A stretch of 64,000 bases of DNA from Bacilli bacterium. Its GTDB lineage: Bacteria > Bacillota_I > Bacilli_A > ML615J-28 > CAG-698. Below, in pieces: positions 1 to 64,000 of the stretch. The stretch lies in assembly GCA_918272565.1 (NCBI GenBank), contig CAKJYW010000013.1, positions 1 to 64,000 on the forward strand. The letters are read 5' to 3'. A program made the position numbers and the translations under genes. Position 1 is the first letter of the stretch. Every line of letters starts with the position of its first letter. Below the pieces are notes generated by a model. It was not told the origin of the DNA. It saw only the letters and a list, made by a program, of their open reading frames with translations, and did not search any database.

Positions 1-2361
1 TTCGGTAGAAGAAGTGGTAATATAAACGGATATTTTAGCTGCATTGCGATAGGAAATAATGTATCAAATGTAAATATCATTGCTGCATCTATGTATCTAT
101 CAGGAAACGAATACAAAGGTTATATCGGAAACAATTGTAAATTCCTAGAAGTAATTGAAAAAACATACTATAAAATAGATGACAACGTTAATTATATTAG
201 TATGTTTGTTCCTTCTGGATGGACTCCAGTTATACCAACTGGAAGTTTTGAATACCACCATCCAACATATGTTAAAGGTTATTTTAAAATAGGAACTTCA
301 TATGTTTATATAAGCACAAACGAAGACCTAAAAAATAGTATGAATAATGAAGTTTATTCTACATATGAATCAGGGCAAGTAGTTGTTTATATGGATGTGT
401 TATATGCAGACAATACTAAGAAAATATATAAATATAATTTCACTGATAACTCTTGGAACTTAATAAGAACTGAAGGCGTTGTATATCCTATTAATATTAC
501 TCACGCTGAATTGCTAGCTTTAAAAAACAGCAACAAATTAATTCCTAATGCAACATATCGTATTACTGACTATCAATGCACTGTCGTTGCTAAGCAAACT
601 GACACACCAAACGGCACTGTAAATAATGCAATTCAAAGTGCTGGTCATCAGTTCGATATCATTGTTAAAGCTCTCACTACATCTAGATTAGATGTTAATG
701 CTAAAGCTTGTTTACACGAAGGTGATACTTATTTTGCAAACACAGACTTCAAAAAATGGGAGCTTAAATACGATATAGATGGAAGCATTGTTGATTGTGC
801 TTGGGTAGATCCAACAGCAGAAGGTTTCAAAGGTGTAATCTTCCATATGAAAGATGAGTATAATAACGAATGCTGGTATGATTTCAAAAACATTATGTAT
901 AGTGTTAATGCTTTGTATCAAACAAATGCTTCAACATATATTCAAAACTGGAATTTAAATAAAAGTTGGTATTATACGTTCCATTGTAATACAAATTCAA
1001 ATTCAGAAGTCTATGATGCTTCTATGCTTGGATATGTTGATGATCAATCTCTTGGAAAATATTTAATAGGTGCTAAAGAATGTCACATTAACGCTAGATA
1101 CGGTAGCAATAAAAGCTCTTGCTATGCTAGTTGTGAATACAAAACTTATAATCTTAATTATTGCGTTTTTGTTACTATAAATGACAATACTTATAAAAGA
1201 CCTATATGCGATATTCATTTAGGATTAAACTGCAGAGCTATTACAGCAGCACCAAATCAAGGCCATGGTGGTTCTATTTCAAAAATATATATCGAACATG
1301 ATTGTTATAAAATAATTCTTAATTCTTACAATACAATTTCTAATACAAAAATTGGATATGGTTCAAATACAATTATAGTAACATCTAGCAGTGGTGATAG
1401 CGTATATATCGGTCATCAATGTTCATCACTATATAATATAGGTGGAAGAACTCATATAGGCAACCGTTGTCATACTATAAAACCACATCCAGATCATAAT
1501 GTGCAAAGTTCGGCTAATATATCATGGCTCATATGTGGAGATGACTGTTCACATATTTATGTAAGACAATATCAAAACTATAATAGTGAAGGATCAAAAA
1601 CAGTTCATTTAGGTAACCACTGCCAATATATAACATTTATACATATGATGAATCTTTCTGTTGGCGATAACTGTAAGTATATTGATTGTGCCAAACCTAC
1701 AAATTGGTCTGATTCTATTGGTGCACAGCCAACTGTATATATAAGGCCTAACACTGTTTCTCCAGTTAGCAATGATTATGCTTACTTACAAACAAATACT
1801 GCATTAGCACATAAAGAAGTAAGATCCGAAGTCTATTGCACATACGATAATACTACAAGCACATATGCATTGTTTATGGATGTGTTTGAAACAGATGGAC
1901 ATATTAGAAAGTTTAAATATGATTCAACTACTAAATTATGGACATTATTAAATCCACAAAAATATCAACACAATTGCTATTTGAGATTCACTGGTGGAAC
2001 AAATATGGACAGTTATATAAATTTCTTTAACTTCTCATATATAGACGAAAGCCCAGAACCTTTAACTTTCGCTAACTTTAAAGAGTTGTTAAAAGAACGC
2101 TCATTTGAAGGATTTGGAATATATCATCTTTGTGCTTCTCAAAATAACTTTGGAGGAGTTGAACAAGATGTCTTAATGAAAGAAATTTTTCATGTTTCTT
2201 CTCCATCAGTTTGGGATGGCGTTAGAATTTATCAATTCTCTAATCCTACTTCGCAGTCACTACAAAATTATTCACTACAAAATTGGTTTGAATATGATGC
2301 ATCAATGGGAAGCTCGGCTAGAGGTATGCGTATAACAGATACAGTTACTCCTGTTGATTAA
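1..2361 (+). CDS. Tail fibre / receptor-binding-like protein, 5' end outside window
   Basis: The frame is open from base 1 with no stop, so the visible 786 residues are the C-terminal part of a longer protein; the first ATG at 91 is internal. The middle carries many short repeats of the type IGNNC, IGHQC, IGNRC, LGNHC and VGDNC, each followed by a beta-rich stretch, which suggests a right-handed beta-helix as in phage fibres. A module with the pattern EVY.TY...MDV...K(Y/F)KY......W.L occurs twice (about bases 346-465 and 1819-1950), an internal duplication. Role in host recognition is inferred from fold and position. There is no close promoter; a hairpin follows the stop. Confidence 0.6.
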   Translation, partial: FGRRSGNINGYFSCIAIGNNVSNVNIIAASMYLSGNEYKGYIGNNCKFLEVIEKTYYKIDDNVNYISMFVPSGWTPVIPTGSFEYHHPTYVKGYFKIGTSYVYISTNEDLKNSMNNEVYSTYESGQVVVYMDVLYADNTKKIYKYNFTDNSWNLIRTEGVVYPINITHAELLALKNSNKLIPNATYRITDYQCTVVAKQTDTPNGTVNNAIQSAGHQFDIIVKALTTSRLDVNAKACLHEGDTYFANTDFKKWELKYDIDGSIVDCAWVDPTAEGFKGVIFHMKDEYNNECWYDFKNIMYSVNALYQTNASTYIQNWNLNKSWYYTFHCNTNSNSEVYDASMLGYVDDQSLGKYLIGAKECHINARYGSNKSSCYASCEYKTYNLNYCVFVTINDNTYKRPICDIHLGLNCRAITAAPNQGHGGSISKIYIEHDCYKIILNSYNTISNTKIGYGSNTIIVTSSSGDSVYIGHQCSSLYNIGGRTHIGNRCHTIKPHPDHNVQSSANISWLICGDDCSHIYVRQYQNYNSEGSKTVHLGNHCQYITFIHMMNLSVGDNCKYIDCAKPTNWSDSIGAQPTVYIRPNTVSPVSNDYAYLQTNTALAHKEVRSEVYCTYDNTTSTYALFMDVFETDGHIRKFKYDSTTKLWTLLNPQKYQHNCYLRFTGGTNMDSYINFFNFSYIDESPEPLTFANFKELLKERSFEGFGIYHLCASQNNFGGVEQDVLMKEIFHVSSPSVWDGVRIYQFSNPTSQSLQNYSLQNWFEYDASMGSSARGMRITDTVTPVD

Positions 2362-2426
2362 AAAAAGTTTCTCATTTATTCTCAATTTTTCTCACTTTAT
2401 CAATAAACTCTTTATTTATTCAAATT

Positions 2427-2460
2427 AATCTCCTATAGTTATACTAACTATTAGGAGATT
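2427..2460 (+). promoter_or_regulatory. Hairpin holding the ribosome site of the next gene
   Basis: AATCTCCTATAGTT pairs with AACTATTAGGAGATT around a five-base loop, with one bulge. A T-rich run follows directly, so it could terminate transcription of the fibre gene. The 3' arm contains the AGGAG Shine-Dalgarno of the gene at 2467, so the same hairpin could hide that site. Visible structure is strong; function is inferred. Confidence 0.55.
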
Positions 2461-2466
2461 TTATTT

Positions 2467-2673
2467 ATGAAAGACTTATCAAATTACACAAAAGAAGAAT
2501 TCTTTGACATCTGCAAACGCTTACCTAATGATGTAATCAAGATTGTATTTGGTTATTTTCATAGAGATAAAACATATACAGTTACAGCATATGCTATAAA
2601 GAATCATATAAGTCTATCAACACTATATAGATATAAGCATCGAGTTGAACTGGAGTTTAAAAAGCACCGTTAA
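2467..2673 (+). CDS. Small helix-turn-helix-like protein
   Basis: A 68-residue basic protein. Residues about 38-64 (TAYAIKNHISLSTLYRYKHR) read like a helix-turn-helix with a recognition helix rich in Ser, Tyr, Arg and Lys. The start has an AGGAG at the right distance, but that site lies in the 3' arm of a hairpin. A short terminator overlaps the stop, so the gene looks monocistronic and individually controlled. A regulatory role is inferred; no family was recognised. Confidence 0.5.
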   Translation: MKDLSNYTKEEFFDICKRLPNDVIKIVFGYFHRDKTYTVTAYAIKNHISLSTLYRYKHRVELEFKKHR

Positions 2674-2687
2674 GGTGTTATTTTTTT
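2662..2687 (+). terminator. Rho-independent terminator
   Basis: AGCACC pairs with GGTGTT across the TAA stop of the HTH-like gene, followed by a run of T. The stem is short, so strength is uncertain. Confidence 0.5.
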
Positions 2688-2772
2688 GCCATTTTTTCTC
2701 ATTTATCATTATGAAAATTTTTGAGAAACTTTGATTCATATAATCTAATTGAAAAGAAAAGAGGAAGCGAAT

Positions 2773-3129
2773 ATGCCTTACGATCAATTTGGAAATTTTA
2801 GTCCTTATCCATATCCACAACAACAAAGACAGCCACAAAATGTATATGCTTTTGTTAATGGTTTAGAAGGAGCTAAATCATATCAAGTCCCTGCTAATCA
2901 AACAGTCTTACTTATGGACAGTGAACAACCAGTTTGCTATATGAAAACTGCTAATGCTTTAGGTCAAGGAACACTTAGATACTTTAAGCTTACCGAAGTT
3001 AAAGAAGCTGATATTAGAACTGCTCCACAGCAACAAAACAATTATGTTACTAAAGAAGAGTTTGAAGCGTTCGTTAAAAGATTAGAGAAGCTTGAACCAA
3101 AAGGAGAACAAGATGGCAAATCCGTTTAA
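2773..3129 (+). CDS. Conserved gut-phage virion-region protein
   Basis: 118 residues. I chose the ATG at 2773 over an in-frame TTG at 2749 because AGAGGAAG lies just upstream. The N-terminus is rich in Pro, Gln and Tyr; a core around NGLEGAKSYQVPANQTVLLM follows, and the C-terminal third is a charged coiled-coil-like segment. From memory this family sits beside the next gene in many phages of gut Bacillota; its function is unknown to me. A TATAAT at 2739-2744 suggests a promoter just upstream, but no convincing -35 is visible. The 3' end overlaps the next gene by 17 bases. Confidence 0.6.
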   Translation: MPYDQFGNFSPYPYPQQQRQPQNVYAFVNGLEGAKSYQVPANQTVLLMDSEQPVCYMKTANALGQGTLRYFKLTEVKEADIRTAPQQQNNYVTKEEFEAFVKRLEKLEPKGEQDGKSV

Positions 3130-3376
3130 TATTTTAAATCCTACTAATACTATGAATACTAACAACATGGCTAGTATTCGTAACGCATATCAAATGCTTA
3201 CTCAAACAAATAATCCTATGCAAGTCTTTCAACAAATGGCTATGAGAAATCCACAGCTACAACCAGTGATGAGTATGCTAAATCAAGGTATGCAACCTCA
3301 ACAAGTTTTTAATACACTGTGTCAACAAAGAGGTATTAACCCTAATGAATTCTTAAAGAGTATCACAGGGAAATAA
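3113..3376 (+). CDS. Small Asn/Gln/Met-rich virion-region protein
   Basis: 87 residues beginning MANPFNIL, with AAGGAG immediately upstream; an in-frame longer start at 3092 lacks such a site. Composition is dominated by Asn, Gln, Met and Pro, with short helices and the C-terminal pattern CQQRGINPNEFLKSI. Translation is coupled to the preceding gene by overlap. I recall this pair of genes together in other gut phages, near structural genes, with no assigned function. Confidence 0.6.
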   Translation: MANPFNILNPTNTMNTNNMASIRNAYQMLTQTNNPMQVFQQMAMRNPQLQPVMSMLNQGMQPQQVFNTLCQQRGINPNEFLKSITGK

Positions 3377-3394
3377 TATAGAAAGGAGAACATT

Positions 3395-3934
3395 ATGGAA
3401 TCAACAGGAATTGTCCCTACAATGCCAATTGGTGGTGGTGACTATGGATTCGGTGGTGGTTCTGGTATCTGGCTCTTCGCCATCCTCGCATTAATGTGGG
3501 GTGGATTCGGTGGTGGCTATGGTAATAACTTAGGTTACCGTGCTGCTACAGCAGAAGATGTAAGTAATGGCTTTAACTTCTCTGAACTTCAATCAGAGAA
3601 CAGAGATATCTTAGCATCAATCGAACGCAACAAAGCAGACATCGTTAGTAACATTCATGATGTTGCTATGAACGTAGCAGATACACGAGCTCACCAACAA
3701 GAATGTTGCTGTAACATCTTAAGAGCAATCGATGCTACAAACTACAACACAACGGCTCAAGTCCAAAAAGTCTTAGATGCAATGAATGCTAATAAGATTG
3801 AAGACTTACAAGCAAAGATCAATCAACTAGAACTTAACCAAGCATTAAATGGTGTAGTAAGATATCCATCTTCTTATACTTATAATGCTGGGCCAAGTCC
3901 ATTCTGCAACTGTGGTTGCAACGGAAACATTTAA
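3395..3934 (+). CDS. Glycine-rich membrane and coiled-coil protein with Cys cluster
   Basis: 179 residues with GAAAGGAG before the ATG. Residues about 13-50 are Gly-rich and contain a hydrophobic stretch (IWLFAILALMWGGF) that may insert in a membrane. A long helical region with an ECCCN motif near residue 107 follows, then a coiled coil (IEDLQAKINQLELNQAL), and a Cys-rich tail (CNCGCNGN). The layout matches a recurrent unannotated phage family near capsid or tail genes. A role in the virion or in membrane passage is a guess. A terminator follows. Confidence 0.55.
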   Translation: MESTGIVPTMPIGGGDYGFGGGSGIWLFAILALMWGGFGGGYGNNLGYRAATAEDVSNGFNFSELQSENRDILASIERNKADIVSNIHDVAMNVADTRAHQQECCCNILRAIDATNYNTTAQVQKVLDAMNANKIEDLQAKINQLELNQALNGVVRYPSSYTYNAGPSPFCNCGCNGNI

Positions 3935-3989
3935 TTAGTCTTATTGACATGACATACAGTCACTCAGCGTGAAAGCAAAATGTTTTTAC

Positions 3990-4026
3990 AGACTATTTAG
4001 GTGTTTCTCCTAAGTAGTCTTTTATT
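3990..4026 (+). terminator. Rho-independent terminator
   Basis: AGACTATTTAGG pairs with CCTAAGTAGTCT (one G-T pair) around a short loop, followed by TTTATTATTTT. It ends the small virion-type gene cluster. Confidence 0.75.
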
Positions 4027-4136
4027 ATTTTAACTAAAAAATGTAGTAAATTTTCTGTATATTCGACATTATTTTTGGAAAATATGCACAAAATATACCG
4101 ATTTTCATAAATTAATTCTAAAAAAAGGAGAATAAT

Positions 4137-4544
4137 ATGAACAACAGTTTAATCTATTTAACAACACCAACCACTGCTACAGTACCAGCTGATGGCATAT
4201 TACCATTAACTACAATCGTAAGAAGACGTGGACAATCTGTTCAACAATCTAATGACTCTGTTGTATTAGGAACGCCTGGATATTATCACGTTTCAGTTAA
4301 TGCTACATTCACAGCACCAGCTGCTGGCGTAGCTACATTAGAACTTAGACAAGATAACATCCAAGTGTCTGGAGCAACATCATCGTCAACAATTACTACA
4401 GCTACAACTGAAGTAGCAAGCATTTCATTTGAAGCAATAGTAAGAGTCACTTGCTGTGGAGCACCAGTTACATTGTCTGTAGTTAATACTGGCGTTGCAA
4501 TTACAACATCTAATATTTCATTAGCAGTTGAATACCTCGGTTAG
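4137..4544 (+). CDS. Jelly-roll-like capsid decoration / head-fibre candidate
   Basis: 135 residues with AAAAGGAG before the ATG. The sequence is almost all beta: short Thr/Ala/Val-rich strands, the segment GYYHVSVNATFTAPAAG, and a closing strand SLAVEYLG. This resembles the TNF/C1q-like C-terminal domain of BclA and similar trimeric fibre tips that also occur as phage head fibres. Assignment rests on strand pattern only. It is isolated by a terminator upstream and sits 10 bases before the next gene. Confidence 0.45.
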   Translation: MNNSLIYLTTPTTATVPADGILPLTTIVRRRGQSVQQSNDSVVLGTPGYYHVSVNATFTAPAAGVATLELRQDNIQVSGATSSSTITTATTEVASISFEAIVRVTCCGAPVTLSVVNTGVAITTSNISLAVEYLG

Positions 4545-4554
4545 GAGGAATCAT

Positions 4555-4992
4555 ATGCATAAGAAAATTTTAGAAGATGCTAATCACGAACAACTTAAAA
4601 AGTTTATTGATGAAGCATTATGTGAAGTCAAATATAAAGACTATGAAATGTATGAAGAGCTAGAGCTTGATTTATATCATAGTGTCTATGGATGCCACTT
4701 CAATGAATGGATGCTTAAGAAAGCACTTGAGCATATGGAAAACGAAGACGGAACTACTGGACATCATTGGTCACTTGAAGAAACTAATTCGGTAGCTAGA
4801 CAATACGGTATTGAATTCGTTCACATAAATCAATACGATTGGAACTACGTAATGAATATGATTTATTCAGATTACTACGGAGTAGTAAACAACGAAATCT
4901 CTACATATGTAAAGCTATCTAAAAAGTTCTTGCAAGATAAGGATGCACCAGAAGGTAAAGCTTTCAAATATTATATTGCAATGAAAAAATAA
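4555..4992 (+). CDS. Conserved phage protein, DUF7841-like
   Basis: 145 residues; the ATG at 4555 has TAGGAGGA in front, and the longer frame from 4528 does not. It is helical and acidic, with the segments ENEDGTTGHHWSLEETNSVA and NMIYSDYYGV. These match my memory of a widespread gut-phage family in which NTDGTTGAHW is the hallmark, often near virion genes. Function is unknown. A terminator follows, closing this block before the replication promoter. Confidence 0.6.
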   Translation: MHKKILEDANHEQLKKFIDEALCEVKYKDYEMYEELELDLYHSVYGCHFNEWMLKKALEHMENEDGTTGHHWSLEETNSVARQYGIEFVHINQYDWNYVMNMIYSDYYGVVNNEISTYVKLSKKFLQDKDAPEGKAFKYYIAMKK

Positions 4993-5045
4993 TTAGTTTA
5001 TAATCATTAGCGAAAAGTGTTTAATAGTCAACACAATTCGGCCAT

Positions 5046-5080
5046 AAGATGGGGAAGGGAAGAGCCTCATCTTTTTTATT
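5046..5080 (+). terminator. Rho-independent terminator
   Basis: AAGATGGGG pairs with CCTCATCTT (one G-T pair), followed by TTTTTATTTTT. It separates the virion block from the replication block. Confidence 0.75.
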
Positions 5081-5097
5081 TTTGTAATACATTTGTG

Positions 5098-5125
5098 TTG
5101 CTATTTATATTTTTTTGTTTATAAT
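5098..5125 (+). promoter_or_regulatory. Sigma-70-type promoter of the replication block
   Basis: TTGCTA, 16 bases, TATAAT. The -10 and downstream bases (5117-5138) are identical over 22 bases to those of the promoter at 10014, which suggests both are read together by host RNA polymerase early in infection. Confidence 0.75.
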
Positions 5126-5150
5126 AAATAGTAGATAGAAAGGACATATT

Positions 5151-5456
5151 ATGGAGACAGATAAGACAAAAGAATTAGTTGACAAAATTGCCAACGACAA
5201 CAGAAAGATTACAGTCGGAAACGCTGCAAGACTTTTAACAACATTATTTAAAACTTACTGCGAAAAAACAAAATCAGGCAAACCAGTAAGAGAAAAGTTA
5301 ACTGAGGAAGAATACAATTCATTCTTCTCTGGAGTAACTTACTCAATGTTAACTTCACTTTACTGCACAGCTGCGAAGAACAAAAAGGAACTTGACAAAA
5401 GACTTTTTGAAGTTGATGGAACTACAGAAATAGCTTTTAAAAAAGTAGAAGAATAG
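5151..5456 (+). CDS. Unknown protein, first gene of replication operon
   Basis: 101 residues with AGAAAGGA upstream, lying directly after a strong promoter. It is helical and charged, with no motif I recognise. The next ATG overlaps its stop region by one base spacing, so the two genes are probably co-translated. Confidence 0.6.
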   Translation: METDKTKELVDKIANDNRKITVGNAARLLTTLFKTYCEKTKSGKPVREKLTEEEYNSFFSGVTYSMLTSLYCTAAKNKKELDKRLFEVDGTTEIAFKKVEE

Positions 5457-5457
5457 T

Positions 5458-5916
5458 ATGGCTAGCCATTACGTTCATGAATATGATAGGAAACACGCAT
5501 ATAAAACAAGAGCTGTTACCTATCCAGTTCAAAGAATGTCTGACAATAAAACTCTAGAGTTTAGATCCATCGCAAAAATGTGCGAAGAGCTAGACTTAAG
5601 TGACTTTAAAGTTAGACAATTCTATCGTTCAAAAAAAGAATCAACTTACATTCGCAATAAGTCTAAAGATAAGCTGTATTTTTTAAAAAGACCAATAAAA
5701 GATATAGCTATTACAGCACGATTAGCAGAGGAAGACTATGACACTGGAGCACCAGAACGCCAAGAATTCACATCGCTATATCAATTAGTAAAACGATTCC
5801 GTGTTTCTAACTCTACAGTAGCAGAACTTAGAGCTATGCAACCGAAAGGAATCGAGTGTAAGAAAACTATCTACAACGAATTCAAAGTTAGATATTATCT
5901 TACGTTCTATAAATAG
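5458..5916 (+). CDS. Unknown basic protein with two HTH-like segments
   Basis: 152 residues. Two similar segments, FRSIAKMCEELDLSDFKVRQ (about residues 36-55) and FTSLYQLVKRFRVSNSTVAE (about 102-121), each look like a helix-turn-helix of the kind seen in NUMOD1/IENR-type DNA-binding modules. No nuclease core is visible. Role is unknown; DNA binding is inferred. It starts one base after the previous stop. Confidence 0.5.
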   Translation: MASHYVHEYDRKHAYKTRAVTYPVQRMSDNKTLEFRSIAKMCEELDLSDFKVRQFYRSKKESTYIRNKSKDKLYFLKRPIKDIAITARLAEEDYDTGAPERQEFTSLYQLVKRFRVSNSTVAELRAMQPKGIECKKTIYNEFKVRYYLTFYK

Positions 5917-5926
5917 GAGGATGCTT

Positions 5927-6106
5927 ATGAAGATATTAAAAATATTATTATTAATTCCTTATTATATCCTCTATTGCTTAGCTGTTGTAATCGAGATTCC
6001 ACTAGTAATAATGGACATCAGATTCTACAACAGATGTTATCTAGAAGGATTAAATAATCTTTATCAAAGATATCCAAGAGGTTCTAAAAGATATGAACAC
6101 AACTAA
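5927..6106 (+). CDS. Small single-pass membrane protein
   Basis: 59 residues. AGGAGG lies six bases before the ATG at 5927; an ATG at 5921 abuts the Shine-Dalgarno and is unlikely. Residues about 3-29 are strongly hydrophobic (ILLLIPYYILYCLAVVIEIP), then a basic tail. Its 3' end overlaps the ASCH gene by 14 bases. Function is unknown; inner-membrane location is inferred. Confidence 0.55.
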   Translation: MKILKILLLIPYYILYCLAVVIEIPLVIMDIRFYNRCYLEGLNNLYQRYPRGSKRYEHN

Positions 6107-6848
6107 ATATTTTGTCACTGACCAAAATTCTTGCTGCATATTCAAAGTTTGTGACACATACGAACTTGCAAAAAAATATGTAGATGAATTAGATGGTGAC
6201 TATTTAATAGAACCTGTCCTTCTTAAATACTTTGGAAAGGTAATCCTAATCTCTATTAGACCAGAATGGGTATATAAAATCCTAAAAGGTGAAAAGACAT
6301 TAGAGATTAGAAAACTATTCCCTAAAGATTATGTAGGATGGGTATTCATCTACTGCACTAAAGGCAAAACGGAATTGTATTACACCGACAAAGGTTACGT
6401 TTTAACAGACTTAGGAATAGGCAGCTATTATAAAAACACAAAACTATTAAATGGTTTAGTTGTTGCAAAGTTCTGGTGTGATAAGGTAGAAGAAATTAAA
6501 ATAGACAAAGGTGTTATGTGGAGATTTGGTGGACATATGTACATAACTGATAGTGTGTATGATGCAACAAAACTTCTTAGGTATAGCTGTCTTGAACAAT
6601 ATCAATTAGAAAACTATCTTCAAGGAAAAACTGGCTATGCTATTCATATTTCAAAATTAGAAGTGTTTGACAGACCACGAGAATTGTGCGAGTTTCACAC
6701 AAATATTAAAAAAGAACCACCTGAAGAATTATTATGTCCTGAATGTGGCAAACCTATGGAATATTATGAATATAAATATTTAACCAAAGCACCTCAATCG
6801 TGGCAGTTTATAGAAGATGAAAGGGTTGAACATTATGAAGGATTGTGA
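6093..6848 (+). CDS. ASCH (PUA-like) domain protein
   Basis: 251 residues. Residues about 48-75 (SIRPEWVYKILKGEKTLEIR) carry the ASCH signature: a helix with Lys, then K.LE.RK, with later strands VVAKFWCDKVEEI and GYAIHISKLEVFDRP completing the barrel. A C-terminal CPECGKPMEYYEY looks like half of a zinc knuckle. ASCH proteins bind or process RNA or modified nucleosides; the exact substrate here is unknown. It overlaps genes on both sides, so it is operonic. Confidence 0.7.
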   Translation: MNTTKYFVTDQNSCCIFKVCDTYELAKKYVDELDGDYLIEPVLLKYFGKVILISIRPEWVYKILKGEKTLEIRKLFPKDYVGWVFIYCTKGKTELYYTDKGYVLTDLGIGSYYKNTKLLNGLVVAKFWCDKVEEIKIDKGVMWRFGGHMYITDSVYDATKLLRYSCLEQYQLENYLQGKTGYAIHISKLEVFDRPRELCEFHTNIKKEPPEELLCPECGKPMEYYEYKYLTKAPQSWQFIEDERVEHYEGL

Positions 6849-7077
6849 TATATGTGAAAAAAATCCGTGTACTAAACACAATGAAGTCAATGGCTCTTGC
6901 ATAGACTTCAAAGAAAAAGAAATGTCTATAGAAGAGATTGAACTTCTATCAGCTAAACTAAGAGCAGCAACAATAGATTGTGACTTGCAAAGAGTCAACA
7001 ATATGAATGTAAATCTAACAAGAAGGGAATTAGTTTACCTCCACGAAAATGGTATCCCTAAGAAGTTATCAAAGTGA
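6835..7077 (+). CDS. Small Cys-containing unknown protein
   Basis: 80 residues using the ATG at 6835, which has AAAGGG upstream; a longer frame begins at 6817. It opens with CDICEKNPC, a possible metal knuckle, then a helical acidic middle. It overlaps the ASCH gene by 14 bases and the helicase gene by 29. No family recognised. Confidence 0.5.
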   Translation: MKDCDICEKNPCTKHNEVNGSCIDFKEKEMSIEEIELLSAKLRAATIDCDLQRVNNMNVNLTRRELVYLHENGIPKKLSK

Positions 7078-8452
7078 TTTCATAAGAAAGATACGCATAG
7101 CCTTCTCTCAAAAGAAAAGAAAAGTCTGTTGCGTAGCTGGATGTGGAGCTGGTAAAACTGTTCTAGCTAGTTTTATGTGTGCTAGTCACAATGATAAAAA
7201 TGAAAATAATTATTGTTGGTTTCTAGTTCATAGACAAGAGCTGATAGAACAAACACTAAATACATTCAAAATGTTTGGATTAAATACTGATAGAATATTT
7301 GTTGGTATGTATCAAACAGTTAGTCGTAGAAGTTCTGAAACATTTAGAAAGCCTACGCTTATTATATGTGATGAAGCTCATCATATATTAGCCAAGAGCT
7401 GGAAAAAAATAATCGATGCATTCGAAGATGTTCCTATAGTAGGACTAACTGCTACTCCTTGTAGATCCGACAACAAACCATTAGGCAATGCCTTTGATGA
7501 ATTGTGTACAACAGTATCAGTAAAATGGTTAATTGAACACAAATACTTAAGTAACTTTGAATACTATGCACCTAAAATAGAATTCGAAGAAAGAAGAAAA
7601 GGCACTGACTTTGACCAAATGTTCATTACATCACAGTTTATGGAAAGAAAAATCTATGGTGATGTATTGAAATATATTAATCCAAATAAAAAAACTATAA
7701 TCTATTGTCCATCAATACCTTTCTCCAAACTAATGGCTGATAAAATTAACGAACATTTCGCTAATAATATTGCTGTCCATTTCGATGGAGACACACCTAA
7801 AAAAGAAAGAGCTAACATAATCGAAAACTTCCGTAATGGCAACATTAAAATCTTATGCAATGTTGACTTAATAGGTGAAGGATTCGATGTTCCAGACTGC
7901 GAGTATTGCATATTGCTAAGGCCTACATTATCTCTTTCATTATTCATACAACAATCAATGAGATGTATGAGATATAAAGAAGGCAAGACAGCAATGATAA
8001 TCGATATGGTAGGTAACTGCTATAGGCACGGACTACCAGATGATGATAGAGACTGGAGTCTTGAATTCAAACCTAGACTAATCAGAGAAAAGAATGCTGA
8101 TTCTCAAGATGTAATCGTTAGACAATGTAAGAAATGTTTCCGTGTCTATAAAGGCAATGGAAGAATATGTCCTTACTGCTTTAACGACAATGGCAAAACC
8201 AAAAAGCAAATTGAAGAAGACGAAAAAGCAGAGCTCGAAAGAATTAATGCTATTGACAAAAGAAATAAAAACATTGAAGTTGCAACAGCTAAAGACTTCG
8301 GCGAATTAGTCAAAATAGGAATCGCAAGAAAATATAAAGATCCAGCTTTCTGGGCAACTAAAGTCCTACAATCAAGAAAAGCTAAGGAACTAGCTAAGGA
8401 AAAAAGACGTGCAGAACGAGAAGCAAAAAAACAATCAAAACAAAAAATCTGA
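7049..8452 (+). CDS. SF2 DEAH-box helicase with C-terminal zinc ribbon
   Basis: 467 residues. Walker A GCGAGKT at residues 31-37, motif Ia region FLVHRQELIEQ, DEAH near 108-111, motif III GLTATPCR, and a second RecA domain with motif IV-VI elements (IYCPSIPFSKLMA, DLIGEGFDVP, QQSMRCMRY). Residues about 360-380 hold a CxxC...CPYC zinc ribbon, and the tail is Lys-rich. This is the phage replication or recombination helicase type related to RadD/UvsW. It overlaps genes at both ends and has no clear ribosome site, so translation is probably coupled. Confidence 0.9.
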   Translation: MVSLRSYQSDFIRKIRIAFSQKKRKVCCVAGCGAGKTVLASFMCASHNDKNENNYCWFLVHRQELIEQTLNTFKMFGLNTDRIFVGMYQTVSRRSSETFRKPTLIICDEAHHILAKSWKKIIDAFEDVPIVGLTATPCRSDNKPLGNAFDELCTTVSVKWLIEHKYLSNFEYYAPKIEFEERRKGTDFDQMFITSQFMERKIYGDVLKYINPNKKTIIYCPSIPFSKLMADKINEHFANNIAVHFDGDTPKKERANIIENFRNGNIKILCNVDLIGEGFDVPDCEYCILLRPTLSLSLFIQQSMRCMRYKEGKTAMIIDMVGNCYRHGLPDDDRDWSLEFKPRLIREKNADSQDVIVRQCKKCFRVYKGNGRICPYCFNDNGKTKKQIEEDEKAELERINAIDKRNKNIEVATAKDFGELVKIGIARKYKDPAFWATKVLQSRKAKELAKEKRRAEREAKKQSKQKI

Positions 8453-8795
8453 AATCAGCATTCAAAACGAAATTGAACAATGGTGCGGTGAACACGACAT
8501 AGTATCAATAAGAATTAATGTTGGTAAAGGATATACACCAGATGGAAGATGGTTCAGCACTGGAGCACCGAATGGACATCCAGACTTATATCTTCTCCCT
8601 GGCGATGGCGTAATAATTTACGTTGAAACAAAAACACCAATAGGAAAGTTAAGACAAGACCAAAAAGATTTTCACGCTATGGCCCGTGCCAAAGGCTATG
8701 ACGTTATAGTTCCTAGGAGTTTAGAACAATTCATAGAGCAACTATATAAATGTCCAACACTTCCTAAAAGTTTCTATGACAGACACACTAACTAA
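8409..8795 (+). CDS. VRR-NUC domain nuclease
   Basis: 128 residues from a GTG at 8409 that has AAGGA upstream; no ATG fits. The PD-(D/E)XK core is visible: GAPNGHPDLYLL, then IIYVETKTPIGKLRQDQ, giving D, E-x-K and a Gln. The stand-alone VRR-NUC family has DNA structure-specific endonuclease activity and usually lies beside an SF2 helicase in phages, as here. The 44-base overlap with the helicase supports a common function. Confidence 0.88.
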   Translation: MQNEKQKNNQNKKSEISIQNEIEQWCGEHDIVSIRINVGKGYTPDGRWFSTGAPNGHPDLYLLPGDGVIIYVETKTPIGKLRQDQKDFHAMARAKGYDVIVPRSLEQFIEQLYKCPTLPKSFYDRHTN

Positions 8796-8815
8796 TTACT
8801 TAAGGAGAAAGTAAT

Positions 8816-9046
8816 ATGGCAAGTAATGTCAAAACTGTTAAAGAAATTGTCGTTGAACAATATGGTTCAATTGGTAATTTCTTAGATAGCAAGCTCATTA
8901 AAACAAAGGCAAAGCCTAGTTCAAGAGCTTACTATTACAAACTAATCAATCATCAAGTTAATAATCCAGGCATTAAGTCACTAGTGACGCTCGCAAAAAT
9001 GCTTGGTGTAAAAAAAGAATACGTATTTGAAGAGTATTCTAGATAG
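8816..9046 (+). CDS. Small Cro/CI-like HTH protein
   Basis: 76 residues with AAGGAGAAAG upstream. The C-terminal half (YYYKLINHQVNNPGIKSL, then LAKMLGVKKEYVFEE) follows the pattern of the last helices of a Cro/CI-type domain. It is short and single-domain, so it may be a regulator of the replication operon. DNA target is unknown. Confidence 0.6.
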   Translation: MASNVKTVKEIVVEQYGSIGNFLDSKLIKTKAKPSSRAYYYKLINHQVNNPGIKSLVTLAKMLGVKKEYVFEEYSR

Positions 9047-9054
9047 GAGAAGCA

Positions 9055-10008
9055 ATGGCCGAAGAAAAACATGAAAAAGATATCAATAGATATTCAGTAT
9101 CTAGATTCAATATGTTTAAAGAATGTCCAATGAAACATCACTATGCTTACGTTGAACAATTACCAGAACCAGATAATGAATATACATTGGCTGGAAGGCT
9201 AGTCCATCAAGCTATTGAATATATTCTTAAAGGTAAGGATGTTGAAGAAGTATATCAAGAATGGTATGAAGCTGTTGATACTGGAAAGCTATCACTTCCA
9301 AGAGACCAACTTGAATATACTATCAATCAATACTTCACTTATTATTATCACGACTACAACACAGAAGATACAATTCTTGTTGAGCACGAATTCAATTATC
9401 AATTAGAAGGTGATGATTACTTCAATGGTAAAATTGACCAAGTGTATATGAAGAACGGATTCGTAGGAGTTCGTGATATTAAATCTACTAGACAACAATT
9501 AAAGTATACTCGTGATGATGTATATGCTAATAACCAATTGTTAACATATGTACCACCTACTGAGCAGTTAATTGATGCTAAAGTAAACTTTATTGAAATA
9601 GACGAAATAAGACTAGCAAAACTAGCTGATGAAGTTCCATTAATCCAACGTGGAAAACCAAGCACAGATAAGGAAAATCTAAGCTTAGTCACTGCTGATT
9701 TATATAGAGCAGAATTAGAAAGACAAAACTTATTGGATGATCCAAAATACGCTAGAGTATTAGAATTCCTAGAACAAAGAGGACATCCATTATTCAACAG
9801 AGTTGCAGTCCAGTTATCTAATAGAGATTTACTTGACACCAACGAAGAAGAAAATCAAAACATTTATAAAGCAGCATCTCTAGATATTAAATATAAACTA
9901 AAAGATAAACAAAAATGTTTTATGTGTCCTTACAGAAATATCTGTATGCATGATGAACTTGCTGGTGGGACAAAATCTCGTGAACAATTAATTGAGAACA
10001 TGAGATAA
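9055..10008 (+). CDS. RecB/Cas4-like PD-(D/E)XK nuclease with Fe-S cysteines
   Basis: 317 residues. The core elements are SRFNMFKECP (first Cys, residue 24), the RLVHQAIE helix, GKIDQV, VRDIKST and NNQLLTYV. The C-terminus has CFMCPYRNIC, so four cysteines flank the nuclease fold as in Cas4/AddB-type iron-sulphur nucleases. It probably processes DNA ends for recombination together with the ERF and SSB proteins encoded just downstream. AGGAG precedes the ATG. Confidence 0.87.
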   Translation: MAEEKHEKDINRYSVSRFNMFKECPMKHHYAYVEQLPEPDNEYTLAGRLVHQAIEYILKGKDVEEVYQEWYEAVDTGKLSLPRDQLEYTINQYFTYYYHDYNTEDTILVEHEFNYQLEGDDYFNGKIDQVYMKNGFVGVRDIKSTRQQLKYTRDDVYANNQLLTYVPPTEQLIDAKVNFIEIDEIRLAKLADEVPLIQRGKPSTDKENLSLVTADLYRAELERQNLLDDPKYARVLEFLEQRGHPLFNRVAVQLSNRDLLDTNEEENQNIYKAASLDIKYKLKDKQKCFMCPYRNICMHDELAGGTKSREQLIENMR

Positions 10009-10013
10009 TTATG

Positions 10014-10041
10014 TTGACATTTGTATCAAATAGTTTATAAT
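10014..10041 (+). promoter_or_regulatory. Strong sigma-70-type promoter before ssb
   Basis: TTGACA, 16 bases, TATAAT. The 22 bases from 10033 are identical to those at 5117. It lies between the nuclease stop and the SSB gene and would give abundant SSB transcript. Confidence 0.85.
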
Positions 10042-10084
10042 AAATAGTAGATAGGGATACTATCAAAATAAAAGGAGGCCTTAT

Positions 10085-10507
10085 ATGGTTAATCGTGTAG
10101 TATTTGTAGGTCGTTTAACTCGTGATCCAGAGTTAAGAAAGACTGCAACTGGTATTAGCGTAGCTAGTTTTACTCTCGCAGTAGACAATACCAGAAAAAA
10201 TCCAGATGGAACAAGAGATACTTGTTTCTTAAACTGCTCAGTATTTAGAGAGCAAGGAGAAAACCTTGTTAAATACTGTAGAAAAGGTTCATTAATTGGC
10301 GTAGATGGAAGCTTAAATCAACGCAACTTCGTTCGCCAAGATGGAACTAAAGGTAGTGTTATCGAAGTCAGTGTCGATAGTGTCACATTCTTAGAACCAA
10401 AATCAACAACTGTTAAAGCAGATGAAGAAGTTTCATTTGATGATGTTCCGAGTGACAACAAAAATTTAGATACAATCGACATCCCAGATGATGACCTTCC
10501 ATTCTAA
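10085..10507 (+). CDS. ssb: Single-stranded DNA-binding protein
   Basis: 140 residues. The OB-fold is clear from the start MVNRVVFVGRLTRDPELR, the aromatic and basic core FLNCSVFREQGENLVKYC, and GSLIGVDGSLNQRNF. A flexible acidic linker leads to the tip DDDLPF, the standard contact for partner proteins. A strong promoter and AAAGGAGG precede it. Another protein in this window (32110-33096) ends in a similar tip. Confidence 0.96.
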   Translation: MVNRVVFVGRLTRDPELRKTATGISVASFTLAVDNTRKNPDGTRDTCFLNCSVFREQGENLVKYCRKGSLIGVDGSLNQRNFVRQDGTKGSVIEVSVDSVTFLEPKSTTVKADEEVSFDDVPSDNKNLDTIDIPDDDLPF

Positions 10508-10520
10508 GGAGGAATAAATT

Positions 10521-11363
10521 ATGGCAGGAAATGAAAACAAAAACACAAGTGCTGAATTAGATGCTAATAAATTAGATGTTACTAAAATGAACATCTTCGA
10601 AAAACTTAGTGCTATCTCAATTGAGATTACTAAGGTTAATAAAAACTTAAACGTTGGTGTAGGAAAATCATCCTACAAAGCAGTCGGTGAGGCTGATGTT
10701 CTTGCAGCAGTCAAACCAGCTGAATCAAAATACAGAGTTTACTCTTATCCGTATGCTAGAAAAATTGTTGAAAGCAATGTAATTGAAAACGAATCAATTG
10801 ATTACACTTCAAAAGAAAAAGTTGTTAAGAAGCAATTGTTCGAACGTATGGAAGTCACATATCGTTTTGTTAATATGGATAAACCAGACGAATTTGTTGA
10901 CATCGTTTCTTATGGTGATGGCATTGATCCAGCTGATAAGTCAGTTGGCAAAGCAATGACATACGCAGATAAATACGCATTGCTTAAAGCTTATAAGATT
11001 ATGACTGGTGATGATCCAGACCAAAATCCAAGCCAAGACAACATAACTAATAAGTCAAGCACAGCAGTAAACACAAATAAACCTAAGCCTACAATTCAAA
11101 AAGTTCTTACACAAGATACTATTGACCAAGTAAATAACTTAGGTATTACTCTTGAACAAATTGCGAAGTACGCAAAGGTTGAAGTCAAAGACTTAAACGA
11201 TGGACTTGTTCTTCCAATCTTAATCAAAGTAAAAGCAAAACGTGCTGCTAAAAAAGCTGCTGAATCCGAAGTTGCTACAGAACAAACTGCTGCACCTAAA
11301 GACAATGCTCCAAAAGAAAATGACTCTGTTGTTCTACCAGACGTTCCAAAGGAAAATCAATAA
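10521..11363 (+). CDS. erf: ERF-family single-strand annealing protein
   Basis: 280 residues. The ERF core spans about residues 20-175, with NIFEKLSAI, YKAVGEADV, and the hallmark SYGDGIDPADKSVGKAMTYA followed by KYALLKAYKI and GDDPD. A Pro/Lys/Ala-rich linker and a small C-terminal helical domain follow. ERF proteins anneal single strands during phage recombination and act with SSB, whose gene is 13 bases upstream. A terminator follows the stop. Confidence 0.92.
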   Translation: MAGNENKNTSAELDANKLDVTKMNIFEKLSAISIEITKVNKNLNVGVGKSSYKAVGEADVLAAVKPAESKYRVYSYPYARKIVESNVIENESIDYTSKEKVVKKQLFERMEVTYRFVNMDKPDEFVDIVSYGDGIDPADKSVGKAMTYADKYALLKAYKIMTGDDPDQNPSQDNITNKSSTAVNTNKPKPTIQKVLTQDTIDQVNNLGITLEQIAKYAKVEVKDLNDGLVLPILIKVKAKRAAKKAAESEVATEQTAAPKDNAPKENDSVVLPDVPKENQ

Positions 11364-11369
11364 GGAATT

Positions 11370-11396
11370 GGCTTGGGATAACACTCAAGCCTTTTC
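11370..11396 (+). terminator. Rho-independent terminator
   Basis: GGCTTGGG pairs with CTCAAGCC (one G-T pair) and is followed by TTTTCTGT. It may be partial, since the primase gene starts only 23 bases later without its own visible promoter. Confidence 0.6.
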
Positions 11397-11418
11397 TGTC
11401 TAAGAACAGGGAGGCATT

Positions 11419-13377
11419 ATGAAGCTAGCAGAATTCAATAGGATAGTTAATCCTAATGATGAAGCTTGCTATATAATCGAAACTCCAGAAGAAGAAGTAA
11501 AGAATCTTAAGTTCGCTGACATCAAACAAATACTGCTTACAAGAAATGATGTCGCTCTTAGGATGAATGTCCCTAAAGGATTACTAGTCATAGAAATAAC
11601 TAACGTTGCCGTAATCGATGCTATAAGAGCTAGAAGAGAACAAGTTCTTATAGCAAAGAAAGAGAACAACTATTACATATATGCACTTAGTAACTTTAGT
11701 AAAGTGACTAATAATAATTTACTTGCTTGTGGAGTCAACGCTAATACATTGGCTTATACCAAAAAGGGAACAAACATTTTGTTACCATTCCATTCACCAA
11801 AAAATATTCTTCCTAAAAATATTAAAACGAATATTATTTATTCAAATGGAATAGCTGAACTTCCTTTGTGGTTACAACCAATAAAGAAAGCCTCTTCAAC
11901 TGTGTTAGGAAATATTACATTACCTATCACGGAAAACATAGAGAACACGCTATTAAGCCATGTAACAAGCATAGCAAGTTTCACAAGAGAGCAACAAAAA
12001 GCATTGCTCAAAATTATGAACAACTGTCTTGTTTCACCTAGACTTGATGAACATACAGTTGAAAATTTATGTAATGAAATAGCAGACTCTTTCTTATCAG
12101 AGTTCATGAACAAGAATGAATTCTATCACGATAAGTTCGGCAACTATGTAATAGAAGCTTGTAACATTAAGAAAGATAAGAAGAGTGGACAATTATATTT
12201 CTATGACAACGAAAAAAATATTTACACCAATGATCCAAACTACTTGCGTGGTTACATCACAAAGCTCTGTCCTAGATTAAAGCAGTATCAAAAGGATGAA
12301 GCTATCAAATATATCCAAGATTATCTAGAAACAGAAGCTGTTGACTTCAATAGTAATCCATTCAATATCGTATTTAAAAATGGTATATTGCATTTAGATT
12401 CTATGGAGTTCGAACCAATGTCATCAGAACATTTGGAAAGCATTATGATTAACGCAAACTTTAATCCAAATGCTACATCAGCAACAGCCGATGAATTCTT
12501 CAACAACGTAACTTGTGGCGATAAAGACACACAAACATTGTTGTTCGAATCTATAGGATATGCAATGTTGAAAACCGTAGACCTACACAAAGCATTTATG
12601 ATGACTGGTTCTGGCCGTAACGGTAAATCAACATTCATTGAATTAGTCAATGCAATCTTAGGCGAAGATAACTGTGCTGCTCTTTCGCTTAAAGATATGG
12701 CAAACAACTTTAGAGTCAGCACACTCGTAGGTAAGCTTGCTTCTTTAGCAGCAGATATCTCATCACAGCCTATTACTGAAAGTGACTTGCTTAAGTCAGT
12801 CAGTGCTGGTGATAGAATCTTACTTGAAAAGAAATACGAACAAGCATACGAAGGAAGAGTATTCTCTACATTATTCTTTGCTTGTAACAAGCTACCTAGA
12901 ACTCCAGATACTTCGGATGGTTTCTACCGCCGTTGGGTTATAATTCCTTTCAATGCAGACCTATCTAGTGTTAAAAACGTAGCAGGCTTTACATTTAAAA
13001 AGAACTTATTAAGCCAAGAAAGTATCGACTACATAGCATTCAAAGCTGTTAACGCAATCTATAAGGTTATGAATGAAACAATGGACTTCACTCAACCAGC
13101 TAGTGTCACTAAGATGTTAGACAATTACAAAGTAAATAACTCTTCTGTCCTATCTTGGTTCAAAGATGTGTTCTTACATAATCATTCTAATGTTACAGAA
13201 CAAGAAAAAGAAACAGCTAAGAATCAATTAAGGAATCAACAACTTGGAAGTGCTTATAGTAACTACACTGACTGGTGCAAAGATACTAATAAGCAATCAC
13301 TTGCTCGACCAAACTTTGAAGAAGAGGTTAAGAACCAATTCGGCATAGTATGGGAGAACAATACACCTATTCAATAG
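11419..13377 (+). CDS. Primase-helicase, D5 / P4-alpha type SF3
   Basis: 652 residues. The C-terminal half is an SF3 helicase: Walker A TGSGRNGKST at residues 396-405, motif B region (LASLAADISSQ), motif C LFFACNKLPRTPD, and GFYRRWVIIPF. A D5-N-like helical region precedes it at about residues 240-360. The N-terminal 200 residues are less clear and may be a degenerate primase domain. It is the likely replicative initiator and helicase. The stop TAG is followed at once by a strongly structured RNA segment. Confidence 0.88.
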   Translation: MKLAEFNRIVNPNDEACYIIETPEEEVKNLKFADIKQILLTRNDVALRMNVPKGLLVIEITNVAVIDAIRARREQVLIAKKENNYYIYALSNFSKVTNNNLLACGVNANTLAYTKKGTNILLPFHSPKNILPKNIKTNIIYSNGIAELPLWLQPIKKASSTVLGNITLPITENIENTLLSHVTSIASFTREQQKALLKIMNNCLVSPRLDEHTVENLCNEIADSFLSEFMNKNEFYHDKFGNYVIEACNIKKDKKSGQLYFYDNEKNIYTNDPNYLRGYITKLCPRLKQYQKDEAIKYIQDYLETEAVDFNSNPFNIVFKNGILHLDSMEFEPMSSEHLESIMINANFNPNATSATADEFFNNVTCGDKDTQTLLFESIGYAMLKTVDLHKAFMMTGSGRNGKSTFIELVNAILGEDNCAALSLKDMANNFRVSTLVGKLASLAADISSQPITESDLLKSVSAGDRILLEKKYEQAYEGRVFSTLFFACNKLPRTPDTSDGFYRRWVIIPFNADLSSVKNVAGFTFKKNLLSQESIDYIAFKAVNAIYKVMNETMDFTQPASVTKMLDNYKVNNSSVLSWFKDVFLHNHSNVTEQEKETAKNQLRNQQLGSAYSNYTDWCKDTNKQSLARPNFEEEVKNQFGIVWENNTPIQ

Positions 13378-13566
13378 GGTGGAACAGGCACATCCACCGA
13401 TGTATCCTGTCATAGATACTCCAGAGATGAGTGGGAAACTGCTCATCTCTACATGGGCGAGTCGGACTAAGCCACCTCCAATTGAAATACATAGTATCCA
13501 ACCCGAATCCAAATTCAAATTGAAATATTGCCATAGCTTATCTTGGTTCGACTCCAAGATCGCCCG
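13378..13566 (+). ncRNA. Structured non-coding segment with pseudoknot and tRNA-like 3' end
   Basis: Directly after the primase stop, GGTGG (13378) pairs with CCACC (13394), and ACAGG in its loop can pair with CCTGT (13406), an H-type pseudoknot. A nine-base stem AGAGATGAG/CTCATCTCT spans 13423-13450. GGGCGA (13455) can pair with TCGCCC (13560), enclosing a canonical T-arm: CTTGG, loop TTCGACT, CCAAG. The 112-base span, one mismatch in the acceptor and no clear D or anticodon arm argue against a normal tRNA. It may be a tRNA-like or regulatory RNA. Local GC is higher than in neighbouring genes. Confidence 0.4.
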
Positions 13567-13593
13567 CCGAAAACAAATTAAAAGGAGAAAAAT

Positions 13594-13771
13594 AATGGCA
13601 GAAGGAATTAGAATTATTCATAATGCAGATGACGAAGAACCAAACTGTATGAAATGTGATCATTGCTTTGATGGAACACCACGTTTTTGCGAAGAATGTG
13701 GCAAGTATTACTGGTGTCATTATCAAAGAACTGAATACTTAAAAGTTGGAAAGAAAGGACAACAAAAATGA
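13594..13771 (+). CDS. Small zinc-ribbon protein
   Basis: 59 residues from an ATG with AAAAGGAG upstream. The frame is open leftward to 13379, but that part is the structured RNA and has no ribosome site, so I reject the extension. Four cysteines in CMKCDHC and CEECGKYYWC make a likely zinc ribbon. It overlaps the next gene by four bases (ATGA). Function is unknown. Confidence 0.65.
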
Positions 13772-14106
13772 AAAAGCTATTCGATATAGACATCCTTGGA
13801 ACTAAATACAAGGTATGCTTATCATCAAACAAAACTGATAAAAATTTAAAAGATAATGATGGCTATGCTGATACTGAAAATAAATTGATCGTCATCGATA
13901 AAGACAATCCAAGATTAAAGAAGTTATCCATCGAACATATTCTCTCACATGAAATCGTCCATGCATTCCTTCACGAATCTGGTCTGCAAGGCCAAGGAGA
14001 TTCTGACTGGGCAGTGAGAGAACAAGTAGTTGACTGGATAGCTTATATGATTCCTAAGCTAGAGAAAGCACGAACCACTGTTATCAAGAACTTCTTTAAG
14101 AAATAA
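13768..14106 (+). CDS. Zincin-fold metalloprotease-like protein (HExxH)
   Basis: 112 residues. The motif LSHEIVHAFLHESG places HEIVH at residues 61-65, with a downstream acidic helix (DWAVREQVVDWIAYM) that could give the third ligand. This is the small stand-alone zincin type seen in many gut phages; related domains occur in ImmA and SprT. Substrate is unknown. A second member of this class is encoded at 25363-25746. A bidirectional terminator follows. Confidence 0.75.
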   Translation: MKKLFDIDILGTKYKVCLSSNKTDKNLKDNDGYADTENKLIVIDKDNPRLKKLSIEHILSHEIVHAFLHESGLQGQGDSDWAVREQVVDWIAYMIPKLEKARTTVIKNFFKK

Positions 14107-14109
14107 AAA

Positions 14110-14134
14110 AAGCCACGCTAAGCGTGGTTTTATT
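14110..14134. terminator. Bidirectional terminator
   Basis: CCACGC pairs with GCGTGG around TAA, flanked by A-rich sequence on the left and TTTTATTT on the right. It serves the converging + and - strand genes and overlaps the last codons of the small terminase gene. Confidence 0.85.
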
Positions 14135-14876
14135 TATCATTATAATTATCTATAGCCTCATACTTAAGAACATAAGGCAAACCAGTTTCTGGATTAACTT
14201 CTTTAGGAGTGTTATCAATTGTTTCGCCAGTCTCTGGATTCACAACTTCCTTACCTACAGTTCGGTTAATCTCTTCTGGAGTAAGCTCGATAATTACTGG
14301 CTCACTATTCTTCGGAGATTTACTGCCTTCGACATTAACGTTATCAACACGGATGTTGAATCTAACGCCACCGACTTGTTCATCTTCTTTATTATCAGCT
14401 TGTTTAGAATAGAATTCTGCTTTGTCCATAATAGTTTTCGCACACGATGCAGCAAGAGTATCGTCACTAGTAGTAGCCATAATAAACTTAAGCTTCTCTA
14501 GTGCCATATCTCTAGCACTTGCAATCTCAGCTGCAAACTTTCTGTCCCTAGCCACGGATAGTTCTTCAATAGTTTGAACAACATCTGGGTTGGACATAAT
14601 TCTATTTGCTATAGCACTAGGTGATCTACTGCCTGGAACAATTGCACGGATAGCTTGCTCACCAGTGTAGCCACCAAAGCAAACAAGTTCAACGAACTGT
14701 TTCTCTTTTTCATTAAGTAAATTATATTTAGATGACTTAATCCTACCTTGCTTCATAGCCTCAAGAAGTTCTTCCTTGGTCTGGATAATCATAGGAGTAA
14801 ATCTTCTAAGGCCTATAGCTTTACTGGAATTGACTGAATCTTGTTGGTTGTTCTCTTCGTTGATCATCGCTTTCAT
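14130..14876 (-). CDS. terS: Probable terminase small subunit
   Basis: 248 residues with AAAGGA before the ATG. Residues about 50-110 (LNEKEKQFVELVCFGGYTGE, then SPSAIANRIMSNPDV) follow the DNA-binding domain of Terminase_2-type small subunits: a helix-turn-helix and a helical hairpin. A coiled coil and a long hydrophilic tail follow. It would recognise DNA for packaging with the large subunit at 58076. It is unusual that the two are some 43 kb apart on opposite strands. It overlaps the upstream gene by 56 bases. Confidence 0.65.
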   Translation of the reverse strand: MKAMINEENNQQDSVNSSKAIGLRRFTPMIIQTKEELLEAMKQGRIKSSKYNLLNEKEKQFVELVCFGGYTGEQAIRAIVPGSRSPSAIANRIMSNPDVVQTIEELSVARDRKFAAEIASARDMALEKLKFIMATTSDDTLAASCAKTIMDKAEFYSKQADNKEDEQVGGVRFNIRVDNVNVEGSKSPKNSEPVIIELTPEEINRTVGKEVVNPETGETIDNTPKEVNPETGLPYVLKYEAIDNYNDK

Positions 14877-15255
14877 CTAATCCTTTCATTGTAATGATGT
14901 AGCCACATAACGGCATATTGTCTTTAATTCTTTTAGCCAATGTCTTCTTGTCCAATGTTAATAATGAATCTGGATTGTATTCACCAGCAAACTTATTAAC
15001 CTCGTTAAGGAACTTTAACAAGGACTGATAGTTAGGATAGTAATGAATCTCATCCTTAAATACAGCGTGCTGTGCAACATACAGCGGCCCACTATAGACG
15101 TGCTTATAATAAAGCTCTTCAATAAATTGTTGAGTGACTTGCACTGGCATTTGACTAAGAATTGTCTGCACTAGTTCAATTTGATACGGAGCATCACCAA
15201 TAAATTGTTGTAAATACTCCTTAAACTTTTGTTTATTTATTTCTAAACTTGACAC
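14821..15255 (-). CDS. Unknown protein upstream of small terminase
   Basis: 144 residues from a GTG at 15255 with AGAGGTG upstream. It is helical, rich in Gln, Leu and Tyr, and has no motif I recognise. Its end overlaps the small terminase gene by 56 bases in another frame, so they are cotranscribed. The start region overlaps the promoter-operator of the divergent + strand gene, so both directions may share control. Confidence 0.55.
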   Translation of the reverse strand: MSSLEINKQKFKEYLQQFIGDAPYQIELVQTILSQMPVQVTQQFIEELYYKHVYSGPLYVAQHAVFKDEIHYYPNYQSLLKFLNEVNKFAGEYNPDSLLTLDKKTLAKRIKDNMPLCGYIITMKGLDESDDQRREQPTRFSQFQ

Positions 15256-15318
15256 TTTTTACACCTCTTTGTGTATATTATACATACAATTTACTTAAAA
15301 TTAAATGCGTGATATAAT
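15249..15318 (+). promoter_or_regulatory. Divergent promoter-operator region
   Basis: TTGACA (15249-15254) and a TACAC-ctcttt-GTGTA inverted repeat closely match the region before the HTH-GroES gene at 18573. A second promoter, TTTACT (15290), 17 bases, TATAAT (15313-15318), ends only ten bases before the ATG at 15329. The TACAC/GTGTA repeat looks like an operator shared by the two transcription units. Confidence 0.6.
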
Positions 15319-15328
15319 TCAATTGACT

Positions 15329-15526
15329 ATGGGATACTTAGATGATTACATAAACAATGCTATGAAACCACACAAAAGGAAATACCTTAAGTGTATTCCA
15401 AAAATTATTGCATTGATTAGGTCAAACCAATATAATGCATCTAACTTCAACCATGTCAAATGGAAAAATGTAGCTATTAAATATGGATACATAGATTCGA
15501 ATATGAACATTCTGAAAGGAGAATAG
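15329..15526 (+). CDS. Small unknown basic protein, possibly leaderless
   Basis: 65 residues from the ATG at 15329. A longer frame starts at 15305, but a perfect TATAAT at 15313 with a -35 seventeen bases upstream lies inside that extension, so transcription would begin near 15326. There is no Shine-Dalgarno, which fits leaderless translation. The protein is helical and basic (KPHKRKYLKCIPKIIALI), with a possible HTH near its end. It ends just before the Tad2-like gene. Confidence 0.5.
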   Translation: MGYLDDYINNAMKPHKRKYLKCIPKIIALIRSNQYNASNFNHVKWKNVAIKYGYIDSNMNILKGE

Positions 15527-15527
15527 T

Positions 15528-15803
15528 ATGGACTTTGGAAAAGCATTAGAAGCTCTCAAAGCAGGCAAAAAAGTTTCTAGAAAAGGATGGAACGGCAAAG
15601 GAATGTTTGTCGTTTTACAAAAAGGATATCCAAATGGAATCCCTTGTAACAAACAAACAGCCGAAGCTTGGGGTTTAAAAGAAGGAGACTTATTCAAATG
15701 TGAACCTTACCTTCAAATCAAAATGGTTAATGGTTCTCACTCAATGTGGTCACCTTCTGTCAATGACTGCCTAGCTGATGACTGGGAAATCGTAGGAGAA
15801 TAG
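15528..15803 (+). CDS. DUF2829 / Tad2-like anti-defence protein
   Basis: 91 residues with GAAAGGAG upstream. It has the complete DUF2829 pattern: FGKALEALKAGKKVSRKGWN, GKGMFVVLQKG, YLQIKMVNGSHSMWSPSVND and the closing LADDWEIV. DUF2829 was shown to be Tad2, a sponge that binds the signalling nucleotide made by Thoeris defence; some homologues bind other defence nucleotides. So it probably protects the phage from a nucleotide-signalling defence. A second, divergent member lies at 19062-19352. Which ligand it binds cannot be told from sequence alone. Confidence 0.85.
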   Translation: MDFGKALEALKAGKKVSRKGWNGKGMFVVLQKGYPNGIPCNKQTAEAWGLKEGDLFKCEPYLQIKMVNGSHSMWSPSVNDCLADDWEIVGE

Positions 15804-15804
15804 T

Positions 15805-16548
15805 ATGGATAAAAGAATTGAAGACATCCTCGGAGGTGGAACAAATCCAGATGAAGTTACTTCAGACGAAGAGAACGAAGAGGAAAATCCTCTAAAGAAA
15901 ATGGATGACATCTCCAAAGAGAAACCTAAAAAAGGTAGCGAAGACTATTCTATTGATTCAGATGTTGTAACAAAAATGTTAAAGACTGGAGAGAACACCG
16001 ATGGTATGTTCGTTCCAGATAAAAAAGAAGAGCACCAAGATGAAGACGAAAAAGCTAAAGTCAGTGTCGGTAAGAAGGTAACACCATCTGATAAATATAA
16101 AAAAGATTTTAAAGATGATATGCTCAAGCATCCGAATGATTATAAAATTGAAACGCCGCAAGGTGAGATGACAGTTGCTGAAGCTATTAAAGCTGGTTAC
16201 AATCCTATCACCAAGACTTTCGAAAAGAATCATGGCCAAGAAGCTCTTAGAAAAAAACATCTTGATGGCTTAAATGAAGCAGACCGTGGAGCATTAGAAC
16301 AATTCATTGATCCAGCAAATGCTCAAGTAGCACCAGCTGATGCAGAGATGTATGGCTTACAGCCTGGCTCTCCAATGATTAAGCAACCTCCAATGGAACA
16401 ACCTATGATGCCTGGAGCACAACCAGCTACAGCACCAGCACCTATGGCTCAACCAGCCGCAGGTTCACCGATAGGAAACGCTATGCCTAGTGGGCAAGAG
16501 CAACCTAATCCTATGGACTTATCAGCATTGTTAGGAGGTGGACAATAA
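15805..16548 (+). CDS. Acidic, Pro-rich protein, possible internal virion or scaffold factor
   Basis: 247 residues. The first 130 are highly charged and probably disordered. A short ordered patch follows (TPQGEMTVAEAIKAGYNPIT), then a Pro/Met/Ala/Gln-rich tail ending DLSALLGGGQ. GTAGGAG precedes the ATG. Its stop overlaps the next start by one base (TAATG), so it is coupled to the 659-residue protein. Function is unknown; a virion role is inferred from pairing and composition. Confidence 0.5.
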   Translation: MDKRIEDILGGGTNPDEVTSDEENEEENPLKKMDDISKEKPKKGSEDYSIDSDVVTKMLKTGENTDGMFVPDKKEEHQDEDEKAKVSVGKKVTPSDKYKKDFKDDMLKHPNDYKIETPQGEMTVAEAIKAGYNPITKTFEKNHGQEALRKKHLDGLNEADRGALEQFIDPANAQVAPADAEMYGLQPGSPMIKQPPMEQPMMPGAQPATAPAPMAQPAAGSPIGNAMPSGQEQPNPMDLSALLGGGQ

Positions 16549-18527
16549 TGGATGTAAAGAAAAGTGCAACCGAAGCATTAGAAGAACAATTAGGTAGAAC
16601 TCAAAATCCACAAGAAGCTACTCCAGATGGAAATGGTACGCAAAACGTTTATCAAGATATCAATGCTCAGAAGGAAGATTATTCTCCTAATCCACAAGGA
16701 TTGAACAATACTGGTAGTGGAGCTGAAGCTGCTATAGGCACGCAATACTCTTGGGAAAAACAAGGGAACGAAAAAGCTCAGGCATCCTATAGCACTGATG
16801 TGTTATCTACTAAGCAACAAGCATTAACTAATCGTCAGACAATTGAAAACAACGCAGTCAACTATCAAGCTGAAGCTGACATGATGAAGTACCAAAACAA
16901 CCAGAACGCTGAGAAGGTGGGTTGGACAGGCGGATATGTTCTTGACCAGAACAGACAGATGGATTATCTTAAAGCTTCCATCCAAGCTCAGATGTACGGA
17001 GCAATGGAACTTCAAAAGTATGGCCACGATGCTGGCTTAGCTGCTGCAAGATTGTCTTACGATTTAAATAAGACTGAATATGCAAAGCAATATTACAATG
17101 AAGCTGTTAGTGCTGCGTTAAGTGAGGCACAATTAACTGGAACTTACTTCTCAGCAGAAACAAAAGATATGATGAGTCAGTTATCTGTAGCTGAACAAAA
17201 GCTTGAAGACACAACTTTATCTGAAGCTGATCATGAACAAGCTCAGAAGATTAAAGACTCAATCTATAAATGGTTCTCAACAAATGGCATTTCAACTCAA
17301 GGTGTTAAAACTCTTGAGGCATATGTCCAAGACCAAAACATGGAACTTCAATGGAGCAACGAGCTTTATAGCAGATATAATGCTGCAGTAGCATCCTTGA
17401 AACAAGAACAAGAATTAAATCCTAATACATTCTTTATGGTTGATGCATCTGGAAATCCAATCTTTGATGGCGTTGACGTTAAAACAATTGACTTTGCTTC
17501 AACATCAATCAAGGACGCACTTGATTACGTCATCCAAGATGGAAAGATTTCTTCTCAAACAGCCAAGGAGCAACTCTATTCTTACTTTAACTGGTACATC
17601 AACGATGCTATCGCTAAATATAAGAGTAGCGTGGCTAAAAAGGATGAGAATGGTGCAACCACATACAGTATCAACCAAAAGGATTTGAAAGAAGTCTTTG
17701 AAAAAGCTGTTGATGAAGTTAAAAAATACCAAAATGATCCTGCAGCTAAAGGATTATTATCTGATTACAGCTACACACTAACTGGAACTACAGATGTCAA
17801 TGCTACATATGATGCAGACAATGGCATTCAATTCACAGCTAATGAAAACAGTGGTAACGTCTTACCTAAATGGACAGCACAATCATATAACTCTGGCAAC
17901 GCAGCTCTTGGAAATGTTAGAATCAATGGTGGCAACTACGAAGTCAGATCAACATTCAATAACTCTATATTGAAAGAAGATGATGAATTTAGTTTGTCAT
18001 TCAATGGTATGAATTACAAATTCAGATGCGAAGATCCAGATGGTGACCAAGCAAATTACTGTATGAATAAAACAAACATTCAAAATCTTGGAGTTGGACA
18101 AATCGGATTCGCATATGAACAAGATGGTAAAGACCTTGACCTATTCGTTAAGACAAGCGAAGGTAAAATCTTATATCTTGATTCTAATGGATACAATAAT
18201 ATGTCTAAAGAAGGTGCGTTCCTTTATATGGGAGCTATCCAAACTTACTTGCAACAACTTGTTGCAACAGCTAAGAGCAACGGTTCAGCTGATCCATTAG
18301 GTGAAGTATCTAATTACTTAGGAATTCAAAGAATTCCAGACGAACAAGACTTTGGTATTTACGCAGTAAAGAATGGTAGCAAATACTACTTATGGTTCAA
18401 CGGAGGATTATATTTCTACGATGAAAGTGGTTCAGACTCAAGCCTCTGTAAGTATAAAGATATGAAACTCGAAGACCTTAAGGAAGACTTAAACAGCGAC
18501 AGCGGCAAATATAAATACGCTTCGTAA
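16548..18527 (+). CDS. Large helical protein, possible internal or ejection protein
   Basis: 659 residues. The N-terminal 60 are disordered and Asn/Gln-rich; residues about 80-260 are long helices rich in Ala, Gln and Tyr (NQNAEKVGWTGGYVLDQNRQ and following), and the C-terminal half is mixed alpha/beta. The composition resembles phage inner-core or ejection proteins, but no family was recognised. A terminator follows 13 bases after the stop. Confidence 0.5.
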   Translation: MDVKKSATEALEEQLGRTQNPQEATPDGNGTQNVYQDINAQKEDYSPNPQGLNNTGSGAEAAIGTQYSWEKQGNEKAQASYSTDVLSTKQQALTNRQTIENNAVNYQAEADMMKYQNNQNAEKVGWTGGYVLDQNRQMDYLKASIQAQMYGAMELQKYGHDAGLAAARLSYDLNKTEYAKQYYNEAVSAALSEAQLTGTYFSAETKDMMSQLSVAEQKLEDTTLSEADHEQAQKIKDSIYKWFSTNGISTQGVKTLEAYVQDQNMELQWSNELYSRYNAAVASLKQEQELNPNTFFMVDASGNPIFDGVDVKTIDFASTSIKDALDYVIQDGKISSQTAKEQLYSYFNWYINDAIAKYKSSVAKKDENGATTYSINQKDLKEVFEKAVDEVKKYQNDPAAKGLLSDYSYTLTGTTDVNATYDADNGIQFTANENSGNVLPKWTAQSYNSGNAALGNVRINGGNYEVRSTFNNSILKEDDEFSLSFNGMNYKFRCEDPDGDQANYCMNKTNIQNLGVGQIGFAYEQDGKDLDLFVKTSEGKILYLDSNGYNNMSKEGAFLYMGAIQTYLQQLVATAKSNGSADPLGEVSNYLGIQRIPDEQDFGIYAVKNGSKYYLWFNGGLYFYDESGSDSSLCKYKDMKLEDLKEDLNSDSGKYKYAS

Positions 18528-18540
18528 TCCAAATAAATAA

Positions 18541-18571
18541 GAGTGAGAGGTTTACACTTCTCCTCTTTTTT
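18541..18571 (+). terminator. Rho-independent terminator
   Basis: GAG-T-GAGA pairs with TCTCCTC (one bulged T), loop GGTTTACACT, followed by TTTTTT. It insulates the following HTH-GroES promoter. Confidence 0.6.
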
Positions 18572-18572
18572 C

Positions 18573-18601
18573 TTTACACTTTTTACACTTTGGTGTATAA
18601 T
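18573..18601 (+). promoter_or_regulatory. Promoter and operator for HTH-GroES operon
   Basis: TTTACA, 17 bases, TATAAT. The spacer contains a second TTTACAC and the inverted repeat TACAC-tttg-GTGTA, shared with 15249-15280. The -10 ends six bases before the ATG at 18608, so transcription should begin at or next to the start codon. Confidence 0.7.
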
Positions 18602-18607
18602 ATAATT

Positions 18608-19060
18608 ATGAACTACAAGTATGTGCTTAAAAAAGAGGGCATAAGTATTGCTGGGTTTGCTAAACGGCTTCATATTTCTAGGCCAACTGCCTATAAGCTT
18701 CTTAACCAATATGAAGAGGGGATACGTTTAAAAGAACCATATCAGTCAATATTCGATGCCTTCTTTTTTAAAGAAAGGAATTCTATGGAAAAGAAATACG
18801 AATGTAGAAATGGCAACTTGATCGTAGAGATTGTTGATAATACTACAGTAAGTCCTAACGGAGTAGTAATCAAGAACTCTGAGACAAGAGGCAAAAGAGA
18901 TATCGTATCTGCGAAAGTAATCGTTGGTGACGATAATGTAAAAGAAGGCACAACAATCTACTTCAGCTTCTACGCTGGACAACCATTCCTATTAGAAGAC
19001 AAAGAAGTATTCGTTGTTAATAAAGCAGACATTAAATTTGTTTGCAAGGATGGTAACTAA
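18608..19060 (+). CDS. HTH domain fused to GroES (co-chaperonin 10)-like domain
   Basis: 150 residues in one frame. Residues 1-59 form a helix-turn-helix (SIAGFAKRLHISRPTAYKLL). Residues 60-150 match GroES: NLIVEIVDN as the first strand, the mobile loop VSPNGVVIKN (the V-V-I takes the place of the I-V-L GroEL-binding tripeptide), KVIVGDDNVKEGTTIYF, and a final AFVVNKAD-like strand. The gene overlaps no other start; the Tad2-like gene begins at 19062 and GroEL at 19349. An internal ATG (18785) with a good ribosome site could give GroES alone. A fused HTH is not usual for GroES. Confidence 0.75.
   Translation: MNYKYVLKKEGISIAGFAKRLHISRPTAYKLLNQYEEGIRLKEPYQSIFDAFFFKERNSMEKKYECRNGNLIVEIVDNTTVSPNGVVIKNSETRGKRDIVSAKVIVGDDNVKEGTTIYFSFYAGQPFLLEDKEVFVVNKADIKFVCKDGN
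18769..18787 (+). promoter_or_regulatory. groES: Internal ribosome site and start for a free GroES product
   Basis: AGAAAGGA sits six to seven bases before an in-frame ATG at 18785, exactly at the boundary between the HTH and GroES domains. Since the outer start at 18608 appears leaderless, two products from one gene are plausible: HTH-GroES (150 residues) and GroES alone (91 residues). Confidence 0.6.
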
Positions 19061-19061
19061 T

Positions 19062-19352
19062 ATGGTTAACGAACAAGAAGAAAAAAGAACAAAAGAACAT
19101 GACGTAATCACAGAACCTCCTGCCATCTGCCGTGATAAAAAAATTCTTGAATCTGGATTAACATTCAAGAAAGCTTATATGAAGATGGTAGAGGGAAAGA
19201 AAATTGCAAGACCAAGTTTCAACGGATGGTGGTTCATGGATAAATACAGTAGAATCATAATCCACGACCAATACGATAATGAAATCCAGAATGGAGATAT
19301 CACTATCACAGTCACGAATACTCTCGCCAATGACTGGGAGGTAATCGAATGA
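19062..19352 (+). CDS. Second DUF2829 / Tad2-like protein
   Basis: 96 residues; AAGGA lies eleven bases before the ATG at 19062, and the longer frame from 19014 has no site. After a 30-residue charged lead, residues about 33-96 follow the Tad2 pattern: LTFKKAYMKMVEGKKIARPS, FNGWWFMDKYSRIII, ITITVTNTLANDWEVI. It is more divergent than the protein at 15528 and belongs to the subgroup with NxLANDWE. It overlaps the GroEL start by four bases (ATGA), so it is expressed with the chaperonin. A different ligand from its paralogue is possible. Confidence 0.7.
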   Translation: MVNEQEEKRTKEHDVITEPPAICRDKKILESGLTFKKAYMKMVEGKKIARPSFNGWWFMDKYSRIIIHDQYDNEIQNGDITITVTNTLANDWEVIE

Positions 19353-20899
19353 AAACAGTAGACATTGAAGTAATCGGTAAGACTTTAAATAAAGCTTACG
19401 ACTTAGTAACACCTACAATGGGCCCACGAGGAAGACTAGCTATCATCGCAGATCCATTCTCCAGACCATATCTAACTGATGATGGTGTAACTGTAGCTAA
19501 GGAATTATTAAACTTAGACAATCAGTTCGAGAAGATGGTTGCAATTTCCATCTGCGAAGCAGCAAGCAACACTGAAAAAGCAGCCTTCGATGGGACAACT
19601 CTTACTGTATTATTAGTTAAAGAGTTATATGAATGCGGGATGAAGCTTGTTAATCAAGGAGTCCATCAGCAAATTGCAGCAGACATTATTAAATCTAAAT
19701 GTGAAAACGCAGTAAAGCTCTTAAAGAATTCTTGTATCAAAATCACTGATGCAAACAAAGAACATCTCATTAAGAGCGTCAGCTACATCACAACTAAAAT
19801 TCCGTACATCGGCGAGTTAGTTTACGAAGCTGCAAAGAAAGCTGGCGATGCAATGAATATTGCCATCGAGCATGACAGAACCATCCCAGAATCCGTAGTT
19901 GAACACGTTGATGGTATGGTTGTTAACTCTGGATACTTCTCAAAAGAGTTAGGTAAGCTAGCAAATAATGAGAAAGGTGTATGGATTAGGGACAATGCTA
20001 AGTTATTCTTATTAGCTGAAGGCATTCTTACTAAGAACGGCCTCAACAATTTATTTAAATCAATCACTAATCCAAAGCAACCATTAGTATTCGTCTTCAG
20101 TTCAAATCATAATCCAGAAACAATCCAACAATTGATTGAGAATTTATCTGCTAACAAGTTAGACTTCATGATTATGTTCATCAATGAAGGTAATGCAGAC
20201 GAAATCTTCTTGGACATCGCTGCGAAAACAAACGGTATGGTTCAATCAGCTACATTTAACACGACTGACTACACTTACGACCACGCTGGTACGGCTGATC
20301 ACATCGAAATCGAAATCGATAAGACTACAATCATCGCTAAATGTGATACAGATGCAATCAAAAATAGAATGAGTGCATATAAGAGAGAGCTTGACGAGAA
20401 CAAGTTCACCACCAACCTTGTAAGAGCTGATGTAATCAACCGCCGCATGGCTAACTTAGGAGCTGGAGTCGTAACAATTAAGCTTGCTTGTCAAACTGTA
20501 ACTGAATATAGAACCATTCGTTTCAAACTTGATGATGCCATCGGAGCAGTCAGATGCACAATGCGTGATGGAGTATTGCCTGGATGTGGCAAAGCAATGT
20601 ATTACTTAACCAAACCAGACACAGTTAACGAGGTAACAGAAATCACGGATGCCTTGAAAGCTCCGATGAAAAAGATTCTAGCTAATGCTGGATATGAAAT
20701 GCCTTCAGATGAATACTTATATAAGTCATACGAAAACGGAATCGATGCAACGAACAACGCCAAAGTAAACTTATACGATGAAGGTATCCTTGATAGCTAC
20801 GCTTCTATTGAAACAGCATTAAAGAACGCCGCATCAATAGCCTGCGATTATTTAAGAGCTTACATCTTAATTAACGAGAACGTAAAAGAGGGAGATTAA
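19349..20899 (+). CDS. groEL: Phage-encoded GroEL-like chaperonin 60
   Basis: 516 residues against about 548 for bacterial GroEL. Hallmarks: TPTMGPRGR (residues 21-29), LTDDGVTVAKEL, the nucleotide loop DGTTLTVLL with Asp at 81, and the late LDDAIGAVRCTMRDGVLPGCG, which keeps the Asp of the ATP-hydrolysis site. The apical domain is divergent and the Gly-Gly-Met tail is absent. It probably assembles with the phage GroES-like protein just upstream to fold phage proteins; whether it forms one or two rings cannot be seen. Its stop overlaps the converging helicase gene within a terminator. Confidence 0.93.
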   Translation: MKTVDIEVIGKTLNKAYDLVTPTMGPRGRLAIIADPFSRPYLTDDGVTVAKELLNLDNQFEKMVAISICEAASNTEKAAFDGTTLTVLLVKELYECGMKLVNQGVHQQIAADIIKSKCENAVKLLKNSCIKITDANKEHLIKSVSYITTKIPYIGELVYEAAKKAGDAMNIAIEHDRTIPESVVEHVDGMVVNSGYFSKELGKLANNEKGVWIRDNAKLFLLAEGILTKNGLNNLFKSITNPKQPLVFVFSSNHNPETIQQLIENLSANKLDFMIMFINEGNADEIFLDIAAKTNGMVQSATFNTTDYTYDHAGTADHIEIEIDKTTIIAKCDTDAIKNRMSAYKRELDENKFTTNLVRADVINRRMANLGAGVVTIKLACQTVTEYRTIRFKLDDAIGAVRCTMRDGVLPGCGKAMYYLTKPDTVNEVTEITDALKAPMKKILANAGYEMPSDEYLYKSYENGIDATNNAKVNLYDEGILDSYASIETALKNAASIACDYLRAYILINENVKEGD

Positions 20900-20910
20900 T
20901 CCCTCTTTTT
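20884..20910. terminator. Bidirectional terminator spanning two stop codons
   Basis: AAAAGAGGGA pairs perfectly with TCCCTCTTTT around GATTAA. The stem encodes the last codons of GroEL on + and of the SANT helicase on -, so one hairpin ends both operons. Confidence 0.9.
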
Positions 20911-22644
20911 AATTTTATGTTTTCTATAAGTGCTGTCAAATTTATAAATACCAAACTTCTCACCACGGATTTTTAAACCGTTAAATGTTCTACCAGGAAG
21001 ACGAGAAAGCGTAACTTCGTAAGGTTCTTTACGGAAATACTTTTTAACAATCTCATCTTCTTCTGGAGACCAGTCAGAAATTTTGCGGCGAATCTTATTG
21101 TTATTAACGTAACGTTTAAGTTGAACTAAAGTTCTGCCTGGAAGTCTATTTAAAACTTCATAGCCTTCGTTCGGATAATACTCACGAACAATCTCATCCT
21201 CTTCAGATGACCAAGGAATATGATGTGGTTTAATAGTCTTAAGATGTAACACATCGACTCTAGCTTTAATAGCTTGACGAGAACGATGAGGTAACAACTT
21301 GGAACAATAAGTTAAACCGTGAAGAGGATAATTCTTGATAAGGACTTGCTCTTCTTCATCAGACCAATATCCTTTATCAAAGATAAGTCCAAGACTTTGA
21401 GCTTGAGCAACAATTCCGCCATAAGAATATGGCTTGCTCAAACGTTTAGATATTTTAGTACCTTCTGAAACATAATACTTTTTCATAAGTTCAATATCTT
21501 CTTTAGTCCACTTGCCAGCAATAGATAATTTAATTTCTTCAAGAACTTCAACAATATCTTTAGTGTAATCCTTGATGATCAATTGCTCAGATGGAACAAC
21601 ATTAAGTTTGCTAGAACCAAAGATAAAATTAGTCTTAACTCTAGTTTTACCATTAATAATTCTAATAGAATATTTGTTATTAACTAAATCGAAAATGATA
21701 GCAGGTTCTTTTGAATTAGCATCAAGACATCTACCAAGCTGTTGATTAAACAAGTTAAGAGATTCAGTTCGGCGGAGCATAATTAAAGTATTAACTCCTT
21801 TAATATGAACACCCTCTGAAATCATATCAACAGAGCAGATGTATCCTTCTTTAGTTTTCTTAAACCAGTCAAACACTTCTGCATTATAAGCAGCAGGACG
21901 CTTTGAATGGACGAACTTAATAACAGCATCGGGATAAACCGAATGCATAAAATCAATTGCGTAATTGATATCATTAATAGTGGAAGCAAAGATGATACCT
22001 TTACGTTTACCATCAGGCATATTCTTTGTTAAGATTTCCTGGACAGTAGGAGTGTTGTTGAGAACAAGATTAAGCTTCGCATATAATCTGCTTTGAATCT
22101 TACCACGGATTGTTTTCTTAAGTCCGTCACTATTATACATAGCTCCGACATAAGTAACTGGATTAAGAATCTTTTTGTCAATTGCAGACTCAACAGATTC
22201 ACCTCTAACAATGTTACCGTGGAAGAATTCATCAGCAACATCACGAGCACCATCAGTATATCTTATTGATGATTCAGTCAAACCAATAACTTTCTTACCA
22301 GAATCGATAAGGAACTTAATAGGTTCTCCCCATTTAGGAGCACCAATATGGTGGACTTCATCACAAATGACTACATCATAAAAAGAATAATCAATAGACT
22401 TGTAAATATTAGCAAGCTTTTGATAAGTGATGGTATCAACTTTCTCACCACAAAGCTTTTCCCACGATGCATTAATAGAAGTTCGTGGAGAAACTACCAA
22501 AGCAGTAAGCTTATTTTGAATTAAATATTCTAAAGCGACATAGCTCTTTCCAACGCCTGTGCCCATAACAACACAGGCACAGTTATCGTTAGAAAGAACA
22601 TTAATAAGTTGTTTATAAACAGGAACATTGTGTTCTAATAGCAT
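20896..22644 (-). CDS. SF2 helicase with four C-terminal SANT/Myb-like repeats
   Basis: 582 residues with AAGGAGG upstream. Helicase core: Walker A GTGVGKS (28-34), DEVH (95-98), motif III changed to GLTESS, second RecA domain with IIFASTINDI, MISEGVHIKG and QQLGRCLD. From residue 376 come four repeats of about 48 residues, each starting W(T/S)xEEx: W379, W427, W478, W525, each closing on an LPGRT/LPHRS-type helix. These are Myb/SANT or GcrA-like DNA-binding repeats. Loss of the usual TAT motif is notable. It is the promoter-distal gene of the long - strand cluster. Confidence 0.85.
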   Translation of the reverse strand: MLLEHNVPVYKQLINVLSNDNCACVVMGTGVGKSYVALEYLIQNKLTALVVSPRTSINASWEKLCGEKVDTITYQKLANIYKSIDYSFYDVVICDEVHHIGAPKWGEPIKFLIDSGKKVIGLTESSIRYTDGARDVADEFFHGNIVRGESVESAIDKKILNPVTYVGAMYNSDGLKKTIRGKIQSRLYAKLNLVLNNTPTVQEILTKNMPDGKRKGIIFASTINDINYAIDFMHSVYPDAVIKFVHSKRPAAYNAEVFDWFKKTKEGYICSVDMISEGVHIKGVNTLIMLRRTESLNLFNQQLGRCLDANSKEPAIIFDLVNNKYSIRIINGKTRVKTNFIFGSSKLNVVPSEQLIIKDYTKDIVEVLEEIKLSIAGKWTKEDIELMKKYYVSEGTKISKRLSKPYSYGGIVAQAQSLGLIFDKGYWSDEEEQVLIKNYPLHGLTYCSKLLPHRSRQAIKARVDVLHLKTIKPHHIPWSSEEDEIVREYYPNEGYEVLNRLPGRTLVQLKRYVNNNKIRRKISDWSPEEDEIVKKYFRKEPYEVTLSRLPGRTFNGLKIRGEKFGIYKFDSTYRKHKIKKRD

Positions 22645-22660
22645 ATATATATCCTCCTTT

Positions 22661-22927
22661 TTATTCTATTGTATCAAACTCAGGCTCTTCAGGCTTACGA
22701 TCTATAATCTCATTGCCGTTAGTATCTAGTCTGAGTACGTGGAACGCATAGTTATTAGCAATCTTATGCAAATTACGTGCGTTAGTTCTAGCTGCAGTGT
22801 CACCAGTATGGTAGTTAACGAAGTAATCGTCATCACCACAGACGGATTTAACTATACCAAGCTGCATTATGTCACCGTTTTGATAGATGACAGCTTCGCC
22901 TGGAACAAAAACTGGAAGTTTATCCAT
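22661..22927 (-). CDS. Small SH3-like unknown protein
   Basis: 88 residues with GGAGGTGA upstream. The first half (PGEAVIYQNGDIMQLGIVKS, then DDDYFVNYHTGDT) reads as a small beta-barrel with a KOW/SH3-like rhythm; such proteins recur in gut phages without known function. It overlaps the upstream gene by eight bases. Confidence 0.55.
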   Translation of the reverse strand: MDKLPVFVPGEAVIYQNGDIMQLGIVKSVCGDDDYFVNYHTGDTAARTNARNLHKIANNYAFHVLRLDTNGNEIIDRKPEEPEFDTIE

Positions 22928-23303
22928 TGTTTATCACCTCCCATCCAAGTTCAACGTGATTACCTTTAGGAATCTCAATCATCTTGATTCTAAATATAAG
23001 ACCTTGAGATGTCCAAACAGCACCATAGATGGTATAACCATCCTTAATATAAGACTCAAGCTGGTAGAACTTCATATGCTTAAACTTAAGTCTAAACATT
23101 TCCTTTCTCCAGCACTGTTTGACAAAGATGAATTTATTACAGAGATTCACTGGATCAGCATCATAAATAATTTTATTATATATGATACTGTTATCCTTGA
23201 GTCGGAAACCAAAATGCATATGGCCAGCTTCATCCACTACTGGAATCTTGTCACTGATGCATTCGTGAATCTCACCAGTTAATTTATTTTTAACGTAAAC
23301 CAT
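22920..23303 (-). CDS. Unknown protein of accessory operon
   Basis: 127 residues with GAAGGTGA upstream. Mixed alpha/beta, mildly basic, no recognised motif. It is separated from the DprA-like gene by a single base and overlaps the next gene, so it is cotranslated. Confidence 0.55.
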   Translation of the reverse strand: MVYVKNKLTGEIHECISDKIPVVDEAGHMHFGFRLKDNSIIYNKIIYDADPVNLCNKFIFVKQCWRKEMFRLKFKHMKFYQLESYIKDGYTIYGAVWTSQGLIFRIKMIEIPKGNHVELGWEVINNG

Positions 23304-23304
23304 A

Positions 23305-23907
23305 CTACTTCACCTTCTCTTCCAAATCTTCTTTGCAATCTGCAAGGTAAGCACCTTCCTTAATAAGCTTATTATTAAAAGAAGGATTAACTGTAGGAGC
23401 AACATACACATCACCACCCATATGTAACATAGAACCGATGAGAACAGTTGCAGCTATCTCTTTATGTTCCATTACTGGAGTGAGGATGGCAACAGCACGA
23501 CATAAGCCTGCGGCAATGTTGTGAAGAGGAACGATGTCCTCATACTTCTTGCCAAGCCAAAGCTTAAGCACACCACCAACATTAATCATACCTTCAGAGA
23601 TCGTAACCACGATGTCATCTGGAAGATTAAAGTTGTTAGCTTTGTCAAACAAGAACACAAACTTGCCACAGTTGCTTAAGACGTTGATGTCGCCTTCGTA
23701 ATTAAGAACCATAGCTGGATTATAAATTCGTTTCAATCTTTCTGGATAACCAACATCCAAGATAGTGATGAAGTTACCAGCTTTACTGCAAGCTTCTTCA
23801 ACATCTTTCTCAGTGAAATCAAGTTTAGAATTCACAGCAGCATACATCTTATGGAAATCATATCCATTCTTTTCAGCTACATAATATAAAATTTTTCTAT
23901 TTTCCAT
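23305..23907 (-). CDS. DprA/Smf-like protein
   Basis: 200 residues with AAGGAGG upstream. The segment FITILDVGYPERLKRIYNPA and the following VLNYEGDINVLSN match the entry to the DprA Rossmann-like domain; near the end VAPTVNPSFNNKLIKEGAYL matches the DprA loop around N.LI.EGA. The GSR and GxxxGxD core is weak, so it is a short or divergent version. DprA loads recombinase on single-stranded DNA; related folds bind nucleotides in defence systems. A role in phage recombination is the simplest reading. Confidence 0.65.
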   Translation of the reverse strand: MENRKILYYVAEKNGYDFHKMYAAVNSKLDFTEKDVEEACSKAGNFITILDVGYPERLKRIYNPAMVLNYEGDINVLSNCGKFVFLFDKANNFNLPDDIVVTISEGMINVGGVLKLWLGKKYEDIVPLHNIAAGLCRAVAILTPVMEHKEIAATVLIGSMLHMGGDVYVAPTVNPSFNNKLIKEGAYLADCKEDLEEKVK

Positions 23908-23920
23908 ACCAAATACCTCC

Positions 23921-24094
23921 TTAGAAAATTAAAAAATCTGTACCAACATGGTCTTCAGATGTTAAGACAATATCTTCATCGTAATATGAATCTCTAACTT
24001 TACGAATAGCTTCCTTATCATCTGAAGCTTCAACTTCAACAACACGTTCAAGTGTTTCTCTTACGCAAACTTTGATAATTTTTTTCTTTGCCAT
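23921..24094 (-). CDS. DpnD/PcfM-like small protein
   Basis: 57 residues from the ATG at 24094, which has AAGGAGG upstream; a longer frame begins at 24154. The pattern VRETLERVVEVEASDDKEAI and VRDSYYDEDIVLTSEDH is that of the DpnD/PcfM C-terminal domain, common in phages and conjugative elements. Function is not established. It overlaps no neighbour after this start choice. Confidence 0.65.
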   Translation of the reverse strand: MAKKKIIKVCVRETLERVVEVEASDDKEAIRKVRDSYYDEDIVLTSEDHVGTDFLIF

Positions 24095-24107
24095 AATAAA
24101 TACCTCC

Positions 24108-24596
24108 TTACCAACTATTGCGATAAACAATTTTATATCTAGGATTACTCTCAACGTGTTTTATAACACCTTCAAGTAACTCCTTGGTATACTTAATCTC
24201 AGCGAAGTAATCATCGCTGTGTTCTCTAGAAGCTGAAAAGAATCCAGCAACGTCTCTAGCGTCAACTGGATTCTTATCCTTCATACTTAAAACTGATTCA
24301 CATACAGAAACTAACTCTTTAGCTTTCCTAATAGGAACTACACAAGAACTAGTTGCTGAATTGCTACTGCAGCATTCACGGATCAACCAATTATGTACCG
24401 AATAAAGTTTAGTCCAAAAACCAACTTGATATTCGTGACCATTGATAACCACTGGAATGCTTCTGATGCTGTTCTTGTATCCAAGAGTCATCAAATCTTC
24501 TGGATACTTTACTTCAGCATTATGATTAATAACAGTGCCAGAATAATCAGATGGCACAGTTTTGTCTAGAAGAAATAAACGCATACTTAATCCCAT
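24108..24596 (-). CDS. Conserved phage protein of unknown function
   Basis: 162 residues with AGAAGGA ten bases upstream. It has the pattern WTKLYSVHNWLIREC early, a helical middle, and AEIKYTKELLEGVI near the end, closing with YRNSW. This layout is familiar to me from many gut-phage genomes, where the family is unannotated. Nothing indicates catalysis. Confidence 0.6.
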   Translation of the reverse strand: MGLSMRLFLLDKTVPSDYSGTVINHNAEVKYPEDLMTLGYKNSIRSIPVVINGHEYQVGFWTKLYSVHNWLIRECCSSNSATSSCVVPIRKAKELVSVCESVLSMKDKNPVDARDVAGFFSASREHSDDYFAEIKYTKELLEGVIKHVESNPRYKIVYRNSW

Positions 24597-24598
24597 AA

Positions 24599-25105
24599 TT
24601 ATTTATCCTTCTCTACAACAAATTTAACATTAGCAAAGTCTTCAACGACCTTAAGAATTTCTTCGACAGAATGTTCCTTATAAAGTTTCTTTAAGAGAAT
24701 CATTCCACCATCATCGATAATGTCTTCATTTAAATCTTCCAAAGAACAGAAGACATCGTAATAGATATAATCAACATATCCATCAACGATATCTTTTTCT
24801 TCAAGATTATCACCAGTGCCTTCGGAAATCTTATAGATATAACCATCATCAGTAATAACAAACATAGTTCTATCAACAGATAACTCTGTTTTAATTACTG
24901 ATGTAACAGCAGATGGAAGCAGTTCAATAGTATCAGTGCCTGGGATAGCAGCAAGACTACCCCAAGTACCGTGTAATTGACCTGCATCATCTACAGATTC
25001 AACAACGCCTTCGGTATCGATAGGATGGTATTCATCGTTGATGACAACGTGAACACGTCTCTTACAATACTTAAGTTCGAGTTCATATTTTTCATTAGCG
25101 TCCAT
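24599..25105 (-). CDS. DUF4314-like protein with acidic C-terminal domain
   Basis: 168 residues from the ATG at 25105 (AAGGAGG upstream), not the longer frame. Residues about 15-60 carry TEGVVESVDDAGQLHGTWGS and AAIPGTDTIELL, the DUF4314 signature of a small beta barrel. The rest is acidic, with helices at the end. Function is unknown. Confidence 0.6.
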   Translation of the reverse strand: MDANEKYELELKYCKRRVHVVINDEYHPIDTEGVVESVDDAGQLHGTWGSLAAIPGTDTIELLPSAVTSVIKTELSVDRTMFVITDDGYIYKISEGTGDNLEEKDIVDGYVDYIYYDVFCSLEDLNEDIIDDGGMILLKKLYKEHSVEEILKVVEDFANVKFVVEKDK

Positions 25106-25106
25106 A

Positions 25107-25361
25107 TTAATACCTCCTTGCTTTTCTTCTAGCTTTATTCTTAGCTCTTCGTTTAGAGCGAATAAGATTCTGATGACGTGCCCAGCCTTCGCAATCTTTA
25201 CGATAGTGAGAGCCATTACTATGATAAGCACTGGATCTTACACAAGAAGAATCCTTGCTAAAGTCTGTGCCTATGTTATTAGGAAACGTAGCACCAGAAC
25301 CTGCGGATGTAATGGCAAGTGAAGCTGCTAACAACGCAGCAATTCTATGACCTTTCTTCAT
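25107..25361 (-). CDS. Small exported, strongly basic protein
   Basis: 84 residues from the ATG at 25361 with AAGGAGAT upstream. Residues 1-24 look like a signal peptide: KK, a hydrophobic core (IAALLAASLAITSAG) and small residues at a cleavage site. The mature part has two cysteines and ends in a dense basic tail (RSKRRAKNKARRKARRY). A surface or envelope role such as superinfection exclusion is possible, but speculative. Confidence 0.5.
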   Translation of the reverse strand: MKKGHRIAALLAASLAITSAGSGATFPNNIGTDFSKDSSCVRSSAYHSNGSHYRKDCEGWARHQNLIRSKRRAKNKARRKARRY

Positions 25362-25362
25362 A

Positions 25363-25746
25363 TTACTTATCTCCTTTCTTCTTAGAGAATTTGATAACAG
25401 CTTTATCAAAATCACGAAGATATGATTCAATAGCATCGTGGCTGAATGCGATAAACTCGCACACATCCTCGACATCAAACTTCTTTTGGAAGTGTCTTCC
25501 TTGGCAACTTAAAATCGCATGGACAACTTCATGAATGAAAGTAAGTCTAGCGGCTTTATAATTAAGCCTCTTGTCGATTTTAATTGTGAAGTTGTTGATG
25601 TCACGGAGACCAGACAAGCCTCCGATATCATCACCATCAACAAACTGAACAGTCCAAGGAAATCCACCAATCTTAATAGTGAATTCATTAACTGGATTTG
25701 GAATAACAAAACTACAAATAGTAGTAAAAGTATAATTATGTTTCAT
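25363..25746 (-). CDS. Second zincin-like metalloprotease (HExxH)
   Basis: 127 residues with AAAGGAG upstream. HEVVH at residues 72-76 within TFIHEVVHAILSCQG, followed by DVEDVCEFIAFSHDAI, which could supply the third ligand. It shares only the motif region with the protein at 13768, so it is a distant paralogue. It is sandwiched between tiny genes. Substrate is unknown. Confidence 0.72.
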   Translation of the reverse strand: MKHNYTFTTICSFVIPNPVNEFTIKIGGFPWTVQFVDGDDIGGLSGLRDINNFTIKIDKRLNYKAARLTFIHEVVHAILSCQGRHFQKKFDVEDVCEFIAFSHDAIESYLRDFDKAVIKFSKKKGDK

Positions 25747-25747
25747 A

Positions 25748-25882
25748 TTATTTCTCCTTTCGTTTTAATAAATTAAGATAATGAGTTAGTCTACTTGACC
25801 ATCTATATGGAAGCTCTAACTGTGGTTTGATGCATTGCCTTTTAATAATCTTACGACAACATTTCTTTTGTTTAAGATTCAT
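25748..25882 (-). CDS. Tiny basic protein, 44 residues
   Basis: A short frame MNLKQKKCCRKIIKRQ... filling the gap between two genes. Its ATG overlaps the upstream stop as ATGA (25879-25882), and its final AAGGAG codons form the ribosome site of the next gene. Composition is rich in Lys, Arg and Leu. The perfect fit between neighbours is the main support; function is unknown. Confidence 0.55.
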   Translation of the reverse strand: MNLKQKKCCRKIIKRQCIKPQLELPYRWSSRLTHYLNLLKRKEK

Positions 25883-26196
25883 TGATATCTATTCACCACC
25901 TTTTTAACTAAATTAAACTCTTCTTGAGTAAGCTTTCTATAGCTATCTCTAGCACAGTCGTTATACATCTTTAAATTAATATCTTTAAATCTATAGAACA
26001 ACCAGATGTCAACGCATTTAGATATAATAATCTTCAATGCCTTTTCGTTTTCTTCGCCTTCGTTAAGTGCAGCTTCAGTAGACTTTATTAATCTATGCAA
26101 TTCTAAACCGAAGTCAATGTCAATAAACTTTTTGTCCATTCCTTCTTCAATATCAGCATCGATTAATCTTAAATTTTCTTTTACTTTTTCATTCAT
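25879..26196 (-). CDS. Unknown helical protein
   Basis: 105 residues with AAGGAG upstream. All-helical and acidic in the first half, with a Trp/Tyr/Phe-rich patch (DIWLFYRFKDINLK). No recognised motif. Overlaps the tiny basic gene by four bases. Confidence 0.5.
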   Translation of the reverse strand: MNEKVKENLRLIDADIEEGMDKKFIDIDFGLELHRLIKSTEAALNEGEENEKALKIIISKCVDIWLFYRFKDINLKMYNDCARDSYRKLTQEEFNLVKKVVNRYQ

Positions 26197-26198
26197 AA

Positions 26199-26966
26199 TT
26201 ATTTCTCCTTCTTAACTTTAAAAATGATTTCTCTATGAGTAGTATAAGTCCATTGACTAATATCAATATCGAAATCTTTCTTGACTTGTTGTTGTCTCCA
26301 AGGTTGAATATATTCTTTATTGAAAAGAACTTTATCAACTAAACTGTCAATAGCTTTCCAATCAATAGACAAATAGTTCTCATTGATTTCGCATTCCCAG
26401 TTTTCTACATAAGTATATTTTAAAAGATAATGAATCAAAGCTTCTCTTTCAAAACCATAACGACTGATAAAATCACTAAGATATTTAGGATGTGCACCAG
26501 AAATAATCTTAGATAATAATATTTCAGTGCGACCAAAAGTAATTTTAGGTACGACATACATATCTCTAATGATAACATAGTCAACAACTTCTTTGCAGAA
26601 TTGACGAAAATAATTTTGGAAATCATTAATCTCGTGGAGAACGGAAGTTGCAATGCATACAACTTCCTTATCACCACATCTTTCTTTGATAAAATTAGCA
26701 GCGTCTTCTAAAGAAGAGAACAAAAACGCTCCAATGTTTTGTTGCTCAACTAATTTAAGCATATTAGGATTAGCATCAACAGCAACTAATAAACAATTGT
26801 AGCTATTATTGTGAATGTGCTTAAGAACAGCACCATCACCGCAGCCAAAATCGATAACGACTTTATTATCAAAGAACTTTTTATCTAAAAATTTTGTAAA
26901 AAATAATTTACTTTCAAGAGTTTTATGTAAACTCTCAACGTATGTTTCTAAATGTTTTGGATTCAT
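26199..26966 (-). CDS. Class I SAM-dependent methyltransferase
   Basis: 255 residues with AGGAGG upstream. Motif I VIDFGCGDGAVL at about 37-48, then AVDANPNML at the end of strand 2, ATSVLHEIND as the strand 4 region. There is no DPPY/NPPY, so it is not a usual DNA amino-methyltransferase; the layout is nearer to the Methyltransf_11/25 group that acts on small molecules, RNA or protein. Target unknown. It could modify a host or phage component. Confidence 0.8.
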   Translation of the reverse strand: MNPKHLETYVESLHKTLESKLFFTKFLDKKFFDNKVVIDFGCGDGAVLKHIHNNSYNCLLVAVDANPNMLKLVEQQNIGAFLFSSLEDAANFIKERCGDKEVVCIATSVLHEINDFQNYFRQFCKEVVDYVIIRDMYVVPKITFGRTEILLSKIISGAHPKYLSDFISRYGFEREALIHYLLKYTYVENWECEINENYLSIDWKAIDSLVDKVLFNKEYIQPWRQQQVKKDFDIDISQWTYTTHREIIFKVKKEK

Positions 26967-26968
26967 AA

Positions 26969-27250
26969 TTACAATACCTCCTTAAGTGTAACTGGTTTCA
27001 AAACTAAATCTTGTCTGTTAACTTTAGACTTCTCATCTTCGTAAACAGAATAAGACATATCACCATCAGAATATGGTGTATACTTAGCATCGAAATCGTA
27101 TTCATCGTTCTCGATGTTAAGTCTTAAGTCATTAAATTTTTCAAAAGCTTTTTGAGAATCGGTTTCGATTATCTCATAATGACCTTTATCACCATTAGCA
27201 AAGCACCAATCGTGAGTTAAAATAAAAGCTTCTGCAATGATCTTGCTCAT
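26969..27250 (-). CDS. Unknown acidic protein
   Basis: 93 residues with GAGGAG upstream. Asp/Glu/Tyr-rich, no motif recognised. One base separates it from the DUF4313-like gene; it is part of the same transcript. Confidence 0.5.
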   Translation of the reverse strand: MSKIIAEAFILTHDWCFANGDKGHYEIIETDSQKAFEKFNDLRLNIENDEYDFDAKYTPYSDGDMSYSVYEDEKSKVNRQDLVLKPVTLKEVL

Positions 27251-27251
27251 A

Positions 27252-27602
27252 TTAGAAGCTCCTCATATTTTTAATAACATTCTCATCGAACTCAACGAGC
27301 GGATAAGAACAGAAGCCACTGCAACCTCGATAGCCAGTGTGCTTTCCTAATTTATTATCGACAATCCAAGTGAGAATCTTCTCACCAAGATTATTAGTAT
27401 CGACAAAAGCTCTAGTCTTGTTAGCAAGAACATCGCTATCATCGATGTTAACTGTAAGAGTAGCATAAGGTTCTTCAAAGCCACTCTTATCAACACATAT
27501 CATAGCGATAGCAAGTGTTTTGTTTGTGCTATAGCTACCTCTTCTTAAAATAATATCGTATGTATTACCATACATTTCTAATTCATATTTATTTTCCTTC
27601 AT
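27252..27602 (-). CDS. DUF4313-like protein
   Basis: 116 residues with AAAGGAG upstream. It has the DUF4313 pattern: YATLTVNIDDSDVLANKTRA, FVDTNNLGEKI, and HTGYRGCSGFCSYPLVEFDE. This family is common in mobile elements and phages of gut bacteria, with no known biochemical role. It overlaps the upstream gene by 14 bases. Confidence 0.75.
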   Translation of the reverse strand: MKENKYELEMYGNTYDIILRRGSYSTNKTLAIAMICVDKSGFEEPYATLTVNIDDSDVLANKTRAFVDTNNLGEKILTWIVDNKLGKHTGYRGCSGFCSYPLVEFDENVIKNMRSF

Positions 27603-27786
27603 AAACTTTTTCTCCTTTCATAATTGCAAAAAATTTTCTAGGAATATCGTGGTTTTTATACATTCTTTCAAACCACTTAGCTCTTTCAATAACATAATTC
27701 TTTGGTTTAGGAACAAGACTATGTTCAATAACTGTGTTAGAACCATCTGGTTCAACACGATAGATTTCAAATTCATACGCAACCAT
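27589..27786 (-). CDS. Small unknown protein
   Basis: 65 residues from the ATG at 27786 with AAAGGAG upstream; an upstream in-frame extension lacks a site. Probable alpha/beta, basic near the end (RKFFAIMKGEKVYEG). No family recognised. Confidence 0.5.
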   Translation of the reverse strand: MVAYEFEIYRVEPDGSNTVIEHSLVPKPKNYVIERAKWFERMYKNHDIPRKFFAIMKGEKVYEGK

Positions 27787-27787
27787 A

Positions 27788-28081
27788 TTAAATCTCCTTT
27801 CTGAATTTAAATTCCTTATAGTTAAAACCATTCTCTTTATAAGAACGGTAAGTAGGATTTGCAATTCCATTTTCAACTAGCCAATCACAAACCCAAGGAT
27901 AGTCCTTGTTGTTTACATAAGCACAACGATTCCTTCCCGAAGGAAAAGGCATTGTTAAATCGAATAACTTAACACCGTTAGTATATCCGAATAACAATAC
28001 CTTAAAAGAATCTTCTTGTGTTTGACAAACAACACAAACATAAAGTTTGATAGGACGACAATAATATTTCTTCCTACTCAT
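27788..28081 (-). CDS. Unknown protein
   Basis: 97 residues from the ATG at 28081, overlapping the stop of the MazF-like gene by eight bases. There is no Shine-Dalgarno at that start, so translation is probably coupled. Two Cys near the N-terminus (YVCVVCQ) and a basic C-terminus are visible. Function is unknown. Confidence 0.45.
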   Translation of the reverse strand: MSRKKYYCRPIKLYVCVVCQTQEDSFKVLLFGYTNGVKLFDLTMPFPSGRNRCAYVNNKDYPWVCDWLVENGIANPTYRSYKENGFNYKEFKFRKEI

Positions 28082-28505
28082 GATTATATCTACGATTAGG
28101 AGAAACATATTTCCTTGGTGGATTAGCAAAACGTTTCAACCCAGTTGACAATGTAGCTAAATAACCAGATAAAACTTTATAGATAGAATATCTACTAGGT
28201 TTATCTACATAGCCAATGCGTGTAGCAGAATTAACAGATAATGTATGTAACTTATCAAGTTGAACATAGCTATCAGTTCTTAAAAAATAATTAGCTGCTT
28301 TAGTTAAGACAACGCTATTATTTAAATACATATTGTCACTTTGAGAAGTGACTTTAGCACAAATCATATTGTTATAATCAACAGCTATAACCATAAACAA
28401 GCCACGTTGTTCATCACCATTAGCAAATCTCTTTACATCTCCATCTAAAGAAACATAAGGACAAGATACTAAATCAAAAGGCATTAATGTTTTCTGTACG
28501 TTCAT
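28074..28505 (-). CDS. MazF/PemK-like fold protein
   Basis: 143 residues from the ATG at 28505 with AAGGAGGT upstream. The order FDLVSCPYVSLDG, RGLFMVIAVDYNNMICAKVT, then SYVQLDKLHTLSVNSATRIG follows the PemK/MazF barrel: GD.V, RP.lVv, kiTS, S.v..dk...l. The catalytic Arg of the RP motif is Arg-Gly here. No antitoxin-like gene is adjacent. It may be a solitary RNA-binding or RNase-like protein used by the phage. Confidence 0.5.
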   Translation of the reverse strand: MNVQKTLMPFDLVSCPYVSLDGDVKRFANGDEQRGLFMVIAVDYNNMICAKVTSQSDNMYLNNSVVLTKAANYFLRTDSYVQLDKLHTLSVNSATRIGYVDKPSRYSIYKVLSGYLATLSTGLKRFANPPRKYVSPNRRYNHE

Positions 28506-28506
28506 A

Positions 28507-30930
28507 TTATTCACCTCCTTTCACTACAAGATTACTAACTCTAATAACAGTAGACTTAGGCTTTGAAGAAATAATCAAACCTTTACTGTTCTTAGAAAGA
28601 TACATTCTTTTAGCAGAATCTGTGCGAGGAACATAGTCAGTAGCTTTACAACCACTAACCCATTTAATGTTCTTCTCTTCAAGCATACCTAAAAGAGTGA
28701 GTAACTTATCAGTATCATTACAATCAAATGATAAAGAACCTTTAATGAATAAAGATATGACATCTTTAATATCATATTGGATTTCTTTATCTCTTGATGC
28801 AATAGCAGAATTAAAGTGTGCAATACAAACTTCACCAATCATTAAAGACTTGTGAAAGTATTCACCACACACAGAACATTTCTCTGCATAATCTGGTAAA
28901 ACTTTAAAGTATTTAATACCACTAGGCATAATAACTTTATAAGCAGATTTAAACTTAATGTTTATACCTTCTTCAGTAGTAACATAATCACCAAGTTTAT
29001 CTAATTCAGTTATATCAAAATACTTTTTGCCATCTTCAGTATTGATACAAACTAAATCACTTGGATGTACCATTTGTCCATTGTGTTCAATCAATTCGCT
29101 TTCACATTTAGGACAAAGGTTACCAGTAGTTAATGCTTTACCACAAACACGGCAACAATTAGGTCTTGTAACGAAAGAACTATATCCTCTAGAATCACTA
29201 TAAGAACAAGGCCTAATAACACCAGTATCTAGTTTAGGGAAATCAACAGCATAATAGTAAGTTGCTTTCTCTGTTTTACCTTTAAGATAACTCAAAGCCA
29301 TAATCGGATCATTGTATCTTCCATCACAATCATCAGCGATTTCTTCAAACTTAGACCTATCTAAAGACTCACCGAAATCTTTGCCTACTCTTGCAGAACC
29401 TTTAACAGCTTTCCAGTCAACAGTACCATTACTAAAATTAAATGGAGCGAAAACATCTTGTAGATATTCTCTGATAACTTTAGCAAGAGCGATAGATTCT
29501 TGGTCATATGGATGGCCAGGATAGAAATCATTTTGTCTAATGCAATCAAGATTGTCACCAACCCAAAGAAGACATCTCTTCTTCTTTGCCCAAAGATATT
29601 GTGGAACACCTTCAAGTTTTTCGTGAGGAATATATACAATGAAACCATTAGCACATAAGAACTGGAAGTTACCACGGTTATAACCACCACCGTAGTTAGA
29701 ACCTTGGCCATACTTAGCAGGCAAATCTGTAAAGTCATCAATAAAACTTTGACAGCTTGACCAGCTATAACCTAAAGAACAAGTAATCATATCGCAAGGA
29801 TGGAATGAAACGATAAAGGATTCTTTACAGAAAGAACCTTTAACATTTTCTTGCAAACGTGCAAACAATTGTTCATAAGTTCCTCTATTAACAAGAGTGA
29901 AACCTTCACCTAATACGTTTCTAACTTTAAATTTTGCGTTAGAATAATAACTAAAATTAGTTTTTATTCTACTAACAGCAACATTAAAGTCATCACCTTC
30001 AACAAAACGATTACCTCTCATATCAACAGTCAAAGCTGTAAGCCAATCGTGGAAACTCTTGACTAGCTTATTAACAATAGTTGTTTTCACTGGCCCAGCT
30101 GTATCACTAGCTTGGTTAGCACCAACAGATTTATATAAGTCACCTAAAAACCAATTAATGTGTTCGCCAATACAAGATGTATAATCAGATAAAAAGTTTT
30201 CTCTTTCCTCTGAAGAAGCAAAAGAACAAGCTTTATCATAAATAGCTTTAGGAAGCTTATTGAAAGGAATAGGTTTTTCTGAATCAAGCATAGAGAAAAC
30301 AGACTGAATAGTAAAGAAACAACCAGTAATAGTTTTATCATCATCAGTAAACTCTTGTTTATATTCTTCGATAAAATTTTTAACTCTTTCTACAGTTGCT
30401 ACAGAAATCTTAGCATCTTCATCTGTATATTCTTCTTTAATAGGTTGACCTTCAAGAATTAAATCTCTAAAAGCTTGAATATAAATCTTAAATAATTTAT
30501 CAGCTGCATAACCAAGATATGTACCACTTGTTTCATCACCTCTTATAAAGCCAACACAAGAAGAATCAGATTCAATCTCATAATAATCAGCATCTAAACC
30601 ACAATCAGCTCTTCCTAATAGTGTCTTATAATCAATAAAAGCAGACTTGAAATTAACAGGACGGCTAACGTTTTGATCAAACAATAATGATAATGTTTTC
30701 CAATCCCATTCTGGGCGTAGAGATGCTGCACTAATAATATTACGATGACGTTTCCACCATAATTCTAACAACGCATCAATGCCGTGGTTAGATAACGTAA
30801 CATTCTTAACACCATTTCTACGCTTGAAAACATCTCTAATGTTCTCTCTTAAAATCAAACGTAATTCTTGTGGGCAAGTTTGAGAACCCACATCAAATCT
30901 TAAAATATTAATAACTTTAGGTAATGCCAT
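28507..30930 (-). CDS. Large unknown protein with C-terminal zinc ribbons
   Basis: 807 residues with AAAGGAG upstream, the biggest gene of the - strand cluster. Residues about 420-480 hold a WSSC motif (SLGYSWSSCQSF) followed by a Gly/Tyr-rich stretch and FLCANGFIVYIP. Two zinc-ribbon-like clusters lie near residues 600-620 (CRVCGKALTTGNLCPKC) and 690-710 (CSVCGEYF...C..H). I recall W-S-S/x-C proteins of this type in other gut phages, none with a known role. The first 400 residues are helical. Confidence 0.55.
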   Translation of the reverse strand: MALPKVINILRFDVGSQTCPQELRLILRENIRDVFKRRNGVKNVTLSNHGIDALLELWWKRHRNIISAASLRPEWDWKTLSLLFDQNVSRPVNFKSAFIDYKTLLGRADCGLDADYYEIESDSSCVGFIRGDETSGTYLGYAADKLFKIYIQAFRDLILEGQPIKEEYTDEDAKISVATVERVKNFIEEYKQEFTDDDKTITGCFFTIQSVFSMLDSEKPIPFNKLPKAIYDKACSFASSEERENFLSDYTSCIGEHINWFLGDLYKSVGANQASDTAGPVKTTIVNKLVKSFHDWLTALTVDMRGNRFVEGDDFNVAVSRIKTNFSYYSNAKFKVRNVLGEGFTLVNRGTYEQLFARLQENVKGSFCKESFIVSFHPCDMITCSLGYSWSSCQSFIDDFTDLPAKYGQGSNYGGGYNRGNFQFLCANGFIVYIPHEKLEGVPQYLWAKKKRCLLWVGDNLDCIRQNDFYPGHPYDQESIALAKVIREYLQDVFAPFNFSNGTVDWKAVKGSARVGKDFGESLDRSKFEEIADDCDGRYNDPIMALSYLKGKTEKATYYYAVDFPKLDTGVIRPCSYSDSRGYSSFVTRPNCCRVCGKALTTGNLCPKCESELIEHNGQMVHPSDLVCINTEDGKKYFDITELDKLGDYVTTEEGINIKFKSAYKVIMPSGIKYFKVLPDYAEKCSVCGEYFHKSLMIGEVCIAHFNSAIASRDKEIQYDIKDVISLFIKGSLSFDCNDTDKLLTLLGMLEEKNIKWVSGCKATDYVPRTDSAKRMYLSKNSKGLIISSKPKSTVIRVSNLVVKGGE

Positions 30931-30948
30931 AACTATAAATCTCCTTTC

Positions 30949-32094
30949 CTAATCATTATTATTTTCATCAACTTCACCGCCACAATAAGGACAGTTATGA
31001 ACTTCAAAAGAAGCGTCATCTTTATAATGACTCTTTCTTAAAATAGCACCACAAGATGGACATCTAATGTGGTCGCCATCAGACATCAAAAGCTCTGCAC
31101 ATTGAGGACAAACAAAATCCATAAGTGGTTCATCTGTTTGAACTAAATCTTCGTGTTCAGTCATTTCACCACACATTTCGCAAACGCCAAAGTCTTGACC
31201 TTCATCATTGCCTAACAAAGATAATTGCTCATATGAATTTGAGTTTGAGTTAGAACTAGAATAGTTACACCAACTAAAATAAGATGAATGATAAGTATAG
31301 CCATTCTTATATTCATACTTCTTAGAGAAAATATCAGAGCGTAACATCTTATTTAAGTTAGATAAAAGATATCTAACCTCAGACATAGAAATATATTCAC
31401 GGTCTTTACAATGTTCGTGATGATATCCAGAAGAAATATTTACACCAGATATACCAAAGTGTGGCATTAACTGAGAGATATCACTGCAACTTCCCATAGC
31501 ATGACTATAACCAAACCTACAAACAGCATCAGTTAAAGCTGGATTAGCATCGCTATAACGAACAACATCAGTTTTATTTCTTCTATCAATTTGAATAAAA
31601 GCATTGATGCCATTTAAGAAATCGGCTTTGTAGTCACGACAAAATTGTCTTGAACCACAACAACCAATCTCTTCACCCATACAGAAAAGAACTGATGGAC
31701 GATGACCTTCAGAAATCATCTTGACGATAGCGTAAACACCACATCTATCGTCACCACCAATTCCTTGTTTGCTATGTAAATGAACATCAATGATTTTCTT
31801 TTCTTCTTTGTTGTTATAAAGAACAGTTTTCTTGATAGACTTTATCTTTGCATAAGAAGGAACAACATCCAAGTGTGCACATAAACACACTGGAAGAGTT
31901 CCTCTTGCAAAGATATAGCCATCAGTCTTATGTTCATAAGAAACAACATCAGTATATCCGTGCTTCTCAAGAAACTTTAATAAGTTAGTATAAAGTTCTT
32001 CAGCACTAGATTTTAAAATAGAAATAAAAGCATCGCTAGGAATATACTTCTTTGATATATCAGCGATGTCAACTTTGTTTTCTTTATTACTCAT
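30949..32094 (-). CDS. M20/M28/M42-like metallopeptidase with zinc-ribbon tail
   Basis: 381 residues with AAGGAGG upstream. Metal-site pattern: H74-L-D76 (CAHLDVVP), D115-D116 (GIGGDDRCG), E141-E142 (MGEEIGCCGS), D170 and H225-H228 (GYHHEHC). This is the co-catalytic dizinc set of M20/M28/M42 peptidases, reduced to a single catalytic domain. Residues about 305-375 add several CxxC pairs (CEMCGEM, CPQCAEL, CPSCGAI, CPYCGGE), a multi-ribbon tail. Substrate could be a host peptide or a small acyl conjugate. Confidence 0.75.
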   Translation of the reverse strand: MSNKENKVDIADISKKYIPSDAFISILKSSAEELYTNLLKFLEKHGYTDVVSYEHKTDGYIFARGTLPVCLCAHLDVVPSYAKIKSIKKTVLYNNKEEKKIIDVHLHSKQGIGGDDRCGVYAIVKMISEGHRPSVLFCMGEEIGCCGSRQFCRDYKADFLNGINAFIQIDRRNKTDVVRYSDANPALTDAVCRFGYSHAMGSCSDISQLMPHFGISGVNISSGYHHEHCKDREYISMSEVRYLLSNLNKMLRSDIFSKKYEYKNGYTYHSSYFSWCNYSSSNSNSNSYEQLSLLGNDEGQDFGVCEMCGEMTEHEDLVQTDEPLMDFVCPQCAELLMSDGDHIRCPSCGAILRKSHYKDDASFEVHNCPYCGGEVDENNND

Positions 32095-32109
32095 ATAAAT
32101 CCTCCTTAA

Positions 32110-33096
32110 TTAAAATGGCAAATCATAATCTCTATTAGATGCAGCATCTGATAGATGATCATGCTCTTCTGGAGCTGGCCCTACATCAGCAGTTGGAACA
32201 ACAGCTTCATCAATTGTAACAGTAAGTGGAGTGTCGTTAACTGGAGTGTCGTTAACTGGAGTATCACTAGATGGAACATCATCATCGAATATATCGCCAA
32301 GTGAATCATCAATCGCTTCATCATCTGGAATAACGTTAACAACTTCTTCTTCCTCGTCAAACAAACTAAGTTGAACACGACCAGGAGCTTTAGTCTTAAC
32401 GTTATGTTCCTTAACAATATAGCCAGCATCAAGAAGTATTTCTCTTTTCTCTGGATATAAGTTAAGCAAAGAATTTAACTTAACAACATCAGCTTTAATA
32501 ATAGAAACTAATGTATGCCACTGAACATTCTTATCAACGATTTCTTCAGCGACATCAGACTCAAAAGAACTTAATCTAAATGGGCCAATCTTAAAACAGA
32601 TACTAAGTTCTAACTGTAAGAACTTTCTAACTAAATTCTCATAGTAAACTTCTTCAGTTAAGTGAACATTTTTGTTAGTATTATAATCTTCAACACTAGC
32701 AAAATGATATTTGATTTCAGTAACAAACATTAAAGTTGAATCAACAACTTCATTAGTATGTGTTTCGCCATTCTCTTGAACGACATCATCCTTTGTAATA
32801 TTCAATAAAGTTTTGTCGTCAAGATTCTCTGGCTCAACTCTAGCAGCTAAGATACTAAATAAATTCTTAATGATATTATCAATAGACTTAGCTTTTGCTA
32901 TCAATTCTGTTTGACCAGAACTAACAGCTAAGTCCTCAATCTTAGTTTCAGTTTCTTCACCAAACTTTTTGAGCAAAGAAATAGTAGCTTGAATCTCGCT
33001 ACTATCTCTGTTTGCATAATCTTCAACGCTGAAATCGTTGATAATCTTATCACCTTGTTCAGATGTAAGAGCTTTTGTGGATAAAATTTTATTCAT
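32110..33096 (-). CDS. Unknown protein with SSB-like acidic tip
   Basis: 328 residues with AAAGGAGG upstream. Helical N-terminal 200 residues, then an acidic Asp/Pro/Thr-rich linker with a short tandem repeat (NDTP), and the last residues DYDLPF. That tip closely resembles the DDDLPF end of SSB, through which SSB recruits repair and replication proteins. It may therefore mimic or add to SSB contacts. No other domain is recognised. Confidence 0.55.
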   Translation of the reverse strand: MNKILSTKALTSEQGDKIINDFSVEDYANRDSSEIQATISLLKKFGEETETKIEDLAVSSGQTELIAKAKSIDNIIKNLFSILAARVEPENLDDKTLLNITKDDVVQENGETHTNEVVDSTLMFVTEIKYHFASVEDYNTNKNVHLTEEVYYENLVRKFLQLELSICFKIGPFRLSSFESDVAEEIVDKNVQWHTLVSIIKADVVKLNSLLNLYPEKREILLDAGYIVKEHNVKTKAPGRVQLSLFDEEEEVVNVIPDDEAIDDSLGDIFDDDVPSSDTPVNDTPVNDTPLTVTIDEAVVPTADVGPAPEEHDHLSDAASNRDYDLPF

Positions 33097-33109
33097 TTTA
33101 ATACCTCCT

Positions 33110-33499
33110 TTAATCCAACATACTCATGAATTCTTTTTCATTAGCAATAGCTTTAGCTTCGCAATCATCACAAGCACACGCAGTTGGAGCGTGCCAGTGT
33201 GATTCACTAAGCTCAATAACTTTGCCACAAAATGAGCAACGAACTTTATCATCGTAAAGTTCTTTTAACAATTGCTCACAAGTTTCACCAAACTTATCTA
33301 AAGGATAATTACCTAAATGTAATTCAACAGAACCATTAGTTATAGGCGAAACCTTATAGGTAAACTTACGCCAAAAAGTTACATCCTTAGCATTGAAATC
33401 AATAAGAAATACTAAAGTGACGACTCCGTGTTCACCGTCTTCATCTGATTCAAACAACTTAATAGAACCAGAATGACAATTACCAAAACATCTTTTCAT
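33110..33499 (-). CDS. Zinc-binding unknown protein
   Basis: 129 residues from the ATG at 33499 with GGAGGTGA upstream. Cysteines in CFGNCHS near the start and CSFCGKVIELSESHWHAP...C.CDDC near the end indicate a zinc ribbon. Function is unknown. Confidence 0.55.
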   Translation of the reverse strand: MKRCFGNCHSGSIKLFESDEDGEHGVVTLVFLIDFNAKDVTFWRKFTYKVSPITNGSVELHLGNYPLDKFGETCEQLLKELYDDKVRCSFCGKVIELSESHWHAPTACACDDCEAKAIANEKEFMSMLD

Positions 33500-33500
33500 A

Positions 33501-33752
33501 TTATTCACCTCCTTTCAGTTTTCTTTTCTTAAGCCAACAATAAATCATTATTTTGTGACGACCATTAGGCATTTTGTCACCAAAAAAATATTCAGTTTCA
33601 GCTTCATAAGAAAGATAGTCTTTATAGTTTTTGATTTCTTTTTTTCTATATTCAAAAACCATATCCTTAACTAAATCTTCCTCAGAACATTTAAATTTCT
33701 CACAACATTCTTTAAGAACGTTTTCAAGAATATCGACTTTCGGATACCACAT
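33501..33752 (-). CDS. Unknown basic protein
   Basis: 83 residues with TAGGAGGA upstream. Helical, Lys/Glu-rich, ends KKRKLKGGE where the last codons give the ribosome site of the next gene. No family recognised. Confidence 0.5.
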   Translation of the reverse strand: MWYPKVDILENVLKECCEKFKCSEEDLVKDMVFEYRKKEIKNYKDYLSYEAETEYFFGDKMPNGRHKIMIYCWLKKRKLKGGE

Positions 33753-33764
33753 AATTAAATCCTC

Positions 33765-33986
33765 CTAAGCATCAGCACAAGATTTACTCTTGTCATCTTT
33801 ATTGCAACCAAACATTGAGTTGCAAAGCTCACAAAAAATTCCAGATGAACTAGCGATAATAACTAACCCAACAGGAGCTGGAAGATTAGACTTTAGCATA
33901 TGATTCTTAGTAGCATCCATAAACATTTTCTTTAATTCTTCTCTACTGATTTCAACAGTATCTTTATCAATCGTTTTCATTTTCAT
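33765..33986 (-). CDS. Small unknown protein with Cys tail
   Basis: 73 residues with AAGAGG upstream. Opens MKMKTIDKDTVEISREELKK, a frequent phage pattern, followed by a short hydrophobic segment (PVGLVIIASSSG) and four cysteines. It overlaps the upstream gene by 20 bases. Confidence 0.5.
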   Translation of the reverse strand: MKMKTIDKDTVEISREELKKMFMDATKNHMLKSNLPAPVGLVIIASSSGIFCELCNSMFGCNKDDKSKSCADA

Positions 33987-34353
33987 TAAACCTCTTTATA
34001 CTTTCTAACAATTTAAATAAATCAGTGTTCATCCTAGTGACAATCTTACTAACCTTACGTGTTAATTCACGAACCAACTTGTCATCAAATTCACACAAAT
34101 GATAATGAAACTCACCAGGATATAAAACAATTATAGAGTGACCTCTAATAGTAATATCGCCAGCAATCATATTGTCGTAGTCACAATCTTTAGGGCCATA
34201 TTGTTTTAAAAAATATTCATCTTCATCTCTGTGCAAAACAGAACCAAAGCATCTTTCAAAGCCAAGCTTTCTTAAAGACTTAACAAAAGTTTTATCTTTA
34301 AGACAAGATGGTTTTATTCTTTGAACACATAAAACATAACCAGTATTACTCAT
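33967..34353 (-). CDS. Unknown protein
   Basis: 128 residues with AAGGAAGGAG upstream. Alpha/beta, with an aromatic strand (SIIVLYPGEFHYHLCEFDD) and a basic C-terminal helix. Nothing diagnostic is visible. Confidence 0.5.
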   Translation of the reverse strand: MSNTGYVLCVQRIKPSCLKDKTFVKSLRKLGFERCFGSVLHRDEDEYFLKQYGPKDCDYDNMIAGDITIRGHSIIVLYPGEFHYHLCEFDDKLVRELTRKVSKIVTRMNTDLFKLLESIKRFNENEND

Positions 34354-34355
34354 AC

Positions 34356-34892
34356 TTATTCTCCTTCCTTAAAAACAATTCGTTTATCTACAACCATAGG
34401 AATTAACTTCATCTCAGCTTCAAGAGTTAAGTTTCCTTTCTTGAGATACTTCTTACAAATTAAATGACGATAGCATAAGTCAAAATTATAATCGTCAAAG
34501 AATAAGTAATGCCAAGAAACAATAGGCTCTTCCTTATTTTTGAACGCATTATAATCAGCACGCTTAGCATACGCTTCACGTTTAGCTTTAATAGTTTCCT
34601 TACTTCTATCGCATTTAAAATCACGACAAACAAAAGGCCTAACTGGATAAACATCACAGCGATTTGTTTCTTTATTTAAAAAAGGACAAAACGCATAGAG
34701 ATTTTTATCATCAGATGAAGGCCAATTGTTTTTAATTTCTGGATGGCTTTTCATATATTCTTTTATTCTTTCAATCTCTTTACGAGTGATAGGAATAAAT
34801 TCGCCACAACAATTTCCACAACAAGAACACTGATGGTTCTTACAATTGTTGCAGAAATCTAAGTCAGTAGGTACATGATTTATTTTGTCCAT
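34356..34892 (-). CDS. YkgJ-type Cys-cluster protein
   Basis: 178 residues with AGGAAGG upstream. It has the zinc- or iron-chelating YkgJ pattern: C-rich start with CCGNCCGEFIPIT, CPFL, then RCDVYPVRPFVCRDFKCD. The family is found in bacteria and occasionally in phages; it may ligate an Fe-S cluster, and its reaction is unclear. It overlaps the upstream gene by 13 bases. Confidence 0.8.
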   Translation of the reverse strand: MDKINHVPTDLDFCNNCKNHQCSCCGNCCGEFIPITRKEIERIKEYMKSHPEIKNNWPSSDDKNLYAFCPFLNKETNRCDVYPVRPFVCRDFKCDRSKETIKAKREAYAKRADYNAFKNKEEPIVSWHYLFFDDYNFDLCYRHLICKKYLKKGNLTLEAEMKLIPMVVDKRIVFKEGE

Positions 34893-35656
34893 AGCTTTAC
34901 CTTCCTATCAAATTCAATAACATCGGAATGATAAATGCCACAATTAGGATTATAGATTCCATTCCAAACTTTAAGGAAGTTATCAACAACTTCATCAAGA
35001 GTCTGGAATCTTTCTACTTCTTTATCATCAACGACATCAATAACCTTATTAAAATAAATAGGTTCTTCACGTGATTCATCAGAATCCATATCAACAAAAT
35101 AAACATAAATCATTTTACATTTCTCGATACGAAAATCTTTATCAATAACTTCTTTATTCTCAACAACACCGTGAATAGTATCATCAAAATATAAAGGAAC
35201 AAAATCTTTCTCGGCTTTAGCAATTAACTTGCCAACATACCAAGAACCAAATGAAGCCATCTCTAACTTCTTAGGACATTTCCTAGCAAGCTTGTTATAC
35301 GAATCAACAAACGAATTACAGATTTTAATATCTTCATCGTGCTGATTCCACATACTGCGAAGATCATCCTTACTCATAAAATAATCACTAACATCTTTGT
35401 TAGTTACCAACTTAATGTCGCCATCGCAAACTAACTCTGCGATATGTTTCTTAACATCATTAAGTTTTTCTTTAAAAGCTCTTAGTCTTTTACCTAAATC
35501 AGCATAAGGTCTTAACCAATCTGCTGCTTTAGGAACTAAAGCTTTAACTAATTCGTGTGGATGATTCTCAGCACTATGTTCGTCTAAGAAATATCCAACG
35601 TTTTCACTAATACAAAAGCCACAAGCTAATGCATTAGCAATGTTTTTCTCTAACAT
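34880..35656 (-). CDS. Unknown protein
   Basis: 258 residues with AAGGAGGT upstream. Helical first half (DWLRPYADLGKRLRAFKEKL), then beta-rich and acidic. No recognised motif. Confidence 0.5.
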   Translation of the reverse strand: MLEKNIANALACGFCISENVGYFLDEHSAENHPHELVKALVPKAADWLRPYADLGKRLRAFKEKLNDVKKHIAELVCDGDIKLVTNKDVSDYFMSKDDLRSMWNQHDEDIKICNSFVDSYNKLARKCPKKLEMASFGSWYVGKLIAKAEKDFVPLYFDDTIHGVVENKEVIDKDFRIEKCKMIYVYFVDMDSDESREEPIYFNKVIDVVDDKEVERFQTLDEVVDNFLKVWNGIYNPNCGIYHSDVIEFDRKVKLWTK

Positions 35657-35669
35657 TATACTTACCTCC

Positions 35670-35792
35670 TTATCTATACATCTGTCTAATGTTACTGAGT
35701 TCGTTCTTGTAACTAATCTTACGACAAGAAACTTTTCTCTTTAGTTGACAAGTAACAGAGCGATTCAAAGCTCTACGTTCTTTCGCTTTCAT
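35670..35792 (-). CDS. Tiny basic protein, 40 residues
   Basis: A frame with a strong GGAGGTGA eight bases before the ATG at 35792, ending at a TAA whose following bases AAGGAGG serve the next gene. Composition: Arg, Lys, Asn and two Cys (TCQLKRKVSCRKI). It overlaps the upstream gene by 20 bases. Similar in size and charge to the frames at 25748 and 37393. Function is unknown. Confidence 0.6.
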   Translation of the reverse strand: MKAKERRALNRSVTCQLKRKVSCRKISYKNELSNIRQMYR

Positions 35793-36282
35793 TTTGTTTC
35801 ACCTCCAGTTCTTCTTTAGTTAACGCCCAAGACTTACCATACTTTTTAAATTCATATGTAGGACAACCATAAACAAACGGATGAACACGACCACACATAT
35901 AGCTATGCATCCAACGCAATTCTTTATGCTTATAATCTACTATAAAAGCATATTTAACTTCATCACCATAGTTATCATAACTGGCTCTAAAATCAATGTA
36001 ACCCGAACGACCTTTTACATAAAAGCCATTCTTAATTACATTCATTAAAACTACCAAATTAATACCAAGTTCATCTTCGATACTTTTGTATTCATCGACA
36101 ACTGTTTGCAATTCTTGTAAGCAGTCTTCTACTTTATCCATAACACCATCTTGCTTACGAAATTGTCTATGGATTCCAAGTAAATCTTCTTTGATTTCTT
36201 CGCCTGTTTGGTCGAAGTCAATGTTTTCAATTTTATCAATTGCTTTACAAACTTTTTCTAAAACATCAGTTAATTTATTCAT
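35773..36282 (-). CDS. Unknown protein with YGxSWxL C-terminal motif
   Basis: 169 residues with AAGGAGAT upstream. The helical first half may form a coiled coil (KVEDCLQELQTVVDEYKSIE); the second half ends FKKYGKSWALTKEEL. The neighbouring 243-residue protein has the related FNNYGISWSL, so the two share a domain. Function is unknown. Confidence 0.5.
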   Translation of the reverse strand: MNKLTDVLEKVCKAIDKIENIDFDQTGEEIKEDLLGIHRQFRKQDGVMDKVEDCLQELQTVVDEYKSIEDELGINLVVLMNVIKNGFYVKGRSGYIDFRASYDNYGDEVKYAFIVDYKHKELRWMHSYMCGRVHPFVYGCPTYEFKKYGKSWALTKEELEVKQNESERT

Positions 36283-36296
36283 AACTATTCATCTCC

Positions 36297-37028
36297 TTAA
36301 TGACTTCTGTCGACATAATCGACACCAAACTTTCTATCAGAATCGCCTAAACAATCGTCATCATAAAAATCCAATTTGATATGTAAAGTTTTAAAGCCAA
36401 CAAAATAAACTGCACTCGAATAACCACTTTCTTTAGTTTCTAAAACTTTAAGATCTAAATAGTTTTCAACACGTGCAATATCAAACGAATTCAAATGTCT
36501 GCCATCTCTATCAAAGAGTTCAAATCTATTACTATGAATACAAAACTTATCGTTTTCAAACTCAACATCACGTAAAAAAATTGAACCATCTTTATGATTT
36601 TCAAGAAGAATTCTATCTAAAGACCAACTAATACCATAATTATTGAAAGAAAAAATTTCTCCGCCTAAAGCTATATACTTACCTTCAAAACCAACCATAG
36701 GTTGTGTTGCCCAAGTGCTTGGTCTAACCTCGCAAATTTTTCCATCTCTGATAATAAAGCCGCCTGCAATAGCGAACTTTACAACTCTAGAGTAAGTAAG
36801 GTTCTCTTCGAAAGCTTTATTATCATATATTTCTCTAGAGAGTTTATCTAAATTATATTTAATAACATCATAAATACCTTTAGAACTAAACTCAGCACCA
36901 CACGAACTTTCTCTACCAAACAAATCATAACAGATATCTTTGGCATCGGAATTTTTAACATCGATACTACCTATTTTTCTAATAGACATAATTAATGCAT
37001 TTAATAAATTAATAATATTTTTATCCAT
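36297..37028 (-). CDS. Unknown protein sharing the YGxSWxL domain
   Basis: 243 residues with GGAGGCGA upstream. A helical start, then a beta-rich core (GGFIIRDGKICEVRP ... FNNYGISWSL) similar to its neighbour, and a C-terminal extension. Likely a partial duplication. Function is unknown. Confidence 0.5.
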   Translation of the reverse strand: MDKNIINLLNALIMSIRKIGSIDVKNSDAKDICYDLFGRESSCGAEFSSKGIYDVIKYNLDKLSREIYDNKAFEENLTYSRVVKFAIAGGFIIRDGKICEVRPSTWATQPMVGFEGKYIALGGEIFSFNNYGISWSLDRILLENHKDGSIFLRDVEFENDKFCIHSNRFELFDRDGRHLNSFDIARVENYLDLKVLETKESGYSSAVYFVGFKTLHIKLDFYDDDCLGDSDRKFGVDYVDRSH

Positions 37029-37030
37029 AA

Positions 37031-37288
37031 TTATTTCGCCTCCATAAAACCATAGCTTGCTAACTGCATATGTTCTTTATTTAGAATGTCTTGTCCTTTA
37101 AAACAATAACAAAATCCTAAATCTTTTGCAGGGTGTTCCATAAAGTAACACATTGCATATATACCACTTGTCTCTTCAAACTCTTTCATATTTTTAAATG
37201 TTTGAATAGGCTTTGGATCAATACCATAAGAATTATTTTCCTTATCATATAGATAAGCATACAATTCAACTTTCTTATCTTTTTCCAT
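37031..37288 (-). CDS. Unknown small protein behind a structured leader
   Basis: 85 residues. No good Shine-Dalgarno is visible; a structured RNA element lies directly upstream (37299-37391) and may control it. Sequence is alpha/beta with CYFMEHP and FCYCFKG. No family recognised. Confidence 0.5.
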   Translation of the reverse strand: MEKDKKVELYAYLYDKENNSYGIDPKPIQTFKNMKEFEETSGIYAMCYFMEHPAKDLGFCYCFKGQDILNKEHMQLASYGFMEAK

Positions 37289-37298
37289 ATTAAAAACT

Positions 37299-37392
37299 CG
37301 ACTTTCTCAACGTCTTTTCCTAACGTTTCGTAGGGATAGTTTAACTATCAACATAATCGGACTTTCACCTATGACGTTTTTAACTACGAAAA
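37299..37392 (-). ncRNA. Structured RNA element, possible switch
   Basis: On the - strand, TTTCGTAG (37391-37384) pairs perfectly with CTACGAAA (37333-37326), enclosing a palindromic stem GATAGTT/AACTATC (37349-37335). AACGTC (37378-37373) can pair with GACGTT (37314-37309). The two long-range helices cross, so they either form a pseudoknot or are mutually exclusive, as in a switch. It lies between two genes of the same transcript. I matched it to no known class. Confidence 0.45.
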
Positions 37393-37494
37393 TTACTTAC
37401 GATTTCTTCTAGCTCTACGTAAGTACTTTTCTCTAGCTTGCTTCTTTTCAAGAAACTTAGAAGCATCAGAAAAATTCTTAAATGTTTTCTTCAT
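37393..37494 (-). CDS. Tiny basic protein, 33 residues
   Basis: MKKTFKNFSDASKFLEKKQA and an Arg-rich end (YLRRARRNRK), with AGAGGA eight bases before the ATG. It occupies a gap between larger genes of the same strand. Function is unknown; its size class recurs at 25748 and 35670. Confidence 0.5.
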   Translation of the reverse strand: MKKTFKNFSDASKFLEKKQAREKYLRRARRNRK

Positions 37495-37544
37495 AACATT
37501 CTTCCTCTAGTTTTAACGAGTTTACCTTTCTCAATTAATATTAA

Positions 37545-38003
37545 TTACCATTCAGCATAAAATGCTTCACGCATAGCACGTTTATTCCTACGTGCGTTAC
37601 GTTTATCTACTTTATATTTACGCACGTTATAGTGAGATTCTTCAAAAGAATCATTCCACTTATCTAATGCATATAAGTTAGCAGCAACTTGTGTTCCACC
37701 AGCTTTATCAACTAAACGTTTAACGCCAACAAGTGGTTTAACTTCTTCCTTATCAATCATATGATATCTCTTATGATGATAATGATTCTTATGAGTAACA
37801 ACTAAAACAACATCGCCACTTACTTTCTCAATAGAAGGATAAGTAATTGGCTCTTCTTTAAGTTTTCTCTCATAACGAATTTGAGCTAACTTAATAGCAT
37901 CAGCTTTTGCTTTTTGTTTCTTGCAAACAGAAGCTCTAACTGTTTTGATAATGAATGCTACAACAACAAACATAATCACTAAAGCAATAATGACGAATAA
38001 CAT
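37545..38003 (-). CDS. Membrane-anchored basic protein behind the hammerhead ribozyme
   Basis: 152 residues. Residues 2-21 are a transmembrane helix (LFVIIALVIMFVVVAFII); the rest is Lys/His/Arg-rich with HHKRYH and a basic tail. AAGGAG is present but held in a hairpin (38007-38021). The ribozyme at 38056-38110 would cleave the transcript 99 bases before the start codon. Function is unknown. Confidence 0.6.
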   Translation of the reverse strand: MLFVIIALVIMFVVVAFIIKTVRASVCKKQKAKADAIKLAQIRYERKLKEEPITYPSIEKVSGDVVLVVTHKNHYHHKRYHMIDKEEVKPLVGVKRLVDKAGGTQVAANLYALDKWNDSFEESHYNVRKYKVDKRNARRNKRAMREAFYAEW

Positions 38004-38006
38004 AAT

Positions 38007-38021
38007 CGTCTCCTTAAGACG
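38007..38021 (-). promoter_or_regulatory. Hairpin presenting the ribosome site
   Basis: CGTCT pairs with AGACG, with TAAGG in the loop; AAGGAG is therefore partly in the loop and partly in the stem, four bases from the ATG of the membrane protein gene. Translational control is inferred. Confidence 0.5.
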
Positions 38022-38055
38022 CTGCCGATATGAAATGGTTACAGCTTATTCCATT

Positions 38056-38110
38056 TCTCTGTTTCGCCATCTGTAGGCTCATCAGTCAGATTACGAATCT
38101 GAGACAGAGA
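38056..38110 (-). ncRNA. Type III hammerhead self-cleaving ribozyme
   Basis: Read on the - strand: stem III 5' strand TCTCTG (38110-38105), cleavage triplet GTC (38105-38103), stem I TCAGATT-CGT-AATCTGA (38102-38086), core CTGATGA (38085-38079), stem II GCC-TACAGAT-GGC (38078-38066), core GAAA (38065-38062), stem III 3' strand CAGAGA (38061-38056). All conserved core bases are present and every stem is perfectly paired. Stem III is the open stem, so it is type III. Predicted cleavage is between 38103 and 38102. It lies between two genes of the same strand, so it would act in cis on the mRNA. Confidence 0.93.
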
Positions 38111-38123
38111 GGACAATTAGTCC

Positions 38124-38522
38124 TCAAGCTTTAATATATTTCAGTGAACAATCGCAATGCTCACCTTGGAATTGATATAAAGGATATCTTTCTTTACTAA
38201 CTAAGAAATAAATAAAGTCACCAACAATAAAGAAAGCATCTTTAGAACCATCCCAGAAAGTAATGATTCCATAAGCATCGCTATCCTTTTTATAATCAAA
38301 GGACTTAACTTGTTTTAAAGCAAGTCGCTTGTCGTGAAGAAGTTTTTCTTCTGGAGTGATAACAACTTTCTTATAAACATTAGAAACATAAGCATCATCG
38401 TTATGTCTGAAACACCAAGACATATCGTGTTCTGCTTCTTCTCTTGTGTCATACATATGTGTAGTTTCACTAGCACCAAAATGACAGAAGTAAGATTGAT
38501 AATCAAAACAATACTTAATCAT
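38124..38522 (-). CDS. Unknown protein, first gene of the - strand cluster
   Basis: 132 residues from the ATG at 38522; a longer frame runs to 38576 but neither start has a good Shine-Dalgarno. Rich in Asp, Tyr, Phe and Lys, with THMYDTREEAEHDMSWCFRH early and a GEHCDCSLKYIKA end. No family recognised. A GAGGAC/GTCCTC hairpin overlaps its stop and touches the ribozyme. Confidence 0.5.
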   Translation of the reverse strand: MIKYCFDYQSYFCHFGASETTHMYDTREEAEHDMSWCFRHNDDAYVSNVYKKVVITPEEKLLHDKRLALKQVKSFDYKKDSDAYGIITFWDGSKDAFFIVGDFIYFLVSKERYPLYQFQGEHCDCSLKYIKA

Positions 38523-38690
38523 AAACTCGCTTGACTCTCGGCTCAAGCTCACCGCTTTCATATATGTCAACATCATAACGATGTAATGACCAAAACTCGA
38601 AATGTATTACAGATTTGAAAAAAGTATATACAACATAAAAACACATTTTACTAAATGCACTACATTTTCCGTACCTGCGATAATATATAT

Positions 38691-38719
38691 ATAGTATGAA
38701 ATGTATGGTATATAGTAAA
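38691..38719 (-). promoter_or_regulatory. Possible promoter for the - strand cluster
   Basis: On the - strand, TTTACT, 17 bases, TACTAT. Both boxes are 4/6 matches, so this is only the best candidate I can see for driving the 38.5-20.9 kb operon. Confidence 0.3.
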
Positions 38720-39252
38720 AAATCAATCCACCCTATAAAAAATAGGCCTAGAAAAAAAGTTTTTTTGAAGTGTAATACATTTCTAGTAAAGTGTAAAACA
38801 TTTGTAGTGTCATTTTTTATAATAATGTCTTGGTTTTTTTGAGGAATTTGGCTCACTCTACTCAATCTCAACGATAATATCGAAAAGTAAAATATCGTAA
38901 GTGATTACAAATACCATACATTTTTATAACCTACATTAAGTAGTTGTTGTTGCGGTTGTTGTTGTGTTTGTCAAGTAGTTTGTTATCACAACAAGTAGCA
39001 TTGTCATCGTGTTTTTTAGCGTAGCTAGCCATCAGTTCACGTGCAAAAATTCTGCATCACTAGTGGGATTCTGATCATGCGAATGTCAACAGGTGTTCAG
39101 CGAAACTTTCTTAACCTGCTCTTTGCTCAAGCACTTTCAAAATCTTTCGATCATTCACCAGGACGTTCAAACGCCACTAGGGCTTCTCGCAAATCTTTTT
39201 CGATATGCTATATAATATATAATACAAGTGTAAGTATTTATTATTATATTAT

Positions 39253-39304
39253 TGTATTAATGTAGTTAGTATATTGTATTAATATAGTAAGTAAATGTAT
39301 TAAT
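39253..39304 (+). repeat. Iteron-like direct repeats
   Basis: TGTATTAAT occurs at 39253, 39275 and 39296, spaced 22 and 21 bases, that is two helical turns, in an AT-rich tract. Flanking bases (TAGT.AGTA) are partly repeated as well. Such phased repeats are typical of initiator binding at an origin. Confidence 0.5.
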
Positions 39305-39420
39305 AGTATTTATTATAATATCTATGTATTTGTAATAACTTTTAGATATTATTATGAGTATGTTGTATATTTTACTTCACTATATTAAAGAGAGGGACAC
39401 CCCCCAACGACACTATTGAA

Positions 39421-39468
39421 TCATCATCATAATATATTACTAAATGGTATTTTCATCATCATAATATA
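39421..39468 (+). repeat. Direct repeat TCATCATCATAATATA
   Basis: A 16-base repeat at 39421 and 39453, spacing 32 bases, just before the promoter at 39524. Two copies only; not CRISPR-like. Confidence 0.6.
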
Positions 39469-39523
39469 ATTTCAAGTCACTCAGCGTAGAATTTTAAAAA
39501 ATGAAAACATTAATGTAAAGTCA

Positions 39524-39552
39524 TTGACAAATGTAAATACAAATGACATAAT
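39524..39552 (+). promoter_or_regulatory. Sigma-70-type promoter
   Basis: TTGACA, 17 bases, CATAAT. The expected start point (39558-39560) coincides with the first base of the long helix of the leader RNA. Confidence 0.8.
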
Positions 39553-39557
39553 GTAAT

Positions 39558-39658
39558 CGTGAAAGACATATGTAACTGTGGGATTAGCCTACCACATGAG
39601 TCTGTGTAATTCCTATTGTATGGGTATCAGTAAAGATGGCGAACGATATGTCTTCACG
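39558..39658 (+). ncRNA. Highly structured 5' leader RNA
   Basis: CGTGAAAGACATAT (39558-39571) pairs with ATATGTCTTCACG (39646-39658): 13 base pairs with one bulged A, closing an 88-base domain. Inside, TGTGG (39577) pairs with CCACA (39592) around a ten-base loop whose GCC (39587) could reach GGC (39638). The transcript would begin with this helix, and the AAGGAGG of the next gene follows it by six bases. It resembles a cis-regulatory or stability element; I could not match it to a known riboswitch. Confidence 0.6.
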
Positions 39659-39676
39659 CCAATAAGGAGGTAAATC

Positions 39677-39871
39677 ATGGGTAATAGAAAAATGCCTAAA
39701 GGATTTATACCACTTGGCTCTAGTGGTTCGTGGTTGAACACAGACTACGTTAACGAGAGCAAGTGCTATCTTGATAAGAGAACTAACTTAGTCGCTGTCA
39801 TAGATAATTATGGTAGTAGATATAATGTTAAGCCTCAAATCGTAAAAGGTAAAATTAGCTGGAGGGAATAG
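39677..39871 (+). CDS. Unknown small protein behind structured leader
   Basis: 64 residues with AAGGAGGT before the ATG. Ser/Gly/Asn-rich, possibly a small beta fold. No family recognised. Followed after one base by the next gene. Confidence 0.55.
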   Translation: MGNRKMPKGFIPLGSSGSWLNTDYVNESKCYLDKRTNLVAVIDNYGSRYNVKPQIVKGKISWRE

Positions 39872-39872
39872 T

Positions 39873-40607
39873 ATGGTTAAAGAATTAATCTGTAATATCT
39901 CTGAAGAAGATTTTAGAAAACTTGATTTAAAAGGTTATAAGTCTGTTGTATTTCGTGACACTCCTAGAGAATCTGGTAAACATAGATTTCTTCAACAAGT
40001 AAGTCTTAACGATATGCTTGATGAAGAGTTAAAAGAATTACTTGATAGCGGATATGAACACGATGAAGCGTATTTAGAACAACCTGTTACTGTTGCGTTA
40101 TATGAAGATCCAACCGATAAAGATTATGCGAATGCTCGTAAGATGTATCCTCACTTACCAGATTATGGTTGTGATGAAATTGTCAGAATCAGATTTATGT
40201 ATCTTGATAAATTTATGAATAGGTTCACGGGTGCACGTTCATATCAAATCGGTTTTGGTATTAAACATCTCTACTCGACTAGAGATTACTACGAAGCTCG
40301 TGAAGATTATTGGAAAGTTCGTAAAGCTGAAACTAAAGTTATTTATAGAATTAAATTATCCGATAAATGGAAAAATGAATTCGTATTAAAACATAAAACC
40401 GAAAAAGAAGACTGGAAGTTTAATGTCTTGCCAGATGGAGTTAGACCAGATTTTGATTCTGGTAAGTTCTGTAAACACTACGATAAAGTAGATGGCGAAT
40501 GGAAAGTTACTGGTTACACTGGTGAATTCAGATTCGGTCAGTGCTTACATATAATTCCAGTTGATGAGAACGGAAATAAAATAAATACATCGGAGGGCAA
40601 CGCATAA
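39873..40607 (+). CDS. Unknown protein
   Basis: 244 residues with GGAGGGAA upstream. Alpha/beta with many Tyr, Lys and Asp; the C-terminal half is beta-rich (TGYTGEFRFGQCLHIIPVD). Its stop overlaps the next start by one base. No motif recognised. Confidence 0.5.
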   Translation: MVKELICNISEEDFRKLDLKGYKSVVFRDTPRESGKHRFLQQVSLNDMLDEELKELLDSGYEHDEAYLEQPVTVALYEDPTDKDYANARKMYPHLPDYGCDEIVRIRFMYLDKFMNRFTGARSYQIGFGIKHLYSTRDYYEAREDYWKVRKAETKVIYRIKLSDKWKNEFVLKHKTEKEDWKFNVLPDGVRPDFDSGKFCKHYDKVDGEWKVTGYTGEFRFGQCLHIIPVDENGNKINTSEGNA

Positions 40608-40906
40608 TGGATGATAAGAAGTTTGGCGAAATATTAGAGAAAGTATCTATCTCTAACGTATTAATTAAGTCGAGCGACATGATGTCGATTCTCAGTGGTT
40701 TAATTGATGACAACGAAGGTAATGCAGAAAGCATTAAAAAAATTGTCGAATCTGCTGAGAAGGAAAAACTTACCACCGAACAGATTGTTAAGCGAGTTAT
40801 TATGTTGACTTGTAACTGCGTAGTAATTAATATTTGGAATAATTTCGAAAATATAATTGAAAAAGCCTACGAGATTAATAAAAAGAAAATTAAATCAGAA
40901 AGTTAA
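40607..40906 (+). CDS. Unknown helical protein
   Basis: 99 residues with GGAGGGCA upstream. All-helical, with KLTTEQIVKRVIMLTC and a final Lys-rich helix. A terminator follows. It completes a three-gene unit under the leader RNA. Confidence 0.5.
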   Translation: MDDKKFGEILEKVSISNVLIKSSDMMSILSGLIDDNEGNAESIKKIVESAEKEKLTTEQIVKRVIMLTCNCVVINIWNNFENIIEKAYEINKKKIKSES

Positions 40907-40907
40907 A

Positions 40908-40933
40908 CGGTGGTTGATTAACCACTGTTTTTT
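40908..40933 (+). terminator. Rho-independent terminator
   Basis: CGGTGGTT pairs with AACCACTG (one G-T pair) around GATT and is followed by TTTTTTA. It would stop transcription just before the giant gene. Confidence 0.85.
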
Positions 40934-40943
40934 ATTTTATAAT
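40914..40943 (+). promoter_or_regulatory. Promoter overlapping a terminator, before the giant gene
   Basis: TTGATT (40914), 18 bases, TATAAT (40938). The -35 lies in the terminator stem-loop itself. It gives the giant gene its own start site, so its expression need not depend on read-through. Confidence 0.55.
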
Positions 40944-40994
40944 GGTAGCAGACGAGTTATCGTGTTGTATAAAGAAATCAGGAGGGACTGACGT

Positions 40995-43900
40995 ATGTAT
41001 AAAGACGACGACGTGTTGAAAGTTTTAAACTCGAACACAGAAAATAACAACTATAACGAAGATAATAATGATACTGACGAGCTTGATGTATTGAAAAGTA
41101 ATACTCCAGAAGAAGTAGTTACTCCAGTAGAAAGTTTCAGACCACAGCTTACAGAAAAAGAATACGCTGCAAGAGAAAGTGCTAGTGTTGATTTTGATTC
41201 TGGAATTAATCACGTAGATAATAGCGAAGTCGGTTTTTTAAAAAATAATTATGTTCAGTTAGATACTGGCGAAGTTAATACAACGAAGTCACTAGCTACT
41301 GATTTAGTGTCTGATGAAAAGAGTATCAGCACTGGAGAGTTATATAAAGATACTCTCGGAAGAACCGCATATGAAGATTTGAAAGTTGCTTGCGGTTTAA
41401 ATAAAAATGATTCATTCACTGATTTTTATAATAACAATGGCTACGTTCCTAAAGGTTGGGAAATGGAAGCTAAGATGTGTTTAATTGAAGAAAAGAGAAT
41501 GAAATTTTATAGTAAGTATCAGAACGGTGAAATGTCTGAAACTGATTTTTTGTATCAAGCTTACGGAAAAGATTTGATGAAGGAAGCTGGATATGATTTA
41601 GAATCTAAGTTGTTCTGGTATAACAGAATTAAAAATGGTGATCGCACATCGCCACTAGATAGCGATACGTTCTTGGCAGATTTAATTGCTAACTCACGTT
41701 CGTTATTTCAGAACGAAACTTGGTATAGAGATTCCACATCGAATAAGATGAGTCAGACACTTGCTGGTTTAGTTACTGGTAATAGATTGTCTGATGATAA
41801 GTTCTATGAGATTTTTAAGAATCAAGTAGATGCGTTGAAGCCATATTTTGACGAAGACGTAAATAAAATTATTACATATTATAAAGCAGGAAGTTTAGGT
41901 TCTGCGTTTTCACCGTTTATAGATACAGACGGTGATGGTAAATACGATTATTATTTCCACACTGATGGAAGATTATATGCTGTAAAAGATTCTTCTGGAG
42001 CTGGTGAAAGTAAATGTACCATCACATATAACGAGGATGGTTCTGTTCACGCTGTCCAGATTAACGATGGATTAGATGGAGCAGTTGATTCGTTCCTCGA
42101 AGGCTTCAGAGATTTCTGGGTTGGTTTACTAGATATCGGTTCGATGGCCGTATCGTTATTCGTTGGTATCGGTGACGCAGCTAACGGAGGTAAATACTGG
42201 GTAGATTCTCAACAACGCTGGGAAGCATTTAAGAAATCTACTTGGGCATTAGGCGATGAAGACTATGTTACGTTCGATTCAGTAAGTAATTGGAACGGCG
42301 AAGACTGGGCGAACGGTATCTGTAAAGGTGTTGGCCAGGTCGCTGGTATGATCGTGTTAACTGTTTTAACTGCTGGCATCGGTACAGCTGCTCAAGGCGG
42401 TAAGGCTGCTATCAACACTGGAACTGAAATTGGTAGTGAAGCTGCTAAAGAAGTAATGAAAGATGGTGCTAAGGGAGTTACTAAAGAAATGGTTAGTAAT
42501 TCTATTAAGTCTGTTTACGGAAAAGTTGCTGAAAGATTAGGAAGTAACGCCGCACCGAAAGTTGTTGAAAGAACAGCACAACAAGCTATTGCAGAATTAG
42601 GTAAACAGCTTGGAACTCAGCTTCCGAAAGAAGCATTCGAAGAAGTTGCTAAAGGTTTAGTAGCCCAAGAATTAAGAGCATTAGGAACTACGACAGCTAA
42701 GCTTGCTGTTAAGAATGCGGGTACAGCTCTTGCTAGAGGTGCATCTGCAGTTCTTCAAGCTGGAACAAAAGGCCGTAGTGGTTTTGTTATTTCTACGAAA
42801 GGTGTTATGGGTTCTGTCTGGGGACAATCGATACAGGTCGCTGCTACTAACGCTGTTAAAGATTTCGTATCAGTTGCTGGTCAGCTTGAAGCTAGAAACA
42901 ACGGATTAAAGTTCCTTGAGAAAGTAACAGATGGGCAAGTAAAAGCATTAAGTACTGGAGATATTTTAGGAAGAGCGTTTGCTACAGCAGGTGCTGATTT
43001 AGTTATATCATCACTATTTAGAGCACAAGGCGATATCGGAACTACTACTAGAATAAATGCGATGTTTGGTAGTAAGAGTAAGTTATTAACAGAAAACGCT
43101 AAGAAGTTATTAGCTGATGGAAGTATTTCTCAGTCAGTTAGAAATGCTACATTGAATATGACTAAGAATATGAAAGCTTGTATGGCTGTCGATAATATTT
43201 TTGATATTCTCGAAAACATCACAACAGCTGGTGCACAGGCTGCGTTCTCGAATCCATACGCTGAATTAGGTAGTAAAGAATCTTGGCAAACATTCTGGCA
43301 ATCAGCATATAATCCACAGTCGATAATTATGAATGCATACATCGGAGCTAAGAACGTTATATCATACGGTAATTCTCAGAACTTAGTAGATTCTAGATTA
43401 TCCACGTTTATTAGAGAAGCGAATATTAACGCTAGAGCTGTAGGTGGTGCTGTAAGAAATTATATTAATGAAGTCGAAAGTTCTACTCTCGATCCTATCG
43501 AAAAGAATAAACTCATTAAAGTATTAGAGAATTTAGACTCACACGTACAGAATAAATTAAATAATATTGAAAAAGTATCTAGCAAAGATAAGATTAGTGC
43601 TTCCGCTAGAATGTTTAATAATATTATGGAAACAGCTATGGAGTTAGATGATGTATTCAGCATCGATAATAAGAAAGCTGTAACTGCGTTTAATTTAAAT
43701 AATGATGAAGTAACTGAGATTAGAGAAGCTATTAAATTATTAAACAGCACTAAAGAAGCTGGCGAAAAAGATTATGGCATGGTTAGTGCTATGTTATTTA
43801 ATAGAGCATCGAAAGCTGAAGCTGAAAATATTAAGGCTGTTTATGAAGACATCCTTGATTTAGCTACTAAGAAAGCTACACACACTAATAAAGTTTTGAA

Positions 43901-46900
43901 AATGATTGCTGATTTCTCTGGTAAATTACCGTTTGCGAATCACGTTAAGTCTAAACACGCAATGGCTACGTTTAAAGATTTCTTAAACACAGTGGCTGAT
44001 AAAGCTAACTATGATTTAAGCGGCATTAAAGATATCGATATTAGAAATTTAATTGTTAGTAACAGAATTAAAACATTGCATCGTGATGACGATGGAACTT
44101 CGTTTAATAAATTTAAACAAGCTATTGATGAAGGATTAATTAAAACATATGTATTAAGCGATGCTTCTGCGTTAGAAGGACATAAATTTAAAGTTGAAGA
44201 AGATGGAAACATCATAGTATTAGACAGTAATAATAAAGAAAGAACAGATGTTAACTTCGATGACAATCCGTTCTTCCAGCTCTTACAAGATAAAGCTCAT
44301 AATAAAGAAGCTATTGAACAGTTGATTAAGATGGGAATCATCACATCTCCGAACAACGATAAAGAACCAGAATCGTTATATTCTATTATGGCATCTGGAA
44401 CTCCTTGGTTCGGTTTCACTGTTGATCAGTCGAAGAGAAACGAAATATTAAAGAAGTCAGATAACAATGAAACAAATCCATTGAGAGATATTATTGTTGC
44501 ATTAGATACGATTGCTGATTTATGTAACCCAGATTTATCAGCTGATTCAGATGGATATGCTGGAATTGACTGGTCGATTCCATTATTTACTCGTGTCTCA
44601 TACACTAGAAAAAATAGTAGTGGTGGAGAAAGCGATGTAAGTTTATATATTGTTCCTAACCAGAGCAAGGCTCATAACATTGATATCGTAAATAGATTAC
44701 AAACTGTTCAAGCAATGATTTACGATTATTATAAAATTTTAACTCTTACTAAGGTAGGACTTAAAACTCCAGAGCAAAATGAAGAATTGCAAAAAGCAAT
44801 TGCTACTTTCGCATTCCTCCTCGATGAAAACATCGTCATGAATGATTATAAGGATTACCAAGAAATTCTTAGTGATCCTGCTAAGCGTAGCGAATTCTTG
44901 GAAAATAGATTGAAGCTCGTTGATAAAGCAATTTTGTTTAAAGCTAACTTCGATGAAGACGAAACTGATGAAGGCTTTGGCCGTAATCAATTAGTTAAGT
45001 TATATAGAGATGGAGTTTTAAATGATAACATCTTAACTGAATTTGCAGAAGAATCTGAAAAGAGCAGCAAAGTCGGCGAAGTTGCTAGAAAATTATTACA
45101 ATATAAAGACCTCGTTAATTTAACTAGAGATGCAATGAATATCGCTTTAAAAGCTAGTAACGAAGGTAAACTTACTAATGTAGATATTAATGTAATGAAA
45201 GATTACGTTGGCAAGATGAAAGATCCTGCTAATGCTAAGTTGAAAGAATACTTAGAAAAAGATAATCACTTAAGTGCACAACTGGAAAAAATAATCGAAG
45301 ATCCAACGAAGTACTTCCCTTTTATCAACGGCTTAGTTGGAAATGGTCGTCATCTAAGCCAGGAAGAATGTTCGGCCATTTTAGAAAAAAGAAGAATTGA
45401 TGATAGTGATTACATCGAATACTTATCAGAATTAATTGGCAATAGATATAATGACTTTGTTGCTAATACAAACGATTATGTTGAACGTATAAAGAAAACA
45501 TTCACTAAAGTTTTCTATGGCAAAGATTATAACTATACAGATGATAATAATTTCTTCAAGACTTTATCTAAGGAACAAGTAATAGAATTTATTACTGATC
45601 CTTTAACTGTCCTCTCAAATATGAGAGCAAGACAAGTACATAGATTATTCTCAAAGAATCAAGATTCTGATTCTAATTACTCAACAGATATCACTCCCCT
45701 TGCTAAAGAGTTATTAAGAAAATCTGGATTATTAACAGAAGATGGAAAGTTAGATACTAATAAGATATTTATTGAAACATATAATATCGATAGCGAAACT
45801 CCTTTAACTGCTGATGAAATCAAAAATGAAATTCTTAAAGGTGAAACTGACCAAGCGAGATTATTTAGAAACTTAATTCTCATCGCTAATAAAGATTACA
45901 TCGGTGATTTCAACGAAAGAATCGTTGGTGACGATGGAGTAGAAAAAGATTTCATCAGAAACGAAGGCGAAAACATTTATGTTGGAAAGAATGATGAACT
46001 ATTAGGCGATTACTTATTTAACAATACAGATGTTAAGCAAATGTTAATGGTTAGCAAACAAGATGAAATCATTGACAGAATTAAAAATGATATCGACTTA
46101 TATGACCAATATGTTGGCGTTGGCACAGACCTTATGGCTTCAAAGAATATTATTGAAGTTAATCTTTTAGAATTACTTCCAAAGAATTTAAAGTCTGCTG
46201 TCGGAAAATTCTTAGAATCTATCGAAGCTAAAAGCGATAGAGGTGCTAAAGCTAGAATGGAAAATAATGAAATCCAACAAGATATGGAAAAATTATTTAC
46301 TGGTTCTGAAGCATCTAACACAACAAGCCAATACGTAGCTTATAAGAAATTAGTATTAAGTAAAATTATTAATGGAAATTTCTTATACTCATATGACATC
46401 AACAATACAAAGTCTATTGAGAAGTTCAGAACTTTAATGTTCTCTCTTGGATATGGTAAAGATGTTTCTAAGATTATCTCTAACGCTATTCAAGTAGATG
46501 GTGTATCTGTTAAGAACAAACCAATGCACGTAATTAAAACAGATTTAGAAGCTCGTAAGGTATTTGAAACTCTTATGAAAATGTCTCCTGTTACTTTCAT
46601 CAGCACATTGAAAGAAGGCAAAGACTTTAAATATGTTTTAAATAATTTATTCTCAAGCAATAGATATGTAGATGACAATACTACATTCGATGTAAGTAAA
46701 CTCAAATTAAACAATGGCGTTACATTATTAGGTAACTACGATGAGTGGACACAAACAGAAGGAATATCTGAAACATTATTAGACCGTGCAATTAAAGCTG
46801 CACTTCAAGGTGGTAACTTCGCAGACTTCTTTACAATCTTTAATAAGTCAACAGATTTCGAAGGTCAAGTAAATAAAACTTCATACGAAACTTACAAGGC

Positions 46901-49900
46901 TATTAAGATTATTGACCGTGTATTTGAATATTTGTTTGATCCTAAAACAGAATACAGACAATCAGTCTTAAGAGTTCCTTGCACAAAAGATAATTCTAAA
47001 TACAAAGATATCCTTGAAATGTATTCAAAGGAAAATTCAATTTGGAATGTAAAATATGATGAAGATAATAAATACTTTGAGTTCAGAAGAAAAGATGCAA
47101 AGGATGTTAATAAAGATGCTTTCATTCAAACTCATATCATCGAAAACAATAATGAATTTAACTTCAAAGAGTTAGTCCCATTGTGGGACTCAAAGACTTC
47201 AACTAAGTCTGTTGACTTTGAAATGGACAAAGATATATCTTACGAAACATTATTCAGTATTATCTCTGAAATGGAATTCGATGATCTAACTAAGATTGAA
47301 GATTTCGTTAAGTATGCTGAAAAGCCTATTAAGTTAATGAGCTTAGATAAGTCTGAAAAATCTGAATATGATAACTTGATGTCTAAGCTTAATGGCGAGA
47401 AGACATTATCAGAAATTGAAAACATTCTCGCATCTAATAAAAAATTAGTAGAAGATAATTACTATGCCAACTTATTAGACTTCTATTTCAAAAATGTCAG
47501 AGCACAATCTAATGTTTTAGAGAATGCTTTAAGCACAGAAGAAACAAAACCATTGTTATCATTATGTGACACAGACATTCTTAATTCTATTGGCGACTTA
47601 TTAAACGGTAAGTATAAAGATATATTCTCAGAACAAAGCTTTAATGATGATGAAATGTTAGCGTTAGCAAACGATGTCAGCGAAAGCGTTCATAAATCTG
47701 TTAGCTTTGATTCTATTAAAGCATTGTTAACTATTCTTAAAGATGCTGAAGAAAATCAATTAGTAGCATTAAGCACTGACACAGGATTGGCTAAGAACAA
47801 TCCTACTTTAACTGCGTTCGGTTTCTTAGAAATTGATGACGAAGGTAAGCTCAGTGTTTCTATGGAAGAATATATCAAAGCAGCTAAACAAGATAGAGAG
47901 GTATTCTTATCTAATTTAGATTTAATGTTAAAGACTGCTGGCTTAACAGATGAAGAAAAAGCTTCTGTTAAAAATTTAATCAGTCAATTAAAAGCTAAAG
48001 ATGCTTTAATAACAGAACTTAATGCTGATAAAGAATTAACTATTGAACATTCTAATTTAAAAACTATCTTAAATTTTGAAACTACTTCACCTAACGAACC
48101 TTCAGTTAAGGTAAATCCAAATGAATATTTCTTATCAAGCGGTGATAACTTCAATAAGAAATTAGCTGCTTCATTAGTTGCTAATAGAAAGTTCCTAAAG
48201 AAAGGCCAAGATAAATATATTGCACTATCATCTATAGGTGAAACTAAAGATACAATAGGCAATTTATTATCCGACTTTATGCGTGATGCATTAGGAAGAA
48301 CTTTAGATTTAACAACAGATAAATTAGGTTCTGCTCTTATTTATAATATGCAATCAGATGAAGGCGTTGCTGAATTCTTTATGTCTTCATATACTTGGGC
48401 ACACTATATCAAAGAAGCAATTATGATGGATGATGAAGGAAACTTTGTTAATAAATTCAAAGGTATGTCCGAAAAAGAAGTTAATAAAATGCTTTATGAT
48501 TTAGCAATGAAAGCTAACTTGTATTCTACTGGAACAACATTCGCAGCTGAATATGCTGGTGCTTTAATGCTTGAATATGATCCAGAAACTAAACAATACA
48601 ATATCAAACCTATCGTTACTTCATCTTCTAATCCAGATGATGATATTCTTCGTGAATTAGTTATTGGCAAACATAGCTTAGGCGAAGAAGATGGAAAAGT
48701 AAAAATGATGGTTAAAGTAAAACAAAATACTTTCGTAGAAAATATTAGTGGATATAATAGTGACTTCGAAGTATTTGATTTAACAAATGAAGATGTCAAG
48801 AGATCTGTTTATGCAGCTGCTTACTTTAATGCTAAGCGTAATAACAGAGCTTGGTATATCAATCCAGATAAATACGATAGCTATAAAGATGTAATTAAAA
48901 GTTACTATATTGATACATATAAATTAAAAGCTTATGACTTAAGAACTCATTTCTATAATGCTTGCAAAGCTTATGGCTTAACAGATGATGTTATTAAAAC
49001 AATATTACAAAATGCAGACAACATCGCTGTAACTCAAAATACTTCTTGGTCTGAACAAGCACTTGAAACTTTAAAGAGAACAGCTGGTATCACAAATGAT
49101 AAGTTTGTAGAGAACAGACAGTTCAAAGCTCTTCACGATGCTTTATTATATGCTATTAACAAAGACGCATTAAAACCAGAAACACTAAATGGCTTTGATA
49201 ACTTCATTAATAAATATGACGCTGCATTAAAAGTTAATGAAGTTGAAAATGCTTTAGTTGCATTAGATAAGATTACAAGTTTAAACGTAGAAGACAATGA
49301 GCTTGGTTATAAATATTTCGCAACATTGTCTGAGGCAGAACAAAAAGATGTCATTATGCACTTGATGTTAGACTCAAGCAACACTGATGGTCTTACTTTA
49401 ACTATGCTTGCTAATGCTAGAAATGGTAAGAACTTATACGATGTCTATAAATATTTCGTAGATAGATTCGATGTTAAAGCTATAAAAGAAGTTACTAAAG
49501 TTGACTTAACTAAATCACAAGTCGAAGGCTACAGAAAAACATTTGGAAATAGAATAACTGATGACCAAATAAAAGATTTATTCGGCAAAGAAACAAAAGC
49601 AATATCTAAAGAACAACAATTGAACTATGCTAAACCATTAATTGATTTAGTTGATAATCTTTCTAAATATATTGATGACAAAGAATCATTCAATAAATTA
49701 TTATCATCAATTACATTTGATGGTGTTGATTTGTCTAGCGATAAAGCTTTGTTTGATAACGTTGATTTGTTCGGAGACAATGCATTGCCATTTGCTAGAG
49801 ATAAATCATTCTTAGCTCAAGCAATGAAAGCTTTCCAATTAATGGAAGATTCTAAATCTTTAAGAGCTGATTCAAAAGAATTAGAAAATAGAATCAAAGA

Positions 49901-52900
49901 TGTAATCACTGGTAACGGATACAATGGTTATTCAAGACAACAATATCTTTCTTCATTAAGAAGTAAACGTAAACGTAATGAAGTTAGAAATGTATTCTTT
50001 AATTTACTTAACGCACACGGTGTTGAAGTAAGCAATATCAATATCGAATTAAGAGATGGAACAGATACATTAAAGAATGATGATGTATCGAAAGCGTTAG
50101 CAGCTGCTGTCAATGATATTTCTTTAGCTGCTAAAGCATACGGCGAAGATCTTGAAAAACAAAACAAGTATGATGAAACAATTAAAAACTATTCATTAGC
50201 TGATAAGATAGAAGTATTCTTAGCAAGTGGTCAAGATAACATGACTAAGTATTTAAAAAATACTTTTGCTAATTCAGAATACAAACATTATTCACCAGGA
50301 ATGTTATCCACACTTGATGGCAAATATGGTGAGAAATTACTTAATGCTTTAAAAGCAAACTTTGATTTCAAGAAAGCAGAAAGAGATTCTATTATCAATA
50401 GATTTGTAACAACAGTTATGAATCCTCTTGATAAATATATGTCTAAACAACAAGAGAAATATTTAAAGAATATCAATCCTGCATTCTTATTATCAAACTT
50501 AGTAAGAGTATCTGGCTATACGACAGAAGGAAAAGAATTGCTTGCTAGAAAACTTGAACATATGAATAAGTATGGCAACATTATCGAAATCACTTCTCAA
50601 ACAAATAAAGAACTTCACGACTATATCGTTAACGATTTATTACACGATGAGTTATATAACGTGAGAGCTTTGTGGTCTATGGCCCACGAACATAAAGAAT
50701 TCGTTGATGGAATTCCATATGGTTGTATTAAAGTTAATTCAAAAATTTTGAACGAATCTTTCGGATTGAATCCAGAAACAAATCAACCATATAAGAATGG
50801 CGACACTTTATATACATTGATGTGGAGACAACCTGGTCAGCAAAGAACAGTTATTCATAACGTAAGAGTTCTTGTTGATGATAACTATACATTCGCTTTA
50901 TCCAGAACAACTGCTAGAGATTACTTCAATGGTGATATGGATGGTGACTCTTACTTCAAAGCTATGCCAGACAATGCTATGCAAGCTTTTGGCAAATCAA
51001 CTTTCGATACATTAAATTATGGTGGAAGTTTATTTGATACATTGTTTGATGGAGTAAAGATTCCTATGTCTAGTGCTAAGGAATTCTCCACATACGAAAG
51101 TGAATTAACTAAATACTTCAGAGATAATCAAGAAGCACAAAATTTAATTTATGGAATTTATAATAATACAAATTCTGTAGATGATTTTAATGCTCACTTC
51201 AGAAGTTGGTTAAATGACAATACTAAATACGATGATAAAACAAAAGATATGTTAGTCAGTGCTTTTGGTTTCAAAGAAAGAACCACAGCAATGATTAACA
51301 AAAATAGAGTAATCACTTCTAACAACTATATCTTAGATAAGCTTGGAAAATTATATAAATCAAATGATAAGAACAGACCTAATATCGTTGATGAAATTAT
51401 GAAAGGCAACGAAGCATTCCTTCGTGCTGCATTCTTATTATCTGATGATGACGCTACTTGGCTTGGTCAATCATCTAAAGGACAATTGAGAAACTTCGAA
51501 GTCAAAGAAGAACAACTCAATAAAGTTTCTAATGCTTTATATGAAACAACAATTGGTATGTCAAAAGATTCTAACGCTAGACTTATTAACATTTTCGAAT
51601 TGTTAAAAAACGACAAGAAAGCTATGACACAAATTAAAAACAACGTTTGTAAATACATAGACTTAGGAATTAACCAAGGTTTCATTAGCAAAACAAATGG
51701 TGAAAGAATTAAGCAAGATGTTTTAGACACAGAGAACTTTGATCAAGACTCTGCTTATTGTGTTGCACAATTGTTACAAGTCCATAAGATTAATTCTAAA
51801 CCATACGATGATATCATTACTAAATCTATAACTGCTCCAGAAGCACAATCACAAAGAATTAAAAATAATCAAAAGATTTCTGGCATTATTAACATCATGC
51901 AAAAAATGGGCGGCTATGATGGATTAAACGGATTAGCTGCAGTAATGAAAGAAAATCCATATGGCCCTGAATCTTTAACTATTGCTTCTAGATTAGCTGA
52001 ACAATTGCTAGACGAAAAATTATTAAGAAATCCTTTGTTTATGGCAACTAAAGATGCTACTGGTGCTGCAAAGTTATTAAGAGACTTCGCTACTAAATGT
52101 GATGTAGATGTTATTTCAAAAAATAATTTGAACATTGTTTCTCACAAGAAAACAACTGGCATTAATAAAAACGTTATCGGCGTTAGTGGAAAAGTTATAG
52201 TTGCTATCCAAACTGATGGCGAATACACAGATAGTGTAGGCGTTTATGATAGAAGCAAACACGGTGGAGCTAACTTAAGAGTTAATAGATGTGCATCATA
52301 TGAACTCGGTGACTTAACACCTAAACAAAAAGAAGAATTAGTTTCTACTTTGAAATCTCTTAAAGGAACAATCAAAGCAGATGAGTTTAAACATATCATC
52401 AATGATAGTTCATTTAGAATTAACGGTAACCAAAATGTATTGGCATTCGTTAATAGATTAGGCGAACAAGTCTCATTAGCTTCATTAAAGCCAGAAGATA
52501 TTAACAGAGGCTGTCAATTAGTATTTAATGAAAACTCTTCGTTGATTGACCATGTTAAAAATAATCTTGTTAAGTTCGGTGCTATTACAACCAAAGACTT
52601 TAAAGGAACTGGCTATGCTACAGACATAGAATTCGGTGACCAAATCAAAAAAGAAGACATACCACAATTCTTATTTGACCAAAAGATTGCTAGTATGGAG
52701 AAACTCGCTCCTTTAACTGGCTTCAAAAATTTAGGTAAAACAATTATCGGTACAGATAAGAACGGTGGCAAACACGAATTTGCTTTATGCGAATTAGATA
52801 ATATAGCTTTATTAAATGTATTAGATATGGAAGATATGTCTTTCAGCGACAGAAAGTTAGATACTGTATCATTGCTTTCTGGTTCTCAAGGCATTGACGC

Positions 52901-55900
52901 TTCATTTAATATGGGCAACTTATTCATTACAGTAACAGAAGATGGCAAAGTTGTATATGATCCAAGTGGTTATAATAACTTAATGTCAACAATCAGCAAT
53001 TATACAAAGCCAGTATTGCAAGATGTTAATGGCGTTAACTTAGTAAGATACAATCGTATTGCTATTCTTTTAGACCAAATCGAAGATAACAATAGACTAG
53101 CTAAAGTTATTTCTAATATTGCAAAAGCAATTGGCTCTGATGCTAACAACATTAAAGATGTAATGACTGCATTAGAAACAGTTGGCGATTTAGGTGGCTA
53201 CACTGGTGAACAAATCGAATCAGCTGTTTATGCAACGATGACTCACGATGAAAAAGTTAAGTTCAGAAATATGCTCAAAGCAGATAAAGATAATACATTT
53301 GCTAGAGTATTCTTCAGCAAAGAAGTTCAAGATACTTTAGATTCAAATATCCAAACAGCTGCTGAGTTAGCTGATGATTATGTTGCACAAAAGAAAGAAG
53401 ACATTGCACATACTAATCCTAGAATTGCAAATGTTTCTAACTATTCTGATGGTGCTAACTATGTAAGAGAAATGGAAGGAAGTGCAGAAGACTTAAATAC
53501 TTCATTCATTTCTAGAAGAGCTTTATTGAATTTATTATTAACAGAAACAAATAAAGCTGATGGAAAGCCTTTCGGATTAAACAGCACATTATTAAACGAT
53601 ATGTTAAGAAACGGATATATCGAACCAGAAGATATCTGGTCTGGTAACATAGCAGATGGTTATAGACCTATCTTAAAATATCAAGGACTTGAGTTAGATC
53701 CTAATGATTATCCAGAAAGAACACAAAGTAAAAAAGCTGGTATGTTCTTTAATATGGATATGGGCAAACGTAATAGAGAAAACGAAAACCTCATTGGTTT
53801 TATCGGTGACTCATTATTGCCAAATAATAATCATAAATACAGTGAAGCAATGATAGATGAGATGAACAAAGTAAATAGTTCTGAAACATCAAGTCAATAC
53901 TATTCATATACTCCAGCTACAAGAATTCTTCCATATTTAACAAAAGGAACTGATGAAGATATCTTTGATGCTTTAACTGGATACAAGAATGAATTCTTTG
54001 TAAACAGAATGAATAAATCATTAGAAATATCTGACAGTGACATTAAGCTAGGAACTTATTATTCATCAATTGATGATGCTAGAAGAATGTCAACTTCCGA
54101 AAAGGACTATTACTCAAATGTAAAACAATCTTCTGAATATCTTGAACACTTAGAAGATAGAGATTCAGCAGTGCTTTACAAGAATCTTATTGTTAAAAAG
54201 AAAATTAGTCTTAATGAAGAATTAACTAAATTAAATTTATTAGATAGATTACACTTGCTAGAAGACAGACAAAACTTATTAGAGCAAGATGAATCTACTA
54301 AAGCATTCAAAGAATTAATTGCTGACAAGAGCCAATTCGGAACTGAAATCCAAAACTTCAAAACAATTGAACAAGGCTCATATGAAGATGCTTGCTGGGA
54401 TAATTTATCAGCTGCTAGCTTATCTAAATGTGTAGAATTAACTTCATCTAAAAATGGTTATGAATTCTATAACAGTGCTATGCGTTCTTGGGGTTTCAAA
54501 TCTGATGACAATAAAGACATTGCTTTAGGTTCTAGAGTATTAAGAATGAATGCTATAGCTGATGAAGAAACTAAAAACTTATTAGGCAATGAATATATTC
54601 GCTTAGTCAACGTATCTAAATACGATAACGATTTAGCATTACAACTTGAACAATATTTACAAGTTGAAAAGTTAATTGAACTCTATGATTCATTTGTAAC
54701 AAACAAAGCTGCGTTCGAAAAAGCTATGCCTAAGTCTGGCCCAGAAAGCTATGCAGAACGTTTCAAAAGATTAAACGAAGTATTAAATGAACAAGGTGGA
54801 TTAGATTCATTACGTGCATATACAGATACTTTGTATAAAGAAAACATAGCATTAAGAAGACTTATCGATGATGCTACAGCTATTAATAAGAGAATTATTG
54901 AAGTAGCAAAACAAGAAAGTCCATATGAATATGTTTCTTGGTTTGTAAACTTAGAAGGTAGAGAAAGCAATAATAAACTATTTGGCTGGGATACAGTTAA
55001 TGCATTTGATTTATCTCACCAAAAATTTGAAGATGTATTGCTTGGTTCTATGCAACGTTCTAATAGAAGAAAACTTTCATCTATATTTAGTAGTAGCGAT
55101 GATGGTTACTTAGCTTCTGTTACAATAGCTGCAACAAACTTAGCAAAGAAAAAAGCTGTTAAGTCATTAGCTAAATATATGAAAGACAATGGATATATGA
55201 GTAACTTAGACTTGTATTCCATCAGTATGGAAAAGATAAACAAAGACTTACAAAAAGATTTCTTAGATGCATTCAAATCAGATTTAACTTCTGGAAAGAC
55301 AACAAAAGAAGCTTATGCTTATGACGTATATACTTATAATCAATTAAAGTATATTGCTATTGAAAACGGTGTATCTCCAGAAGAATTCAATGGATATGAA
55401 TCATTCTTGAATCTATATGATAAGCTTTCATCTATTGCAGAAAGTCAAAGACAAGCTTTGCATTTCACTTCGTACCAAGATTTAGTTGAAGCAAGAAATG
55501 CAACTCAAGGTTATGGAACTGATGTAGCAGATAAAGAGAAGCTAGATGCAGCTGTAAAAATTTACAACGCTTCACAAAACGTCTTATCTACTATGGTTGC
55601 TATGATGGTAGAACACGGTAAATATAAATCAGCAGATTCATATCTAGCTGCTATATACGACATAGCTAAAGCTAGATGTCAAAATCTAGGAGACTATGTT
55701 ATCGTAGATAAATACGGAGCTAAATTAGAAGATACTGATAAATATGTTCCATCGTTCTTAAATGGCTTCGATATGGATGACGCTATTAGAGAAATGAAAT
55801 ATGGTAAAGGCGGTAGCGAAGAATCTAAAAAAGCATCTATTGCTCAAATGATTATTTGTGGTGATGCATATGTTATGAAGGAATCTTTAGCTGACCAATT

Positions 55901-58076
55901 AGAAAGTAAATTGTTCACAAAGGTAAAACATAGCAAGTTCTATAACTTAATTAATAAGTGTAAGAACATTGGTACATCATTGATCATGTCTTCTCCAACA
56001 CAATTGCTTGATAGAGTTATTAACTTCCCTACATTCGATTTAGGAGTAGATGCTACTGCAGACTTCAGAACATTGAATGAAGTACCAGCAGCAAGAGCAA
56101 CTGTTAATAAATTCGTTGCTATGTTTGATTCTTTAACTCAAGAACAAGTTGACAACGATAAAGACTTACAATATTTAATTAGATTCTTATACGCTTCTAA
56201 CCAAGACCTTAAAAACGCTACATCATATCGTGGTGAAAAATTAGGCACAGGCTCATTACCAGTCTTGAAACAATATCTAAAGATGTCTAACCAATTATAT
56301 TCAATTGGTAACGCTATCCCAAGATTCGCTTACTTCTTGAATATGGTTAAGAATGCTGAAGCTAATGGATATCAATTAGATCCAAATAGAATGGGCGTTG
56401 CTTATCATATGCAAGACGGTATCAAAGAAATCACTAACGATGTTGATGCTGATGTTTATAAACACATCAGTGAAGAAGACAGACAATTAGCTGCTAACTT
56501 AGATGCTCAAGCTATTCAAGTTATTGCAGAACATAATGGTATCGAAGGCAATATGCCATATGCTGCTACTTGGTTGAATCAACATTTCAATACAATGTTT
56601 GTTACATTCCCATTAGCATTATGCAGATGGGCAAACAATAGAATCCGTTCATTAGGATATGCTATTGGACAATGCATTCGTGGAGAAAATGGTTGGTCAT
56701 ATATTGGCGACCAAGTTGCAAGTAATGCTATCACTTGTTCATTATTACTCTTGTTACAATTAGCTTTATCTAAAAACACTAGAGAGTGGATTAGAAAGAA
56801 AGCTAATAAAGAAGACGATGAGATTACTGAAGAAGAACAAGAAGCAGCACAAAACATATTGTTCAGAAGTGGACAAGTTAAATTGTTTGGCTCTTTATTA
56901 AACGGTGAAGAAACTTCAACAGCTAAACATTCACGTGGCCCAATCTCTGCTTTATTCGATTCATACATAGCAGACTTTATTCCAGCATTTAATGGTGGAG
57001 AAAAGAATTTCGGCACTAACTTAATGAATAAGATTAAAGAGAAAACTTTAGGCCATACACCATTCGTTATTAAAGACGCTGTTGAATCTATACCAGGCAA
57101 TACTTGGTTACAATCTTCTACTTATTATTCTCCAGGCGAAAGCTTCTTAGAAAACTATGGAAGAAAATGTCTTGGCTATACTTTAGGAACTGCACAAGCA
57201 AATGCATTAGCTGATTATTATAAGACAGCTGATCAAACAACTGATGATTCATTCTTAAAGAAACTTAAAGATGGTATGCAATACGCATATACTCGTAAGT
57301 TTGCTAACACAAAAGAAGCTAAAGCTGAACATAGAAACTATAAGAAAGCATTCACTTTAATCTATGAATATAAGAAAATGACTGAGAAAAATATCGATGC
57401 ACCTACTCAAACTTCTGATAGTTCTCAATTCACAAATCTAAAATCAGACTTAAAGAATGCATTGACATATATGAATGATGCGTCAGCTTTATACAGTGTA
57501 ATAGCTGATTACAAACAAAAAGGCGTATCATTATCTACTATCAAATCTGCAGTCAAATCATTATCGTTAAAGCAACAAATAATGAACTTAGATAGCTATA
57601 CAACATTTATGCAAACATTATCTCCACAAGAGAAATCTGTAATTAAATCTGCTATAGCATATGAAGAATATAACTATCCGTTCTTAGATGATATCTATCA
57701 AGAATTGGCAGATACATACCAAAAAGAAAAATCAAAAGAAAAATCATCTAAGTCAAATAGATATGTACAATCTGTTGGTTCATTATTAAAAACTATGAAC
57801 TATAATACTCCAAAGGTATATAATACAAATACAAGACGTTACAATAATTATTCCAATTATGTTAACTTCATTAATAGATATTTGAATAATGTATCTTACA
57901 AAAACAAGTATAAAAAATCTAATGATACTCCATTAGACACTTACAACGATATGATGAATCAACAAAACTATGGCACATCAACTGATGTCTGGGGAAATAA
58001 AACTAGACATTATACCGATGGAACTGAATACTCAGTAAGACAACAAGGAATGCCTATAGTGGGAGGTAAAAAATAA
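40995..58076 (+). CDS. Giant multidomain protein with DPBB RNA polymerase core
   Basis: 5,693 residues, about 640 kDa, with GGAGGGAC before the ATG. Residues 3276-3284 (MWRQPGQQR) and 3312-3318 (FNGDMDGD, catalytic D3314, D3316, D3318) align with the RNA polymerase beta' pattern NRxPxxHR...NADFDGD, with the same spacing. Two-barrel polymerases of crAss-like phages keep only this DxDGD element clearly. Hydrophobic helices lie near residues 370-395, 449-470 and 5245-5260, which suggests entry through a membrane. The rest is long helical and mixed segments without recognised domains. The gene sits against terminase and portal genes, so a packaged, injected polymerase is the leading idea. The beta-like barrel was not located. 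Confidence 0.78.
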   Translation: MYKDDDVLKVLNSNTENNNYNEDNNDTDELDVLKSNTPEEVVTPVESFRPQLTEKEYAARESASVDFDSGINHVDNSEVGFLKNNYVQLDTGEVNTTKSLATDLVSDEKSISTGELYKDTLGRTAYEDLKVACGLNKNDSFTDFYNNNGYVPKGWEMEAKMCLIEEKRMKFYSKYQNGEMSETDFLYQAYGKDLMKEAGYDLESKLFWYNRIKNGDRTSPLDSDTFLADLIANSRSLFQNETWYRDSTSNKMSQTLAGLVTGNRLSDDKFYEIFKNQVDALKPYFDEDVNKIITYYKAGSLGSAFSPFIDTDGDGKYDYYFHTDGRLYAVKDSSGAGESKCTITYNEDGSVHAVQINDGLDGAVDSFLEGFRDFWVGLLDIGSMAVSLFVGIGDAANGGKYWVDSQQRWEAFKKSTWALGDEDYVTFDSVSNWNGEDWANGICKGVGQVAGMIVLTVLTAGIGTAAQGGKAAINTGTEIGSEAAKEVMKDGAKGVTKEMVSNSIKSVYGKVAERLGSNAAPKVVERTAQQAIAELGKQLGTQLPKEAFEEVAKGLVAQELRALGTTTAKLAVKNAGTALARGASAVLQAGTKGRSGFVISTKGVMGSVWGQSIQVAATNAVKDFVSVAGQLEARNNGLKFLEKVTDGQVKALSTGDILGRAFATAGADLVISSLFRAQGDIGTTTRINAMFGSKSKLLTENAKKLLADGSISQSVRNATLNMTKNMKACMAVDNIFDILENITTAGAQAAFSNPYAELGSKESWQTFWQSAYNPQSIIMNAYIGAKNVISYGNSQNLVDSRLSTFIREANINARAVGGAVRNYINEVESSTLDPIEKNKLIKVLENLDSHVQNKLNNIEKVSSKDKISASARMFNNIMETAMELDDVFSIDNKKAVTAFNLNNDEVTEIREAIKLLNSTKEAGEKDYGMVSAMLFNRASKAEAENIKAVYEDILDLATKKATHTNKVLKMIADFSGKLPFANHVKSKHAMATFKDFLNTVADKANYDLSGIKDIDIRNLIVSNRIKTLHRDDDGTSFNKFKQAIDEGLIKTYVLSDASALEGHKFKVEEDGNIIVLDSNNKERTDVNFDDNPFFQLLQDKAHNKEAIEQLIKMGIITSPNNDKEPESLYSIMASGTPWFGFTVDQSKRNEILKKSDNNETNPLRDIIVALDTIADLCNPDLSADSDGYAGIDWSIPLFTRVSYTRKNSSGGESDVSLYIVPNQSKAHNIDIVNRLQTVQAMIYDYYKILTLTKVGLKTPEQNEELQKAIATFAFLLDENIVMNDYKDYQEILSDPAKRSEFLENRLKLVDKAILFKANFDEDETDEGFGRNQLVKLYRDGVLNDNILTEFAEESEKSSKVGEVARKLLQYKDLVNLTRDAMNIALKASNEGKLTNVDINVMKDYVGKMKDPANAKLKEYLEKDNHLSAQLEKIIEDPTKYFPFINGLVGNGRHLSQEECSAILEKRRIDDSDYIEYLSELIGNRYNDFVANTNDYVERIKKTFTKVFYGKDYNYTDDNNFFKTLSKEQVIEFITDPLTVLSNMRARQVHRLFSKNQDSDSNYSTDITPLAKELLRKSGLLTEDGKLDTNKIFIETYNIDSETPLTADEIKNEILKGETDQARLFRNLILIANKDYIGDFNERIVGDDGVEKDFIRNEGENIYVGKNDELLGDYLFNNTDVKQMLMVSKQDEIIDRIKNDIDLYDQYVGVGTDLMASKNIIEVNLLELLPKNLKSAVGKFLESIEAKSDRGAKARMENNEIQQDMEKLFTGSEASNTTSQYVAYKKLVLSKIINGNFLYSYDINNTKSIEKFRTLMFSLGYGKDVSKIISNAIQVDGVSVKNKPMHVIKTDLEARKVFETLMKMSPVTFISTLKEGKDFKYVLNNLFSSNRYVDDNTTFDVSKLKLNNGVTLLGNYDEWTQTEGISETLLDRAIKAALQGGNFADFFTIFNKSTDFEGQVNKTSYETYKAIKIIDRVFEYLFDPKTEYRQSVLRVPCTKDNSKYKDILEMYSKENSIWNVKYDEDNKYFEFRRKDAKDVNKDAFIQTHIIENNNEFNFKELVPLWDSKTSTKSVDFEMDKDISYETLFSIISEMEFDDLTKIEDFVKYAEKPIKLMSLDKSEKSEYDNLMSKLNGEKTLSEIENILASNKKLVEDNYYANLLDFYFKNVRAQSNVLENALSTEETKPLLSLCDTDILNSIGDLLNGKYKDIFSEQSFNDDEMLALANDVSESVHKSVSFDSIKALLTILKDAEENQLVALSTDTGLAKNNPTLTAFGFLEIDDEGKLSVSMEEYIKAAKQDREVFLSNLDLMLKTAGLTDEEKASVKNLISQLKAKDALITELNADKELTIEHSNLKTILNFETTSPNEPSVKVNPNEYFLSSGDNFNKKLAASLVANRKFLKKGQDKYIALSSIGETKDTIGNLLSDFMRDALGRTLDLTTDKLGSALIYNMQSDEGVAEFFMSSYTWAHYIKEAIMMDDEGNFVNKFKGMSEKEVNKMLYDLAMKANLYSTGTTFAAEYAGALMLEYDPETKQYNIKPIVTSSSNPDDDILRELVIGKHSLGEEDGKVKMMVKVKQNTFVENISGYNSDFEVFDLTNEDVKRSVYAAAYFNAKRNNRAWYINPDKYDSYKDVIKSYYIDTYKLKAYDLRTHFYNACKAYGLTDDVIKTILQNADNIAVTQNTSWSEQALETLKRTAGITNDKFVENRQFKALHDALLYAINKDALKPETLNGFDNFINKYDAALKVNEVENALVALDKITSLNVEDNELGYKYFATLSEAEQKDVIMHLMLDSSNTDGLTLTMLANARNGKNLYDVYKYFVDRFDVKAIKEVTKVDLTKSQVEGYRKTFGNRITDDQIKDLFGKETKAISKEQQLNYAKPLIDLVDNLSKYIDDKESFNKLLSSITFDGVDLSSDKALFDNVDLFGDNALPFARDKSFLAQAMKAFQLMEDSKSLRADSKELENRIKDVITGNGYNGYSRQQYLSSLRSKRKRNEVRNVFFNLLNAHGVEVSNINIELRDGTDTLKNDDVSKALAAAVNDISLAAKAYGEDLEKQNKYDETIKNYSLADKIEVFLASGQDNMTKYLKNTFANSEYKHYSPGMLSTLDGKYGEKLLNALKANFDFKKAERDSIINRFVTTVMNPLDKYMSKQQEKYLKNINPAFLLSNLVRVSGYTTEGKELLARKLEHMNKYGNIIEITSQTNKELHDYIVNDLLHDELYNVRALWSMAHEHKEFVDGIPYGCIKVNSKILNESFGLNPETNQPYKNGDTLYTLMWRQPGQQRTVIHNVRVLVDDNYTFALSRTTARDYFNGDMDGDSYFKAMPDNAMQAFGKSTFDTLNYGGSLFDTLFDGVKIPMSSAKEFSTYESELTKYFRDNQEAQNLIYGIYNNTNSVDDFNAHFRSWLNDNTKYDDKTKDMLVSAFGFKERTTAMINKNRVITSNNYILDKLGKLYKSNDKNRPNIVDEIMKGNEAFLRAAFLLSDDDATWLGQSSKGQLRNFEVKEEQLNKVSNALYETTIGMSKDSNARLINIFELLKNDKKAMTQIKNNVCKYIDLGINQGFISKTNGERIKQDVLDTENFDQDSAYCVAQLLQVHKINSKPYDDIITKSITAPEAQSQRIKNNQKISGIINIMQKMGGYDGLNGLAAVMKENPYGPESLTIASRLAEQLLDEKLLRNPLFMATKDATGAAKLLRDFATKCDVDVISKNNLNIVSHKKTTGINKNVIGVSGKVIVAIQTDGEYTDSVGVYDRSKHGGANLRVNRCASYELGDLTPKQKEELVSTLKSLKGTIKADEFKHIINDSSFRINGNQNVLAFVNRLGEQVSLASLKPEDINRGCQLVFNENSSLIDHVKNNLVKFGAITTKDFKGTGYATDIEFGDQIKKEDIPQFLFDQKIASMEKLAPLTGFKNLGKTIIGTDKNGGKHEFALCELDNIALLNVLDMEDMSFSDRKLDTVSLLSGSQGIDASFNMGNLFITVTEDGKVVYDPSGYNNLMSTISNYTKPVLQDVNGVNLVRYNRIAILLDQIEDNNRLAKVISNIAKAIGSDANNIKDVMTALETVGDLGGYTGEQIESAVYATMTHDEKVKFRNMLKADKDNTFARVFFSKEVQDTLDSNIQTAAELADDYVAQKKEDIAHTNPRIANVSNYSDGANYVREMEGSAEDLNTSFISRRALLNLLLTETNKADGKPFGLNSTLLNDMLRNGYIEPEDIWSGNIADGYRPILKYQGLELDPNDYPERTQSKKAGMFFNMDMGKRNRENENLIGFIGDSLLPNNNHKYSEAMIDEMNKVNSSETSSQYYSYTPATRILPYLTKGTDEDIFDALTGYKNEFFVNRMNKSLEISDSDIKLGTYYSSIDDARRMSTSEKDYYSNVKQSSEYLEHLEDRDSAVLYKNLIVKKKISLNEELTKLNLLDRLHLLEDRQNLLEQDESTKAFKELIADKSQFGTEIQNFKTIEQGSYEDACWDNLSAASLSKCVELTSSKNGYEFYNSAMRSWGFKSDDNKDIALGSRVLRMNAIADEETKNLLGNEYIRLVNVSKYDNDLALQLEQYLQVEKLIELYDSFVTNKAAFEKAMPKSGPESYAERFKRLNEVLNEQGGLDSLRAYTDTLYKENIALRRLIDDATAINKRIIEVAKQESPYEYVSWFVNLEGRESNNKLFGWDTVNAFDLSHQKFEDVLLGSMQRSNRRKLSSIFSSSDDGYLASVTIAATNLAKKKAVKSLAKYMKDNGYMSNLDLYSISMEKINKDLQKDFLDAFKSDLTSGKTTKEAYAYDVYTYNQLKYIAIENGVSPEEFNGYESFLNLYDKLSSIAESQRQALHFTSYQDLVEARNATQGYGTDVADKEKLDAAVKIYNASQNVLSTMVAMMVEHGKYKSADSYLAAIYDIAKARCQNLGDYVIVDKYGAKLEDTDKYVPSFLNGFDMDDAIREMKYGKGGSEESKKASIAQMIICGDAYVMKESLADQLESKLFTKVKHSKFYNLINKCKNIGTSLIMSSPTQLLDRVINFPTFDLGVDATADFRTLNEVPAARATVNKFVAMFDSLTQEQVDNDKDLQYLIRFLYASNQDLKNATSYRGEKLGTGSLPVLKQYLKMSNQLYSIGNAIPRFAYFLNMVKNAEANGYQLDPNRMGVAYHMQDGIKEITNDVDADVYKHISEEDRQLAANLDAQAIQVIAEHNGIEGNMPYAATWLNQHFNTMFVTFPLALCRWANNRIRSLGYAIGQCIRGENGWSYIGDQVASNAITCSLLLLLQLALSKNTREWIRKKANKEDDEITEEEQEAAQNILFRSGQVKLFGSLLNGEETSTAKHSRGPISALFDSYIADFIPAFNGGEKNFGTNLMNKIKEKTLGHTPFVIKDAVESIPGNTWLQSSTYYSPGESFLENYGRKCLGYTLGTAQANALADYYKTADQTTDDSFLKKLKDGMQYAYTRKFANTKEAKAEHRNYKKAFTLIYEYKKMTEKNIDAPTQTSDSSQFTNLKSDLKNALTYMNDASALYSVIADYKQKGVSLSTIKSAVKSLSLKQQIMNLDSYTTFMQTLSPQEKSVIKSAIAYEEYNYPFLDDIYQELADTYQKEKSKEKSSKSNRYVQSVGSLLKTMNYNTPKVYNTNTRRYNNYSNYVNFINRYLNNVSYKNKYKKSNDTPLDTYNDMMNQQNYGTSTDVWGNKTRHYTDGTEYSVRQQGMPIVGGKK

Positions 58077-59659
58077 TGTCATTACAAATGATTGAAGTCA
58101 CTCCTAACTATAGGCCAAATCCTAAGCAGGTTCTCCTCCATAATGCACCAGTATCTTATGATGACATCTGGATTATTCTTTATGGAGGAACTCGTGGAGG
58201 TGGCAAATCTGCTGGTATCTTAGGTGATGCTGTTCAATTCTGTATGACATACCCAGGAGCAAAGTGTTGTATTATCCGTGAATCGTTAGACGCTGTTAAG
58301 CAATCATTCTTGGATAAGCTTCCTACTTTGTTTCCTCAATATGTCAATGGTGTTAAGATTTATGACTATCGTGAAAAGTCAACATCGTTCTATCCTAGTA
58401 GATGTATTATCTTTCCTAACGGTTCGTATATTACTCTTCAACGTGTTGCCGATTATAAAGAAGCAACTAACAAACAAGGTTGGGAATTCCACTACCTTGC
58501 TGTTGATGAAGTTACAAAGCACGAAGAAAGAACTATCAACTATCTTTTAACTTGTGTTCGTTCTGCTGAAATCACAAACAAGTATACTGGAAAGCCATTA
58601 AGAATTCCTACCAAGGTTGTCTTTGGCTGTAACCCAGGAGGCATTGGACATAAGTGGGTAAAGAAGAGATTCATCGATACAACTGTAGTTAAATACAACG
58701 AGCATAAAACTCCAGTACAAACTAAAGACCATATCGAACTTGTTGAGAATCCATTTAAACGTGGAACTTATGTAAGAAGATTCATTAGATTTATTCCAGC
58801 TTCTTACTTAGACAATCCATTCTTAAACGATTCTTACATTGCTATGCTTGATGCTTTACCAGAACACAAGAAGCAATTAGATATGTACGGTAACTGGGAT
58901 GTTGTTGCTGGTAAGTTCTTTGATTTACAAAAAGAACAAATCGTTGAACCAAGAATGGTTGCCGATGACTTAAGACATTTCAAAGACCGCATTAAGATAT
59001 TCGCATCCATCGACTGGGGTTACAATCCATCAAAGGCTTGTTGCTTATGGCACGCTGTATTCCCAGACCATAGAGTTGTTACATTCAAAGAATTGTATAC
59101 TGGCGATATGGTTTTCGAAGACTTTGTTAAAGCTATAGCTGAAGAGTCTAAAGATATGGATCTTGAGTTAACTTGTTTACCTCACGATATGTTTAGACAC
59201 GGTGATAGGTATCGTGATAGCTCTGGCAAAGTAATAGGTGAAACTAAATCTGATGTCTTCGAAAGCTATGACTTATCTCCGCAATCTGTTGAATCTGGTA
59301 ATGGTCACTTACAAGATAGATATGATAAAATCCACTCTGCTTGTAGGATTAAAAACGATGATGGTGTTTATAAGTTTAGAATTTCTACTGCGTGTACGAA
59401 CCTTATAGATGAGTTTGATCATGCAGTTGTAGATGATAACAACCCAGAAAAGCTAAAAGGTAGTGACCACGCTCTTGATGCTTATGGCCATTTCTTAATG
59501 TATTACTCTGATGACATCGAACCTATTGGCATTGAATCAATACATAAAGATAACCGTACTCATCTACAAAAATTGTTAGATGAAGATGAGCGTAGACTCG
59601 AAGAACAAGAGGAAGAAGACTACGCCATTCAAGTTGATAGTTACTATGACCTATGCTAA
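58076..59659 (+). CDS. terL: Terminase large subunit
   Basis: 527 residues. ATPase: Walker A GGTRGGGKS (37-45), Walker B LAVDE (D144-E145). Nuclease: SIDWGY near 310, later SDHALDAYGHF near 463. It packages DNA with the probable small subunit far away at 14130. It overlaps the giant gene by one base (TAATG), so the two are coupled. Confidence 0.96.
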   Translation: MSLQMIEVTPNYRPNPKQVLLHNAPVSYDDIWIILYGGTRGGGKSAGILGDAVQFCMTYPGAKCCIIRESLDAVKQSFLDKLPTLFPQYVNGVKIYDYREKSTSFYPSRCIIFPNGSYITLQRVADYKEATNKQGWEFHYLAVDEVTKHEERTINYLLTCVRSAEITNKYTGKPLRIPTKVVFGCNPGGIGHKWVKKRFIDTTVVKYNEHKTPVQTKDHIELVENPFKRGTYVRRFIRFIPASYLDNPFLNDSYIAMLDALPEHKKQLDMYGNWDVVAGKFFDLQKEQIVEPRMVADDLRHFKDRIKIFASIDWGYNPSKACCLWHAVFPDHRVVTFKELYTGDMVFEDFVKAIAEESKDMDLELTCLPHDMFRHGDRYRDSSGKVIGETKSDVFESYDLSPQSVESGNGHLQDRYDKIHSACRIKNDDGVYKFRISTACTNLIDEFDHAVVDDNNPEKLKGSDHALDAYGHFLMYYSDDIEPIGIESIHKDNRTHLQKLLDEDERRLEEQEEEDYAIQVDSYYDLC

Positions 59660-59684
59660 AATCTAAAAAGAAAGGACTTTTAAT

Positions 59685-60014
59685 ATGAGCCGTTATAAAT
59701 TAAAATTAAGTCGTGATGTTCCTAATGCAGGAGGTTATCGCAACCAACTTCGTGTTGGTTTACCAGTACAAGAAGATATGGAAAATAACATCTGCATTGT
59801 TGCTGAAGGTTCTTATGACTTTGTAGCTTTAAATAGAAATGTTTTGCGTGACGCACTTCTTTCATCTCCAGAATTCTGCAGACAAATCTTAGGCGTTCAA
59901 GTAGCAGACTTGATTAACGTAAGGAAAGAAGTAGCAGTAGCTGAAACACCAGCAACTGTTGAAGCACCAAAGCCAAAAGCAAAAACAAAAAAAGAAGGAG
60001 CGAAAAATAAATAA
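59685..60014 (+). CDS. Unknown protein in packaging cluster
   Basis: 109 residues with AAAGGAC upstream. A compact alpha/beta core, then a Pro/Ala/Lys tail that ends KKEGAKNK. Position suggests a head or neck accessory; no family recognised. It overlaps the next gene by one base. Confidence 0.5.
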   Translation: MSRYKLKLSRDVPNAGGYRNQLRVGLPVQEDMENNICIVAEGSYDFVALNRNVLRDALLSSPEFCRQILGVQVADLINVRKEVAVAETPATVEAPKPKAKTKKEGAKNK

Positions 60015-60334
60015 TGGAAAACGCATTAGTTATCGTAGTTATAGTTTTAGCAGTTTTAGTAATTTGTATTCTAGTATTACTTGGAATATTATTCTATAAT
60101 CAAATGTTAGTTACAAACGAAGTTAATAAACGTTTGTTAGTTCTAACTAAAGACACAATCGAACATGACCGTTCAACCAATGAACAGTTACAAGAAGCTG
60201 TTATAGAATTGGAAAGAGTATCAGCTGAGCAAAACAATGCTACACCTACTGCTGATACTAGTCCTTCTGTTCCAGATAACGATGAGCCTTTTAGTCCTCA
60301 CTTTGCTGGCGAAGTACCATACGAAGAAAAGTGA
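60014..60334 (+). CDS. Small single-pass membrane protein
   Basis: 106 residues. Residues 4-29 form a strong transmembrane helix (IVVIVLAVLVICILVLLGIL), then a coiled-coil-like acidic domain and a Pro/Ser/Asp-rich end. AAGGAG precedes it inside the upstream gene. It could be a spanin-like or holin-like protein, but nothing specific supports that. Confidence 0.55.
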   Translation: MENALVIVVIVLAVLVICILVLLGILFYNQMLVTNEVNKRLLVLTKDTIEHDRSTNEQLQEAVIELERVSAEQNNATPTADTSPSVPDNDEPFSPHFAGEVPYEEK

Positions 60335-60360
60335 TACATTAAACAATAAGGAGTGGCTGT

Positions 60361-62271
60361 ATGAGAGGTGACGCTAAAAATATAGCTACTTATATTGAGA
60401 TGTTTGTTGATGATTCAATGACTCAATTGAATCCTTATATTTTACAAGGCAAACTCAACAACGAATATATAAGTGGAAACCAAAACAAAAAGATTAATCC
60501 TAGACAATTAAAGATTGAAGAAAAGAAACTTGATCCACAAGTTTATACTGAAAAGAAAATCTTCAATCGTATTTTGCCTATTTATCTTACACGTTATGGA
60601 ATCCTCACACAAAATATGCCAATCCCTGGTATCATCCCTTCTGGTTATTCATCAAAGGAAATAAATGATTCAATCAATTGCAATACATTCATTCCTAAAT
60701 TTATTAATGATGCTAATTATAAAAACATTTACAAGAAAGTTGTTAAATGGACAGACATATATTCTATAGCTTGGATTAAAACTGGTATCGACTGGAGTGC
60801 TGGTGACCATATCGCTGACATCGAAAACACGAAAATCGGAGATACAGTTGGAACTTTAAAGCTTAAAGAAGGTAAAACATTCGCAGCCTTCTGTCCTATT
60901 CATGAAGTCTTTGTTGATTCATATTATGTTGAAACAATGGATGACGTTAATGAATTAGTACATCGCCGTGTATTCCCTATTGACTATATTAAAAAGAGAT
61001 GGGGATTTGATGCACAAAAAGAAAGCATTAATGATTCACAACTTTCTATGTATCCAAGATATACAAACTTCGGTATGGCACAAGCTGGCTCTATCGAATA
61101 TGCATACGTATATGAATACTATAAAAAAGCAGATGCATTATATCCAAACGGAAGATATGTAATTATCTGCAATAAAAAAGTTTTACATGATAAAGAACTT
61201 CCATATGTTAATGCAGAGAACGGTAAGAGAGTTATTCCATTTGATTTCGTAACAATGCAATCAATTCCAAATAAACTTATCGGCGTTTCTGTTTATTCTC
61301 AAATCATTCCTATTCAAGACACATACAATGCAATGAAGAACCGTTATCTAGAGTATGCTAACCATATAGCTATTGGTCAGTTATACTACTGGGAAGGTTC
61401 ATTGATTAATAAAAATAATTTTACAAATAGGCCTGGTAAACTTATTGGATTAAAGCGTAATGCTAAACCTCCACAACCAGTTCAAAAGGAAAAACTTACT
61501 AACGAGTTTGCTCCTTTCTTAAAATCATTAGAAGATGATATGTTAGTAACAGCTGGCTTATCACAACTTACTGCATTCGGTTCTAGCAAATCAAATGTTA
61601 GAACTGATGGAGTTGTAGATAAGATGAGTGAATCTGATGATAATAAATTAATCAACGCAGTTGATAATTTATCAGAGTTCACCATATCTGTTTTCAAGAA
61701 AATTTTGTATCTTGAAAAGCAAAGATATACTATCCTACATAAGCAACTAGAACTTGCAAAGAAGGAAACAGCTGTTTTACAATATAATCTGCAAGATGTA
61801 GATCCCGAACAATTGTCAATTATCAATCGAGACTTCTTGATGACTAGTGACCAAGTGTTCGATAAAAAACTACAACAAGCAGGAAATTTTGGTTTATACA
61901 ATCCTAACTCTGGGTTGTCATACCGTGCTAAAAAGCAAATCCTTGATTCTATGAAAGCTTCGTATCTCATTGATACGTTAGATCCACAAGAAAGAGCGAC
62001 TTACGATTTATGTATGGATGAGCAACGTCAGTTCATGGATGGTAAACAGCCTGAAGTGTTCGACTATCACGAACACGCTCGACATATTGCTGAACACAAT
62101 ATATTCAGAATCAGTCCCGAAGTTAGATGTCTCAAAGAGCGAGACGAGAAAAAGTGGAAACTTCTTCAGGAAGCTCTGGGTGCACATATTGCTGAGCATC
62201 AGAAATATTTAGAGCAAACTCAACAAGGTAACGTAATTGCAAATGCCAAGGAAGCACTAAGGAACAGCTAA
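60361..62271 (+). CDS. Portal protein
   Basis: 636 residues with AAGGAG upstream. It lies between terminase and scaffold/capsid, has portal length, and shows portal-like features: a helical wing, VFVDSYYVETMDDVNELVHR, PIDYIKKRWGFD, and a region GKRVIPFDFVTMQSIPNKLI followed by YSQIIPIQDTYNAMKNR. The C-terminal third is helical with charged segments. It forms the dodecameric DNA gate at one capsid vertex. The subfamily is uncertain. Confidence 0.8.
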   Translation: MRGDAKNIATYIEMFVDDSMTQLNPYILQGKLNNEYISGNQNKKINPRQLKIEEKKLDPQVYTEKKIFNRILPIYLTRYGILTQNMPIPGIIPSGYSSKEINDSINCNTFIPKFINDANYKNIYKKVVKWTDIYSIAWIKTGIDWSAGDHIADIENTKIGDTVGTLKLKEGKTFAAFCPIHEVFVDSYYVETMDDVNELVHRRVFPIDYIKKRWGFDAQKESINDSQLSMYPRYTNFGMAQAGSIEYAYVYEYYKKADALYPNGRYVIICNKKVLHDKELPYVNAENGKRVIPFDFVTMQSIPNKLIGVSVYSQIIPIQDTYNAMKNRYLEYANHIAIGQLYYWEGSLINKNNFTNRPGKLIGLKRNAKPPQPVQKEKLTNEFAPFLKSLEDDMLVTAGLSQLTAFGSSKSNVRTDGVVDKMSESDDNKLINAVDNLSEFTISVFKKILYLEKQRYTILHKQLELAKKETAVLQYNLQDVDPEQLSIINRDFLMTSDQVFDKKLQQAGNFGLYNPNSGLSYRAKKQILDSMKASYLIDTLDPQERATYDLCMDEQRQFMDGKQPEVFDYHEHARHIAEHNIFRISPEVRCLKERDEKKWKLLQEALGAHIAEHQKYLEQTQQGNVIANAKEALRNS

Positions 62272-62311
62272 ATAGCCAAGGCCAGCATTACAGCAAGAAA
62301 GGAAAAATTAC

Positions 62312-62941
62312 ATGAACCTTAAAGAAGCATTAGGGAAAGTAACTGATCCCGAAGTGAGAGCGTTTTTTGAAAACATGATCTCAAATCAAAACAGTTATAT
62401 TACAAAGTTGGAAACACAACTTAATGAACAAGCACAGCAACCTGCAGCAAAACCAGCTGGTAGCACAGACATTACTCAAGAATTCATTCGCAAGAAAATG
62501 CGTGAAGAAGTAATCAAAGATGCTACATCAGTTATTATTGCTAGCGTTGGCCAAGAAGTATTCAATGCTGTAAAGCCTGACTTCGATTCATTCTTAGAGA
62601 AGAATATGAAGTTAGAAAATACAAAAGTCGAATACGCTGTTGATGCATTCAACCTAGTTATGGGAAGATGCATGGCCAACAAAGACCATGCAATTCATAC
62701 TGTGTTAGGCAAGACCGCAGTTCCTAGCGGAACACCTACACCACAAATTGTTACAAATGGACAACAAGTTGCTCAAGTTCAAAACATTGTTGGTAATCAA
62801 CCTCCAGTTATGAGTAACACAGACGTGAATGCTGGACAAGGTTTGCCTGGCACTCAAGGAGTCCCAGTCAAAGATACAAAGGACGCATTCAAACGATTCA
62901 ATGAAAAGCTCAGAATGGGCGGAGGTAATAAATTCCAATAA
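62312..62941 (+). CDS. Scaffold-like protein
   Basis: 209 residues with GAAAGGA upstream. An N-terminal coiled coil (MISNQNSYITKLETQLNEQA), a helical middle, and a Pro/Gly/Gln-rich C-terminus ending KFNEKLR-like basic residues. Position directly before the capsid gene and the low-complexity coil are typical of scaffolds. No family recognised from sequence alone. Confidence 0.6.
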   Translation: MNLKEALGKVTDPEVRAFFENMISNQNSYITKLETQLNEQAQQPAAKPAGSTDITQEFIRKKMREEVIKDATSVIIASVGQEVFNAVKPDFDSFLEKNMKLENTKVEYAVDAFNLVMGRCMANKDHAIHTVLGKTAVPSGTPTPQIVTNGQQVAQVQNIVGNQPPVMSNTDVNAGQGLPGTQGVPVKDTKDAFKRFNEKLRMGGGNKFQ

Positions 62942-62968
62942 TACTTAAATCTTTGGAGGATTTAATTT

Positions 62969-64000
62969 ATGGAACTCAATCATGTTACATCTGGACTTTA
63001 TGTCGGTAACGAAGCAGGTGGCGGAAACTTAAACGCTAAAAACGTTATCGAAGACTTCATGAAAACTGAATACGAAGAAGGCTTCAGAAACGAATTCAAC
63101 GCTTTAGATGCTTTAATTAATAAGCTTCCTAAAGAACAACTTAACGCAAAAGTTAAATACAAATCATTCAAGTTAGGTATCAGCGATAATATCAGAGCTG
63201 TAGGTTCTGGTTCATTCGATAGATATCAACTCGGAATGGGTGATTTCTCTGGTCGTGCAGCAGAAACTGTCGATGCAACATTCGACACAACTAAATTAAT
63301 GGGAACATTCGGTATCACTGATGAACAAATTCTCAAAGGTACTGGCGATGGCTCATTAATCGACACATTAAAAGACCAACTCAACGATATGGAAGTTGGT
63401 ATGAAACACACAATGAATCGTTACACATACGGTTCATACACTGGTAAAATCGGTGATGTCGATTATGTCGATGGCAAGATTATCGTACCTATGAGCTTAG
63501 CAAGCGTAACTGCTCCACAAGTAAGCGAAGGTGCTCCAGATCCATTAGATTACAGCAGAGACAACCGTGGTGAATTCCACAACTTATACAGATATGGTAA
63601 AGCACCAAAGGTTGTTACATTCAAAATGAAAAACTCTGCTTCATTAATCGCTGGTATGGGTGCATTAATCCAATACCAAGCTGGTGCAACACTCGCTAGT
63701 GGCGACTTCAGAGTAGTCGGTTACATTTGGCAAAAAGATAACACTGAAATCTTCAGTGAAAAAATCGTCTTCATTGTCGAACACGCATATGAATGGAACG
63801 GCTCAGCTTGGGTTGCAGACTCAGACTTCAGCTGTATCGCTAATGCATTACCAGCTTCTGGTACAAGTGCAAAAGCAACTGTCTATTCAAGACAATTAGA
63901 TGACACTGGTGCAATCGCTCGTGAATACACTGGCTTAGAAGATATCGTTGTTACACAAAACAACAAAATCTTCGGTGTTGATAGAAATATCTACAAGTCA
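62969..64000 (+). CDS. Major capsid protein, 3' end outside window
   Basis: 344 residues are visible, with GGAGGA before the ATG; the frame is open to the last base. N-terminal MELNHVTSGLYVGNEAGGGN is followed by FMKTEYEEGFRNEFNALDAL and a strand-rich middle, consistent with an HK97-type capsid protein without an obvious delta-domain break. The gene order portal, scaffold, capsid supports the call. Confidence 0.8.
   Translation, partial: MELNHVTSGLYVGNEAGGGNLNAKNVIEDFMKTEYEEGFRNEFNALDALINKLPKEQLNAKVKYKSFKLGISDNIRAVGSGSFDRYQLGMGDFSGRAAETVDATFDTTKLMGTFGITDEQILKGTGDGSLIDTLKDQLNDMEVGMKHTMNRYTYGSYTGKIGDVDYVDGKIIVPMSLASVTAPQVSEGAPDPLDYSRDNRGEFHNLYRYGKAPKVVTFKMKNSASLIAGMGALIQYQAGATLASGDFRVVGYIWQKDNTEIFSEKIVFIVEHAYEWNGSAWVADSDFSCIANALPASGTSAKATVYSRQLDDTGAIAREYTGLEDIVVTQNNKIFGVDRNIYKS

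Follow-up and report, generated by a model that had tools for sequence, protein, structure and literature searches.

A type III hammerhead ribozyme between two small genes of a tailed phage and its recurrent upstream hairpin

Introduction

Polycistronic phage mRNAs are cut between genes by RNase III and RNase E, which leave structured ends, and from what is known of bacterial mRNA decay such structured ends are expected to be protective. Hammerhead ribozymes fold and cleave rapidly in the course of transcription, and fast cleavage at low Mg2+ requires a tertiary contact between loop I and loop II.

The closest described systems are the phage-derived hammerheads of Perreault et al. (2011; PMC3088659). 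In the searched passages of that paper, cleavage of these RNAs was measured in vitro and, for one array, also in E. coli; hammerheads in prophages adjoin genes of varying identity, the haloviral HHphage hammerhead sits 13 nt ahead of a helicase start codon, and processing of long phage transcripts is proposed for such hammerheads.

Here we describe a type III hammerhead motif in a window of DNA, i.e. the whole stretch of 64,000 nucleotides that was analysed. This copy is ordinary in its place and new as a member of the phage hammerheads, and a recurrent companion hairpin deserves attention. Combining its anatomy and setting with a survey of phage hammerheads, we suggest that it is an intercistronic mRNA-processing element in a tailed-phage operon, the cut of which leaves structured ends on both mRNAs, a reading to which we assign a probability of about 0.72.

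Results

The window is taken from a contig of 77,758 bp, of which it makes up bases 1-64,000; the contig was binned with a 1.69-Mb bacterial genome. The 77.8-kb contig is apparently a complete tailed-phage genome. Terminase, portal, helicase and primase genes were recognised in it using PHROGs, and a search of the contig for terminal direct repeats found none. No DNA similarity to annotated phages was found. Terminases of several other phage groups resemble that of the window phage only at about 25-29% identity. The two nearest phages in IMG/VR, of 76-77 kb, have terminases that are 71-72% identical to that of the window phage and have structural and replication genes in common with it. For most genes at ~20.9-39 kb of the window these two phages have no counterpart. 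This is also true of the two genes on either side of the ribozyme, which have no relative in IMG/VR and no PHROG or Pfam match. The ribozyme is intergenic, on the sense strand, and lies near the beginning of a series of small genes that point leftward. It follows the stop codon of the 150-aa gene by 13 nt and precedes the ATG of the 152-aa gene by 52 nt, with the ribosome site AAGGAG downstream. Strand and spacing suggest that the two genes are co-transcribed.

Two further genes of the window phage were observed. One ORF of 5693 aa at 40995-58076(+), which lies with the terminase on one side and the leftward early-like block on the other, has a DxDGD-like motif that is suggestive of an RNA polymerase. 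A crAss-like assignment, prompted by this ORF and its motif, is unconfirmed: the two C-terminal pieces of the ORF that were searched have no Pfam match, and terminase identity to several other phage groups is only ~25-29%. Positions 19349-20899(+) encode a phage chaperonin of the Cpn60/GroEL type (Pfam, 2.9e-34), with 55% identity in two related phages.

The hammerhead motif in the window contains the core, the cleavage triplet and all three stems (Table 1). Read 5' to 3' on the minus strand, it consists of the first stem III strand, the dinucleotide TC, the stem I hairpin, CTGATGA, the stem II hairpin, GAAA and the second stem III strand. The invariant core, i.e. C3 U4 G5 A6 N7 G8 A9, G12 A13 A14, A15.1-U16.1 and H17, is complete; CTGATGA, GAAA and TC are correctly placed, and the cleavage triplet is GUC. 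The three helices around the core comprise 7, 3 and 6 (or 4) bp, all of them Watson-Crick, and stem III is open-ended. The predicted cut lies 3' of C38103, between C38103 and T38102, and our reading of the sequence agrees with the original prediction on this point. By eye, UUCGUA of loop I and UACAGA of loop II could pair in antiparallel orientation at 5 of 6 positions; a contact between the two loops in this copy is only a guess. Stem II has just 3 bp, which we count against the processing-element reading.

Table 1. Positions of the ribozyme, its flanking hairpins and genes in the window, and of hammerheads in Pelagibacter phages
Feature	Position	Strand	Basis or remark
Whole type III hammerhead ribozyme	38056..38110	-	RF00008 44.0 bits, E 2.5e-6; model R1 56.6 bits, E 6.5e-13
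Stem III 5' strand TCTCTG	38110-38105	-	Sequence; inner four TCTG 38108-38105; outer two also in upstream hairpin
U16.1 (38104), C17 (38103), first stem I base (38102)	38102..38104	-	Hammerhead consensus homology
Stem I hairpin TCAGATT-CGT-AATCTGA	38102-38096 / 38092-38086	-	Sequence and fold
Core CTGATGA	38085-38079	-	Sequence
Stem II GCC-TACAGAT-GGC	38078-38076 / 38068-38066	-	Sequence
Core GAAA	38065-38062	-	Sequence
Stem III 3' strand CAGAGA	38061-38056	-	Sequence
Upstream hairpin GAGGAC-TAATT-GTCCTC	38125-38109	-	Sequence; flush against 4-bp stem III core
Downstream hairpin GAAATGG-N12-CCATTTC	38057-38032	-	Fold; shares outer two stem III bases
Hairpin CGTCT-TAAGG-AGACG enclosing ribosome site AAGGAG (38015-38010)	38021-38007	-	Sequence
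Upstream gene, 150-aa orphan ORF	38124..38576	-	Stop codon overlaps 5' strand of upstream hairpin
Downstream gene, 152-aa orphan ORF	37545..38003	-	ORF call; hydrophobic N-terminal segment
Unannotated type III hammerheads of HTVC031P, HTVC142P and HTVC168P	L407 290-342, 1327-1378; L408 1181-1233; L409 1124-1177; L410 1219-1272		

The Rfam model RF00008 matches the motif with 44.0 bits and E = 2.5e-6 (cmscan, 64 kb against 4227 families) and, in a local search of 401 bp around it, with E = 1.6e-8. The curated gathering cutoff of this model is 48.5 bits, which is why a default cmscan of the window at gathering does not report the hammerhead. The match agrees with the original prediction that a search with RF00008 would hit at this position. 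The gathering cutoff is too strict for phage type III hammerheads, because 14 other phage loci that carry them (including L036, L066, L092, L122 and L135) have no RF00008 match at gathering; in a further test, 4 of 18 phage loci matched.

Independent evidence comes from R1, a covariance model built from an alignment of 55 other phage hammerheads with the window copy left out. In 231 kb, i.e. the window phage contig and its two nearest phages, R1 found the window copy out-of-sample with 56.6 bits (E = 6.5e-13), and a chance match was rejected on this basis. There was no second significant R1 match in these sequences. Searches for further hammerheads in the contig found none, and there was no hammerhead match in the two nearest phages (72% terminase identity); the latter result counts against the processing-element reading. 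In the phage family behind R1, 96.4% of cells are paired vs 63.7% in shuffles, and double-sided changes number 307 vs 82; because the members were pre-filtered for pairing before covariation was counted, covariation backs the family without proving it. The window has 11 occurrences of the bare core pattern CTGANGA...GAAA vs 6.8 expected, so that it is the stems that carry the evidence.

The motif might instead be a non-cleaving look-alike, decayed or arisen by chance, which would be in keeping with a score below the Rfam gathering threshold, a short stem II and a single isolated copy. Given the R1 match, the intact core nucleotides and the failure of the gathering score to detect the copies in 14 other phage loci, we regard this explanation as hardly credible. 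We conclude that the motif is a real type III hammerhead, complete, intergenic and on the strand of its neighbours, as had been proposed, and that, judging from its sequence, it is very probably active in self-cleavage.

Both additional hairpins that had been pointed out in the leader, GAGGAC/GTCCTC and the one around the ribosome site, are present, and the fold contains a further hairpin downstream of the ribozyme (Table 1). The 40 nt upstream of the window copy fold with z = -3.1, and 2.5% of shuffles of this sequence produce a flush hairpin with 6 bp or more. The upstream hairpin was rejected as an intrinsic terminator: it is followed by UCUGUC of the stem III strand and by no U tract, and it is absent from the terminator-like sites that were predicted. 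In a 6-bp stem III the two outermost base pairs use bases that also belong to the flanking hairpins on both sides, as both hairpins directly abut a stem III of 4 bp. A 4-bp stem III fits between them without clash and is the commonest length in phage hammerheads among the matches listed. We estimate that two extra stem III pairs would arise by accident in about 1 in 7 cases (three eighths squared).

In computed folds, the upstream hairpin, the ribozyme with a 4-bp stem III and the second hairpin together form the minimum-energy structure only at intermediate transcript length. In longer transcripts and in the full leader a competing CUGUC/GGCAG pairing wins, and the calculated probability of the inner stem III pairs drops from 0.20 in a short transcript to 0.02 in the full leader, on secondary-structure energies that leave tertiary contacts out. 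On such energies alone, the ribozyme fold is predicted not to be dominant, and this counts against the processing-element reading. Because the competing pairing wins on paper in longer transcripts, we assume that cleavage is fast and co-transcriptional.

These overlapping pairings could also be the parts of a conditional switch, in which the stem III strand pairs either in the ribozyme or in the flanking hairpins and cleavage is set by timing, a ligand or a protein. The outer stem III pairs and CUGUC/GGCAG do compete, with folds within a few kcal/mol of each other, and in the Pelagibacter-phage subfamily the entire stem III strand could pair upstream: in several members (L036, L066, L092, L122, L137-L139, L147 and relatives) TGTTTG, the stem III 5' strand, can pair with CAAACA just upstream. 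This pairing would exclude the ribozyme fold, and it is possible that it constitutes a switch or, alternatively, a hairpin that takes up the strand at the 3' end once cleavage has occurred. At the window locus, however, a 4-bp stem III is compatible with both flanking hairpins, a ligand-binding domain is absent, as is comparative support, and in hammerheads with a hairpin flush at 4 bp the length of stem III is mostly just 4 bp (26 of 42 among the matches listed). Given, in addition, the speed at which hammerheads fold and cut during transcription, a switch appears very improbable.

Type III hammerheads with the layout of the window copy are abundant in the phages of IMG/VR, with at least 120 matches in each of two pattern scans. 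One pattern, CTGTC..CTGANGAG..CGAAACAG with unconstrained flanks, gave at least 120 matches; a further pattern, TGTCTCA..TGACTGATGAGC..GCGAAACA, is close to the window copy and gave 49 loci among the matches listed, which include relatives of Pelagibacter phages. Among the matches listed, 105 loci yielded 127 hammerheads, the window copy included, that satisfied a parser demanding all stems. A start codon with a ribosome site lies at most 30 nt downstream in 58% of 121 non-identical copies among the matches listed, vs 2% in antisense and 7% at random positions (controls for the first set, matches listed), and the median distance of these copies to the upstream stop codon is 34 nt. An intergenic site ahead of a start codon is thus the usual place, and the location in the window is therefore not special. 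The earlier view had treated a site among ordinary genes as unusual, in contrast to one next to terminase or lysin genes; it is not supported by these counts, nor by the searched passages of Perreault et al. (PMC3088659).

No constant neighbour gene emerged when genes next to the matches listed, 67 of them downstream and 80 upstream, were scanned against PHROGs: most flanking genes are without a PHROG match, and the few matches are scattered over functions. No hammerhead was found in 27 other genomes of the host family and no other hammerhead match in 395 genomes of the host class, and we count the latter against the processing-element reading. Searches of IMG/VR, the nearest phages and host-class genomes found no homologue of the exact window locus, which likewise counts against the processing-element reading. 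Such a patchy distribution, with no copy in the two nearest phages or in the rest of the host class, and the lack of constant identity of the flanking genes could be explained if the hammerhead were an active, non-adaptive passenger that spreads between phages and is tolerated where an intergenic cut is harmless. Yet the exact spacing to the hairpin and to the start codon across unrelated phages points to selection on the layout, and we consider a passenger improbable.

The upstream hairpin has counterparts at other phage hammerheads. A hairpin was scored as flush if it had at least 6 bp and ended 0-1 nt ahead of a 4-bp stem III, with expectations taken from dinucleotide shuffles. By this measure a flush upstream hairpin accompanies 51 of 89 representatives of the first phage set vs 4.5 expected. 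Redundancy among the representatives was reduced on the basis of shared 8-mers rather than a tree, and the shuffles account for composition but not for phylogeny. Another, independent scan, in which the stem III letters differed, gave 51 of 75 vs 3.2 expected (both sets among the matches listed), and contigs of bacterial genomes gave 30 of 82 vs 3.0 expected. The count drops steeply as the test position is shifted upstream from stem III (first phage set, matches listed), and the 40 nt up to the cleavage site have a mean z of -2.6, with z < -1.5 in 69% of the 89 representatives among the matches listed. Of 42 hammerheads with a hairpin flush at 4 bp among the matches listed, 26 have a stem III of exactly 4 bp. 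A flush downstream hairpin is not a feature of the class (4/89 vs 2.4 expected, matches listed). We conclude that the upstream hairpin is a positioned, recurrent companion of phage hammerheads, the window copy included; of the 'coordinated control element' seen in the original prediction, it is this part that gains support. No description of the flush hairpin was found in the openly available papers searched, and the searched passages of Perreault et al. (2011; PMC3088659) make no mention of it.

Other hammerheads were met in the survey. The cultured Pelagibacter phage HTVC031P has three unannotated type III copies (290-342, 1327-1378 and 40980-41032) in or beside a run of small genes ahead of the RNA polymerase gene. 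In one viral contig (L144) a type II hammerhead (RF02276, 41 bits) at 8344-8407 follows a same-strand type III copy at a distance of ~0.8 kb. In L136, L140, L149, L150, L165 and L179 the hammerhead is closely preceded by a recurrent arrangement, AGAAGGCGGAC-hairpin-GTAGTAGGTCTGG, which looks like another conserved structured RNA; five of the six loci were scanned and matched no Rfam family at gathering.

The type III hammerheads of species-representative bacterial genomes (L298-L406) are heavily enriched in Patescibacteria/CPR bins, with about 40 of 80 listed titles naming a CPR lineage. A boxA-like antitermination motif (GATCTTTGA / GTTCTTTGA) follows the hammerhead in 39 of 82 bacterial-genome representatives vs 2.2 expected, mostly 0-5 nt past stem III, and in 1 of 89 members of the phage set among the matches listed. 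The neighbours of the bacterial-genome hammerheads include integrase and CI-like repressor genes and are mostly without a known family. A literature search found no paper on the association between these hammerheads and the boxA-like motif.

Discussion

Combining the sequence, structure and gene order of the window locus with the recurrence in other phages of hairpin, ribozyme, ribosome site and start codon, we favor the processing-element reading, for which we infer cleavage, co-transcription, protection of the ends and an effect on expression in the following steps: (i) as the polymerase runs out of the 150-aa gene, folding would begin with the upstream hairpin and continue with the ribozyme; (ii) the ribozyme would then cut after C38103; (iii) the upstream mRNA would end in the hairpin followed by the six nucleotides UCUGUC with a 2',3'-cyclic phosphate, so that a terminator-like 3' end would arise with no termination having taken place and would slow 3'-5' exonucleases; (iv) the downstream mRNA would begin with a 5'-OH and with stem I from its first nucleotide, followed by stem II, the ribosome site and the gene. 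Because type III hammerheads are cut near their 5' end, nearly all of the ribozyme would remain on the downstream RNA. Stem I and stem II at the 5'-OH end would slow 5'-end-dependent decay, and a protected 5'-OH end on the downstream mRNA is plausible on this model. Neighbouring genes could in this way obtain separate abundances and lifetimes while transcription of the operon goes on.

Alternatively, an active hammerhead might mainly lower operon expression past the 150-aa gene if the 5'-OH RNA decays or is poorly used, with the ribosome-site hairpin adding to the damping. The ribosome site does lie inside a 5-bp hairpin, and the cut would part the downstream gene from upstream ribosome traffic. 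On the other hand, phage copies sit just ahead of well-formed ribosome sites (matches listed), and in view of bacterial mRNA decay in general, structure at the 5' end created by the cut would be expected to shield the RNA and not to expose it. We therefore consider a primarily lowering effect unlikely.

The processing-element reading of the window copy can be extended to phage type III hammerheads as a class. They may be compound 'cut and cap' elements, with the flush hairpin co-selected with the ribozyme and with one such element in the window, a proposal that we make tentatively and with slightly less than even confidence. If correct, one cut would yield a terminator-like 3' hairpin upstream and a hairpinned 5'-OH end downstream, phages would be able to split operons without promoters, terminators or host RNases, and the window would place an element of this kind in a phage group where none had been described. 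The survey indicates that the phage elements are abundant, lie mostly below the Rfam curated threshold in the loci tested and have a precisely placed upstream hairpin. Ribozyme-made mRNA ends provide a concrete, testable model, and HTVC031P with its three copies provides a cultured system for it.

In comparison with known systems, the window copy resembles RF00008 (clan CL00010) in having all core nucleotides, an open stem III, closed stems I and II and a GUC triplet, and it differs in its 3-nt stem I loop, its 3-bp stem II and its score of 44.0 vs 48.5 bits. With the hammerheads in the searched passages of Perreault et al. (2011; PMC3088659) it shares the intergenic, sense-strand position, the proposed transcript processing and the inconstant neighbours; the window phage contig differs from what these passages describe in its single copy. 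Similarly, the Pelagibacter phages HTVC031P, HTVC142P and HTVC168P have hammerheads between small genes of early operons, with a ribosome site and an ATG shortly downstream, the HTVC031P copy at 290-342 has an upstream hairpin, and the TGTCTCA...TGACTGATGAGC subfamily of Pelagibacter phages has its outer stem I sequence in common with the window copy. Unlike the window phage, these three phages belong to an unrelated group (Autographiviridae), and two of the three genomes have several copies, all unannotated. Finally, the proposed function parallels processing by RNase III and RNase E in that a polycistronic phage mRNA would be cut between genes to give structured ends, whereas here the RNA itself is predicted to make the cut, leaving a 2',3'-cyclic phosphate and a 5'-OH.
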